Below, piece after piece: positions 1-64,000 of a DNA stretch of 64,000 nucleotides. The translations under genes and the position numbers were made by a program. Below the pieces are notes generated by a model that ran no database searches, had not been told where the DNA came from, and saw nothing but the letters and a program-made list of their open reading frames with translations. Position 1 is the stretch's first letter; every line of letters begins with the position of its first letter. The stretch comes from Orbilia blumenaviensis. Taxonomy: Eukaryota; Ascomycota; Orbiliomycetes; Orbiliales; Orbiliaceae. The stretch is from positions 248,001 through 312,000 of the forward strand of contig JAVHNS010000008.1 of the NCBI GenBank assembly GCA_036872755.1, given 5' to 3'.

Positions 1-1616
1 ATCCTTGCATAAATTGCTCGCGCCGTCTACGATTTGAAGTTGGGTTTCGGTTGCCAACCGCATGTACAGCCGTGCCATTCGTTTGCTCTAGATCCTATGC
101 TTGATACAGATACATTGAAGCGCTGTATGTAGGGGACCCACCGCCTCGACGATTGCACAAATCAAAAGAATAAACACATCTGCCGCACCTGTCTCGTCTC
201 TCGAAACATGAAATATTTAATAGATGCAAGGGTCTCGCCTGAGCGCGACCACAAATCAAATGTTGCAGCAGGCCTGGCCCGGGGCGACAGGAAGGCACTC
301 TTGTGACAGGCCTGTTTATAAAAGACCTTAATTGATGTCTTATGATCTTCAGTTTTGAAATTAGTTCTTCAATCTCTCCAGCTAACTTCGAAACGTTCGT
401 TAAGCTCGTGTGAAAACGACGGTTGATATCTCTTGAGCCTGATTCGTCGATGGCGCCTGACAGAAAAGTAAAATCAACTTCGGGTTAGCATCCTCACATT
501 TAGCACTTAGCCTGGGTTTTGTCAAAAAGTGTGGTTGATCAGCTTAGGACCACGCGCTGCACGTTTTCTTCGAACCACTCCTTATTTAGCCTTAGCACGC
601 ATGTGTAGAACCTTTTTCAGTCTGGAGTACGAGTGTGCCGTGTCCACCGTGCATACCGATAAAGTGTTTATTTCTCCGGCGGCCGCTATGCCTATGCACC
701 AGCGAGCGAAACGCCGGCCAAAACGTTGAACGCATTTCATTGCATAGAGAGACTATCTTTGGCTAGTGTCGATTTCCAGACGTGAATAAAATCGTACTTG
801 CATAGATGTTTTTTATTTTTATTTTTTTTAATGCAGTAATGCAGCTCTCTTGACCTCTCTCACAGTCGGGAACAGCTTGCATGGGCTAACTCGTTGATCT
901 GTGGGGGGAACTGTTGCTTTTTCCCTCATTTTCCAATTTCGTCCCCTCGCCTCGCGCGCAACCTCAACGGCGGTGGGAAGTTACATTGGGAAATCATGAT
1001 CCGCTTGATCCACTACGAGGCTTGTGGAGTAGGGCCCGGAATCGTGTCTGTCTGCTGCCTGAAGCTTTTCCATGTTGTCGAAAGACAGCCAATTCTAAAT
1101 GTTTCAAACCGGGGGCTGTAACCGATATTTGAGCTGCTTGTTGATTCGACTCGACTCGACTCCCAACGCACATTTCACATGGTGTGTTTTGGACTAGGAC
1201 CCTCGGCCAGCTGAAGTTGGACGGACTTAGTAGCACCAAGAACTGGTGCTGGTGATGGTCTTGATTTGATCAGGTTTGGTAGATCGATCCGGTAGTCTAG
1301 ATTCTGGGGCGGCGGCCGGCAGGTCCCCTGGGAGGCACCGCGCACCGGTTCCACTCCTTCCGAGGCTGGGCGCTGGGTGTACGGACCTTTCCCGGAAGCA
1401 GTTCTTGGGTGCGGCAAGGAGGAAGCAAAAAAGTTAAGTCCTACGGGGGCGCTCTTGCATTGCAGCTTTTTGCTAATCATAATTTTGAGCATTCGCCTAT
1501 CTGTTGGTCGCATTTTACATGGCATCCGCAAAAGAAAAACAGGAAAAGAACAGGAAGCGTTTTTTTTCCCCTTCACTTATCGATTCAATTAATTCACGCC
1601 TGTTCCCCACCGAGAA

Positions 1617-1632
1617 GTGCGTGCGTGCGTGC

Positions 1633-1692
<60 letters not shown>
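1617..1692. repeat. GTGC/GT microsatellite
   Basis: A short GTGC-type repeat runs directly into an uninterrupted GT dinucleotide array. The array creates artificial His-Thr or Val-Cys open frames on both strands that should not be annotated as genes. Confidence 0.97.
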
Positions 1693-1693
<1 letters not shown>

Positions 1694-4600
1694 TGGATGT
1701 GAATATGTATCTGCGTGTATGCGCATACATAATTAAGTATGTACCAAGTATCATGTATACCAGAACGGCCGAGAATACCGGTATACCACATTCCTACAGA
1801 CAGACATCCACTAAAGCATCGGAATCGCAATCGGGCTGACGGAGCCCGTCTGCCAATTAGGATCCAGACTTGCCAAATAGATGCGATTAAGTGAGATACT
1901 TACAGTGCTTTCGTATCGGGATTTCGTGGTGTGGATTAATTGCCTTCGAAGCAGTGGTGTGCGTATACTAGACAGACAGAGCTGGTGCCATGCATTCGAT
2001 ATCCATTTAGCGTCCTGTCAATCTTTCGACACGCAGCAGGCTAGACCAAGACAGCAATTTAACTGGCCATTTGGCAGCGTCACAGATCAAAGACATATTC
2101 GAGGCGACGGTTTTTTCCTCGCCTTTCTGGGTATGCATGTTTCGGCTGAAGACACCATATTCCTCGCCTAGTCGACGTGTCGGCTGACCATTGCTACCCA
2201 TTCTGTCGGTGTCGATGCCGTGTCTTTGCGAATGAGATTTGCCTTCAGGAGGGGCTCGTACTCTACGCAAGTACCTCAGCCATCCCATACATCTACCGGA
2301 TCTAATATCCTTAGTGTGATGAGTTTGTTTATCCAAGGAATCGATCCCTTATCAACTATACCCCCTATCGTGTATCATCCCACTGTCTCATTGCTCAACG
2401 CTTATCCATTCAATTGCAAAACAAATATGGCACCTATCCGCTTTGGCTCTAGAGACAACCGGAGGAAAGACATAATTACGTTTTTGAATCCTCGTCATTG
2501 AATCTGGTAGCCCTGTCGACAGTTCCGTGCATCCTTGCCTTGCACACCTCCTTCTTAAACTAGAAACAACAAGCGGCAGAACTGACCACGGGTGATCCTT
2601 TCTTCGTTATGATTCGTATATTCTACGGTGTTTACGATTAAAAACTTGATCGCTAGAAACCGTAACGGCCGGCCGATATGAGACAATATCGGAGCCCCAA
2701 GCGTTGAGTTCTTGGGGGAGGGGATTGGATTTCAGCCGGACATTCTATCGACGGCCTGTAGACGTCCCCGAACACTGGATCATAACCCAGACAGCCTTCC
2801 CCGAACGTGAACACCCAGTATTAAATATAGCAAAGAGACCCCCAAAGGCTTGCGCAAGGCTTAGCGGAAGGGATTCTCAACACATTTCTGACCACTCGGT
2901 GACCAGCTTGTTCGAGTCTCGAGGGGGGTGGCTTCACGATCGCTCTGGAAGATTTCCTTGTGTAGATACGGCGGCTGGTTGGTCCCATATGGTGTCGAGT
3001 TAGAAGACAGGTGCTCAATAGCCCACCCCTAAATCAAAGGCGGGGGTGTAGTATGCGTATTGGGTTATCTTGTCTCACCACCGCATCTTTCGAAGGGCGG
3101 CGTTATGCATGTGCATATGTTAACATTTTTGGATTAATCAATTGATCGGTTGACCGGCTTTCTGAATTAACAAAATGGACCTATTTCTGGCACAAAAATT
3201 GAGTCGTGAAGCTCGCAAGCTCATTCTTCAGCCGTCCAAGAGCACCGGACTTCAAGCAGGCTGCGTATTAGAGGACTGTGTTAAGACATCATTGTTTCGA
3301 ACCTGATCCGAAATAGCATCCGAGAGAGAAGCCTCGAGGCCATGGTTAATCTGTTAGCGGCCGATGGGAAGTAGTAATATTGGAGTAGGGTATTCGAATA
3401 CCACCCAAGCCCACATGATAGATTTCATGCTGAAACCATAGTCTCCAACCATTAATGTTACCTGATGTGCCCTTTCAGCATCTTGCAACCGACAAATCGA
3501 TATTTCTAATCACGATGGACGTCACAAGCTGTTCGTGCAACATTCCACCGAAGAGGGGGAACCTGTTCCATTCTCCCATCAAATTCTTCTAAATCGACCA
3601 CACCAATACGCAAATGCACTCGTCTATCGTGTCGATTTGTAGACCGGTTCGGGACAACAACGACTAGGAACCCATGATATTAGTTTGTTGGATTTCATGC
3701 TTAACCACCTTGCAGCACAGCTCGGCTTTTGTTCTTGGATATTACGTTTTACTTGGACATTTCCCGCGGAAGCCGATGGAAAAACCGGAACTAAACACCT
3801 ATTCTCGCGAAAATATGGCATTTACCGGTATACTACTCAGTGTAAAGCCCCCGTTGACGATTTCGCTGGTACCGAGAATTCGTGCCGTATTGTCGACATA
3901 AAATCTGCGGACATCATGCATCACCGGTATTGAATCGATACACCAAACCCCACCACACCTGGTTCCCGAATACACTCTCCGAGAGCTGGCTTATGGGTCT
4001 CCATGACCTCTTCCCGAAGTGCTTCCTCGCCCGAGGGGCTCCAGTTAGTCTACCGCGTTATCTTGATACTCGGGTGGTTTATACCATGGATTCAATTCAG
4101 AAGCTGAAGAAATTTGTCAGCCCCTCGAGCTCGCAAATCTGCAGGAGAATAGCGGGGTTAAGCCATTATAGCTAAACCATTTGTCATATCGCCTCCTAGA
4201 GATATCGGCAGTTGCTCGCTTCATCGCATTTTTCGATTATATTTCCGACTATTGTCTCGAGTCTCGGCCTTGCTATACTAGCGAACACCGAGTATTCTAC
4301 GGCTTCTAAAACAGACCCACATCGCTTGAGCTGAATAGTGGATCTCGCCTTTCTCATGTATGTTGGTACCATGGTAGTCTACCATCATATATCTTTTTGA
4401 GGTAGATTCTTAGCGGATCGATCGAGACTTTCATCGGAGCTAACTAAACCTCTGTGTTATTCGATCTAGTGATATATCCAGAGAGCTCGTCAGTTCAAAA
4501 TCGAAATACTAGTACTATAGCTATCTAGCTACCATACTGACTCGAGTCAGCACGAATATACCCCTTAATTATTCTGATCACATGCCTTTAAATACAGTGT

Positions 4601-5435
4601 TCAATTGATGAAGCTAGGCAACCTGAGACACTGCATCTCAACTCTCTAGATCGCAGATGTAGCTAAAACCCCCACAGAGTTTAGCTTCGCTCTCAGCCGA
4701 CCTTCCAATTCTTCTCTTTTATTATTTTATTACTTTTTATTTTATATATTCCTTCGAGTTTTCCAAACGTTAAGGCCGACGAAAACAGAAGTGTTAAACT
4801 CCGTAGGTAGACCCCTCAAAAGGAGGAATCCAAGATCGGTACACATCCGCCAATATTTCTTGGGTACTCCACTCCCCACGATCTAGATCTTTGAGCTAAT
4901 GTTTCGACTTAGAAAAAAAAAAAAAACCGGTCAATAAACCCCTTCCTCTCTCCATATCTCTTATTCAAGCGCTCGCAAGTGGCTTAGTTAGCGCTCTACG
5001 TCAGAGGCTGGAGCTCCGCTCGTCCTAAGAGGACTTAAAATTTAATTTACGAACCCTTTTTAGCGGGAAACCCGCAACAAGGGAAATTCCTGTTCGTCTG
5101 ATTTGTTGTTTTTCCGTCGCTGCGAAAAACCCATTTTATTTTATATATTCAGGATATATCTCCGAGCCGATGCGGGTGCTTGCGCTTTTGAGGTTTTCCC
5201 TTTCCGCTTTGGAAACATTCAAGATCAGAAAGGAACTCTTAGTGACTTTTGGATGTTAATTTCTATAGGGAGAGACAATAAAAAGTCAGGGCGTCAAAAA
5301 ATGTGCCCGGGTGCCCGAGACTTCGAGGCGCTCTAGTTAGTCCGCCCTGAGCGAGTACTTCTTTTCTAGCTTCCTGCGGCTTGGAATGGGCCTTTTGCAT
5401 TGACGCACGATCTTTTGCTTTTGAAAATGAAGACG

Positions 5436-5452
5436 AAAAAAAAAAAAAAAAA
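5436..5452. repeat. Poly-A run (17 bp)
   Basis: A homopolymeric A tract inside the gene-free left part. Another A run lies at 4913-4926. There is no adjacent target-site duplication or open frame that would make it a retroposon tail. Confidence 0.9.
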
Positions 5453-7610
5453 GATTACTTCGGACGGGCTCTGGAAGATTAACCACATGGGGTACATACA
5501 CAGTCGGAGAATTTCCAGATCTTCGAAGGCGCTGCATCTTCCAAAGGGATAGGCTTCCGTGTCAATCCGGGTCCCCGTAAAAAAAAAAAAAGCCAGACCT
5601 AGTGCGCTGCTGCAAGCTGCAAAGCAAAGCACAGCAAGTAGGGTGCATTTCGCGCATACTTGTGGATACATAGAAGAAAAGGATCCAAATTATTAACTGG
5701 GCACTTGCATTTGGATCTTGCAGAGAAGTTCCGAAAATACACTCCCATATCGCCAACCCTCGTCCCAAGCAGCTGCCAAACTGTACTGTTAACTGTAAGT
5801 GAGGTTGATCCATTTCCCTTTGCTAATCTAGTCTGATCGACGAAGAGTAAGCTTCATGGGAGGATAAGGCTACCCATGTCTGCCTACGGAATAAGAAAAT
5901 GTGACTTAGTATATTGCATTTACTTAGTATACTCCATTGGGGCAGGACGAGACGAGACGACGAAAACCCGACTCCAACGGCTCCAGGAACCCAAAACCAA
6001 TGACACAAAAAGTCCTTAGTACTTACACACATATAACAGGCCACCGATCTATTCTTCCTTTTTTTGTTTCACCGGAAGACGGTTTGATCGTTGAGTTCAG
6101 ATGAGACATATGGGGTGCGCACCGTATTGTCGCGTGGTATAGGGAAGGGGCGTTCCAATGGCGTTGCCTCCGAAAATCCTAAGTTCGCACCTAAGCCCAC
6201 ATAGGAGTTCATGAGACCTGTAAAATGTTGAAAATGTTCCGCATCTCCGTTTCTTTTCTCCAGTATTAATTCTCGCTCGTTCGGCACGCGGGGAGGGGGA
6301 AACCGGACCACAGATGCGAAGAAGAGAGAGAGAGAGAGGGAACACAGGTCTATCCAGCCCCAGCAGGCTTTCGGGCGTTAATCGACGGATCGGTGGCTTC
6401 CACGACGTTAGGTGTCTGCATAAACCACCAAGCCACTACTTTATACCTACCATTTAATTGGTAAATTGGTAAATATAGGCAACATGCCTCTGCCTAAAAC
6501 CGAACCTTAACGAGTTAACCGATTTTAAAGGGATATAATATACCGTACTGCAGCAGAAACAGCGGCCTAGGAAATAATATTCCTGGAGCTATAACCGTTG
6601 GCGTTGGGATATATACACATATACACATATGCACATATATATAAGCTAACGAGTATATATGCATGTGACGGGATACTAAGTTTATGATATTATACTATAT
6701 TATAGTAAGGGTTATTATATAGCTTTAAATTTAAATTTGTTATCATCATCATCGGGTCGAACTCCAACCTCCTCGAACACTTACTTACTTTACTTACTTA
6801 CTTGGACACTTACAGAAAACGAACTAGAAAAAAGGGAAAAAATAGTGATTTTTGGATCCTTGGGCCTGCAGCCAGAATCATCTATATTTCCTATTTCCTA
6901 CGACCGCCCATAAAATTTCCTGCCCTTCCGCGGACGTATGTATGTGTAAAAAAAGAGAGCTTGGAGGGGAGGAGGGTAAGCTCCTGTACCCGCCAAATGC
7001 TACTTAGTCCTATGTATAAAGTACGTTTTATAGGTGTATATATATGTATCAAGTTGAAGCCCGATTGGCGGACAAAGGGGTGCTTCGTAGAATATGGGAG
7101 TAGCGTGAGCGGGAAGCAGTCGAAGGCGGCTAAGCGAAGCGAAACTAAGGCAGCTTGCAACTGCATGCATGCTTTCTTTCCCCGGGGCGTCAGTTCTTTT
7201 CCGAAAGAACAAATAATCCATAAGAAACGTTAGAGTCTGTAGTAAGGTAGGTAGGCACAGTAAAGCCTTTGTATCGTAAAAGCAGAATAATAGAAGAAAA
7301 AAAATCTTTCATGTTCCCAGAAAACGACATTTGAAGAAACGAAGAGAAAAAAGTATGAAAAGGACATTTCTCCGTAACACTCCTTAAACCCAGAAAATTA
7401 GAATCAGAAAAGATTAACAGAAAGTGTTCGAAGTAGTGAACACAGAAACAAGTATGGTGAAGAAAGAGTAGTCCACACACTCCATATCAAACAAAAAAAG
7501 AAGACCCGAGCAGTAATATGTGACAGTAACCAACCCCCCAGACTAAGAAGAAAAAATGATACCATGCATCCAGCAAAAAAGAAAAACAAGAAGAATAAAA
7601 GAATCATGTT

Positions 7611-10600
7611 CTACAAATCTATATCCCCCTTCTCGCCTTTTGCCCACAAATCCCATGCTCTCCAGTATCCTTCCTCGAGGCTTCTAACCCACCCCTGAGT
7701 ATCAAACAATGCGCTCTTCCACCTCCCCATAACAAGTGTCTTCCTCATATCCATCAACTCTCCTCTTCCTACACCGTTTGCGTCATAAACAAGACTACCA
7801 GCAAGCTCTACCGCTCGCTGCTCATACAAATCCTCGCTATCAACTACAAGTCTTTCTGCAACCTGCTTTTCTTGCGGAGTTGCATCCGTAGGCACCGAGG
7901 AGCGGACAATGCTTGCCGCGATCCTGGAACACATTTTATATTCGTGTCGTGGGAAGGTGAGAAGTGGGCTACCGCTCCATAGGACATCAGCGGCCGTAGT
8001 ATGAGCGTTACACTCTGGCGTATCGAGGAAGAGATCACAAACTCTGGCGCGGGAGATATGCTGATCCTTTGCGGCAACGTCGGTGAAGATGATCCTACTG
8101 GCGACCTCTTCGCCTGCCCAGAGTCTTGCGAAGCGAAGGAGGTTGGCTTCTCCTAGGTCTGGGAAACGAAGGAGCCATAGTATGGCGTTGGGGACTTGCA
8201 TCAGAATGCGAAGCCAAGTGCGGAAGGTAGTAGGTTCGATCTGTAAACGTCATCTATTAGCAAAAAGTTCTAGACATTGAAAGTGAGGTAATCGGGTTCT
8301 TACCTTATAGAGCTGATTGAAATTGCCGAGAATCACTTTATCGTCGCCCAGCTCAGGGAACAGAGCCTTTCGCATCTTCCAACGTCTTTCCTGCTCATCC
8401 TTCCACGCCAACTGGCCGTCTTTGGAGTCAGGTGAACTTTGTTTGTGGTCTGTGCAGAAGAAAGTATTCTTTGAGTAAATAACGTTCTCCGCGTAAATCC
8501 ACTCGCCTTCCTCATAATCTTCACCTTCCCACTCCTCAACCCCACCCCTCTCTTCAAGATCCTCAAAGCTAGCAGTTCTACCCCACGGTCGTAGCATATT
8601 CTTGGGAACCGCGGTTTCATCGGCGTAGATATAATCACACCACTCAGCACCGAGCGTTCCCGCGAAACCCATGAAGCTCATCTGAAGGGGCGCCGGTTTG
8701 GCGGCGAATACCTCATTCCTCGCCCCGCGGGTAAATCCGTTCAGATTGACGAGAATGTGAACACCGTCGTCCTGGATTTGTTTTACGAGTTTATCAATGC
8801 TCCACGTGCTTGCGTCTCGGAATACTGGGGCTTCGTATTCGATTTTACGGCGATGTTGGGAGCCGTCGCTTCCCGAGGTTGCGTAGCAGAATGCTTTTAC
8901 TCGCTTTGGGTCGTGGAACCCGAATACGGACTGCATGAGATGGGCAAGGGGGTGGTTGTTGAAGTCAGATGAGACATAGCCAACATGAAGAGCCGGTGAG
9001 GGTGGTCGCGGCGGTCGGGCAACAAGGCGTGACAACCACGGAGCCTTGAGCGTGGAACAAGAGATCCGTAATCCATTTCTCTGGGATATCATCCTGACTT
9101 GAGAAACCGACAAGGGGCATGTAAATGTATGAAACGGCAAGACCGTAGGAGCATTCGGCACGGACAAAGCAGCGGGGACCATGGGTCTCCGGTACTCCTC
9201 TTCCCGCTTTGTAACCCTTTCGACATATAGGTCTTGGTACCATCTCCAGACGAGTTTCTTGGAAATACGTTCAACGAGCTGTATAAGCCTTGCGCCTTGC
9301 CAGCATTTCCCTTTCCAACTCTCGAGCATGGCTCTGAACCGGGTTTTTCGGCCTTCGCTCCATGGTTTCCCATCTGCCCGTTGTGCATCCCCTAGGAGTG
9401 CTTCTACAACAGCAGGACTGAAGACTCCCTTGCCCCATTCCCTACCCTCGCCGAGCTGTCTCTCCACGATTTCCACAACCTTCTTCATCCATCCGCCGGG
9501 GTCTTTGCCTCGGGAATCAATCAACCTCCCATCAGACCCGACATGCCACCTATCAACCTGATCCCCAACTACCCCTCCCCGGCTAAGCCAATCACAGACA
9601 CTATTCAACGCGTTCGCGAGTCCACAAACCGCCTCCGCAAAATCAGGATTAACCTCAACAGCGCGTTTATAATACCTAATAGCGTCGGCCACATGTCCCT
9701 GATCCTTCACCGCATTCGCTAGATTCGCCAACGCGATGTCAAACCGTCCATCACAGTCTACGGCTTGCTCATACATCTTTATAGCACCTGATAGGTTCCC
9801 CATGTCCTTTAGGAGACTACCCAAGTTTGTGTATAGATGTGCGTGTCGAGGATCCAATTGGAGGCCATAATGGTAGTACCCGAGTGCGAGTGCGACACCA
9901 CTTCCTGGGGCTAACCCGGGGATTTGGGGGAGGTGACTGATTGGGTACACGACTGATAGTGGCGATGACTGCTGCACACTGGCGAGTAGGATACCAACAT
10001 TATTGGCAGTCGAAGGTGAAGGATGTAGAGCAAGGGATAGGTAATAAAGCGCAAGGATATCACGGACGCTGCTTGCCGCCTTGCCAATTTCTTTACCGGC
10101 GGAAATAGCATCCTGGTAGATCTTTGCAAGGGACAACAACGAATTGCTAGTAGTGTTAATAGCAGCTTTCCGTGCCGGTCCTACATGAACGTGCTTTAAG
10201 CCTGGGAGGTCTCCGTGCGGTGGGAATAGCAGTCTGGCGGTTCTTAGAGCACGGTCAGGGTTTAGGAGCAGGGGATCCCTGGAGTTCCGGATTATCCCGC
10301 TGCCTGACATGCCGATTGCTTCTTCGACGGCGATTGATAGAACGTCTAGGATCCTTCGGATTAGGCCTTCGATTCCTTCCTCGGGGCTCATTAGGGTTCC
10401 TAATAGCACTGCGTGTTCAAAGGCTTTGGCTGCTTGAAGGTTCTGTCCGAGAGAGTATAGCATGTTTCCTTTCGCGTGGATAAGTTGTAACAGCCTTCCG
10501 TTCTCTGCGGGTGGGATGATATACATCGGCGCCGAAGAGCCCATGTTCACAACCCCACCGCCACCAGTAGAGCTTGACGAAGAACCCCTAGAGACCCCGC

Positions 10601-13217
10601 GATGCTGTGAAAAGTAGTCCATATCCTGCCCAGTAGGCGATTCATCACCAGGAGGAGAACTCATCGAGATGACTCCATTAGATTCATCCGTTGACATTGA
10701 GTCCACAGAGCAATTCCTTCCCCAGAGTGGATCCTTGACCGTTTGTCTTCTGATCGAATCCTCAACGAATCCAATCCAGTTTACCGCCTCCATAGTCCTC
10801 TTCTCGGAACATAAGAGCGAGACGAGGTGCTCGACTGCTTCGAAGTATGCTGGTCGAGTCTTTACGGCCTGAACCCAGAACCTCTCCGCTTCTACTTTGT
10901 TGCCCATCCATAGCGCCGTTGATCCAAGATTTGTAAGGGCCTCAACATAGACAGGATCAATCTTGAGTATCTGTTCATACCGAAGTCGAGCCTTCTTAAT
11001 ATCGCCGAGCGCATAAGATAAACACCCGGCAAGAAGCATACCCTCCAACCACGTCCAGTTATCCTCTGCGCACTGTTTCTCCAACATCTCCAACGCTGCA
11101 TTCGCAACATGGATTGGTTGGGGTAGAATACTGGGTTGCAAAGTAATCGGGGACCCTGTCGGGCTGGCTTGGAAGCCGACTGCTCCTCCCGGTTGTTGCT
11201 GTGGTATTTGTTCATACCTTGGTTGGTACATTGGTGGATCAGCTTTCAAGATTCTGACATCAGGATGCTGTCGACGCCGCATGTCCGCTAGACTAGTCAT
11301 ACTAGAAGCACGGTGCTGGGGACCGAATCGTCGGTTGATCGGTAGCTGTTGTTGTTGTTGCATCATACCCTCGACCTGCTGAGGTGGTGTGCTCCTTGAA
11401 ACCACATCCTGGAGACTATTCAACCTTCTGCGTTTCGACGCACCATTCTCAACTTGTTCACCTTGCGTCAGGGTAGAATCGTAGCCTCTAACGCCTCCGA
11501 TGATGGGTAAAGCGTATGCTTCCCTGGCGCCTTTCATACCACGGCTTCCTCCTGCTCCTGCCATTGCTGTTGGGTCTGAGAAATGTCTTTGTAGTTCTGG
11601 ACGGCCGGTGTATAGCCTGGCGCCGTTTCTCCAGATACCACTCATCATGCTTTTGGTTGTCAATCCGATGTGTCTGGGTAGAGGCTGGATCCGGAATTTT
11701 CCGTTGCTGTACATTGCGTTTTGTTGCTGTTGTTTTAGACTCATGAGTTCGACGTATGCATCATTGCAGTAGACTAGCATCACATCTCTTGACATATCCC
11801 TCTCTCGCTCTTGAGATTTGGGGGACAGGGGAGGTTGGAAGGGATTTCCTGGGGTGATGTTTGAATTGATGGTGGTTTGGGTTTGCTGTGGTAGATGCAA
11901 ATTCCCAGCTGGCAGGTTGGAAAGTGGATAAGCTGGCTGCTGGCGAAGCCGCTGCTGCTGCTGCAGCATCTGCATTGGATGAGGATTGATGAATCTTCGA
12001 TAGGGAATGGGAGCATCCATTCCAGCTCCCAGTATGACAGAAGGCGACCAAGCATTAGCCGGAGAGTTAAACCCCAGAACCGCGGGCATCGGTCCACCAT
12101 CTTGAACAAGCGCTCCAAGCTGAGGATACGAAAATGCCATGGGGTGTTGATTCGAGATGACTTGAGGAAACTGCGGGATGGGGTTTTGCATAAATGGGAT
12201 ACTCCCATTATGTCCCTGTTGGAATGTCGCGAATGTCGGTGTCATTGATTGGCGTCTTTGGAAATCCATTGGTACAGGAGTCGCGTTATTGCTCCTGTTA
12301 GGAAATGCAGAATCATCAACTGGTTCGTGTTGAAGGGGTAGTAGATTGACGTTGATGCTTCCGGGGTACTGGGCTCCAACAGATGCGGCTGGTATCCGAC
12401 TTAAGTCTGTAATCTGGGGCATCGTTCCAGCATTAAAGAACTGCTGCTGTTGCCGCACCGGCCCGCTCGCATTAACCATTCCAGTAGGAGTCGGTATCGG
12501 TACTACTGCGCCCGTAGGAGTCAGAGGCTCACTCATATCCCCAGAACCCCCACTACCAGAAAACAAATTCGCTGCCATAGATTGTTGCTGTTGTTGGAAT
12601 GTAGTTGTGAGATTGTGAAGAGCCGCCATATTACTCGGCATCATTATCCCGGAATTCGCGAGAAGGATGTGTTTTCTAGGTCGTCCTACTATTGTATCGT
12701 CCGCTCCCTCAAGTTGCACGATACCGCTGCCACCGGGAAAATGTATTGGTGGAGCGGCATCGAACCCACCAATAACCATGCCACCGCCAGGGGTCTTCCT
12801 TCGTAATAGTGTTTCCGCAGGTGTAGGCCGCGATGGTAGAGGAGATGCATATAACATCGACTGTCGGTTTCGTTCAATAACATTGCTGTTCGAGATATTT
12901 CCAACAGCAGTTCCAGCTCCAAACCCATTCCATCCTCCCACCACCCCTCCCCCTCCACCCTCCACCCCCACAGACGTATTCTTCATATTCGAAAAGGCTC
13001 GTTGTACAGGTGTTTTAGGAGAATCCATTCGCTGTGCGGAACCCGATTGTGGATTAACGTTAATGTTATTCGTAGAGAGTGGGGTAGTAATATGTCTGTT
13101 TCTAACGCCGTGCGGTGTCTGTGCGCCATAGCTGGGCTGGAACGGAGGAAGTAGCTGGGATGAGGAGTGTTGGTGGAGTGCTGGTGGCTGCTGCTGAAGC
13201 AGGGAACCGAATGACAT
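7611..13217 (-). CDS. O-GlcNAc transferase (GT41, TPR protein)
   Basis: Two exons (13217-8304 and 8240-7611) separated by a 63-bp phase-0 intron (GTAAGA...CAG) encode 1847 residues. The enzyme transfers GlcNAc from UDP-GlcNAc to Ser/Thr of cytosolic and nuclear proteins. Residues 1 to about 690 are low-complexity and rich in Gln, Asn, Pro and Met. TPR repeats lie around 700-790 and 1115-1210. The GT41 catalytic domain begins near residue 1411 with HVGYVSSDFNNHP, holding the conserved His1422 and His1426. The UDP-binding FNQLYK motif ends in the key Lys1638, the last codon of exon 1, and the second catalytic lobe carries ECNAHTTAADVLW with His1718. The protein is longer than animal OGT (about 1050 residues), mainly because of the N-terminal extension. 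The start is the first ATG of the long frame. The assignment is firm, but how much of the N-terminus is translated is less certain. Confidence 0.95.
8241..8303 (-). other. Intron in the OGT gene
   Basis: The donor GTAAGA follows the codon for the UDP-contacting lysine of FNQLYK, and the acceptor is TTTACAG. Removing the 63 bp joins the FNQLYK motif to I-E-P-T-T-F, restoring the sequence typical of all OGTs. This fixes the splice at base resolution. Confidence 0.95.
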
Positions 13218-16200
13218 GCTTCACCAGGCCCCGACAAGATCGGTGATAGAGGCCCCGATTATATTTGATAATAGTGTAGCCCTACAAAGTATATATCGAA
13301 ATATTTGTAGGAAAGGTTGCTATATGTATGTATCGACCCAATCGATTATAGATTCCGAGATGTAGATGTAGAATTGTACGTATAAAGTCGACTATCGACC
13401 GCAAGAACCAGACTATCTAGAAATCTCGAATCGAATAGAATCGAACGGGTGCCGTAGGTATAAGAAAACGATAATATTAGGCTGGTGGGTACCAGTGGAA
13501 ATAGCGTTACTATGCAGGGCCCACTATCATTAGTAAATGCTCCTAGCCCCAGCGGGGTCCTTTTTGAATCCAAGGGAAAAAGGCAGCTCGTCGGAGCGGG
13601 ACAAGAAACAATTAACAATAGCAAATTCGGTACACCGGAATGTACCTTTTTTCAGTAGCAGTAACATGTATATGTAGCACGTAACCAAAGTACTTAGGCA
13701 AGTACTTTATGTATGTAGGCATGTACCGGGTAGGGTTGGAGAGTGGTAAAAGGTCAGAAAAACTGACAGGCCCAGCTAGCTAGCTGCACATGCTGCATCT
13801 AACATCTGTTACACCTGCCGTAAGGGAAATCCGACGCAGGATATGCAGGAGGAGGAATGTCGATGATAGGATGAAGTTGACAAGGAAGAAGAACAATGAG
13901 TTAATCAAACGGCTCTTACCTCAAGGTCTCAAAAAGAGAAATATACGTCCAACAGATACGGGAATAGCCTGAAAGTAAACCCGAAACCAGGAAATTTGTT
14001 TAAGAAAAATAAGAACACAAAGGAAAAGAAAAGAAGAAGAAGAAAAAAACAATGAACTGGCGAATGGGAAAAAGCGGGGCGGGACAGACGACCGATCGAT
14101 GTAGGGGAGAGATAGAGAGAGATAAAATAAGAAAGCAACGAAAAGCGCACTAGAAAGGATATCTTGGTGGCTATCACGGAGCCTTCATTTCCACGGTCGT
14201 CGGTGATATGTCGTGTGCGTGGTATTCTGTAGGCGTTTCCTCCGTTTTCCTCGCCGCGGTCGCACAGTTGATATCAGGTCCAGCTTTGCGTCAAGGGGGA
14301 GTCCAGATTGAGGATTCCAAACGCTAACTTCCACCGCGCCCGCTCGTTCGCTGCTACTGATATACCCTCCTACTATACTGTCAGATGTATAAATATATGC
14401 AAACAGGTCTACTCTTTTAGCCCCAAGTCAGTCGGCAGGGTGGGATGGATGGATGTGATGTGATAGAAGTGATCCGATGTTGTTCTGATCCTGGTTCGTG
14501 TGTGGTGTATTCCGTAGTTCGAGATAGTTAAATGGCGGGTGGAGAACTCCGTGCGCAGGGAAGATGTTTTAGGACAGAACGGAAGTGTGTCTTGGTATTC
14601 CCGGCATCAATAGGATGTCGCCTTTTTGATTCTTTTGGAGGTTTCGTCAGAGTTAAAACGGCCAGACCAGCAGGCGGGCGGGCCAAGGTCTAGTACTGTA
14701 GTTTCTTCTTTTTTCCTTTTTCTTAATTAATCAATCTGGAGTTTCGGAGCTCGGAAAACTTTCTGACAGCTAGCTGCTAGTTAGTTTACTTCCTGTTAGA
14801 ATCAAGTCGAATCCCGTCGCCAACAAGTTTAAGCAACAAAGCACAGACCTCGAGGGTGCAATCGAGATCGGGACAAAGATCGAGACAGACGCAATGGAGA
14901 GGGATTTTGGAAACCCGTGAAATCGAAACTTTGAAAAAACGACGAACGAAGCAAGTAAAGGTAAGAAGAAGAATAAGGACAAGCCCGAGTAAATATTATT
15001 TTCCTTTAAAAAAAAAATATGCATCCGGTCCCGCTACGTAATACCTTACGATGCAAGGGGAAGGCTGAAACTATGGAAAGCTACTAAAGTAGCGAAAGGA
15101 AAGGGAATTTACCAAGACTTTTTTGATTTCCCAAAGACCAAACCCAGGCCGGGTTCATGGCAATGGCAGTAAGACTAAAAAGGGAACTGCCGGCGGACGC
15201 GGACGAGGGGTCCTGTATGTAGGTATGTACAGAGACAGACCACGAGTAATACTAGTAATGTTGGAACGATGACTAGGGGGGAGGGTATAAAATCATGTCA
15301 TGCCATGGATTTTCAAAGCGACATGCTATGGTGGGATGGATACATATTTTTGATCCGATCGATCTGGGAAGAGCGAATACTCGCAGACTTATGCTTGGGA
15401 AGCAAAGTAAGTAAAGAAGGTGAAGTGGAGTGGGAGTGGGAGTGGAGTGAAGTGAGGTAAGATGAGATCCAGTTGGACGGGATGGCACAGCAGAAGCATA
15501 CACCGATCGACCAGGGGGCTTGCTTCGCTGAGTATGGAATGGCTACTGAGTAAGTAGTATACCAGCCAGTATAATATGGAAGTAGTATGAAATATCGATA
15601 ACGGAGTATACGTTAACGTTATAGTTACCGCTGCATGCTTGCTGCGACATCTGATATCCGGATATACTTGCGCGGGGTTGCGAAAATGATAGAATAGAGA
15701 GGAAAGAATAAAATAGAATAGAGTAGAATGGATGGAATGCGTATGATATGATAATATGACGATATGGTATGATATGGGACGAGATGAGATTAAAATTGAA
15801 CATGTGTATAACGTCGCAAAACTGTAAAAAATGCTCACCCACCAATCGATTCACAGACGCTGTAGAACATTCGAAACGAAAGAGATGCTCCTGCTGACTG
15901 TACCCGCGCACCGCACCACACCGTAACTACGGTTTGCTTCTGCAGGAGCAACGTGGGTAATAAATATATATCGGATGGGCCATATATATGGGGAGCAGTG
16001 GGCTGGGCTAAGCAAAGTTATGTAGGGGTGTGGTGTGGTATGGTGGAGCAATCAACCCATCAATCAACTGTGGATCGAATGGGTCTGGCTAGCTAGTCTG
16101 GAGTGTGCCGTGGTTCTTGGTTTCTTGTCCCTTGACTTTCTTTTCTTTTCTTTCTTCAGATTCAAACCCGCAGGCGCCAACGACGTAACGTACTCTGGAC

Positions 16201-19200
16201 TTTAAAGGAATGCAGGCTGCTAGCTAGCTAGTATCTGAAGGGTTCTAGCCGAATTGACTCTGACCCAAATTCAAGGCTGGTAGGTAGCATTTCAATATAA
16301 TACGCAGGGCGAATCAGAAACCTCAGCTACAACTCGACTGTGGCTTCAGCTCTAAATTTACCACATCGCTTTATAGACGAGGGCAGGGAAGAGTGGCGGG
16401 GGCGAAAGAGGGAAGGTTAAGAAAAGGATCTTGGACAGACCGGAACAAATTAAATGATTTCGATTGAACGAAAATCTCGAATGAACGAAATTGACAGCCG
16501 TATCAATTCTGTATCAGATCAGAATCCAATACCCCCCAAATGTTAAATCATATCATATCATATCATAACAATCAAAAAAGACCTTTCAGCCTTTTTTTTT
16601 AATTCCCAATTAAGTGCAATCAGAGAGTGAAGTGCGCCCGCGCGGCGAGGCAGCATACATAACATAGTATGGTGTGCAACCAAGAACCTGTTGCTGTAGC
16701 CTCCTGTTGGGAATATTTCTTTTCCTGGCTAAGGTTTTCTTGTCCAGGTCGCACAAAGCTTGGGACAAAAATTGTGTGTAGAGAGTCCCGCTCGTCTGGG
16801 AAGGAAAAGCGCAATCCTCGGAAGCAGTGTGCCTCCCTCCCCCTTGGAGGCCTGCCGCAGGCCTTTTTTTTTGTCTTCTCTTCTCTGCAATGTATGTGTC
16901 ACAAAATATAGGCATAGTAAAAGGAAAGAAAATAAAGGGCGTAGGTAGGTAGGCAGGCATAACTATTCGGGTGTGTGCACTATCTCACCAGGTTGCATAA
17001 ATTTGTGTATGTGTGTGTATGTGTGTACACCATGTATTCCAGCTAGAAAGGACCCTCGAGGCCTAACGGACGGGTCCCCGCATCGTTTCGCGGAAGGATG
17101 CAGAACGACGCTGCGCATGGACCAAATGGAAAAGAAAAAAAACAGAAGGGAAAGAAACGAAAACCAATTGATTCAAACGACGCAAAGGATCAGGAGGAGG
17201 CTGAAATAACAAGACGGAAGGGCAAAAAGTAGCTTGCCAGCTGTCCGTACCCGTCTTACGGATGATCAAATGCAATCCATATGTGCTTACCCTCAATAAA
17301 CCGATGTCTCCAGGCTCCCCCCCTCCTCTGACACGAGCAAGCCGCCCTGCTGCTGCTGATGCGCTCTAATATGTCTGTATGTATGTATGTCGCGGTAGGC
17401 GGGGTCTAAAAAGTAAACGCAGCAAACTCTTTGTCGTTTCCCTTTCCTCCCCTGTTTCTTTTACTTGCTGTTCCCGGCTCCGATGCACCTGTCGAGATGT
17501 CGGCGAAGATGATTAAGTAGATGATGCTGTTGTTTGTCGGACCCGAGATCGCGGTCGGCTACAGTTGTCCGTCGCCTTCTTATTCTTCTTTCCTTCCTTC
17601 CTTCCTTCCTCCCGTCCGTTTCCCTTTCCTTTCCTGTCAGAAACCGTATAAGCTTGCGCGCGCGCGGTCTGTGTTCACAAATTTGGAAGAACTCGTCAAA
17701 GCAAACGCAGGGGGGTTTGCGCAGAAAGAGAAAAGGTCGAGGAAAAGATACGATGATATATGCACATAAAACGAAAAGAGAGGTCGAGTCACGAAATTCC
17801 AAGTCTCCAGAAAATATAATAGTGGATCTCTTTACCCTTTTCAATGGAACAAATTGTTGACACGGGTTTCTCCACCTTTACCTTACTTCCAAGCACGCAC
17901 GCTTCGTTTTTTTTGTGCGTGTGGGTGGTGGTGTCTTGGGCCCTTGTCAAGTCCGCTCTTTTCTTGGGTCTCGGAGAGAAAGGCCCGAATAAGAAAATAT
18001 AGCGAGAAAGAGAGGAGACAATTAAACGACTCCCGTTTCACACCGTACCATGCTTGCTTGACGGCCCCAGACGTGGGTTCCGAAGTATTGCTACTAAAAC
18101 CCATACCATATATATACATACATACACATACATACAAATCGAATCGAATCGATTTAGATTTCGATAGATCTCTCTATCGACCTTCACTTTCTTTTCTCCA
18201 TTCTGCCCCTCTTTCGAGTACAGATATCAATTACCCAACAATCTACATAGTCCGTACGTACATAAATGTATGCATCCCACATCTATCTTCAACCCGCCAC
18301 ATACAAAAAGAGTTTTTTTCCCACGCACGCCCAAAGCTTTCCGCCATTAAGCCTCGTTCTTGCTCCAATATGTATGCCAAAGGAAGCCCCCCCCCCTTTG
18401 CAATGTATCCCATTCGACAGGTCAGGTCAGGGGTGGGGTGGTAAGCATCAAGACCAGGGTCCTACGCTGCACAAACGGCATGCCCAGCGCGCTCGTCCAG
18501 CAGAAGAACCCTAATCGGTCAAATCGGTCAAATCGCTGTGCTTTTTCTTTTTGCCAACCTGGGCCGGTCTTCCTTTTTTTACATAAGGAAGTCGGCATAT
18601 ATGGTAAGTATTACCTCTAATTATCATGATAATGCAGTCTTGAAGGGGTTCGGAGTCATACTAGAGTAAAAACATCGCGAGCTGTCGGAATTAGGATCCA
18701 AACAATATCTTGTTTTTTTTTTTTTCTTCCTTTGGTTCGTCTGAATTTTCAAGGGTGAGCAGCAAAAGCTACAGGCCTGATCTGACCTGGACCCTGCACG
18801 TATGTGTGCACATACCGCGAATAGCTTGTTGATTGATGATCCATTTCATCCATCCAATTCAATCTACATACATATCTATCTATCTAAATATCAAGAACAA
18901 AAAAGAAACGAAAGAAAGAAAGGCTGGCGGTTGAATTATAACCATGCCACAGATCCCACCCTCTCTGACGTTACCAACTCCACCGATCGACTATTGATGA
19001 ACGCCAGGGGACGGGCTCCGCAGCGCCAAGCCGTTGGATACGACGAGGGGCAAACCCATGCATGGTCTCTTTCTGCCCTGCCTGTGGTGTGATATTACTG
19101 CTTTTTAACTGCTCAGCAAGCTCTGTACTTTACATTAGCAGCGAGTGTATGTACAGAAGATATCTTTTTCTGTTCAAGAAGCGTCAAATTTCACGGTTTC

Positions 19201-21042
19201 GATGGATAGGATAAAGTCCGGGGGGGCGGTTCTTACCTTACCTACCAAGCTTGCGCCCTGCAGATGGATTATGTGGCTTTTTTTTCTTTAGGGAAAGAGC
19301 AGATTAGATGCTTCTTCTATAAAAGCCCTTTTCTCTTTTTTCTTCTTGGCGGTATTCCGGCTATCCGATGACATGACATTTCCCAAGCTTTAAAGAAAAA
19401 AATTAGAGGCCTGTCCGTTATTCGTTAGTCTGGCCAGCGCCCTCCAATGTCCGTCCGTTTTGAAGGACACCAAGTTGCTGTGTTGATTTGGAGGTAGATT
19501 TGACGTTCTTAGCTTCCTGATCAAGCCAGAATTCCTCTTTCATCCACCACTTTCAGACATGAAACTTAAACCCACGTGAACTCACTCACTTACTCACTCA
19601 CGCCGATGTCTACAATGCAATGCATAGGTATAGCCAGCCATGCTAAACAGGCAAAAAGAAACAAACAAGGAAGAAAAGAAAAAACAACAAAAAGGATTTC
19701 AAGAAGCAAATGATATTGATAAATCAGCTCTAATATAAAAAAAAGGAAAGGAACTGCTCCGTATCGACTCTGTAAATCCCGATCCGCATCCCGGCCCGCC
19801 CTATGAAATCCGCCCGCTAAGCGCCGGAGATTTCATGTTTCGTGATATCACGGTCGCACATGACTGGAATGCACATGCATACATACATGTTATGTGCTTT
19901 GCAATTTCCACCCCCAACATCCATCATAGATACCACTCATCCAGCACAGCTGGCTTGCGGGTTAGATCTTCAAGACCTTTTCTTTGCTGGGATGGGGGTT
20001 AATCTAAATTTCCTTCTGAAACAGTTGCACATTTTCTTACTGCCTTTCTTTTGCAAAAGAAGCCGTGCATACGTGCGGCGCATAAAGTGAAGAATCAATC
20101 GATCGATCTCTAGCAAGCCAGAAACAAAATTTAAACCTACAAAGTATACTATCTTTCCTGTGCCACATACATGGCCGGCCTGAACCGTACCATACGCATG
20201 GAGGATGCCGAGCGCGGGTTCTGGCCACACCCTTGCGGGCCTCATGCATGCATGACTCCGATGGACATTTGACATTTTACATTTGGATCAATTGTTAGCC
20301 CGGCCGATAGGATTCCTCATTTAAATGGTCGAGAAGGATAAGTGTGACGTGATCTGAGCACGGACTTTGAGGAAGCGACTACTGCTACATACTTAACGCA
20401 GACAACGAATGAGATTGCAGACCTAGGTCTCGTGAGTTCTAAGAGTTGTAGATTGTTTAAGTTAGGTATCGACTGTTGTGATGTTCTGTTTCCAAACAAA
20501 CCGCTCTCTTTCTATCGATTTATTTCTTTCTTTTGTACTCCAACAAATCTTTATGCACTGTATAAAGAAAAGGAAAATATAAAAAAAGATAGAATCATGA
20601 AACCCGGGAAGAAAATGCAAATGCAAGATGTATAAAGGGAATAATAAATCTTGGAATGCAGATACACATAAAAAATTCAGTAGACTCGAATTTTGAGGTA
20701 AAAGGGTATGATGTGGCGGAAGAAGGATATAATACGTTGGGTAAAATAAGTGACAACGAAGAAAAGAGAAAAAAACATTAACGGATGCAAATGGTAAGGG
20801 TGTAAAATTTTCGGAACAAGCACGACGGAAAAAAAAAAAAAGGCGAATATGCGAAATGGAAAAGAGAAAGGAAAAAAAGGTATACTATACATGAATGAAG
20901 GGAGGGAAGGGAAAGAATCGAATGATCATGACCGTCATACGTTTTTTTGTTGGAAGGGAGCCCCTCCCCCGCTATCCATTTGGCCGTCACCCCACCGTCA
21001 CCCCACAACCCACCTCTATAAAACACTCAACTCCCAGTCCGT
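13218..21042. other. 7.8-kb gene-free region upstream of OGT
   Basis: No supportable coding region. This DNA lies between the OGT start and the 3' end of the carrier gene. It holds many short purine- or pyrimidine-rich tracts (for example around 13990-14060, 15680-15780, 17580-17640 and 19660-19700), a TCATA-type repeat at 16547-16567 and a TTCC repeat near 17586-17610. The largest open frame (17854-18444, +) begins with TTG and has no domain or codon pattern supporting it. It could hold the promoter and a long, possibly spliced 5' leader of the OGT gene, or an unannotated non-coding RNA. Confidence 0.55.
16547..16567. repeat. TCATA pentanucleotide microsatellite
   Basis: Four consecutive copies of a TCATA-type unit in the non-coding region upstream of OGT. 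Confidence 0.85.
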
Positions 21043-23382
21043 TCAAACACCACCCAACCCTCTGATTCTCTTCCATTCATCCTCCGTTGGATTAACCTTT
21101 GCCCGTCCAAAGTTCTGATCTAAGTCCAAAATCATCTTTAGGGCATTTCTGCTCCTTACCCACGGCATATCTCCAGCTGTCTGCCCCAGACCAGCTGTAT
21201 GCAACCTTCCGGCCTTTTTGTTTAGCCCAGATAGATCATCCGAATCATATTCTGGGAACGGCGCAACATTCTGTAGCACCTCGTACGCCGCGAGCGTGAA
21301 ACCAAACTGTGGCGATGATCGAAGAATACGGGCTGGGCCACCCTTGAAGAAGGCCTTGAATCCTTCCTCCTTGTAGACGGTCCTCGCGCAATGGGTAAGA
21401 CCCCGATAGGTTGTTTCGCCCTTTCGGGCTTCGACTTGAAGACGGGTTTTAATAACGTCGCAGGGAGTAGTCAAGTATCTATCCGGCAGAGAGTTCAATT
21501 AGCACACCGATTTTTGGCACTCTTAATCCAAAACCGACGGCGAACAGGATAGGAAAAAGATGATAAGAAGAAAACTTACGCTGCTGGCATACCGGCAATG
21601 GCACCGCTGATCAAAAGCGCTCCAACGCCCAACTTTTTTGTCTCGCTCTCACCAAACCAATCTTTCTTCATATGCGAATACGTCGGGAAATAGATCGCAC
21701 TGAACGGAATATCACGCAACAAACACGCACTGGCTCCCTTGTACAAGCCCAGCAACCCCAAATTCTTAACAATCCAAAGCGCGGAACGACGTGGCATCCC
21801 CGGGGTGTTCTTAGCGATTTCTCCCTGAACTTGAAGACGAATTTTAACGATTTCTAACGGACTAGACAGAGGTAAGGGATACCAAGGTTAGCTAACTTGT
21901 ATTTTACGGTGTAGGGGCACTCAAAAACCACACGTAGCTTGGTAGTAAAACTCACTTTGTGAAAATAACTTGACAACCACCAGCAGTCCCACCAGCAACG
22001 ATTTCCCACGGCAAACTAACACCTTTCCCATCCAACCCTGTTCCCTTTGCATAATCTCGTATTATATCGTTTACTGTCAACTTAATCGCCTTTTCTGGCG
22101 CCACACCCACAAGCTGGGGTCCCAATCCCCTGTACAACCCCGTAAACCCCTCGTTTTTGATGACCTTCTTAGCGCAATCTACCGAATTAAGGTATAACCT
22201 TTCTCCGACGACGGTGACTCTCTGGTTTTGCATTCGAGTTTTTACGAGATCAATTGGGTAAACCATGGTAGCCCCGAAGGCACCCGCGATGGCACCGAGA
22301 CCGAAGTTGTACATACTTTTGAGGACGGCTTTGAGAGGCTTAGGACCGGAAGAAACAGCTGTGGCGGTTTTCTCGGATGACAGGCGTTCGCTCGGTTTCC
22401 AGCTCGGATCGACGACCTTGGAAAAGTCCTGGATGGAGAGACGGCCGGTTTGATTGTCCAGCGATGCGAAATGGAAAAGCACGTCGGCTTCCATGGGTGT
22501 GAAGGTACCCCATCTTGATGTTTGCGCGGCCTCGTTGATAAAGTCAGTGCGTGTGATGCTTCCGTCCTTAGATTTCGAGACTGCTTTGCGAATTATAACC
22601 TCAACGAGGTCGATATCCTTCATTAAGTTCTGGAAGGCACGCACGTGGGCGTATGAAATCTTAGCGGTGAGCCCCACATTACATAGAGTGTGAAGGTTTT
22701 CGAGAAGGTGGTCGGAGAGCTTGTGTTTTTGTGTCTTAACGATGATTTCCTCAAACTCGGCCGGGGTGATGTAGCCAGTGCTCTTTTTGTCGAAGTGAAG
22801 GAAGGCTTGTCGGACACGTTCACCTTGTACACCCCTCAACATTTGCGAGAATTGGGCATATGTGAGTTCCCGGCGAGACTTTTGTCCCCCAAGGTAGAGA
22901 GAAGCCCATGATGAGGTCCAATCGAAGGGGAGGGCGTCAGCGGACTTGTTTTCTTTATATAGTTGAATGAAGTCATTGAAATTTACGACGCCGGTGCCAT
23001 CGCGGTCAAAGAGACGGAAAGCAATTTCATATTCAGCGTCTGGCTTGGACAGCAGGTTTTCGAAGAAGGCATAGTCTTGTACGGTAATCTGGCCCTTACG
23101 ACTGCGATCCGCGACGAGGAAAAGAATACCATATTGTTCCCTGGGGATTTTGTGGTACGCAGCGGCAGCCGAATCGGGAGGAGGGGTGATAGCTTCGATA
23201 AAGTCGACTTGCGACATAAGCTTCACGCCCTCCGGCGACGTGGACGAGGCATATTTGTCAAAATGAGAGCGGATTTGGGCGGATGTTTCCGGCGCAGGAG
23301 CCTCGTGGCCGACAAGAGCATCGACGACGGCAGCAGCGGTCTGCTGCGACTTGCTCGCGACCTCTTGGGTGAGGCTAGCCAT
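21043..23382 (-). CDS. AGC1: EF-hand mitochondrial aspartate/glutamate-type carrier
   Basis: Three exons (23382-21956, 21861-21580, 21478-21043) with introns of 94 and 101 bp give 714 residues. The N-terminal half (about 1-330) is a calcium-regulatory EF-hand domain like those of aralar and citrin. One loop is canonical ([12 protein letters not shown], residues 126-137) and the others are degenerate. From about residue 358 there are three mitochondrial-carrier repeats, whose signatures are PIDLVKTR (376-383), [10 protein letters not shown] just after the first intron, and [10 protein letters not shown] just after the second. Both introns therefore fall immediately before a P-x-D/E-x-x-K motif. 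The protein should sit in the inner mitochondrial membrane, exchanging glutamate for aspartate in the malate-aspartate shuttle. The length suits the metazoan-like AGC form. Substrate specificity is inferred from the family and was not tested residue by residue. Confidence 0.94.
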
Positions 23383-25829
23383 TATGGGGATGAGGTATAT
23401 CTATCTATCAGAGTTCGAAGATGGGAGGGAAGGAGGGGTCGGGATATTTTTTTTCTTTCTCCTGTTCTTTCTCCTTGGGACTTGTTACTATAGTTAGCAA
23501 ACGATCTGTTGTGGAAGGAGCGAATACGGGTGGATGGTTGTAGCCCTACGGGCAGGTTTGTCATACAAGAAAAATTTTTATGACGTCGTGGCCGTACCGT
23601 CAGACCACCAATTGACGGGCAACCAAAGCTGTATATAAAAGCTCGAGCCGGGCGACAGTCTGGCAGAAGCAACCGTGGAAGGAGCGAGCGAATGTGGAGA
23701 AGAAACTTGGCCGTGGAGAAGATGGGTCCGGTCTGGGGAAGGAGAGATTGAAAGGGGAAGGGAGGTTGAGGTTGAGGTGTAGTTTAATTCCGAGTTAATG
23801 TTAGCTTCTTCCACCAAGCAAAGCAAAGCTAGTCAAGCTTAGAACCCCCCTCACACAAATATAAAAAAATTAAAAAAATAGAAAAAATAGAAAAAAATAT
23901 GTCTATATGATATGAGATGGGAGTAGTCAATATTATTCTACCAGACAACGAAGAAGAAGACGAAGAAACAACATAGAAAATAAGAAAAATATAAAAATAA
24001 GAAAAATGGCTCGAGGGAAGCTAGAAAATTAGTCGGAGCCGGATGGCGCGAGGCGGGGAGCAAATGCAAAATTTTTGTTTCACGGTACGGCGGTCGAAGT
24101 CGAGGCGGCTGCAAGACTAACTCGCCGACTGAACGATGGACCTAACTAGTGGCATCTACCCCACGCAGCAGCAGAGATGACCTTATTAGCATCCGAATCC
24201 TCAAATACTATTACGAGCTGAATGAATCGGGATTTGGAAAGTAACCGAGCGGGACAGAGGTTGTGGCCGAAATCGCAGGAGCTCACTTTATATATTTCCA
24301 GCTTCGAACGTCAAAACGAAAACGACAAGCCCCAAGTGACCAGGGATGTCGGAAAGAGCTTGTCCCATGCCCCGCCCAGGTGGATATTCCGAGCGCTCTT
24401 AAGCTCCTTCGCATGCAGGCACGAGGGCCCTTAACAAACAAACGATGGGGTTGATTAATAAATTAAGGTACGGTGGGGTTTTCTGATTCGGTTTGCATTT
24501 TTTATTATCTTATCTCGCCTTTTTTGGCTAAATTGGTATTCCATCTCGCCCACAGTGCCTTTTCTCTCCTCGTGTCGTGCCTCTGTATCGAAATCTTGGG
24601 ATCTCTTCAGATCTGCTGAATTGTTCCCACGGTTGTAGGCACTCGATCGTGTATCCCGGTGTTAGCTGCCCGTTAGTATGTACGCGTATACATAATATGT
24701 AGTTGCAGTGGGGTTTCTTCGAACAAAGCACTTTGTTTGATTAGAGTGACCACCCGGGTGAAAGGAAGGTAGTGAAAGGCAGAACGGGACCCGATAACGG
24801 TGAATAGGAAACGAACCCACCGCACGGCGCCATTTCGTGTGAGATGTAGATCGAGCGGAGGTGTTCTCCAGGTCAAGTTTGGGTTAGATCTAGCGCTCGT
24901 TCGGATATCATTCCTAGTCTAGCACAACTGTCGCGATTCGTACGTATATAGGCTCTTAAGATCTTGTCTCTTGTAAGCTTATGCCCTGGCCTGGAACGGG
25001 GACACACGCAAGCTTCGAATTCAAATCTAGACGACTCCAGACGATCGGATGAGACCGTTGTTTGTCGGGATGGCAGCTCCAGAGTTGGACGGAGTATACC
25101 GCCGTGCAGAACCCGTCCCGCCACTCGCATTCGCCTACGGAGTCGCGAGACATCGCTTCATGGGCTGCTTCTATGCATGGATTCCTTCCGTAGCTCAGTA
25201 GCGTCGAATGGAGACTTCAAAGCCTTTATCAAAGAGGCGGGGAAGCCAGCTAATTAAGCCCTGGGTTTAAGGGGTCAGGATGTTAATTAGTCTGGGAGCA
25301 ATGCATCGTGCAGGATTTCCGAGCAGACAGATACAATACAAAATGTACATATGGGGAAGCTTGGGGGTCCGTGCCTGTCAAACGCCGATAGGTATCTATC
25401 ATCCGAAGTCAAATTAAGACTAGTCGATGTTAGTAAGCTTATAAGCTTAAGTTAAGTTTTTCGATCGAGGGGAATCCTGTCAATTCGTAGATGTGGCTGT
25501 GGATATATATGGCTGGGGACACCGCTATGTGGCAGTGTATGTATATGGCTGGTGATATACACTTTGTGGCTAGTGATATAGTTGTGGCTTGTGAATACCG
25601 ACGTGAGGTGTAGCTTAGTAGGTAGTAGTAAGTAGCTCTCCCAAAGCAGCTGCTCCAAAAGTGCAGCAGCGTTCCATGACTACAAACGTCTTCGACTTCC
25701 TTCCCCACGACCACTATAATCTCCCCCCAAAAAGAAGCCGCTCACAATTCCGTCATTCAATAAGCCCAATCTACGGCCTGATATTCCGAACGACCTTATA
25801 CATCCTTTTCCCGATCACCGGAATCTATT
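23383..25829. other. Divergent intergenic region, carrier / CSN1
   Basis: About 2.4 kb between two divergently transcribed genes. I see no coding frame of note. The part next to the carrier start is purine-rich on the minus strand, as is common for fungal leaders, and 23860-24000 is very A-rich. It presumably contains both promoters. Confidence 0.6.
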
Positions 25830-27466
25830 ATGGCCGATACTTTCTCGATGGCTGACGACCAAGGCGGGGCATCCGGCGCGCCCTCATATGACGAGTACGA
25901 GCAGCCTCTCCCACAGCAGACCGCGAACACGACACATATAATCGTACCTGGTACGTGTTTCTTTGGTATAATACTCAAAGATAACTGTCTAACATATTGA
26001 TAGACCTACCAAGATTCGATCTCGAGCAATATGTCGGAAACTACTCTGGTACCTAGCCTGATCCTTTCGTCGATATTACCTATGTATAGATGTTCTAACA
26101 TATACTTTAGGACGTATGAAGGTCACCCGTCTTCTTTTTATCGGAAATCACTGCCCTCCCCTCGCCGTCGAAGCTCTAAAAACCGCTATCGGTATCGTCA
26201 AAGCCGACCGAGATGTCAGACTCTATCGCCAGGCGGTCCAAAGTTTACAAGTCTTCGCACCAACCGATCCGGATGCCAAATTGGATGAGGATTGGATTGA
26301 AAGGACTACTAGAGAGGTTAAGCAAAAGACTGACCGTCTAGAGGCCGAACTTAAGAGCTACAAAAATAACATGATTAAAGAATCCATACGCGTATGTTAG
26401 CCCTTTATATGGCTTTTTTTCTTTTTGTTTTTTTTTGGTGTCATGACTGTTATCTAACAAAGAAGCGGCTGGATAGATCGGACACAAGGATCTAGGAGAT
26501 CATTTCTATACTACAGGTGATCTTGCTTCCGCCTACCGTGCCTTCTCCCGGATGCGTGATTACTGCACATCTAATAAGCAGATGCTGGACATGACACTGT
26601 CGTGTATCCTTATCTGCATCGACCAAACTCAGTACACATCAGTCCAAACAAATGTGGCTAAGATCCGCAATCATATCCGTTCGGACGATGAACTGAAGGT
26701 CCACCAGCCCAAAATCAACATCGCAACTGGTGTAGCTCTCCTTGCTGCCGGGAATTACTTGGATGCGGCGAGATCTTTCATCTCTACCAACCCTGCTATC
26801 GGCAATGACTACAACACAGTCGCTACCATGAACGACATAGCCATCTATGGTGGTCTAACAGCTTTAGCATCCATGGATAGAAACATGCTCAAATCAGAAG
26901 TCTTAGAATCCACAACCTTTCGTACTTTCCTAGAATTGGAACCACATATTCGTCGTGCGCTTACAGCTTTCCATGCTTCGAGATATGGCGAGTGTCTTCA
27001 GATCCTTGAAACCTACCGGAACGACTATCTCCTCGACCCCTTCCTTCAAAAACACATCGATAAGATATACGAAGCCGTCAGAACGAAGAGCATTGTTCAA
27101 TACTTTATCCCTTTCTCCTGCGTCACTTTAGATGCTATGAGTACTGCTTTCAGCGTTCCAAGCGAACAGATGGAAAGGGAGCTCGTACGGCTCATCGAGG
27201 GTGGAAAGCTACATGCCAGAATTGACACTCAAAATCGACTAGTAACGAGCAAGGAAACACAATTGAGGGTCGAAGTACACCGGGGCACCCTGGCAATGGC
27301 AGAAGAGTACGAAAGAGCTGCGAGGTTGAGGATGCTACAGATCAATGTTGTCAGAAGCGGATTGGAAGTTAAACCGCCAAAGGGACAGCTAAGTGGTGGG
27401 GGGGTTATGGGAGGTGCATTGAGCGGTAGGGAGTTGAGGGGTATGATGTTCGGAAATGGAGCTTAG
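25830..27466 (+). CDS. csnA: COP9 signalosome complex subunit 1
   Basis: Four exons (25830-25950, 26004-26048, 26111-26391, 26477-27466) with introns of 53, 62 and 85 bp encode 478 residues. CSN1 is a scaffold of the COP9 signalosome, which removes Nedd8 from cullin-RING ubiquitin ligases. In filamentous fungi the complex controls development and light responses. The family is shown by L-x-F-I-x-x-H-C-P-x-x-x-x-E-A-L-K near residue 55, then N-M-I-K-E-S-I-R followed by I-G-H-K-D-L-G-D-H across the third intron. The N-D-I-A-I-Y-G-G-L block follows at about 268, then L-E-L-E-P and a PCI winged helix at about 354-409 (IVQYF...RIDTQNRLV). The start was chosen as the ATG whose frame splices cleanly. 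An upstream ATG at about 25677 is out of frame. Identification is firm. Confidence 0.95.
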
Positions 27467-29959
27467 AAAGCTTCCGAGATGCAGACCGAAATAATTGCAG
27501 GGATTGTATTACATATTGCATTGCTTGCGTCGATTGCTTTCTGGCTGTTAGTGTGGTAATGGGGGGATTTCACGGCGCTTCAATTGAATACATTCAAACG
27601 ATGATAGTTTTTTTTTTTTTTTTTTTAAAGCAATTTTGATTCGATTCGTAAAAAATTTCTCCACGGATTTCTCCATCTGTGGCTTGGTAGCCTTGGAATT
27701 TGGTTCTGAACCCCGGTGCCTAGCTGCAGGTGCCATAGGAAGTACTGATCGAGCATGTGACCGCATGTGTGTCGCATGTGTGTGGCTAGAAACAAGCGAT
27801 CCTGACTGGTTCATTATCGTCAGAGTTACCTTCATCAATGGACTTTCTTACGTACCTCATCTTGTAAGCCAGCCTCCACGGGGTGGCATAAAATCCCACC
27901 CTCAGATGTACCCCCCCTCGAGCTCTCCTGCAATGCTGAGTCATGGTCAATCCTGACAAAAACGAGACCCAAAAGCAAATACATGCATCTGTCGACTAGC
28001 TAGGAAAAGGAAAAGAATCCCTCGAGTACTCACGAGGATGTAGCCCTATCTACCCGCAGCTAGTAGATCGAACGGCACGGCGCGCGGAGTATATACAGCG
28101 TTAACCACGCCCTGGCTACATCACGTGCCCCTCCATGCATGGAGTATACTATACTCATTCATATACATTATTCACTAGCGCTAGCTTTGTGACATCATTT
28201 CATGAGTTTGTGAGTTTGCTGGATGTATAAGTTTTGAACTAATAAAGAGAGTATCTTCTGATTCATTGCTATCTTATGAACTGGCTCTGACGTGTTCATA
28301 TCGCGTTCATGATTAATTTCACGATTCGGGCCGGCTGACTGGTAGTGTAAATTTGTGGGTGTATATATATTCAATGACTATTGTACAATAGTAACGCGAA
28401 CTCAGGCCGTTAGGATCGATACATAGGAACCATATACATAGGAATGTAATTGCACAAGGGGTGGTGTTAAAAGGATCTCAGGATATTGTTGATGCTGTAG
28501 GATATCCGTATGGGTCTGCCGGATTTGCCAAGGAAGGAGAGGGGGGCATGAGGCGGGTTTGAAGAAAAAAGGCTGCAGCATACACCACCAAAGATACCAT
28601 CTTCTCGTAGACACCTGCATGTTGCACTTTCTTGAATTCGTGGAATTTACAACGGAAACTATTGATCAACCATGGTTATGTACAGGTACATGTGTATGTA
28701 AGCTGCCTCGAAGTGCTGGTCTGTCAAGAGCGTCTTTGAGAGGACGAGTAGGATAATCCTGATAGTGTGCATTATCCTCTAACAATGGAGAGGCGAATGG
28801 TGCACATACGCCCACGCGTGTATGCCATAGCTCGACCTAGCCAGGCCCGGCCCAGGCGATGCCATCCCGAATGGGATGCATATCCTAGGCTGCCTCTTAA
28901 TTGTTATCCTTCCCCTTGATCCTTATAATGCGGCTTTTATGTGGCTGCATATCCTGAGCGGCCCTGTCCTATGCTCATGTACGTGGCTATTGGTCAACGG
29001 TTCTGGTTGTATCATTAGAATGATATCTGCTGGTAAAAAAAATTAATAGATAGATAAAAAAAATCTGGACTTCGTAGAGGGCTGGTCTACGAGACCAGGT
29101 TTGGATATGCGACTGTTAACTCGCTATGGGCCGCACTTCATCACGACCACGTAACTGCTGCATATGCACATTCCATTCCTCGATCGATCAACGGCTAGTT
29201 CCATCAATCTGCGCCAATTTAGTGATATCTCAATAGGGAGCCCCGAATCAAAATTCGCTTGTCTGGCGTATCGCTAGGAGAGCTCAGAGTCCGCGGAGGT
29301 ATAAACTCCTTAGGATACCAGCCATAGACAGCCACTCGCCTCGTTTCAGCTTCTTGAATCTGTGAAAGGCTAGCTGATTCTCATTAATCCATATCCAATT
29401 ACTAATCCTGTCCTATGTAAGTTGGTTTGATACATATCCCGAAGAAGTTGCCTACGGTAAGAACATTGATGGCAGACATTCGAGGCGTGTTGTCTTTCCC
29501 GCGAAAGTTGTACACGTTGTAATAATCGCGGAAACGATGAAGCCATTCCGAGTATATCTGTAGGCCTAATTACTCGGTCCTAATATCGTCGGTATGACTT
29601 TCGGGAACGGTTTCGGTTGAGAAAAGTTTTTGTGAATGGTAGGTATATAGATAGAATGCATCCTAAGATGGTATGAGTTGGTTGCATTTCGAGATGGTGT
29701 TGTAGCTGACGTATTATGCATTTGCCACCCTTATTGGTCTGGTCTGATTGGGCAAAGGCGATTGCATGCTGTCTGTACAACTCGTGTCTTGGAGAATTAA
29801 GTCCAATGAGGACAAGTTAGGTTACTCTCTGTCAAAGGATCTGGCCAACTATACCTGGCCTGAACTCTGCTTCTCAAAAGGGGTGCAAGGTTTGCATCCC
29901 AAAATAGCTTTGGATTTCCTTTTAAGAATTTTTTTCAAAAATCTTTTTTCTTTTACTAA

Positions 29960-29982
29960 TTTTTTTTTTTTTTTTTTTTTTT
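29960..29982. repeat. Poly-T run (23 bp)
   Basis: A homopolymeric T tract in non-coding DNA. A second tract of 19 T lies at 27608-27626. Confidence 0.95.
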
Positions 29983-31176
29983 CGTTTCGAAACCGCTAGA
30001 AGCAAGGGTTGCTTCCAAGACGGCGTGTGGAGAAATTGGTCATTGAGTTTGTAAATTTGATGTTCTAGATGCTGATACTTCTCCTGCGAGTGATTGTACA
30101 TATTTTGTTTTTCAAATGTGTTTTTGCCTTCCACTTGGAACATAATTTACAATTGGATATTGCAGACACCGTCTAATACCGGCTGAGCTTTGCGAGAACG
30201 TTCGAATAATTCAGATCCTCCATTAACTTTGTATCCTCTTGATTCATCATGATTGGCCCCGCTTGCTACGTGTTGCCTGCGTTGCATTTTGTATCTACAA
30301 GAAGCGGTAACCGGTGAGCAGCTGTGCTGGCAACTGCGACTTCTGCTACCATCCTACATTGCTAACCAAAGGCTTGAATGCCCTAAATGGGTAATTTCCT
30401 GCGTCGGGGGAGGTTGCGATGTTATTGTTAGTCTGGAGGTTGCTTTAGTATTGCGATGCCAATCATGATATCGGAGCTGGCGATGGCCTAATAGCACATA
30501 TGCATGTATATACATGTATGTGCAATGATATCTTGCATAGGATATGTGTACCTGTCGGCATGCAAGCGCATACATATTTGCGTAGGCAGGAACTAGGCTC
30601 AGGAAGGAGGAAACATATATTTTTTTTTACCGCAATGCCGTTTACGGTCGTGCGCCCACGCGCAAATATGCTGGTGCACCGATGAGAATGAGTTCATATG
30701 CAGGCCTAATTGATTAGTGTGTCCCCAGGGCTGATAGTATGCAGTGTTAGCGGGGTTCTCAGCTGGGATATCGACACGCGGTTAAAGTTCACACCAAGGC
30801 TGCATGCCCTCTTCTCTTATTCGGTGACATGGAAGGCGTTTGTGTCAGTTTAGGCCTAATCTGTAGGCCGGTAGGGAAGGTAATGCTGCATGTTTCTCAA
30901 GTAATCCGGGCGCGGATGCCAGGCAGGTAGACAGGCATCGCAGTCCATTCCTATCGCTGACTAGGCCTCCCCTCTAAATCTTGAGTTAATTTGTATGCAT
31001 AAGCCTGTACATAAATATGTGGGATTTATTAATTAGCCGACCCAATTAATTATAATTATACAGCAGCCTCTATCCGATCCTCGTTAGTTTAACAAGATTC
31101 TTACTTGTGCGACAGAGACGGAAGCGATGCTGAGATGGCTACTGGTGGAGAAAGCGATGCTTTCAAGCATTTTCGT

Positions 31177-31215
31177 CACACACACACACACACGGATACA
31201 CAGACACACACATGC
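31177..31215. repeat. Interrupted CA microsatellite
   Basis: A CA array with two interruptions, upstream of the subtilase gene. Confidence 0.9.
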
Positions 31216-31806
31216 ACCAGCGGCGATTTCACTGCGGAAGCAATGCATGCTGTTCGCCAGAACCCAGGCTAGGGGTGTACCGGTACTTGATATCGATACC
31301 TTTACCTGTACCTATCCCTTCAATAATAGGGTCTGGGGCTGGAGGTATCTAGTCTTGACCTCCTAAAATTTAGAAATTTGGGAATTTCGGTAACCATAGC
31401 ACCAAAGCAAAGGACACATCAGTATTGTCGTTTCCAAAGTGAGGGTGAAGTGAGGATCGATTTTAGATGTCGTATGGCTTTTAGACTTGACTAGGAAACT
31501 ATAAGAATCCCTGAAAGGTTCTGCTTCGACTCTTTTTTTTATCCTCATCACACGTAAAATACTAAAACTAGCATCTTCTCCAAGAGGACAGAGAGCACAC
31601 GATAACTTGAGAATCTGATTCCATACTCGAATCTCCCGCTCTTATATATATAATTGATCGGTTCCCCCCATATCACAACCAGAAAGCCAAATCCAGATTC
31701 GCAAGCCCTCCCATTGCCAATAGCCCAAACCCTTCCCACTGTTGAATATTGGTATACTCAGACCAGAGATCTTCGTATATACATATATACCCAAGAACTT
31801 CAAGCC

Positions 31807-33381
31807 ATGTCTGTTGCTTACGCTATTGGCGGCATTGTGTTGGTCGGCGTTATCAGTCCGTTCTGTCAAAAACGTAGCTATAGGCCCTCAGTTTCGGTAT
31901 CTAGATCTATTAAACCCAGATCGGCTCCTTCTGCTCGTCCCCTAAGGCCGGAGCCTTCTAAATTACTTCGCTTGGAACACCTTGACTACACTCGGGGTGA
32001 TCATTCGGACAAGTAGGTGCTTACCTCGTCTTTTCCCTTACAGTGTGTTAATTTTAAATTTTCGTCTCATACCTAAAACTTATGCACAAAGCGTGTTAAT
32101 CAATACTCTGGAATACGATATCAATGCTGACAATAAATTTTATTAATTTAAATTAGGATCGATTATTGGGATTTGTATAGAAGAAACTGTATTGAGCCAT
32201 TCAAACCCAGGACAGAGCTTGATCTCGAATTTCAGATAAATGTCCTTCTCATCGACTCAGGCATCGATGGGGATCACGTTGGGATTATGCTACAGATAGA
32301 AGATGGAATCATTAGGCCGTGGCGTGACTATACCACGGCCGAGGACCCTATGCTAATCGATGAGCGTTCGGATCATAGCGGTTCGCTTGTGGACGAGTTT
32401 GGCCACGGAACGTGTGGTGCTGATATCATTGGGATGATGGCGAGTAGCGCAATTATATATTCTGCTCGTGTTTCCAAGAATGGCTCAAAAGTTAGCCCGA
32501 AAGTTGTTGCAAAGGTATGACACACCGGTTTGATGGAATCGACATTAATGCGTCCATGCAAGACGTAAAATTGTTTTTGCTTAGAACGAAAGCTAATATT
32601 CATGATACAGGCCATAAATGACGCCGTCGATGCTACTGAAGAAAATGAAGTGTCTTTCGATTTTATTGTTATGCCACTTGGGTTCCCCGAGAACAGTAAG
32701 GGTCTTGAAGAGCTGGAAGCAGCTATCAAGAGAGCAGGTAAATTGGGTATCACCCTTATTGCCGCAGCCGGGAACGACGGAAACTTCAGAAACCCTCCAC
32801 CTCCAGCGTGCTATCCCGAAGTCATTTGCGCTTTTTCCTGCGATGGCAACGGAACACCTTCTGGTTTCAGTCCCTCTATTCATCTGACCTCCACCGAAAA
32901 GAAAGAATTTCTTGTTCCTGGGGAAGGGATTGAATGTGCTTGGATCGAGCCAGGAAAATGCCATTCACAAGAACGCAGGATCTACAAAGAAAATAAATCT
33001 AAATTTGCGCCAACTCACGAAGCTCACCCGTCCTTATTCCAGGGACTCGGGCACCACATGAATCTAAAACATATGGACCAAGCCCTACCAAGTGACCAGA
33101 ATGAACCTGAGGAAAAGAGCGGGTACGCCTTTGTTTCTGGAACGTCATTTGCCTGTTCTGTTCTCGCCGGTATCTCCATTGTTGTTCTCGAAAGATTATA
33201 TGAGGTAGCAGTGAAAAAGGATTATCTTTCCGCTATAGAAGAGGTTGATAATGCACGAAAGAAATATTTACGAGACATCTTGAGCCGCATGACGAGACCA
33301 GAGCGCGGTGCTTATCTACTTAACCCTACCCAGATCACTAATGAGATCTTGTCGGAGTACCTAACCCAATGCGACTCATAA
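31807..33381 (+). CDS. Subtilisin-like serine protease (S8), HET-Q2-like candidate
   Basis: Three exons (31807-32012, 32157-32514, 32611-33381; introns 144 and 96 bp) encode 444 residues. The S8 catalytic set is complete: Asp102 in LLIDSGIDGDH, His152 in FGHGTCGA, oxyanion Asn243 in AAAGNDG, and Ser367 in VSGTSFAC. The start is the first ATG in frame. The N-terminus has a short hydrophobic stretch (residues 3-18) followed by a basic, Ser/Pro-rich segment (22-56). No room exists for a normal I9 propeptide, so this does not look like a secreted digestive subtilase. About 50 extra residues (305-355) lie between the VPG-E-G-I strand and the serine motif. No NB-ARC or repeat domain follows, so it is not a full NLR. 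Fungal subtilases of this kind occur as cell-death effectors. The gene 2 kb downstream is a possible substrate. Confidence 0.9.
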
Positions 33382-35371
33382 CTGGCCCGGGCCATTCAGC
33401 TATTAAGTTACCAGGTTGATGGGACCGTTCCCTTCACCTATCATATTTTGGGGGGGTCAAACCCTCTTCTCGCCGCTTCAAATCGCACACCAATACTCCT
33501 GCATGCTTAGGCATTTCATATCCTTTATTTTTTTTAATTATGTTATTCCCTGGTCGGAAGATTTAACCCCCCAAGAAAACCAAGAAAACGACCAAAAAAA
33601 AAAGAAAAGAAAAGCGTTAATGATTTAAACGGAGTAAATCACTACTATTCGAGGAGGATGTTTGGAGTTTCAGTTGCCTGCGTCTGATTTATTTCCTAGT
33701 TTGTTAGCAATCTTTATCCGTTCTGTATATTAGCACTCGTATTCACAACTCCCTAATATACGGGGTAGCTGTGCGCATGGCCGCATAGAAGCTGTCCCCG
33801 ATCAACTCTTATCACATGCATGGAATCAAAGTTTTTTATTCAATTTTACAAATAATGTTCTTACTGGGTATCCCTTTGATAGATAAAAAGAACTTCGGTA
33901 ATTATAACCACGATAAACATTATTCGTCGATAGAAGCTGTCGCATGCTAAACGTTGATTGTACGACGCAAAGTTGTTGGCATATAATTGTTGAATGGCTT
34001 TAATAGGGCTCGGTCGTTGTATGCATGCAGGACATGTCAGGCTGCAGAGGTGCAACTTGAAAGCATGTCATGATTGTCCTATAGCTACCGCCATAAATCA
34101 AGGATTAACCTTTCCATCGGTGTAAACCCACCTCCAAACCAAGCGCTGGGCGCCGTTTCGGGTCCACACCGACAGGGAATCACGGGTTTTGTTGCATTTT
34201 GTGTGTTGGCAGTCGCACCGGGTTGGATATTATATTCGCCCTTGCTTGTTTCGACTTCAAGAGACGATAGTTAATTGCCGGATGGTTCCGGACAAAGAAA
34301 GAGAGGGATCGATCGAGGAGCGAAAAAATTAAAAAAAAGGCAGGCCTGAATACTCGAACTAACAAAAAAAAAAATATCCCTGTCTATTTTTAAATTTTAA
34401 ATATGGAAATAGAGCCCGGACCCAATCTGGGACTGCACACCGGTACGGCAACGTTTATATAATCTCATAACGGCCCGGATTCGAGTGCAAAGTGAGCCAA
34501 TTCAAATTTAAATCGTGGAAATCAGAGTTTTACGTATTTGTGGGTTTTAAGGTAGACGAGGGGCAACTCGGAGCATGAAAGCGGGGCCTTTTAAGTATTT
34601 GGAAGTCTTCTGTCCCGGGATCCCGCCAAACGATGGCTAGTCGGCGCCTAAGGCACATCGTAGTACAAGGAAGAACATGAAATCCTGGTTGGTCGGCCGT
34701 TGACATACTATGATCCCACTAGATTTAATAGACCAATACGAAATTCCCACAACCCGTTAACTTGCATGCGAACCCACAGCAAATGTTAATGTTCCCCACT
34801 AAAAGTTTGGACAGATACGGCAAGCCCTTGCTCGTCATACGCTTCTGTTTCGAGAAGTTTATTGGTCAATTCGTTCGAATAAAATGAAATAAAAGAAGAT
34901 GTTTGGTCGGAGAAATTCGAGTTCCCGTTTGTTAACAAACCACGTCATAACTGCGTTCTGCATATTGCGACGATAATGAGGATGGTTTTAACCGTTTGAC
35001 GTGGCCAGGATGCAGATGCAATGCAGGCAATGGCCATCAATCCACCAGCACCACGCTTTGGAATATGCGAATAATTTATTAAAGTCTTCTTTTTTTTATA
35101 CCCGATTCAGTGGTATATATGTCGCGATTTAGCCCCGTCGGTCCTGCCTTTTGGAAATATTTAGAGTTTGTGTAATTAATATCTCCATAGGCTTTCACCT
35201 TCTATAACCTTCTCATTAAGTCTTTTGTATATATTCAAAATTGGTTCTTGATTTCAGCTACAAATCAGAACAGTTCCTATCCGCACCGGCTGCTTAAAAT
35301 AATTATATACGGCTGGCCGTTACCTTCTCTTCCTATTACTATCCACACTACAACTTCAGATCGGCGCCAAG
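33382..35371. other. Intergenic region, subtilase / gasdermin-like gene
   Basis: Two kilobases without a supportable gene between two collinear genes. It is A/T-rich around 34325-34400 and 35085-35100. A TTATATA box-like sequence at about 35301-35308 lies some 65-70 bp before the downstream ATG. Confidence 0.55.
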
Positions 35372-36214
35372 ATGGCCAACAGAACTAAGGAATACTTCCT
35401 AGCACCAAGATTTGACATCCCTCCCCCGGCCGTTCAACTCGGCAGTATCATCCGAGATAAAGAATCGCCGCGCGAAACCCGCGGTGTAGAGACAGTACGG
35501 GTCCCTGATAGTTGCATTGAACTATCCCAGGCAGTGGACTATGAGGACTCATTTGAAACCAAAGCAAGATTTGGCGCGAGTCTATTCGCAGAAGTGCTCA
35601 AATATGTCTTGGGGGTGGGCATAAACATCGGGACACGAATCCAACAAGCCGAATCAATGGAATTAAGATGTGAAAGGCTTGAGACTAGGTGCTTTGACCC
35701 GACCCCGGAATATTTACAGCAAGCTATGCAAAAGGCTCGGGAGAACCCTACTATGAACCGCTATTTGTCGAAACGTGGGATAATTGGGAACAAGCGAAAA
35801 CTATTTATGGTCACCGGGGTCAAAGTAGCAGAGGGTCTGACTATATCAACCAAAACTAAGTCTGACCTCGCACTCGAAGGTGGGATTATGGTCGATGCGA
35901 CACCTACAGGAATGCCGATTGGCGTCGGCCCTATGATCCAACTCGAAACCATTGGGTCTAGAGAAGCTAGAATTACCGTTGTGGGACCAGTAGTACTTGC
36001 ATACAAGGTCATCGAGATTGTGAGGAAAAGGGGATCGGAAATGAAAATGAAAGATTATAACCGTGGAGCACTTCTGAATGGGAAGCTCACCGAAGAGGAT
36101 CAAGAGAACGAGTATGAAGTGGTGCATCAGGATTTTGATGATGGGATCGCCGACTTTGGCACTGGCCATGGCAGCCAAACCCAAACGACGGGTTCAGAGG
36201 GTCGATTGTCATAG
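35372..36214 (+). CDS. Candidate gasdermin-like pore-forming protein (HET-Q1/RCD-1 type)
   Basis: A single exon of 280 residues with a good start context (CAAGATGGCC). No signal peptide and no classical membrane helix are seen. It opens with FLAPRFDIPPPAVQLGSII (9-27), an N-terminal pattern I associate with a large family of fungal hypothetical proteins. Then come a Gly-rich strand pair around 67-90 (FGAS...GVGINIGT), an L-x-T-x-x-F-D-P turn (103-110), a helix (113-134), and alternating strands. These include LFMVTGVKVAEG (144-155) and LAYKVIEI (209-216). The order and spacing resemble the gasdermin N-terminal fold. The core ends near 221 and a charged, acidic tail of about 60 residues follows. 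Podospora HET-Q1 has a similar size and a short cleavable tail. The gene itself is secure, but the fold assignment is inference by eye and could be wrong. Confidence 0.55.
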   Translation: MANRTKEYFLAPRFDIPPPAVQLGSIIRDKESPRETRGVETVRVPDSCIELSQAVDYEDSFETKARFGASLFAEVLKYVLGVGINIGTRIQQAESMELRCERLETRCFDPTPEYLQQAMQKARENPTMNRYLSKRGIIGNKRKLFMVTGVKVAEGLTISTKTKSDLALEGGIMVDATPTGMPIGVGPMIQLETIGSREARITVVGPVVLAYKVIEIVRKRGSEMKMKDYNRGALLNGKLTEEDQENEYEVVHQDFDDGIADFGTGHGSQTQTTGSEGRLS

Positions 36215-38702
36215 GGTCTTTACATATATTTCTAGCGTCTGGGCTAGCTGGGGAATCCGCATATTTCATTGGCATTCACGTTTTGTCTCCTAAAAAAAAA
36301 TCTCTACTAGTTCAACTTGAAATTGTCGGAAAGTTATTGTGGTTGTTGAAGCTGGTCTTTCATCTCGGGAGGAATCTTATTAATTTAGCGGATAATGTTA
36401 TCATGTATATTTAGTATGAACTTTATGAATCTAACGAATATCCTTTTGTATATAGTGAATGCGATGTGTATCATATCTTCGAAGTTAAGCATATTTGTCT
36501 TTGACCCAGACTTTCCGCTATTAGCAGCAAAATATGAAAGTCATTAAAATGTGATTAGAGTGAAATGACGGTTTGATGACGCCTTCAAAAGACTAAGTAG
36601 AAAATGTAGGCCTAGTGTGCCGCGAGATTAGGCATAGTACCTATTTTTTAGGTTTCGACTTCCAAGACAAATCCCATGATTACTTCTCTCCCGGGATGAG
36701 GCGACGAGCTGTCTCACACCTAAGAGTATTGGCGGCAATTTCTTCGACGGTCGCAGTCGCAGCTGCAGCTTGTGAGTCTCATGGTCCCATTAAGTGGTGA
36801 ACAACACAGTTGGGTGTTGTAATCTATCACATATCATTCTAGGTATCGTCAGGTCAGGATCCAGTGTCTGAGCTGAGCGGCACGGGGGTGACAAAAAAAC
36901 AGAAACAAGAATATAAATTTTGGGTGGAATTTTGTTAGCAAGTGTTCGTTTTTTGTTTCGCTTTTAGTGTCACCCCCGTGAGCGGTTATCGATTGTGGTT
37001 ATGATTAAGTAGGAACCGGGAATTGATATTCGGAATGCGAATCTCAAAGGGTCCTATTGGGCTGGCTTAAAAAAAAAACCACTCTAGGGGCTCTGCTTCT
37101 CTGTGTAGGTCTGGACCCTGATCAATGATATCATATAACCAATTTCAAGATGTAAGATCTGATCGATCTGTCTCGGATCTCGTAGCCCAGATGCTTGGCC
37201 AGACCCTGCGGGTGGGAACATCAATATATTGCTAATCCGAATGCCTGTTAAGCATTGCCAAGTTACAATTTTTAAGTATCTTTTACCTAACCACGGAATT
37301 TAATACAACACGTCCAACTATCGCGCACTAATGCTGGGGCGTTTTCAGTCCTGTTTCGATATCGAAAATATAGCTCGGAATACTTATATATATATCTCTA
37401 TTTTTTATCTGACCGAATGTGGTAGATGGACCCAGTTGAGTTCAGGGCCTGATCCCGGGCTCACCCCGTCCATACACTCAGACCCTTGATATCTGGACCG
37501 GGTAGCCGGAACACCAGTTTCTCGAAAATAACGTTATATAATGACTTACTTAATAAAACTGTATGCAAATTTGGTCCCCAAGTCACCAGCATTTTGTTGC
37601 CGCACAACCCGCGCAATATAGCAGTATCGGCTTCTTTTGAACCCGACAGCCAACCATGATCGGTTCACGGAACACAACGTTCAACACCAGCCCGAATGAA
37701 CGAAAAGAATCCACCCACGACAGGGAACTTAATACCCTTCTGAGCGCCCGTTGTAACCCCACCGACATAATTTTCGTGTATTGACGCATCACCGCCAAGA
37801 AGAGAAGGGGTTTTTTTAACAATCACAATTATCGTCGTGTCCAGCAGGTCGGCGAAGACCGGATGAGAACTAGACTGACATACCAAGACTGAACGACAGA
37901 AAAGCTTACTCGACCCACATTGCACAAGAGAGGGGGCTCTGCGAACGAATAGTATAGTTAGCGAGTTCTTGATATTTCGAGAACTCGAGAATCTAACTGG
38001 GATTCGGGATAGTCGCATTTTTCTCTCGCTTACCCCAGTTCATGGGGACGGCAGATGGTCTGTGGGGACTGGCCTTTAACCGACTGCTTAGTGGCCAGCG
38101 ACCCTGCGATTAGTTTTTGGTCGCCAAGTCGGAGCGTTGTCATTCCATTTGTCACGATGTGCTTCTCCTACCATCCCCCGTACGAAAAGTTCGGCGCGCG
38201 AAAGAAAGGGTTTTGGTGCAAAATGCGCGCTCAATTTCAGAGGTATATAACTGTTGTATTATAGAATGGTATAGTATGATCATGAGGCTCTCATTGTTTT
38301 TCTGCAACCCTAGAAACATGCAGATTGCATTAATGGGATTTCGATATAGATATGCAAGCTATGGATAAAACTGGCTAGGGGGCGTGTCCATGGATATGAC
38401 TTTTACCGTATCGAGGGCTCCTTATGGTTGCATGGCTGATTGCTTTAATTCAAGAAAGGGTTCGTTCGCACTCGCTTTTGTTATAGACTGGACATTTATT
38501 TCTTATATCAAGCTGTGGCATCCATGGAGATATGTTTCGTTTCGCCTCTTACCTCTTACGCCCTCTTCCCCAGGTTTCTCGGTCCTCAGCGTTCGCCTGA
38601 GCCCTATCGACGGTCGTTACCTTCTAAAGGATTTTAATTTAATATAGTCTAATATATTGGTTAATTAATACCTGGTCTCTTGAAGACCGAAGAGTAGCCA
38701 AG
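36215..38702. other. Gene-free region with one MITE-like element
   Basis: No supportable gene. Minus-strand frames at 37583-38018 lack domains and good codon structure. A 100-bp inverted-repeat element sits at 36881-36980. Confidence 0.55.
36881..36980. mobile_element. MITE-like element, copy 1 (100 bp)
   Basis: The ends are a perfect 13-bp inverted repeat, CACGGGGGTGACA at 36881-36893 and its complement at 36968-36980. The similarity continues imperfectly inward to about 30 bp (GAAACAA-type block). The element is flanked by an exact 5-bp direct repeat, AGCGG, at 36876-36880 and 36981-36985, as expected for a target-site duplication. It has no coding capacity. It shares the terminal core GGGTGACAA with the element at 50313-50490. 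A transposon class cannot be fixed from this alone. Confidence 0.75.
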
Positions 38703-39998
38703 ATGCACATATCCACTCGCTTCAACGTGCTCTTGTTCGCGCTCATTGCCCTCGTTTCCTTCACCACCGCGCGCACAACCATAACAATCCAATCCTGTTC
38801 AACCCGCTACTGCGGAAACCCAACAAAGGCCATCCGCACCACCAAGACAGTCCACAAGACCACCCGATACAGCGTCTACCGCTGGAAGACCTCCACCAAA
38901 TACCGAACCACTCACACCCTTACGTCGACAAAATATACGACCTTAACAAAATATAATACTAATACTATCAGGACTGTTACGATTTATACTGGTAAATCTA
39001 CACGTATTCAAACTCTTGTGCCGTCAGTTTATGCGACTGAGCCGCAGACATGGACGTTTGATAGAACCGTGATTATTACGCCGACGTACACGGTCCCCGC
39101 GCCCTCGGGGTTTATTGGAGTGGATAATGATCCTGATAATTCTGCGTCGCCGGATTATACCCCCCTTCCTGCGCCACAGGAGCCTGATAGGCTCAAGCGG
39201 GATTCGGCGCGAGATGCTGCTGCTGAAGTGCTTGAGCCCCGCGATCCGGCGAATAGATACGCTGAGGCAGTGACTTGCACGAAAACACTGTTGACAAAAA
39301 CTGGTACGATGGATGTGTGGATGACGACTACGAAGACCTTGGGTGTGACTACTGCGCTGGTTCAGAAGACGGTTACGATCAATAGGACAAACACTAAGAC
39401 TGTGACTGCGAAGGATGCGCGCACGATCCGCACGCTGTCCACGAAGTACAGCAGCGTTTGGGGCACTTCTACACAGACTATTTGGACTATGCAGCCGGTT
39501 ACGATTTCTCCTACTGTTACCTTGACTTCTGAGGCTACGGCTACGGCCTACGCCGCCTGTGCGATTAACAACGTCGCACCAGATTGGCGCCCAGGTCAGC
39601 TCGTCGCCGCGAACTACGGGCCTGCGCCCGGTGAGAAGTATATCGACATCGTCGGCAAAACCGGCACGGAGGAATGTTGCGTTCTATGCCTCAACTACAG
39701 CGGACCAGGAAAATGTCTTGGAACCGTATGGAACTTCCTCGGCGCTGAGATTCCAGAGGAAGATTGCCCTGATGCTTTCAGTGGTGGTGTGTTTATGGGA
39801 TGGGAGTTCTGTCCATTTGATCCGGATGATCATTCGATGTGTAGGCTTATTATTAGTGATGATGAGGAGGGAACTTGTAAGACGCATACGTTTGAGTATG
39901 TCAGACATGTTGTGGGGAAGACGAGGATGAAGTATGTTAGCAATGGGCCGTCGTGCGCGAGGTATAAGTATACCGTTGAGGGCCCGAGCCAGCCTTAG
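38703..39998 (+). CDS. Secreted Thr-rich protein with Cys-rich C-terminal domain
   Basis: A single exon of 431 residues. A signal peptide covers about residues 1-23 (hydrophobic LLFALIALVSF, then TTA). Two Thr/Lys/Tyr-rich blocks follow, at about 24-130 and 190-280. They are separated by a Pro/Asp-rich linker with a Kex2-type Lys-Arg site at 165-166, so the precursor may be cut in the Golgi. The C-terminal part (about 284-425) contains ten cysteines (286, 325, 326, 329, 338, 355, 370, 380, 392, 418), including a T-E-E-C-C-V-L-C cluster, and resembles a PAN/apple-like disulphide domain. That comparison is weak. No GPI signal is seen at the C-terminus. It is probably O-mannosylated and located at the cell wall or secreted. 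Its role is unknown. Confidence 0.85.
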   Translation: MHISTRFNVLLFALIALVSFTTARTTITIQSCSTRYCGNPTKAIRTTKTVHKTTRYSVYRWKTSTKYRTTHTLTSTKYTTLTKYNTNTIRTVTIYTGKSTRIQTLVPSVYATEPQTWTFDRTVIITPTYTVPAPSGFIGVDNDPDNSASPDYTPLPAPQEPDRLKRDSARDAAAEVLEPRDPANRYAEAVTCTKTLLTKTGTMDVWMTTTKTLGVTTALVQKTVTINRTNTKTVTAKDARTIRTLSTKYSSVWGTSTQTIWTMQPVTISPTVTLTSEATATAYAACAINNVAPDWRPGQLVAANYGPAPGEKYIDIVGKTGTEECCVLCLNYSGPGKCLGTVWNFLGAEIPEEDCPDAFSGGVFMGWEFCPFDPDDHSMCRLIISDDEEGTCKTHTFEYVRHVVGKTRMKYVSNGPSCARYKYTVEGPSQP

Positions 39999-42107
39999 GC
40001 TTTATGAAGCTGGTGGCTTGACGAATGATAGTTAATAATGTTTATGTAATGTCGAGGTCGGAGAATGTCACAGTTGTGGTCAACAGCGTCTGGGACCGAG
40101 ACTAGGAGAATGTTATATATACTTTTATAATATCATGCTTACTGGAGAGGATTTGGGAGGGGTCTTCGAAAATGTCTCAAATTGTAGCCCCCCCCGGCAG
40201 CCCCCTATAGTATACACCCTGCGGACCGCGTTCAACAGATTAAGACTTGAATTTATCTGATCCTGGGACTTAAGCGTATATAGGGCGCTGTAGCACCTGT
40301 ACATCTTTTTTTTTCTTCTTTTTTTTTTTTAAGTAGTTCTTCCAATTCAATAACTTTCTAGCTTTCTAGCCGTCTATTAGTTACACCTGCCCTTTACGCC
40401 CAGCTGTCTAAACGAATTCTAGAGAGCTTGCGCTCCCATGCGGTGTCTGGACCTCAGGTAGTTGAGTTGAGGCTATGTATATTTTTTTTGCGCTAGGCCG
40501 CAGTTTGGGGACTGCATAAGTGTGTTAAATTAGCATTGTTATGCTAGCGAGCCCTGGAGTTGTAAACCAGCCTCTACAACGAATCTACAAAAAACACTAA
40601 CTAGTTACACGAATAAGAGTGAGCTAGCGCAGGTGGAATAGAAGTGGTATCGGCACACATAGAAATGTAAAGTTAGTTGGCAGCCCTTTTAAACTTCTTT
40701 TTGCAGCCCTATCTTACCAAGAAGCATACTACGAGACTCACTTGGGCATGAGAATATAGATCAAGGGCCTGTGTATGGGCCACTAATATATGAAAACCTC
40801 AGAGTGTCAATCTGTGCAAGTAATTATATACGGTTAATTGCTATCTACTATGCCAAATGAGCAGGGCTTTTAACAACGCTTTAATACGGTTCTGTGAAGT
40901 AATCTCGATGTAAGCTATACCAAAACCCTCATATATACAAATTTCTGGCACAGTACTATACCAGGGCGACATTGTCTTGAATATTATTCTAATTCAACTA
41001 TACTCAGTGAGGCTGCTTGATAAACTATCGTGGCCAGCTCATCCACTGGCCTTCCGCACATCAACATACCACATTTTCAACAACAACATCATTTTATTTC
41101 CGATTCAAAGTCTGATAACTATAGTGATACTGGATTAACCCAGGAAAATTTCCGGCACTATCGATCCCATATAGGCTCTGCCCTCCGAGATCAGTGTACT
41201 TGAAATAAGCCTGGTGAAATGTACGTATGCCCAAGACATTTTCATAAGACAAAAGCGCAGGCTACATATCGAGTTGGGCAGCCCGCATTTAGTAGTTTTC
41301 TACTGGTTAGTCTAGAAGCTAAGCTAGGCTGGACCGTCCGCGCTGCAGCCAAATTTAATGCATCTACATTGGTAGCTTCCATGAGTCTAGAGGTGGGATC
41401 TGGCATTCACTGCGATTTTGGTAAACCCAAAAGTTCCAGTATTATTCAAGCTGACTTGAAGAAAGTTTCTTTACACTGGCCATGAAGTATATATCCTTCC
41501 TCCTCCTCCTCCTTGTATTTGCTGTAGCCTGAGGCTACCCTGGATCCATAGCTTCTGAGCAGCAGGAACATTCGAATGTCCCACTAATTCCGGTAGCCTT
41601 TTGAAACCTATATAATATATAATCCCAGCTCTTCGGACACCAATGCATGGGAGCCCGAACCTGAATCAAAGTTGCACTTTGGGCGCTCCATTACGCAGGT
41701 CAACCATTTTGACTCACCGGGTGGCGGCAGAAAAATCTTTTGGTTTTCACTTTTTGCATTTTTTAGAAAAGGTTTCTCCCTAGGGAGTGCTAGTCTCGGT
41801 CCCAGACGCTGTTGACCACAACTGTGGGAGTGCATGTGTGAGAGTACTGTCTCCAAAAATATTAAAACGATAATTGATATTACATAGATGGGCAGGGCAC
41901 GTTCGCTCTGAACGGCGCTAACGGCAGTTGCAGTCGAAGCTGGAATGGAGTGGAAATGAGTGAGTCAACTGTGATACACAGTCACGTGACCTGAAGCATT
42001 CTTAAAAGGGAAGCTTCCCCAAACCTCCCCAAATCTCTAAGATAAACCTCTCTTCAACCATCATCACCAGCTTCATCTTTAAAACAAATAAAATATAGAA
42101 CCCTACT
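39999..42107. other. Gene-free region
   Basis: Two kilobases with no supportable gene. The only notable frame (41219-41485, +, 88 residues) has no recognisable feature. There are T-rich and C-rich short tracts near 40186-40208 and 40304-40332. Confidence 0.5.
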
Positions 42108-44096
42108 ATGTCCGATATCCCCCAGCTATCTCTACAGCTCCAGTCCACGTCTCTTGCCTCCAGCAGCAGCAGCAGTGATAGCGCTTCTAGTGCAAACAAA
42201 GACAGAAACAACAACCGGAACTTGTCAACCCTCCCCATCGACATCCTAACCCACCACCTGATCCCTCAATTCGCAAACCCCCCGGTTCACCTCTCCCGCT
42301 CCCCTGCCATCCAGGTCTCTCCGGACTCGTCTGCCCTTCGCCAGTTAGCTTCGACCTCAAAACACTTTCGATCCCTCGTAAAAGGCCAGTATAAGACCTA
42401 CGTTCAGCACCAGTACCCTACCGTCTACGCGCACGCTATTACAACAACCGTCTCCCCAAACCTCAACAGCATAAACTGGTCCTCACTCGCCGCTCACTCC
42501 GAACAGCTATGTCGTCGCTGGGCCCTTCGTCAGTTCTATATCTCAAGGGTTCCCCTTGGGGTGCCGCAATCATCGTCGCCTTCCACCGCGCGCCACCATG
42601 ATTACAGCACTCATCATCATAGCCAACGATTCAATTCCAACAACAACAATAATAATAGGGATGTGAAACATTCATTCTCCCCCTGCATCGCCGTCTCCGA
42701 GTCCCCCGACGGGACCGAGACTTTGGTCATCGGCCAAGGCGCCTCCCTCGCCGTCCGCAGGGGAGAATACTCCCTTTGGCGGGAAATAAAGCGAAAAGGC
42801 ATGACCCTCGGCGGCGCGGACGACATTCTTTCCGTGCACATCTACAACCCGGACACTATACTCGCCGTCCGTAGCTCCAGTGTTGAGATTGTCTCGAACG
42901 TGCTGGGTAAAGACGGGATCAACGACGCAGGCGAGGATGGGCCATTAAGGATTACCCAAGCAGCGGATTTATTCCCCTCTGGGGCCAAGAACCCCACCGG
43001 GGGGATCTCGTCCAGCTGTCTTGCTAGCATTGCATCCTCCTCCTGCTCCTCTTCTACCCGCTCATTTGCGATCACCACATCAGCCTCTACAACAGCGCAC
43101 TCCGTTCAGCTCTTCACCCTCGACAGCGGCCTCACAACCCCCACATTCCCCAAAGCCTCCACCTTAACCTCTCCCTTACCCTCCAAGCCCTACACCTCAA
43201 CCTTCCTCACAAACTCCACAATCGCAACCGGCCACCGCACAGGAATCACACTCCACCACCTCTCAAACGCCTCCCTCACCGCAGTCGAAATCCCACACCC
43301 AATAACATCCTACAACCACGCGCTAAGCGTACACTCCCTCACCCCACTTTCCTTATCCCCATCCTCATCATCTAATAGTAGTATACTAGCATCAGGCTGG
43401 TCAGACGGCGTAACCCGTCTGTTAGACATTCGTAGTAACAAATTCATCGCAGAGTTTGAAAACCCAGTGTCGAATGAGGCTGTACCTATATACAGTCTTT
43501 TGCAAACTGCGCCGTTGGGGAATTTGTTACTTGCGGGGTCGTCGTTGCATCATGCTGTTGAGGTGCATGATTTGAGATATGCGGGGAATATGCATTCTTC
43601 TGTTATCAGTGATTATTATTTTAATAATAGTAGTAGCAGCAATAATTTTAATGGTAATGGCAATGGTAATGCGACGGAGTTGACCGGAGAAGGATGTCTC
43701 CTATTTTTCGACTCCCTAGCAAGAGGAAATATCCTGCCCCCAACCAGGGGAAACAATAATAATAACAACAGCAACCGTCGCCGCGGCGGAAAAGGCAGCA
43801 CGGCGATATACTCCCTCTCCTCCTCCTCCCCAGCATCAGGAAAAGTCTATATAGGAGTCGAAAACGGTGTGTTAAACATGGATTTCAGAAAGCGGAAGGT
43901 TGGAAAATATTGGGGTGCGGGATTATCCAGTGTTGAGAAGGTTAGAAAGAAGGAGGCCGAGAGGAATACCGGGGGTGGGGTGCCTATGTATTGGTTTGAT
44001 AGTGTTAGAGGGGCTGGTGATGAAGAAGGTGGGGTTAATGGACGGTGGTGGTGTGGTGGAGGGAAGGTTGCTGTTAAGGTAAGGGAGAGGAGGTAA
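42108..44096 (+). CDS. F-box protein with possible degenerate beta-propeller
   Basis: An intronless gene of 662 residues. An F-box-like segment lies at about 38-95 (L-S-T-L-P-I-D-I-L-T-x-H-L-I-P ... L-R-Q-L-A-S-T-S-K-H-F-R-S-L-V), the region that would bind Skp1 in an SCF ubiquitin ligase. The rest has Ser- and Asn-rich low-complexity insertions, for example near 170-185 and 500-520. Between them are strands recalling WD-type blades, such as L-A-S-G-W-S-D-G-V-T-R-L-L-D-I-R at about 425-440 and L-L-A-G-S-S-L-H-H-A-V-E-V-H-D-L. This suggests a substrate-binding propeller, but I could not count the blades. The target is unknown. It converges on the cystinosin gene, 276 bp away. Confidence 0.85.
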   Translation: MSDIPQLSLQLQSTSLASSSSSSDSASSANKDRNNNRNLSTLPIDILTHHLIPQFANPPVHLSRSPAIQVSPDSSALRQLASTSKHFRSLVKGQYKTYVQHQYPTVYAHAITTTVSPNLNSINWSSLAAHSEQLCRRWALRQFYISRVPLGVPQSSSPSTARHHDYSTHHHSQRFNSNNNNNNRDVKHSFSPCIAVSESPDGTETLVIGQGASLAVRRGEYSLWREIKRKGMTLGGADDILSVHIYNPDTILAVRSSSVEIVSNVLGKDGINDAGEDGPLRITQAADLFPSGAKNPTGGISSSCLASIASSSCSSSTRSFAITTSASTTAHSVQLFTLDSGLTTPTFPKASTLTSPLPSKPYTSTFLTNSTIATGHRTGITLHHLSNASLTAVEIPHPITSYNHALSVHSLTPLSLSPSSSSNSSILASGWSDGVTRLLDIRSNKFIAEFENPVSNEAVPIYSLLQTAPLGNLLLAGSSLHHAVEVHDLRYAGNMHSSVISDYYFNNSSSSNNFNGNGNGNATELTGEGCLLFFDSLARGNILPPTRGNNNNNNSNRRRGGKGSTAIYSLSSSSPASGKVYIGVENGVLNMDFRKRKVGKYWGAGLSSVEKVRKKEAERNTGGGVPMYWFDSVRGAGDEEGGVNGRWWCGGGKVAVKVRERR

Positions 44097-44372
44097 TTTT
44101 ACGATCACATTTATATCGTAGATAAGATACTTCATTGAACCGATATAAAATGAGAATAGAAACGCTGAGTTAAACCGAACAATACAAAATGTAAACAGCT
44201 AAAAGCAGGAGACCACTGAAAACTCCGTATCCCGAAATACATATACCTCCCAAACCCCCTTTATTTAGTATGCCCCCCCCTCTAGGCCTCTATACCCTCT
44301 TTCCTTCCTTCTTTCTTGATAGTTAGAGCCCCCCCTCTATACATCATATGTGTATTTTTAGTAAAAAGGAGA

Positions 44373-45504
44373 CTACTCGGAAACCCCGCCATCATCATCC
44401 ACATACCTCCCCCTCTCCCTCACCAACGGTGTTCTCTCCGTTGACCCCCTTCCGCCCTCCTCCTCATCCCCTTCTTCTTCTTCTTCTTCCTCTTTATCCT
44501 CCTCATCCAAATCCCTAACCTGCTCCCTCCCCCTGTATATAATATAATGCTGCACAATAAAAACCACATTAAGCGCCATACTAATAACCCCCAGCCCAGT
44601 CTTTACAATATTGCCCTTAACCCCATCCCACCCCCCCTCCAACGCCGCATCAATTCCCAATTGCACAAGCGACAAAAGACCACCGAAGAAGTCCGCCAAA
44701 ATCTGCCAGATGCTGAAGCCCTCAGTCGATTTGTTGATATAGTTGATATATATCTGCGGTAGGTATTTTATCAACGTTACCAGGAGTTTTGATAAACTGA
44801 GAACGGTAGTGACGTCGAGGTAGTTTAATTTCGAAAAATCCCAGAAATTGGTGTTTTCGTCCTGGTTTATGACCATTACACCGCCCGCCTGTGATGATAT
44901 CCTAACATGCGATATCGCCGTCTTATTCCCCGCCGCATCCATACCCGCGGTAGGAGAGTTAAAATCTTGGTCTGATTCATTCCCCACCGCGATACTCGTA
45001 ACCAAAAGACAAGTACTGATGATCCCCACGATAACCCCCCACACAACCGGTCTGGTCCTCTCCCTCTTCCTCCCCGTTTCATAACCCCAGATACTGGGGA
45101 AAAACTGCGAATAAGTCAAACAAGCTAATACGAAAGCATGTACAGCAAACGCAAGGTCATTGAGTCTGACGGTTGGATTGGGGGCATGAGGGTAGCGGAT
45201 GGCGTATTCGGAACGGATGGTGGGGGAGTAGAGTAGGAGGGCGGTGTAGAGGGTGTAGCAGAGGAAGCCGAGGATGTTGAGCGGGAAGTAGGAGGTTGCT
45301 ACACCGAGGGTTGAGCGGCGGGCACGGTTCTGGAGGAATTGCGGGTAGAAGGAGAGGGTCCAGAGTGCGAAACTATAATTTTTTTTTGTTAATATCTCAA
45401 TGTCATCTCGAGAGGTCGGTATGAAGGGAGGGGGGGGGGGCGTACTAGGTCCAGCCGACGAGCCAGGAGATGCCCTCTGCGATGTCGCGGCCGGTGATAG
45501 CCAT
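44373..45504 (-). CDS. Cystinosin homologue (PQ-loop lysosomal/vacuolar cystine transporter)
   Basis: Two exons (45504-45446, 45372-44373) with a 73-bp intron encode 352 residues. Two PQ-loop motifs are present, SFYPQFLQN (P30, Q31) and KYLPQIYINYINKSTEG (P225, Q226), each on the first helix of a three-helix bundle as in the cystinosin/ERS1 family. Such proteins export cystine from the vacuole together with protons. The protein starts directly at the first helix, without the glycosylated lumenal N-terminus of the human protein. Instead a loop of about 50 residues (roughly 150-200) with two N-glycosylation sequons (N-E-S, N-K-T) lies between later helices. The C-terminal tail (about 300-352) is a Glu/Asp stretch followed by E-R-T-P-L-V, close to an acidic dileucine-type vacuolar sorting signal. 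Identification is firm. The sorting role of the tail is inferred. Confidence 0.93.
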
Positions 45505-45620
45505 GGTTTAAATTTATATTATATTCTGTTCTGGTGCTTTTACTTATGATATTTTGGTTTTGGTTTTTTTTGTGGTTGTATGTCTACTCCATCGCAAGAT
45601 CTAGATCTATCCCTCTCCCC

Positions 45621-45646
45621 CTTTCTTTCTTTCTTTCTTTCTTTTT
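45621..45646. repeat. CTTT microsatellite
   Basis: Six CTTT-type units in the probable leader or promoter of the cystinosin gene (gene on the minus strand). Confidence 0.9.
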
Positions 45647-47007
45647 CCGAAAAAAAATATGGGGGGTTTCTTTAAATATATAGATAAAGATATTTAAATT
45701 CGTTTCGGAGGATGAAAGAAGAGAGGACAGGTGTGTCGTCAACAGGAGCTACCCGTATTGCGCCGGTTCTGGAATTCCTTCTGCTTTGGGGAATGCCCAG
45801 CCGTCGGTGGGAAGTTTAAGCCGCTGGTGACCGATGGTTATCAAATAGAAATCGGTTATGGAGATACGTGTGCTTAAACTAAGTACGGAATAACTAATAT
45901 CGACGTCGCGACACTTGTTTTTGAAAATAGATCTATAGCTAAAAAAAATAAAAAAAGTTCTAAAGAAATAAGAGGAGAGGGGATGAAGAAGTTGGAAAAG
46001 GATCATGTCTTGCGCACGAGGCGTTTGTTAATGTTTGTTTGCAACGTTTGTTTGTAAGCCGGCGCATGACCGAGAATCGACAGCTAATCTTGGGATTGCA
46101 CCATTTTTTTTTCAATTTTGTTGGCAGCACAACATCTGCCCCTGTCTTATGATGTATATTACTAAGCACAGAAATGACCCTTGTGGTTTTTTTTTGTGGC
46201 AGTTGGACCCCTGGAGCTAGTAGCTTGGCTCGTGTAGCTGAACGTTAACTAGCTGGGGCCTGGGATCTGGGATCTTAAAAACTTAATTCTGGGAGTTAAT
46301 TAAGTATACGGAGGTATTGATACTTTGCAAATTTGGGGGGGTACGTGTATGTACGGTTTTATAAACCTTTTATATCTATATCTGGAAAAAAATATTGGAT
46401 GTTCGCCCCGGAGATTTACTTTTGTGGTTTCAACACCTTAATGCAGCTGTTGCAATTTTTCCTTCTCTCAGAGTTAAGAAGCTGGAAGCTAATAGAATTA
46501 AGCTTATTCTGTATAGAAGACTGGACGGTAACGATGATTTTCTCGGTATTAAGTTGACTTATGGATTTCGATAATGTGATTTGATTATTCTTTAAGATTT
46601 ATCATCTGGATTTATGACACTGGTGCGTATGTATATACAGAATCCGAGGTATGCTAGTATCGTTAGCACCAGCTACCTAGGTATGTATGGGAGACATTAC
46701 TTGATAATATAGGCCGATGGCATCCTTCCCAGTCTCGGCATAATCCTATTATAGGTGCCGTCGAATTCCTAAATGCGATATGTTTGTAAGTAGTCCAGCG
46801 TAGCCTTGTTACCAGGGTCACTTTAGTACTACACAGCCCAGGAGTTACCTACGTAACTGGGGCGTGGGTGCATGTGGTCATGTTGCCCGTAGAAACTACC
46901 TCGAGTGGGGGCAGGGGTGTGATACTAACAAAATCCTTTTCTATACCCTGTAGTGTAATTTAAGTAGCGTGTGAATGTGGAACGTCAGCGCTGATAGCTT
47001 GGTTTGG

Positions 47008-47087
47008 GAGCTTGGTTGCGCGACGGCTGAATGCGGTAATATAGCTGAATATGGAAGCTTGGTCGCGCGACGGATGGATATGGTAAT
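47008..47087. repeat. Imperfect direct duplication
   Basis: Two copies of a unit of about 33 bp built around AGCTTGGTYGCGCGACGG start near 47008 and 47054. They differ at several positions. The repeat is in non-coding DNA and no function is apparent. Confidence 0.75.
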
Positions 47088-47928
47088 TACTGAATGCGGT
47101 AGTATACTTTGCCTTAGGAAAATTGGTACATTTTTTCGGAAGACATTAAGGCCTTCTTGTGCGCTGAGGATGTTTTGAGTTTTTTTTTGATATGTCCTTA
47201 TCGCTATCGATTAGATCAATAACGAGTTTCATTTTGATAGACAGCCCGGGAACACATTCTTTTCTCCTATGATAGCTGGTCCAAGATAAGGCAAGTAGGT
47301 GGTTATTCCTATATATACTCGGACGAGAATAACGGGTGGGAAGATGGAAGTGGGGGGAAAAATGTGTAGATAATGAGGAAAAGTAAAATGCTTACTGATT
47401 AGGGCTATTGTGGCATAATATTAGTATAGTCTCGAGGCATTGGCCGCGCCAAAGTGGTGATATGACGTTGTAACATAAATCAAGGGAAAGACCCAGCGGG
47501 GGCAACGAGTGCTGATTGAATAGGATAGAAAGTATGTCAAAAGGGTGGGTTTATCGAGCCGGGAAATCTTAGATAGGCAGTGTATGTTGCCTGGACCCAC
47601 CGTGCTGCTGGCTTTTACATGCATGTACATTAACAATGCTGCATATATGTTTGAATGGGGATATATATGTACACGCACGCAGACCTTGCTATCTCAGTTT
47701 GAAGTCCGCACATAGGATCGATTGAAATAAATCTGCAAGCGTATATACTTGCTCGATGTTCACCTACTATAGTCTCATTTATCCCTTGGGATTTTGACAA
47801 AAGTTATTTATTATTAAGATATAAAATGCAAAAAATTGGCTCGCAACCAGATCTGTCGAAAACACCTAGTCTCATAAACCAGCCTCCCCCAAGTGCCCCC
47901 AAACTGCCCGATCAAAATCAAATTTGGC

Positions 47929-49244
47929 TTATATGACAATAGGGGTAACTTTGAATTCAAAGGGAGTGAGAGCCAACGGTACAATGTCGCTGTAACCCAC
48001 GATTACGCGCTCGTCATAACCCGGCATCCACCCAATCATGAGATCGTAGTTCGGCTGGGGCCAACTAAACTGTAGAAAGCCATCTGCGTCTTTTGTGACT
48101 CTGTAGGGTTGTCTCTCAGGATTTAGCTGAGCGGTTGTAGCCCAGAGAATCTGCGCGAAGGGCCTATGACCGCTATTCTGGTAAGGATCACCACAGGCCA
48201 TTTTATCACCCCACCAAAGCTGCTGGGTTGCTTCGTCTAGTCGAAGATAAACCGCTTGGGCGAGGGTTCCGACCGCTTTAGCTTCGAACCAAGTCTGAAG
48301 ATACTCCAGGTCGCCGCCTAACCAAGTTGACACTGGTACGCCGTTACGAAAAGCCTGCGCGACAAAGCTGGTTATTTCAGGTGGGCTAACCGTCTTTGTT
48401 ACTGTTGTAACGGTAGTCGTAGCGTCGACGGTAGCATCTATGACTGTAACGAACGTTGTTTCAACTGCTTTGACGATGCTCGTAAGACTTATCTCGGTGG
48501 TGGGGAGGGTTATAGTAGTAGACGGTGTTGCAGATGCTGTGACGGTTCTAGCGGTCACACCGATACACGAACATGCGCTTGAGAAGCGGACAATACCGGA
48601 GCATGGCGAGGCGTACGCGGGGAAACTTGTGGATGATGACAGGGTAACTGTTGCTGCCCTCTTTATTGGGATGCTGACTTGATTGGCGGTTATTTCCGTT
48701 GTAGCAGTAACGGGTTTTACATCGGTAAATGTATCATGAACGATTTCGACGAGGGTGGTCGGTATTGTGACTGTATTTGTCTGGGAAGTTGTGCTGTATT
48801 CGGTTATGGTTCTGTAGGTTTCATACTCTTGGTGTTAAGATGCATGTTTGAGAATATCTAGAAATTACGGTGTGTATGACAGGTTTTCGATTACTTACAC
48901 AACAGGAGCCGTGACAGTGACATCGATGAGCCCTCGGCAGTCTAACGTCGCCTGGGGGAGGCGTGTAGGGAACTGTGAGGCTCGTAAAGCTATATATTCA
49001 TTATCTAACCGTTAGTAATTACCTTTCATGGATGCCAACGTATTAAGATATTGATTTATATAATCTTAATGGTATATTGACGATGGAGGGGGTTATTCGT
49101 GAACTCAAGACCTTGGTAATACATACCTCTCAGACAGTTATCTGCATGACATTGCCCGCCAGCTCTTTTGACAACCGCGGCTGCGGAAGCCATAGGTGCC
49201 GCACATGCCGCTCCAAGTGCGAGGATAAGAAATTTAGGAACCAT
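47929..49244 (-). CDS. Secreted Thr-rich protein, paralogue A
   Basis: Three exons (49244-49127, 48989-48899, 48811-47929; introns 137 and 87 bp) encode 363 residues. The signal peptide is MVPKFLILALGAACAAPMAS plus a few residues. Next is the motif C-H-A-D-N-C-L-R-A-L-R-A (around 32-43) typical of secreted Pezizomycotina proteins. A Lys-Arg site within I-P-I-K-R-A follows, then Y-A-S-P-C-S-G-I-V-R-F-S-S-A-C-S-C-I-G-V-T, a Thr/Val-rich linker, and a C-terminal domain of about 150 residues without a known fold. The Lys-Arg suggests Kex2 cleavage of an N-terminal propeptide. The start ATG was chosen because it opens the signal peptide. An upstream in-frame codon would bury it. It is closely related to the gene at 50775-52009, with the same intron positions and phases. 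Function is unknown, probably cell-surface or secreted. Confidence 0.88.
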
Positions 49245-50774
49245 CTTGACAAAATTGAAGGTTATAGGGCAACCGGTCAGATGATATATGTGGCAGACAA
49301 ATCTAAAGGGACTCCCAGGGGCCTTAAAGGTCACACCGCCCTTGTATACAAAATAAATAGGAGAATTGACGGTAACAGAGAATACATGTACATTTTGGCG
49401 CCCTGGCGTAACGCCTTACTACTTTAAATGCGAAAAGGACTAGTTCATTTCAATGATCTTAGGATACAAAATGTATGCAAAGAGTTTATAAAAAAACAAC
49501 AACAGCAAACTTCTGTCTGGTGGCTTCACGGTGGCGAGCTGGTCCATTGCGACTGATGCGCTTGATAATTTTTAGCGGCATGCAGTGTAGCAAATCTTTA
49601 GTCATGGGAAACGGCGCCAAGGCGCTAATAACGGGGGCAAAATCCAAATTAGATATTGGTTTGAACGGGACAGCATATTGTGCATTTCCGAGCCTGCAGA
49701 ATTGCAACTTGGAGCTCAATCGGAATGAGAGCGCCAGATGTGGAAATTGCTACTTGTGCGACCAACGGCGCATACAGGAGTAGCTGAAAAAAAAACCATC
49801 CCTCGGATGGTAAGCTAGGGCACATCCAGAAGTGCTGCCGGGTCTGATTCCTCTTGGCAATAAGAGGCTGAACGAATCCATTAGAGTTTGCGGGACTCAG
49901 ACTCCTTTTATGTTGACTTTCTAGGGTTATGAGCCGATTAAGCGAATCAAGACGATATTTACAGCTCAGCCGTAAATTTGGCACAGCGTGCTGTTTTCTA
50001 TATAGTACTGATGCAGTCTAGTTGATGAAGCAGTGGGATCTTGATTGAAGGCCTTCCGCGGAAAAGGGATTTGATAGTCTCTGGGGTTTAGCCAAATCTG
50101 CAAATCTGATGCGTGGTGCTAACTAGAGGCTTCTTGACACAAAACGCCGTTTTGAAGTTTTGGTGTTGACCAATTGATCAACCAGCACCCATGGCGATGG
50201 CCTCGGGCAGGACAATACTGTTCCTGCAAGCTGGCAAACCCCCGTGGGACCGAATCTCCAGATAGTGCAGCCTTGTTTGGGGGACCGATCTGTGCCGGTA
50301 TATATACCTAGGCATTTGGGTGATAAAATAAACTGAACAACTTATTAGCCAAACCATATCAAAATTTGAAAATATCCAGATCAAACTTTGATAATTTTAT
50401 CAATGTTTAATTAGAATAAATTCTTTAATTGTTGGAATATTTTGTATGAGTTAAATATTTTGGCGTTCGGTTTTTGTTGTCACCCGGATGCAAGGCAACT
50501 AGAAGAATATTCTTGATTTTGGACAGATTTAATACTTGGTGGGTAAGTGGGCTGCAAGACTACCCTTTGCCATTAGAGCATAAATGTAGTTATTAGCGTG
50601 CTGGCGTATATAATTATAAATCGCCTGACTTTATCTCCTGTAGACCCGGCTTGTGAATACATATCAAGACAGCGGACTGACTCCAACCTCCCAGAATTAT
50701 ACGTGTATATTTATATACATGAACACCCCATTGCGGATTTCTAACTAATAGGTTTTATTTAACATATTTCAACC
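49245..50774. other. Intergenic region between the tandem paralogues
   Basis: 1.5 kb separating the start of paralogue A from the 3' end of paralogue B. It has no supportable gene. A 178-bp MITE-like element lies at 50313-50490. Confidence 0.55.
50313..50490. mobile_element. MITE-like element, copy 2 (178 bp, decayed)
   Basis: Inverted terminal repeats of 26 bp lie at 50313-50338 and 50465-50490 and agree at 20 of 26 positions. Four of the six differences are C/T, as expected from C-to-T decay. The right end, read inward, carries GGGTGACAA, identical to the core of the element at 36881-36980. Both elements begin with CA followed by this core. The flanking pentamers CTAGG (50308-50312) and CAAGG (50491-50495) differ by one base and may be an old 5-bp target-site duplication. 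It has no coding capacity. Confidence 0.6.
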
Positions 50775-52009
50775 CTACTGGGGAAGTAACTTGAGTTGAA
50801 TAATTCTATTATTATCTGTCTCCTTGTTCAGCATGTACTGAGGCGTAGTAACCCAGATTCTGCTTGGCCGGAAAACGAACACGAGCGGCACGGCTGTAGC
50901 TGGGTTTCCCATAATGCAATTTAGGAAGCCACTCGGATCAGTGGAGCATACATAAGGTCGTATAGTGCTAGAAAAGTCACTCGGCTTGTAGAAAACAAGC
51001 GCGGTAATAAGGCCGCTGGAATTGACATCAGCATGGCCTGTTGCAGCCTTATCGCCGGACATGAGATAACCAGTTGCAGCATCGATCCTAAGTTCTATTG
51101 CCCCGCCTTTATCCGTGGTGAGCCCAGCCCTTAGAGCGTCTGCTGTTTCAGAATATGTCCCCATGTAGGTGTTCTGGGTTACACCACTTATGTAGAGGGC
51201 AGCAACACCCTCGGTGATTTCGGCAGGAGGAGGAGGATCGACAGTTGTCACAATTGTGTTTGTAACTGTGGTAGCGGTAGTTGTGACGACTACAGTGGCA
51301 TCTGTGATTGTCACAGAAGTGGTATCGACAACGTTCGTAACGCTTGTTAGACTGGTTTCAGTGACTGGAAGCGTAATGGTAGTCGATGGAGTCGATGCAG
51401 TGTGGATTCTGGGAGTGACACCAATGCAAGAGCAGGCACTAGAGAAACGATAGAAGCCAGAGCATGGGGTCGCGTAGGATGGGAAACTAATGGAACTTGA
51501 TGTAGCGATCCTCTTGACTAGTTGTCGTGTTGTGGTAACCAATTGATCCGTTGTAGCTGTGGCTTCGATTACATCGGTCTGGGTATCATAAAAAGACTGA
51601 ACTATTGTGTCGGGGATTTGCAATGTACTAGTTTCCGTGATAGTGGTATACTCCGTTTTCGTCCTGGAGACATGTGCATATGTGTTAGATCTCACGTAGA
51701 AATGCGCCAGTTGGGATTAATGGTGTAAATTTTGCTCGCGACATACACTGTGGGAGGGGTATAAGTGACATCGATAATGCGGGTACAGTCTGCGGACGCT
51801 TGCGAAAGCCGTGTAGGGGTTTGTGAAGCCCTCAATGCTAGAACAAATCTTTGTTAACAAAATTTCTATCAAGGATACCGTATGGAGTCGAAGGGGCTTT
51901 GAGTATTACCTCTCAAGCAATTATCGGCATTACAAGCGGCCCTACAATGCACTGTTGCAGAGACTGAAGAAACTGCCCCAAGCGCGAGGACCAGAAATTT
52001 GGAAAGCAT
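50775..52009 (-). CDS. Secreted Thr-rich protein, paralogue B
   Basis: Three exons (52009-51910, 51837-51747, 51663-50775; introns 72 and 83 bp) encode 359 residues. The signal peptide begins MLSKFLVLALGAVSSVSA, followed by C-N-A-D-N-C-L-R-A-L-R-A. A Q-L-V-K-R site comes next, then Y-A-T-P-C-S-G-F-Y-R-F-S-S-A-C-S-C-I-G-V-T, a Thr-rich linker with T-P-S-T-T-I-T-L-P, and a divergent C-terminal domain. The second exon is 91 nt in both paralogues and the intron phases match, so a tandem duplication is clear. The C-terminal halves have diverged much more than the N-terminal halves. Function is unknown. Confidence 0.88.
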
Positions 52010-54523
52010 GTCGACAGCCTGTGTTTTATCAGTTTCGAACGTTTCTCAAGGCTGAATTGAATTCTTGTTTCTGGATGGGTTTGAAAAACTGGTAGATTTT
52101 GATATCTGGATTCGCCTTAAATACAAGCCGGTTTTTGAACCATAATTTAAAAACCCGCCCAGAGCCCCTTTAACAGTATGATTGATATCGCCTCTATATC
52201 CTGACTACGGCAGAATTGAGCCTCTAGTGGCGGCAGATGGCAACGTGGGAAACTGAACATTCTTTTGTACGCATATAGCCTGACAAACCATAGCCTTTCG
52301 CACTGCGGAATAGACCCACTGATTGCTTAGCGCACTCGAAGCTAACACTTATCAAGCTAAACATGTCTCAAACTAATATCCTGGCATGCGCTGCAACGAA
52401 TGAAATCGTCGACCCAAGAGCTCAGGGTCTCGGTGGCGTCTCTGCCCCTGCCACGGATAGCGAGAGTAATAGAACCGCTCAAAAATTGGAAGCGACAGAT
52501 TCCAATGTTGGTCAGCCTTTTCCTGGTCTTTCTCTCTCTTTTGTCTGCTTTTCTTTGTAAGAAAAAAAAAAAACAATAATATTTTTGCCTCCTCTTTAAG
52601 CCTCTTTCTTCTTAAGGTATTCAATTGATAATCCGCACCGATCTGATACACAGACGTACATTCTGTGCGATGCACATATCAAATGCAAGGTCGCGGTCAC
52701 GGTCAAGGGCTAGTTTATGTCCCATCTACGTCTCGTCTATATTGGGACGTGACACCAAGCTTCCAGGGCAATGCAACGCGGATTTAAATGAACACTTCAA
52801 CACAACCTGGTCATCTCCTTACCCTCTATGTAACGCTGCAACGAATAGCGTCATGGTGCACGCGCGGTGCGGTATGCAGCTATATATATATAAATAGCGC
52901 TGCCATTGCATTGGGATAACCCGCTGGTCGCGTGTACACAGGCGGATATGCATATGTATATATATATACATATGTATCACAGGGGCCATATACTGCACTG
53001 TATACAGATGGACGTCACACTTTCGAGGTTATGTCGTCAACCGCATCTAGCTGTGTTGAGGTGTTGCAACGAGTGGTTTTAAATTTTAAAAGCAAGTTTT
53101 AAAGGAAAAGAGAGTTCACCACGACCATGCATGGCGCCGGAAGGCAACCTCAAAAGCTTAAATTTCATGGACGGGTCAGCCCGAGACCTTGTCCATTTTG
53201 GGTAGGTGCATACTATTGTCATCTATTGTTCAACTATGGCCATTACCACGGGTATATCTTTGGTGAATAGTATTGTATTAGATCGTTAGTGAACTCAAAT
53301 ATTTGCTGGCCAGATACTCGGGGTCAAGCTTGGCCGCTTTAACGACCTGGGTAGCCTGGTTAGCTGCAGCTCGAACTTCAACACTCAAGGGTAAAAGTAG
53401 TTTGAACAGGAAGGGGCTCTGGTAAGGCACCGCCCTCTTCAGTTTCTCCCTTTCCTAATCTTCGCTTGCGAGGTTTCTACCTGCGCTTTATTCTCGCGTA
53501 CCACCGCCTGGCTAATACATACCGTCTGGGTGAGTATATTGAAGCCTGAGCCAAGCTGCGCGGAAGAGTTGTAGGGAACAAACTGAGTAGACATTGGTTA
53601 TGTTGAAGTGGCGACCTTGTTGTAATCTGTGCATTGCTGCTTTGGTGTGCGGCCGAACATAACTATTCTATAATTTAGAGTACCATAGAGGGTTTGGGTA
53701 CTTTCCTGGGACTGCTTCTGAATATTGATCCCTTTCTTATTCTCTTTCAAATCGTTATATATACTGTTTTAAGTTCCCTGTTTTTCTATAAACTGTCTTG
53801 AGAACCCAGCCAGAACCCCGTACGGTAGTTTGGATTTGGTTTAGCTGTTCCATGGTAACAAAATAGCTATTATATTGTAACTTTATAAACTTCAATAAAT
53901 ATAAACATCCATGACAAAAAGGCTTTTTGGGAGCCTCTATTTGGTACTGCAAAAAAAGATTGTTGAAGCCTGTTGTACCAAGTTGAAGACAATCTTAATC
54001 TTGAATATTCTCTCGGCCGCTAACTTCTGTTGCTATCAAATCGACTTTTCCTTCGATATAGAAAGTCATCTTAGCCTCCAAACCCACAGCGTGGAAAGCT
54101 ATAGTTAGTTCATTAGTCCTCTGTATGCTAATTTTGATCATGTATCGACATTTTTGTAGGTGCTACTCGGGCCCCACCTAGCAACCTGCTGCTGTCATCG
54201 GCCCCTATTATAGCTCCCCTCGGGGGCAAAGATTTCTCGGATATCGTGTGACCCCCGCACGGATACACATGTATGCTGGGTATCTTGGGCTCTATGCCTG
54301 ACGTTGTCGGCATTCTGAGTGCGTCGTGTACTTTTTTTTTTTAGAAGTCATGAGTCCTGTTATAATGTAGACTTTGGACCGAGACTAATGTAGACTGAGG
54401 TATTGCGGCTGAAATATTGCTGAATGATACCCCTTTGGTCGTCTAGGTTTAGAATAAATGTGGCCACTTTATCCGGGTCTAGTCTCGTTATTTGAACGGG
54501 AATTTGCCTATTACAGTACTGTA
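52010..54523. other. Gene-free region
   Basis: 2.5 kb with no supportable gene. A 65-codon frame at 52363-52560 (+) has a good start context but no domain. A perfect 24-bp palindrome lies at 52951-52974. Confidence 0.5.
52951..52974. repeat. Perfect 24-bp AT-rich palindrome
   Basis: The sequence CATATG(TA)6CATATG is its own reverse complement and could extrude a cruciform. It is not linked to a gene start. Confidence 0.9.
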
Positions 54524-54996
54524 TTAACTAGCCAAAATCCCAAAACTAACACAATTGATAGAGAATTTATACATAGTGTGACGAGTCCAGCCAAAATAGA
54601 AAGGGTGGAAACAGCAAACGATGGTTAAACTGTTTAAGGGTTTGTTAAAAGGTATGCCAAAGTGTAATAGAGCGTAGTCATACTTAGTTTCTAGGGAAGG
54701 ACCAGTCTCGCGAAATCCGAGTTCACTTAGAACCTCGTTTTTCATAGGTGACACTTCATCTGGCTTATTCAAGTTTAGTGTCTTTGCCGTGACTTCTTTC
54801 CAGAATTATTCAATAGAAAAAGTTGGTTTTGAAGGATATTTGTTGGTTTACTAGGAGCCGTAATACCTGGACCAAGCCAGACAGGCTTGTCTGGAGAAGA
54901 TGAAGAGAACAAAATAAAGGCAGGTTTTCGGCTAGCCTCTACAGTGGAACCGTGATGATGCAAATAAAAGCCGCTTGCAGATGTCGCTGTTTCCAT
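54524..54996 (-). CDS. Unrecognised small gene (tentative)
   Basis: A tentative two-exon model (54996-54867, 54795-54524; intron 71 bp, donor GTATTA, acceptor AAAG) gives 133 residues. A further 54-bp in-frame stretch (GTATGA...ACAG) within exon 2 also looks like an intron and could be removed. The first part is Ser/Pro-rich and starts METATSASGFYLHHHG. I recognise no family. It lies about 140 bp downstream of the stop of the gene at 55140-56044, on the same strand, so the two may be pieces of one gene or decayed relics. Confidence 0.3.
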
Positions 54997-55139
54997 GGAT
55001 CGTCAACCCCGCGAGAAGCCACTATATTCAGTCGAGGCACACATTGACAACTCAGCCATTAGCGGGGTCATCTGTGGCTGCTACTCCGGGAGCGTTGGTG
55101 CTTTTTAGTCTTTTGTAGCTGAGGCAGATGTATCTTTCG

Positions 55140-56044
55140 TTACAGGTTCCCGGTTTCCGAAACCACAACGGAGCCCTTGACGGGGTATGGGTTTAGCGTA
55201 TCATGATACGCGAAGCAGAAGAGGATTTCGAATGTGCCTGTCTTGTCGGCTAAAAACTCGAATCGAAGACTCGACTTTCGTGGATCTTGTTCTTCATCTA
55301 CTTTAGAGCTTAATTATATGATGCTCTGTGAATAGCGAATTTCGATCAGCTAAACTGAGTATGCTTTCCTAGGCTCTCGTGGTTGGCTTACCTCATCGCA
55401 ATGAACTTGGTAGTGGTCTTTGGTGCTAACATATTTGAAGGGATCTTCAAAGTAAAGGCTTCACCCTTCTGGAGGTTTACCGTGATAATTTCTGCCGCTC
55501 CTTTCTTGACTTTTTCTTTCGTAGGACTCTTTTCAATGTCGTCACGCAACATGTTTGTCAGACGATCTAACGCCGTGTAGGTTTTCTCATCTGACCTGGC
55601 GTCAGATTTCCTCTCTAGTCGTTCGCCCGATTTATTGCATACGGTAAAAAGCTCCCCGCCATCGGACATTTGCTCGACACTAGGAAATATATTCAGGAAA
55701 ACCCATAGTGTCGCCACACTAAATTTAGGTAAAACCTGGCCAGGCTTCTCCTTATCATTAATATTTTCGGAACCACCGAATATGCTAACGAGAGGTCTCG
55801 AAAAAGTATCAAGATGTGCTCGAAAAGCGGTGCAGTCTTCTGACCTGACTTGACCGCCTTGGAGATATTTGTTACTCTGCAATGAGAAGTATTAATCCAT
55901 CGTGTAAGATTTGTTCTTTTGCTCTTCTTTGAGGTTTTCCGGGGAACATACCATATTTCCATCTATGTAGAACCAATGTTGATAAAGTGGACGGATGATG
56001 GATTGCAGTAGCGAGAAACCCGGGAGTGTGTAGTTGGATGTGGT
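55140..56044 (-). CDS. Unrecognised intron-containing gene, 5' end unresolved
   Basis: Three joined segments (up to 56044-55952, 55876-55392, 55308-55140; introns 75 and 83 bp) form one frame of 248 residues. Their donors are good (GTATGT, GTAAGC). The reading frame is closed by a stop at about 56055, and no ATG exists between. A further upstream exon, joined at an acceptor after CTAAC...ACGAG, is needed, or the gene is broken at its 5' end. Visible features are an aromatic-rich start (L-Y-Q-H-W-F-Y-I-D-G-N), a charged Lys/Glu helix around the middle (D-R-L-T-N-M-L-R-D-D-I-E-K), and beta-like sequence towards the C-terminus (L-R-F-E-F-L-A-D-K-T-G-T-F-E-I-L-F). I do not recognise the family. 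Confidence 0.5.
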
Positions 56045-56790
56045 CTCGTTGGCAACCAGTTAGATGTATCTGTAACTCGGAGGACAGAAATCATTTCCCC
56101 TCAACACCAAGATTTAAAAACAGGCATATTTGGGTTTTATAATATGGATGTAGGATAGTATATATAGGTATCTTAAACCCCACATAAAGCTATATGGGGT
56201 ATATTTACCTAATCAGCATCGAATTAGCTCCAATACCTACCTAGGTACCTACCTAGGTACTTCCCCCCTATTATCATTATTCGCCTCTTATTTACTAAAG
56301 ATTCATGCTATGTTGGGCTCATCCCAATAATACATCATTGTGCTAGCTGTGACGACCCCGTTTAACAAAAGAGCCTCCTCTTCTATTACTACATCAACTA
56401 GTTTCCAACATATAAACTTAACAAAATCGATCGTTCCATAACATATTACGGCAGCGAAGGCAAATCAACTGTAACTACAAATTTATAATGGCATATCCTT
56501 TCATGATTAAGCTCAATACCAAACTCAACTGCTCTCTCAGCAACAGTAGTCCAGGCACTTCTAAAATCAGAGCCAAATCCAGGCCAAGTCGGCATTATTT
56601 CGTTTCAATTTTGGGGTTAGGTTAATTGCATATATAATGTGGTATATTTAAACTTATAATAAATTCGCCTATTCTCGTTATGACGTTAACTCGATAGTAT
56701 TGACCTAAACTTGCACTGAATTGATTACACGATGAACGGGTGCATGGATATATGCGAATGGACACTGGCATACTTTGATACTAAATGAAC
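56045..56790. other. Intergenic region
   Basis: A/T-rich non-coding DNA between the unrecognised gene and the 3' end of the SET gene. It contains two tandem 12-bp units at 56235-56258. Confidence 0.55.
56235..56258. repeat. Two tandem ACCTACCTAGGT units
   Basis: Two exact adjacent copies of a 12-mer containing the palindrome ACCTAGGT, with GGTACC at the junction. Such TAGGTACC-type strings are frequent in fungal non-coding DNA. No function can be assigned. Confidence 0.85.
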
Positions 56791-57998
56791 CTAGCTACGT
56801 TCCGCTCTACAGACCCTCCCCCGCCGGGCCATCTCCAGCAGCGCACCCGCCGCCACGAACTCCTTGCTATCCTCGCCCAGACATTTCCTCTGGATTTCTA
56901 CAACCCTCTCCGCCCACCTGACCGCATCTTCGACCCCTTCCTCACTCATATCAACGATATCTCCACCCCTATCGCCATTTTCGCCCTTATCCCTAATTTG
57001 AAGCGCCAGTTTGACACCCGCCGCATATACCACTCCTAAAGTATCCGTCTCTTCCATTCCTTCCTTTTCAAGCAGTTTGATACATTTCACCACAATCGCT
57101 AGACTTCTCTCATACTCTTTAACTGGCCAATTGCGCTCATTCTTAACCATCTTGATCTCCCTCTTCCCCAGCTTGACAAATAGATCTTCAATCCGCTTTC
57201 TCCTGTAGTCTTCATCATCGTCAGGGCTATCGCATGCAGAACACCTACATCGAAATCCCCAATGCTTTAGGTATTGCCGTCTCACAACCGTCGGGTGGCA
57301 GATATCTATATATGACGTCAATAGCTCCTCGCCAATATTGATATCCCGTAGGGCGTGTATGGTCAGCCGGTTGATAACTGGGTTATACCGGTGAAAGACA
57401 TTCGGAGAGCACGAGTGATTAAGTCGTGCGGAGTGTGGGAATATTCCCAGAGATTTGCTCTGGCCGTCGAGAGATTTGCAGGTGAAACGGTTAGTTTCGT
57501 AAATTGACCAGGCGTGTTCGTGAGCTTCGACCAAGTCGTTGAACGTTGATGAGATGTCCTCTGTTCATCAAAACACGAGTTTACGTTAGTACTTTGAACT
57601 CCATAACTCCACAATGGTTTCCTAAAATTGGGGGAAGTACCGTCACACTCCCGTCTCAATATATCAATCCACTCCACATCTTTTCCAGCCTTTGTCGAAG
57701 CCGCAAGTCCCCAGAACAATTCTTGCTCCTCCTTTCCCAGCTTCTTTACTGCCGCATAAAGCTCTACATGTCCCGCATCATCTGGGAGCAGAATAATGCT
57801 TTCTTCGCAGAAGAGGCGTGTTCCTAAGGGTATCAAAGCTGTAGCGAAGGCCCCGATACCGCTTTCGGGTGTTTGACGCTCCTCGTATAGGTCGCGGCGA
57901 GAGTAAGAGCCGGAGTTTGGATTAGCAATTGCGGCGGGCTTTGGGCTTACATTGTCGCTGAGGAAGATTTGGGTTGCTGCGTCGGCGAGAACTGTCAT
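56791..57998 (-). CDS. SET-domain protein (SMYD/SET5-like)
   Basis: Two exons (57998-57641, 57560-56791) with an 80-bp intron (GTACTT...ACAG) encode 375 residues. The split SET domain shows G-I-G-A-F-A-T (47-53) at the SET-N end, N-H-S-C at 167-170 (cofactor binding), G-E-E-L-L-T-S-Y-I-D with Tyr203, and a zinc-binding post-SET set C-R-C-S-A-C (224, 226, 229). The intron lies between the SET-N and SET-C parts. There is no MYND finger between them, so it belongs to the short fungal SET group often annotated 'SET domain-containing protein 5'. It probably methylates lysine, but the substrate cannot be predicted. The C-terminal 130 residues are helical and charged. Confidence 0.9.
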
Positions 57999-58753
57999 AG
58001 CTAGTAGGTTTATATATATCTTGTCTTATATATATATATATAAGTCTAGCTACGCCGTCGGGAATACTTTGATTATGTAGATATAAAGAGACCTGAGGTT
58101 CGTATATTTATTCGAATGATTGTATATACGAACTGATATCGATATCAATATCCTATTCCTCTTCCGACGGGTTCAATTCGTGAGTTTCGAGTAAATGATA
58201 GAAATTTTTGTAGCTCGAATAAGCTCCTCGAAGCTCGAGGCAGACGTTATTTTCGTATACTACTCATTTTGAAAAAAAAAAAAAAAAGTTAAAATGTATC
58301 GATATGTATTCGAATAAGTTCTTGCTGTAATGAAATTATTGACGTCAAGATTCGGTAATTGTGGGACTCTACTTCACAGTCGAAAAACGCTGGTATGGTA
58401 GAAGAGAAAAAAAAAAAGGAGCATGATCATTATGACTAAACTAAAAAGGCTTTTTTTGACCAGCTTTATAGAAATCGGGCCTGATAAGCTTTTTTAAACT
58501 TTCTGCACGAATTCAGAACAGCGCACCGGGTTTTGTTTTATTTTTAGCCTAAAAAATGAGAGACTGGTCTGGACCGATCTGATAAGGTGTCACCCAAATT
58601 AGGACTAACTAGAAATAAAAGTACAGCATTTTCAACGCATCCATTTGTCGCGCGACGACACCGTTCTGAACAACATTGACACTGAGCTTGATCAAGTTCC
58701 TCTAGAATGATAACCAAAATATTGATACTAATATATGAAAAATATTCTTGCTC
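57999..58753. other. Intergenic region
   Basis: Non-coding and A/T-rich, with an A run at 58272-58287 and a TA run near 58026-58041. It lies between the SET gene start and the 3' end of the AT-hook gene. Confidence 0.55.
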
Positions 58754-59654
58754 TTACTCGTCTTCTTCCCCCCCCTCTTCTGCACTTGAAACTTCTCCTT
58801 TCCCAGCGACGATATTGTTAATATTGCTATTGCTATTGCCACCATTAGCGCTCGCACTCCACTCCTTCATCTTCCTAACCACAAACCCCTGACTAAGTCT
58901 TGTAAACTCTTCATTTTTGTTATGATATTCGTTCAAGATGGCCTGAGTTTTATTCGTTTCAACAGTCTCAATCGCTTGCTTCAATGCCGCTTCCTAATGT
59001 TTTGCAGATTATATATATTTCAAATAAGTTCATGGAAGCGATAACGTGGAAATAAAATAAAGGTGGGAAAAAGAGCAAGCATACCTCATCGGTAGTCAGA
59101 ACAATAGCGTCCTCTTTTAGTTTATACCATCTGAACCTGATCGTATTGATTGACTTTCTCGTTTCAAACCTCTCTTCGAATTTAGCATGAATATCTTTGA
59201 GACTATTTTTTTTGCCGTCTGTGGAAGTATATAATTCGCGAATATAGTCGTCTTGTTCCTTCGTGAAAGAATCTGATACGGTGGTGCCTGCTTGACGACC
59301 GCGTTTCTTTTCAGTGTTGCTAACGGTAGTATTTGCGTTAGTAGGAGTAGCGGCGGTGGCTGCCTTTGGCTTTTTGGCCTTAGGAGTGGCGATAGTATCC
59401 CGCGAAGATTTTGTTGGACGGCCACGTTTCTTAGTAGTAGCAGGTGGTGGCGGAAGTTGCCCCTTTTTCTCAATAACAGGGTCTTTTAGAGCTTGAGTCA
59501 GCGCAGTAGCGAGGTTTTCTTCGAAGGTGCTATTGTCATTTTTGTTGTTATCAATATTTTCATTTTCTTTAGCATTCATATCACCGTTTTCAGAGAGTGG
59601 GGGTGTGGGGATTTGATGAATGCCCATTTCTTCCGTTTCTAAGTCTTGGGACAT
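58754..59654 (-). CDS. AT-hook / Myb-like DNA-binding protein
   Basis: Two exons (59654-59085, 58993-58754) with a 91-bp phase-0 intron encode 269 residues. Two AT-hook-type cores, K-K-R-G-R-P (75-80) and E-K-K-R-G-R-Q (115-121), lie in a Lys/Ala/Pro-rich region. A Myb/SANT-like helix bundle follows at about 129-180 (S-F-T-K-E-Q-D-D-Y-I ... S-L-K-D-I-H-A-K-F ... I-R-F-R-W-Y-K-L-K). Beyond the intron come a coiled segment and a Glu/Asp-rich C-terminus. It is probably nuclear and binds A/T-rich DNA. I cannot assign an orthologue. Confidence 0.8.
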
Positions 59655-60329
59655 GTTTTATTTTTGTTTCTAGGTGGGTTTCTTTTGGATTTTCGATTTA
59701 GATTTGAGTCTATGATCTATTTTAGTTGCAAGAAGATTGATTATACGTCAAACTAGTGGCTCCTCTTGTGTTAGAGTCTTGGGCGAAAGATCAGAAAGTG
59801 GATATCGTGTGATACACTCGCGTCTGGGCAAAGAATACAGCTAGAAGTTGGTGTATGTATCTTTGGATGACTCGATCATCATGGAAGGTAATTGAGAGGA
59901 ATAGAATGGCACTGTTTATACTAACTAGTGCGGTGGCTGGCTGAATGCAAAGCGCGCAGCTCTAGGGTCTTCCTGCGTGACATTAATGTGTATTTGAGCT
60001 ATGACTCGCTAGAAAGCTCTGGCTATCGATTTGGATCCATCGTTATGTTTTATTTGGCCAGGGGTTTCTGTCAGGTGATTTGGAACTGAATTTAACTAAA
60101 ATATGTCTGGGACAGTAATATAATTGGGGTTGGCGGCGTCTCTGTAGAGACAAAGTAGAATAGATATTGATACTCCAAGCAACAAAACTCCTCGCAAGTA
60201 GTAAACTCGCCTATAAAATGCTCAACCAAACGCCACGCTGAGAAAAGAAGAAGAAGGAAAGAGCAGAGAATAAAAAAATAAAATAAAACTAAAGTACCAT
60301 ACAGCAGCGCAATTGGGAAGCAGAAAAGC
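59655..60329. other. Intergenic region
   Basis: 675 bp between the start of the AT-hook gene and the stop of the ASPM-like gene. I see nothing in it beyond expected promoter and 3' UTR sequence. Confidence 0.55.
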
Positions 60330-63194
60330 CTACTCGTCCCCACCAGCTAACTCCTGCCAAATATCGAAACCCTCCTCAAAAGTCTCAACATGTCTAACTT
60401 TCTTCTTCCTACCTTTCTTGACTTTCGGGGCATCTTTTAACTTATATGGGTCTTCTTCCTCCTTCCTTTCCACCACCTTCTCAACTATTTTCTTCCCTTC
60501 GGGCCTATACCTGTAATCCATTTTTCTTCTCACCAAACAGCCACGAGCGAGCGCTTGAACACCAACCACAATCTCCAACAACTCCTCAACCTTCCTTTCC
60601 ACAGCATCTCTCCAAGCTCGCTGAATCCTTTTCGCGGCCCTTTTTCGCCTAAACGTCTCAATGGCTGCTTCATGTTCTCTGGCTTCCTCAAGCAAGGTAG
60701 AAATTCTAGCAGATACGCCCCGCCGGAACTGCACAGTCCTCCACCATCCCTGAACCTTCATGGCAGACCGTGTAAACTTCGTGGATGCAAGGACTCTCGA
60801 TGCTAAAAATGCGAGTGCGGCAAGGACATATCGTTGATTGACGATAGTTTCTTTGCCTGGTGTAAATAGCTTTAGGAATGATTCGCTGCATCCGAATCCT
60901 TTTAGTCGCTGCTTGAGCTGCGCTTCGTTGTTTGTTGATGTCTTCGGGGCAGTCACTACCCGTCCGTCGATTAGGGGCTCGTATTCTTCCAGCGCGGCTT
61001 CCACAACACCGGTTTTGATGGCCCCTCCGATTCCCTTGTCAATGTTGACTCCTCTTCCAAGAGCAATGGTCTGCACCCATAATATAAGCTTCTTTAGATG
61101 TTGATCTTCCTCATCCTCATCGGCTTCAATGGGCTCCTTGATCCGATACTTCATCCTCACCCTCCTAACCTCCATCTCCACCTCTTCAAAATCGACCAAA
61201 AACCCAACACCCTTCTCCATCAATACTGCCCACAGAAGGCTCAATGTAACCTCCCGATGCCCATCAACCACATCCTTCGCTTTGACGCTTCCTAAGGGCA
61301 CTACCCCGTTGCGATATAGAACCGCTAGCACCTTATCCATGTTCGCTGCCTTTTCGCCTTTGCTTTTCGGGTACATCATTATCCCTTCCACGGGCTCCCT
61401 CAACAGTAGCTCCACAACTTTGCCTAGTCTGACTCCATCTCTTAGATCAACTTTCAAATTCTCTATTGCATACTCATACTCTTCCTCTGGTTTCTGCTCC
61501 ACTCGGAGCGTGTACCCGCATCCCTTGACCCCTCTGGCCATATTCGCCATCGATGGTAGTAATATTTTACCAGCGGCAATGAGCACACTTTCTGAGCTTT
61601 TCATCTCCGATGACTTCCTGAATACCAACCCGCTAAGCAATCCTGTCATTTTCGCATCATCAATTAGATGCACCAATACCAAACTTCTCAGCATGGTCCG
61701 TCTTAATGCCCAGGCTTTATCACCAGACGATTCGGCTTCAGTCCACACTCTCAAAGTTCCATGTGCGTTTGCACCGTAGGTTTCCCATTGTCCGTCTCCA
61801 TCTTCGTCGTCATCAATGTCAACGAAGAAGGCTTCAAAGAACTTCCGGATTTCAAGGTCGTTAGGAGTGGATCTGCCTAATGAACGGCCGGTGACGACTT
61901 CCATGCCAAGACGGAGGGCAAGAGGGTCGTATGTTTCTGTGAATAGCTTCGCGAACTTGTCACGGGCGCCTAGGTCTTCCGAGAGCTTTAGATTTTGGGA
62001 GATATTTTCCTCTGAGGGCTTTAGGGCGCCATGGAGGATGGATGCTTTCAGGCGATCCTGGAGGATACAGTAGGTGTCTGTATTATAAAGTGCGAGTAGA
62101 TCAGTTCTGAGGGATTCAACCGATTTGGATGCCTTAGCTGTCCCTTCTACGAGGATCGAGTCGAGGACTTGGGTCAGCAGCGTTTCTTGGGTCGATAGCC
62201 ATGTTGTTTGTGAATATAGTTCTGGTTTAAGGGATTGGTCGACGGATGAGAGAGATGGATAGGCTGAAGCGGATTTTCGAGCCGGCTTTTTGCTGACTGG
62301 TTTGACTGGCTTTCGAAGAGATTCGGAGTCGGAGTGTGCTTTGAGCTTTTGTAGTCGAAGACGGCTGACGGCTGAAGTTTTCTTTATGAGATCGTTGGAG
62401 GATGTGGCGGCGGTTGTAGTCATAGGTCGAGAGGAAGGGTTCATGCCACGAGAGATAGCTTTGAGGGCTGGACGAGCGTTGGGCACGGTGTTCGTGGAAA
62501 CCATCTTCTTATCAACAGCCGGTTTAGGTTTTAGAGGAGCCTTCTTCTTGTCGATAGCTCTTGTTGGTTTGAGAACTGGTTTAGGTTTTGTGACTGCAGG
62601 TTTTAACCTTGCGACAGCTGATGTATTTGTTGTCCCTGTGGTCTTTGAGACAGCGGTTGCTGCCACCCTACGTACTATCTCGGATATCCTTCGCCGTTTC
62701 TTGGGGGGCGGAACGGGCAGCTTGGTTGAGATAGATTGGGAAGATGTATTTGGCGATGAGGTCGGGAAGATGGTTGAGGCTGTTGAATCCATAGCAGAGA
62801 CGTCGGCGTGTAAAACGGAGCTATTAGCTTGCATGGGAGATGTGAAAGTTGGTAGGACTGTATAGGACCGAAGGGACCTTCGTCTGTTCTCCACAACCTC
62901 ATTTTGACCTCCGATGGAACTCCTTGGAGGCTGTGATGCTGGTTTATCATGACTGTCACGATTATTATTGTCGAGACTAGACCTCTGGACAAGACTGATA
63001 GGGATCTTGCGACGCTTGGGAAGAATTGAGAGGGAAGTTAAGGGACGACGTGATGGCCTTGATGACGGGTTGTTTTTCGCGGTGAAGCCGGTGGGGGTGG
63101 GGAGTGGAAGGCTTGAATCTGGGTCTGGAGATGCAGGACGGCGACGCTTTAAGCGGCGGTTGGAAGGTGGACAAGGTGTGTCTGTGACGTCCAT
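60330..63194 (-). CDS. Abnormal-spindle (ASPM/Asp)-like calmodulin-binding protein
   Basis: A single exon of 954 residues. The first 300 or so are basic, Ser/Pro/Lys-rich and disordered (microtubule-binding type). A calponin-homology region spans roughly 400-690. Its conserved block is L-K-V-D-L-R-D-G-V-R-L-G-K-V-V-E-L-L near 580-595, then A-A-N-M-D-K-V-L-A-V-L and D-V-V-D-G-H-R-E-V-T-L-S-L-L-W near 645. Three IQ-type motifs follow at about 811-827, 853-868 and 875-892, expected to bind calmodulin. The C-terminus is Lys-rich. The order CH then IQ is that of Asp/ASPM, which focuses spindle poles. Ascomycete homologues are often named calmodulin-binding protein Sha1. The protein has few IQ repeats compared with vertebrate ASPM, as usual for fungi. 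Confidence 0.92.
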   Translation of the reverse strand: MDVTDTPCPPSNRRLKRRRPASPDPDSSLPLPTPTGFTAKNNPSSRPSRRPLTSLSILPKRRKIPISLVQRSSLDNNNRDSHDKPASQPPRSSIGGQNEVVENRRRSLRSYTVLPTFTSPMQANSSVLHADVSAMDSTASTIFPTSSPNTSSQSISTKLPVPPPKKRRRISEIVRRVAATAVSKTTGTTNTSAVARLKPAVTKPKPVLKPTRAIDKKKAPLKPKPAVDKKMVSTNTVPNARPALKAISRGMNPSSRPMTTTAATSSNDLIKKTSAVSRLRLQKLKAHSDSESLRKPVKPVSKKPARKSASAYPSLSSVDQSLKPELYSQTTWLSTQETLLTQVLDSILVEGTAKASKSVESLRTDLLALYNTDTYCILQDRLKASILHGALKPSEENISQNLKLSEDLGARDKFAKLFTETYDPLALRLGMEVVTGRSLGRSTPNDLEIRKFFEAFFVDIDDDEDGDGQWETYGANAHGTLRVWTEAESSGDKAWALRRTMLRSLVLVHLIDDAKMTGLLSGLVFRKSSEMKSSESVLIAAGKILLPSMANMARGVKGCGYTLRVEQKPEEEYEYAIENLKVDLRDGVRLGKVVELLLREPVEGIMMYPKSKGEKAANMDKVLAVLYRNGVVPLGSVKAKDVVDGHREVTLSLLWAVLMEKGVGFLVDFEEVEMEVRRVRMKYRIKEPIEADEDEEDQHLKKLILWVQTIALGRGVNIDKGIGGAIKTGVVEAALEEYEPLIDGRVVTAPKTSTNNEAQLKQRLKGFGCSESFLKLFTPGKETIVNQRYVLAALAFLASRVLASTKFTRSAMKVQGWWRTVQFRRGVSARISTLLEEAREHEAAIETFRRKRAAKRIQRAWRDAVERKVEELLEIVVGVQALARGCLVRRKMDYRYRPEGKKIVEKVVERKEEEDPYKLKDAPKVKKGRKKKVRHVETFEEGFDIWQELAGGDE

Positions 63195-64000
63195 CGTGAG
63201 AGAATTGAGGGTTGGTCGGTCATGTGGATGCTAGTGCTATGATACTGTATGATATGTTATTGGTAGGTATACTGATATGAAGTCACGATGGTTGGTTGGT
63301 TGGCTGTTAATTCGTTGATGATGGATTGATGATGGTGGAAGTCGCGTATGTTGTGGTGGCGGACGAGACTAGTCGTTGGAGAAGAAGAGGGTGTTTAGGA
63401 GTTGAGGAGTCGATGCTGATGAGCAGCGAGCAACGGACTGACACCGGAAATGCTATACACACAATACTGCTAGGTGACACTCTAAACAATTCTGGGAGTT
63501 GAATGGAGGCTATCAATATCATAAACAACGATGAGTTGATCGGGCTTGATCGCTGATGGAATGTGTTGAGCCGTGGTCACCCAGACGTCAACATGTAAAC
63601 AAACAGCCCGCCCAATCAGGACGACCAGCCGAATCAGGCAGTTCTAAACATGACAAACAGTACAACGCACAACGAAGCGAGTTCGAAGGGGGAAAAAAGG
63701 AAAAGGCCTGGGCAATAAGGTTCGGGTGCAGCCGACCACGAGAAAGAGCCGCATGTCAAAACGTGGGGAAAGTTCCGCTCAATCGGTAACGATGACGATG
63801 TTAAATCCTCTCCTGGCTCGGTATCATGCGAATCTACGAGAGTTGAAGGACCCTGGGAAGGAGGGGTTTCTGGGAGGAAATTGGGTCGGGAACAGCTGGA
63901 AATGGTGTCGCCGCAGCTGGGCGACAACGGATATCTCAAAATCAGAGCCGGTATGACCATCACAGATACTGATATAATGAGGGATAGAATTGGTCATTTT
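63195..64000. other. Upstream region of the ASPM-like gene
   Basis: No supportable gene in the last 800 bp. The short frames have no domains. A forkhead-type site (63595-63603) is present. A neighbouring gene may begin beyond the window. Confidence 0.5.
63595..63603 (+). promoter_or_regulatory. Forkhead-type site GTAAACAAA
   Basis: An exact match to the yeast forkhead consensus (R-T-A-A-A-C-A-A), about 400 bp upstream of the ASPM-like start codon. In yeasts such sites drive G2/M genes, which would suit a spindle protein. A single 9-mer can occur by chance. Confidence 0.3.

Follow-up and report, generated by a model that had tools for sequence, protein, structure and literature searches.

A subtilase gene linked to a predicted fungal gasdermin in Orbilia blumenaviensis: a probable regulated cell-death module

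Introduction

The locus described here raises the question of whether a subtilase encoded next to a 280-residue protein controls that protein as the protease of a gasdermin cell-death pair, or whether the two genes are neighbors for some other reason. Both genes lie in a 64-kb stretch of DNA (C8:248001-312000, hereafter the window) from Orbilia blumenaviensis, an ascomycete of the class Orbiliomycetes, which is the class of the nematode-trapping fungi. No gasdermin paper on Orbilia or on nematode-trapping fungi was found in the literature searched. Fungal gasdermin genes in general are described as clustered with protease genes in over 80% of cases, with S8 proteases the commonest partners (~63%) and CHAT proteases nearby in 19% (PMC12881547, PMC10197012). 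The best known example is HET-Q1, which is activated by proteolysis and loses a C-terminal fragment of ~5 kDa, likely through a cut at F238 by HET-Q2 (PMC12881547). To place the window pair, we utilize profile searches, structure prediction and a survey of the whole genome (42,458,278 bases, 23 contigs). The features on which the analysis rests are collected in Table 1.

Table 1. Coordinates of the subtilase-gasdermin pair, its surroundings in the window, and the gasdermin homologues elsewhere in the genome.
Feature	Position	Strand	Description
Subtilase (Peptidase_S8) gene, 444 aa	31807..33381	+	Three-exon predicted model; single recognised domain
Subtilase exon 1	31807..32012	+	ATG at 31807; hydrophobic N-terminus, then basic segment; no Pfam domain
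Subtilase intron 1	32013..32156	+	GTAGGT..ATTAG
Subtilase exon 2	32157..32514	+	Carries Asp102 (IDSG) and His152 (GHGT)
Subtilase intron 2	32515..32610	+	GTATGA..TACAG; directly after 'VAK'
Subtilase exon 3	32611..33381	+	Carries Asn243 (AAAGND) and Ser367 (SGTSFA)
Predicted fungal gasdermin gene, 280 aa, single exon	35372..36214	+	ORF, profile homology, predicted fold; nearest S8 match 2,177 bp
Candidate pore-forming core, residues 1-228	35372..36055	+	pI 9.09, predicted strands
Core/tail junction RGALL, residues 231-235	36062..36076	+	Alignment; candidate cleavage region
Acidic tail, residues 233-280, 48 aa	36068..36211	+	pLDDT < 50 from residue 234
O-GlcNAc-transferase-type gene	8250-13220		Upstream of pair
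EF-hand mitochondrial carrier gene	21952-23400		Upstream of pair
RPN7 (proteasome subunit) gene	26477-27466		4 kb upstream of pair
Transposon-like element, 1,758 bp	40069-41826		Perfect 37-nt inverted repeats
ORF without Pfam match	42099-44096
PQ-loop gene	44373-45518		Downstream of pair
SET-domain gene	56791-57564
Gasdermin homologue	C6:770829		Nearest S8 match 949 bp
Gasdermin homologue	C11:1119018		Nearest S8 match 580 bp
Gasdermin homologue, two exons	C1:2864450		Nearest S8 match 722 bp
Gasdermin homologue	C1:401329		Nearest S8 match 28,088 bp

Results

Family, predicted fold and tail of the 280-residue protein

A single-sequence search with the 280-residue protein returned itself alone at E <= 1 among 1095 candidates from a 5.8-billion-protein collection, and Pfam gave LAIKA only, at 0.024 and below that family's cut-off. 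Since a single-sequence search of the PDB reached only RCD-1-1, and that at an E value of 0.15, the family assignment depends on relatives. These were gathered from the paralogues in the same genome and from two profile rounds, taking the best 8000 candidates in each round, and a profile of the protein and its relatives matches Neurospora RCD-1 (E = 4.6e-18), Podospora HET-Q1 (2.5e-13) and bacterial gasdermins as well. The AlphaFold model of the protein is middling (pLDDT 66.9, pTM 0.66), and a Foldseek search with this predicted fold returned gasdermins in each of its first 21 rows, with modest TM-scores (0.22-0.45 by query length) and an rmsd of 7-17. RCD-1 is the closest solved relative of the predicted model by structure. 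By profile homology and predicted fold the protein is a fungal gasdermin (fGSDM), which is what the initial annotation had supposed in calling it gasdermin-like. One of the relatives, P0003, also bears the precomputed Pfam assignment PF26164, which we did not count as evidence.

The initial annotation had further described a beta-rich core followed by a short acidic tail, and this anatomy reappears in the model. The predicted strands fall between residues 49 and 228, while residues 236-280 have a pI of 4.05 and a mass of 4.9 kDa (pI 4.2 and 5.7 kDa when counted from residue 229). The protein therefore has a short C-terminal tail instead of the long inhibitory domain of animal gasdermins, and this acidic segment of ~5 kDa is a candidate inhibitory tail. 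Where core and tail meet, 21 of the 28 aligned proteins that extend this far have a [KR]GA motif, a count that leaves out P0029 (which is without a tail) and whose members are not independent because many are close Fusarium relatives. We consider this junction to be a candidate cleavage region.

The subtilase and its N-terminus

The gene model of the subtilase is a prediction from sequence, picked by splice-site consensus as the most typical among 24 open GT..AG combinations. Its S8 motifs hold an intact catalytic set, the triad Asp102, His152 and Ser367 plus the oxyanion residue Asn243, all exactly where the initial annotation had placed them. Pfam matches the protein to PF00082 with an E value of 1.9e-13 and a score of 50.8 bits, where the cut-off is 21.8, and intracellular subtilisins are the nearest solved structures by sequence (4.6e-9). 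In the same Pfam search of the 444 residues, Peptidase_S8 was the only domain recognised, with neither a second domain nor a prodomain found.

The N-terminus has a hydrophobic 19-mer that starts at residue 2 and has a mean hydropathy of 1.96, and residues 1-70 have a pI of 10.4. An equally hydrophobic 19-mer, from residue 363 (1.98), lies inside the catalytic domain and thus the hydropathy score alone decides nothing on an anchor. Read with the positive-inside rule, the N-terminus might conceivably be an N-out/C-in membrane anchor that would keep the catalytic domain at the membrane, on its cytosolic side. Alternatively, it may be a secretion signal.

Linkage of gasdermins and subtilases across the genome

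The survey merged 36 S8 matches into at least 34 loci; the genome was read exon by exon, and counts of large families are lower bounds. Five gasdermin homologues were found, one of which, on C11, has a protein record titled 'hypothetical protein TWF730_002058 [Orbilia blumenaviensis]'. When the distance from each gasdermin was measured to the nearest S8 domain match among these loci, four of the five turned out to have a subtilase match 0.6-2.2 kb away, where ~0.03 would be expected, and the linkage is consequently systematic. It also holds with the window pair excluded, as three of the four other gasdermins lie within 2.5 kb of an S8 match (P ~6e-7 under random placement, for a limit of 2.5 kb that was chosen after the distances were seen), each of these three at less than 1 kb. 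In the window the subtilase is upstream and on the same strand, with 1,990 bp between the coding regions. This agrees with the spacing of about 2 kb in the initial annotation, whose pairing of the two genes is borne out by the linkage of their homologues, and it exceeds the gaps of the other linked pairs. A CHAT partner, which a review places within 10 kb (PMC10197012), was considered for the fifth gasdermin and rejected, as the genome has 9 CHAT matches and the single one on that contig lies 2.5 Mb off.

At the other three gasdermin-linked S8 proteases a DUF7580 domain lies directly upstream on the same strand, and their order, strand and spacing suggest that DUF7580 and S8 form one gene at each locus. 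The possibility that an N-terminal DUF7580 had been missed on the window subtilase was rejected, as there is no DUF7580 match in the whole 64-kb window. As modelled, the window subtilase is the minimal version among the gasdermin-linked proteases of this genome. One bare-protease pair can thus be set against three DUF7580 pairs, which makes the role of the sensor comparable within one organism.

Ankyrin (ANK) ORFs precede two further S8 proteases of the gasdermin-linked type, those at C1:616540 and C3:2178639, and by the same reasoning from order, strand and spacing ANK and S8 are probably one gene at each locus. We built a profile from these two and the three other gasdermin-linked subtilases, leaving out exon 3 of the window subtilase. 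Against this profile exon 3 scores 51.5 bits, while the best other ORF, among ORFs from 17 of the 28 remaining S8 loci, scores 32.2. The window subtilase is nevertheless the most divergent of the six gasdermin-linked or ANK-type subtilases. As for the gasdermins, the C11 protein is 60% identical to a relative in O. oligospora, whereas the single-sequence search (1095 candidates, E <= 1) turned up no close orthologue of the protein from the window, a difference that would speak in favour of rapid turnover.

Surroundings of the pair

The initial annotation had also called the surrounding DNA accessory in character. Because conserved genes flank the pair on both sides, this term holds as a local description at most, for the ~17 kb from the RPN7 gene to the PQ-loop gene, which contain the pair, a gene for a Thr/Ser-rich protein, the ORF without a Pfam match and the inverted-repeat element. 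We also considered whether the 37-nt inverted repeat might delimit a mobile element with the two genes as cargo, and rejected this, as the element bounded by the repeat excludes both. Direct repeats of at least 30 nt were not found in the 25-45 kb region of the window.

A possible second effector family

No gasdermin match was found in the 9.5 kb around either ANK-type S8 locus. Instead, a protein of ~285 residues with an acidic C-terminus, here called protein X, is encoded in divergent orientation 0.5 and 1.2 kb from the two ankyrin ORFs, with the two copies 60-62% identical. X also has weaker relatives. The one at C5:1421023 (4.5e-7) lies 2.3 kb from an NLR-like ORF that encodes NPHP3_N and ankyrin repeats, and another, which matches in part at C6:694267 (0.0044), has a CHAT ORF under 1 kb away. 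No Pfam family reaches its cut-off for X and no convincing match was found in the PDB, where galectin-3 rows (0.045-0.23) were judged to be chance. That X might be a diverged gasdermin is not supported either, with an hhalign probability of 0.6% (from a two-sequence profile) and no gasdermin-profile match at these loci. As a lead only, X may be a second protease-controlled effector, so that the survey of the gasdermin partners has exposed a possible second effector family served by like proteases. The broader idea that in this fungus intracellular sensor proteases of one class have two unrelated families of effectors under their control, gasdermins and X, is a tentative one that we hold to be possible rather than probable. 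If true, the window pair would represent the barest form within a broader set of protease-plus-effector modules, with an activator that is possibly membrane-tethered.

Discussion

Proposed mechanism

We consider it very probable that the window pair is a regulated cell-death module in which an intracellular S8 protease activates a fungal gasdermin. Judging from sequence homology, predicted fold, gene linkage and the build of the tail, it most likely works like HET-Q1/HET-Q2, and from this analogy we infer the cleavage, the pore, the trigger and the immune role as follows. In the resting state, the 48-residue acidic tail would hold the basic pore-forming core off membranes. Upon a trigger, the subtilase would cut near the border of core and tail, around the [KR]GA junction (residues 231-240), and so remove the tail of ~5 kDa. 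The freed core would then bind membrane lipids, oligomerise and open pores in the plasma membrane, which would kill the compartment. Because the window protease is without DUF7580, its control presumably resides in the hydrophobic and basic N-terminal segment or in a separate protein.

Alternative explanations

A first alternative is that the locus is a true het-Q-type incompatibility locus, at which strains differ and protease and gasdermin meet upon fusion. This reading draws on protein types that match het-Q1/het-Q2 and on the missing close orthologue of the window gasdermin, when the C11 gasdermin has its relative in O. oligospora. According to the published model, het-Q originated from a sensor that turned constitutively active and is now lethal to effector-expressing strains (PMC10197012). 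However, both window genes are present in one assembly, where a protease that is always active would kill its own cell. The protease must therefore be restrained. Of allorecognition and immunity, the two roles put forward in the initial annotation, the second fits this better: we regard a regulated module for immunity or cell death as the better supported reading and the incompatibility locus as rather unlikely.

In a second alternative the subtilase would be a bystander, and the gasdermin would become active uncut, when it pairs with an allelic variant. RCD-1, the closest solved relative by structure, is described as requiring two alleles and no protease (PMC12881547). Such a bystander is hard to reconcile with the linkage of four of the five gasdermins to subtilases, with intact catalytic residues in the protease and with an acidic tail of the size found in HET-Q1, and we judge this alternative to be very improbable. 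Several observations do stand against the module reading in general: the single sequence reaches RCD-1 at an E value of 0.15 only, the predicted model is middling and its Foldseek scores are modest, the gap of 1,990 bp exceeds those of the other linked pairs, the case for a membrane anchor is weak, the fifth gasdermin is without a nearby S8 (28 kb) or CHAT gene, and some fungal gasdermins, RCD-1 among them, are described as working without cleavage (PMC12881547).

Finally, nematode-trapping fungi secrete subtilisins, and the hydrophobic N-terminus would suit a secreted digestive protease that lies beside the gasdermin by chance, but there is hardly any likelihood left for this given that Pfam finds no prodomain, that intracellular subtilisins are the nearest solved relatives by sequence, that exon 3 prefers the gasdermin-linked and ANK-type profile over ORFs from 17 other S8 loci, and that the gasdermin-subtilase linkage recurs in the genome.

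Comparison with known systems

The regulated module proposed here can be compared with four known systems. Bacterial gasdermin operons are described as anti-phage systems (PMC12881547), and their gasdermins are distant in sequence from that of the window. RCD-1-1/RCD-1-2 of Neurospora crassa is presented as an exception among fungal gasdermins, activated by allelic pairing (PMC12881547); RCD-1 pairs in this way without a protease, whereas the window gasdermin has an adjacent protease gene. HET-Q1/HET-Q2 of Podospora anserina is similar in having a fungal gasdermin, a C-terminal tail of ~5 kDa and a subtilisin-like serine protease. It differs in that the window genes occur together in one assembly and sequence identity is low; the likeness between HET-Q2 and the window protease is one of protein type. 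The Q2L-gasdermin clusters (Clave et al. 2022, as presented in reviews) have the same two-gene layout, and in them an S8 or CHAT gene lies close by, here an S8 gene at 1,990 bp. Fusion of the protease to a further domain is frequent in these clusters without defining them, with recognised domain architectures reported for roughly a third of Q2L proteins (PMC10197012). Such a fusion is absent from the window subtilase, beside whose S8 domain no sensor domain was recognised in the Pfam search, in contrast to its three linked counterparts with DUF7580. Consequently, the window pair is a new example of the already published fungal gasdermin-protease clusters, and protease-linked gasdermins are now placed in Orbiliomycetes.

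Candidate partners of the gasdermin homologues

DUF7580, which is not mentioned by name in the literature that we searched, gave 16 matches in the O. blumenaviensis genome. These represent 13 places, as three are a second match to the same place, and at 3 of the 13 the domain lies directly upstream of an S8 domain that adjoins a gasdermin. The gasdermin homologue at C1:401329 lies 3 kb from an astacin-domain metalloprotease, the single astacin-domain match found in the genome. It is conceivable that this metalloprotease is the partner of the homologue, a pairing that was spotted post hoc; no paper treating a gasdermin together with an H-type lectin was found in the literature searched.

Features of the window and of related loci (L, fetched stretches; C, contigs)
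Feature	Location	Strand	Remarks
DUF7580 matches	C1, C3, C4, C5, C6, C10, C11, C12, C14, C17		n=16
Gasdermin homologue	L027:2929-3858 (C1:401329-402258)	-	Sole one without near S8 or CHAT (another protease class) match
Astacin-domain metalloprotease	L026:8012-9754 (C1:396511-398253)	+	HEFGHAIGCVHEH metalloprotease, H-type lectin repeats
Protein X, copy 1	L014:521-1366 (C1:612 kb)	-	Divergent from ankyrin-S8 protease gene
Protein X, copy 2	L015:46-900 (C3:2174 kb)	-	Divergent from ankyrin-S8 protease gene
Inverted-repeat element, 1,758 bp	window 40069-41826		Perfect 37-nt terminal inverted repeats
Thr/Ser-rich protein, 431 aa	window 38703-39998		Hydrophobic N-terminus
Further Thr/Ser-rich ORFs	window 47929-48834, 50775-51716		Strand opposite to 38703-39998 gene

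Neighboring features and protein X

No ORF of at least 170 aa was found within the inverted-repeat element. With a maximum of 3 mismatches allowed, its first 30 nt have 105 matches across the genome (reversed control, 0), one of which (C11:1118913) falls between the subtilase and the gasdermin of C11. The Thr/Ser-rich proteins of the window, the 431-aa member of which has no Pfam match at 0.001, could be secreted or located at the cell surface.

Protein X is an undescribed protein. Its C1 and C3 copies are ~285 aa in length with an acidic C-terminus and share 60-62% identity; weaker relatives occur at C5:1421023, near an NLR-like ORF, and at C6:694267, adjoining a CHAT ORF. X is possibly a second effector family under protease control.
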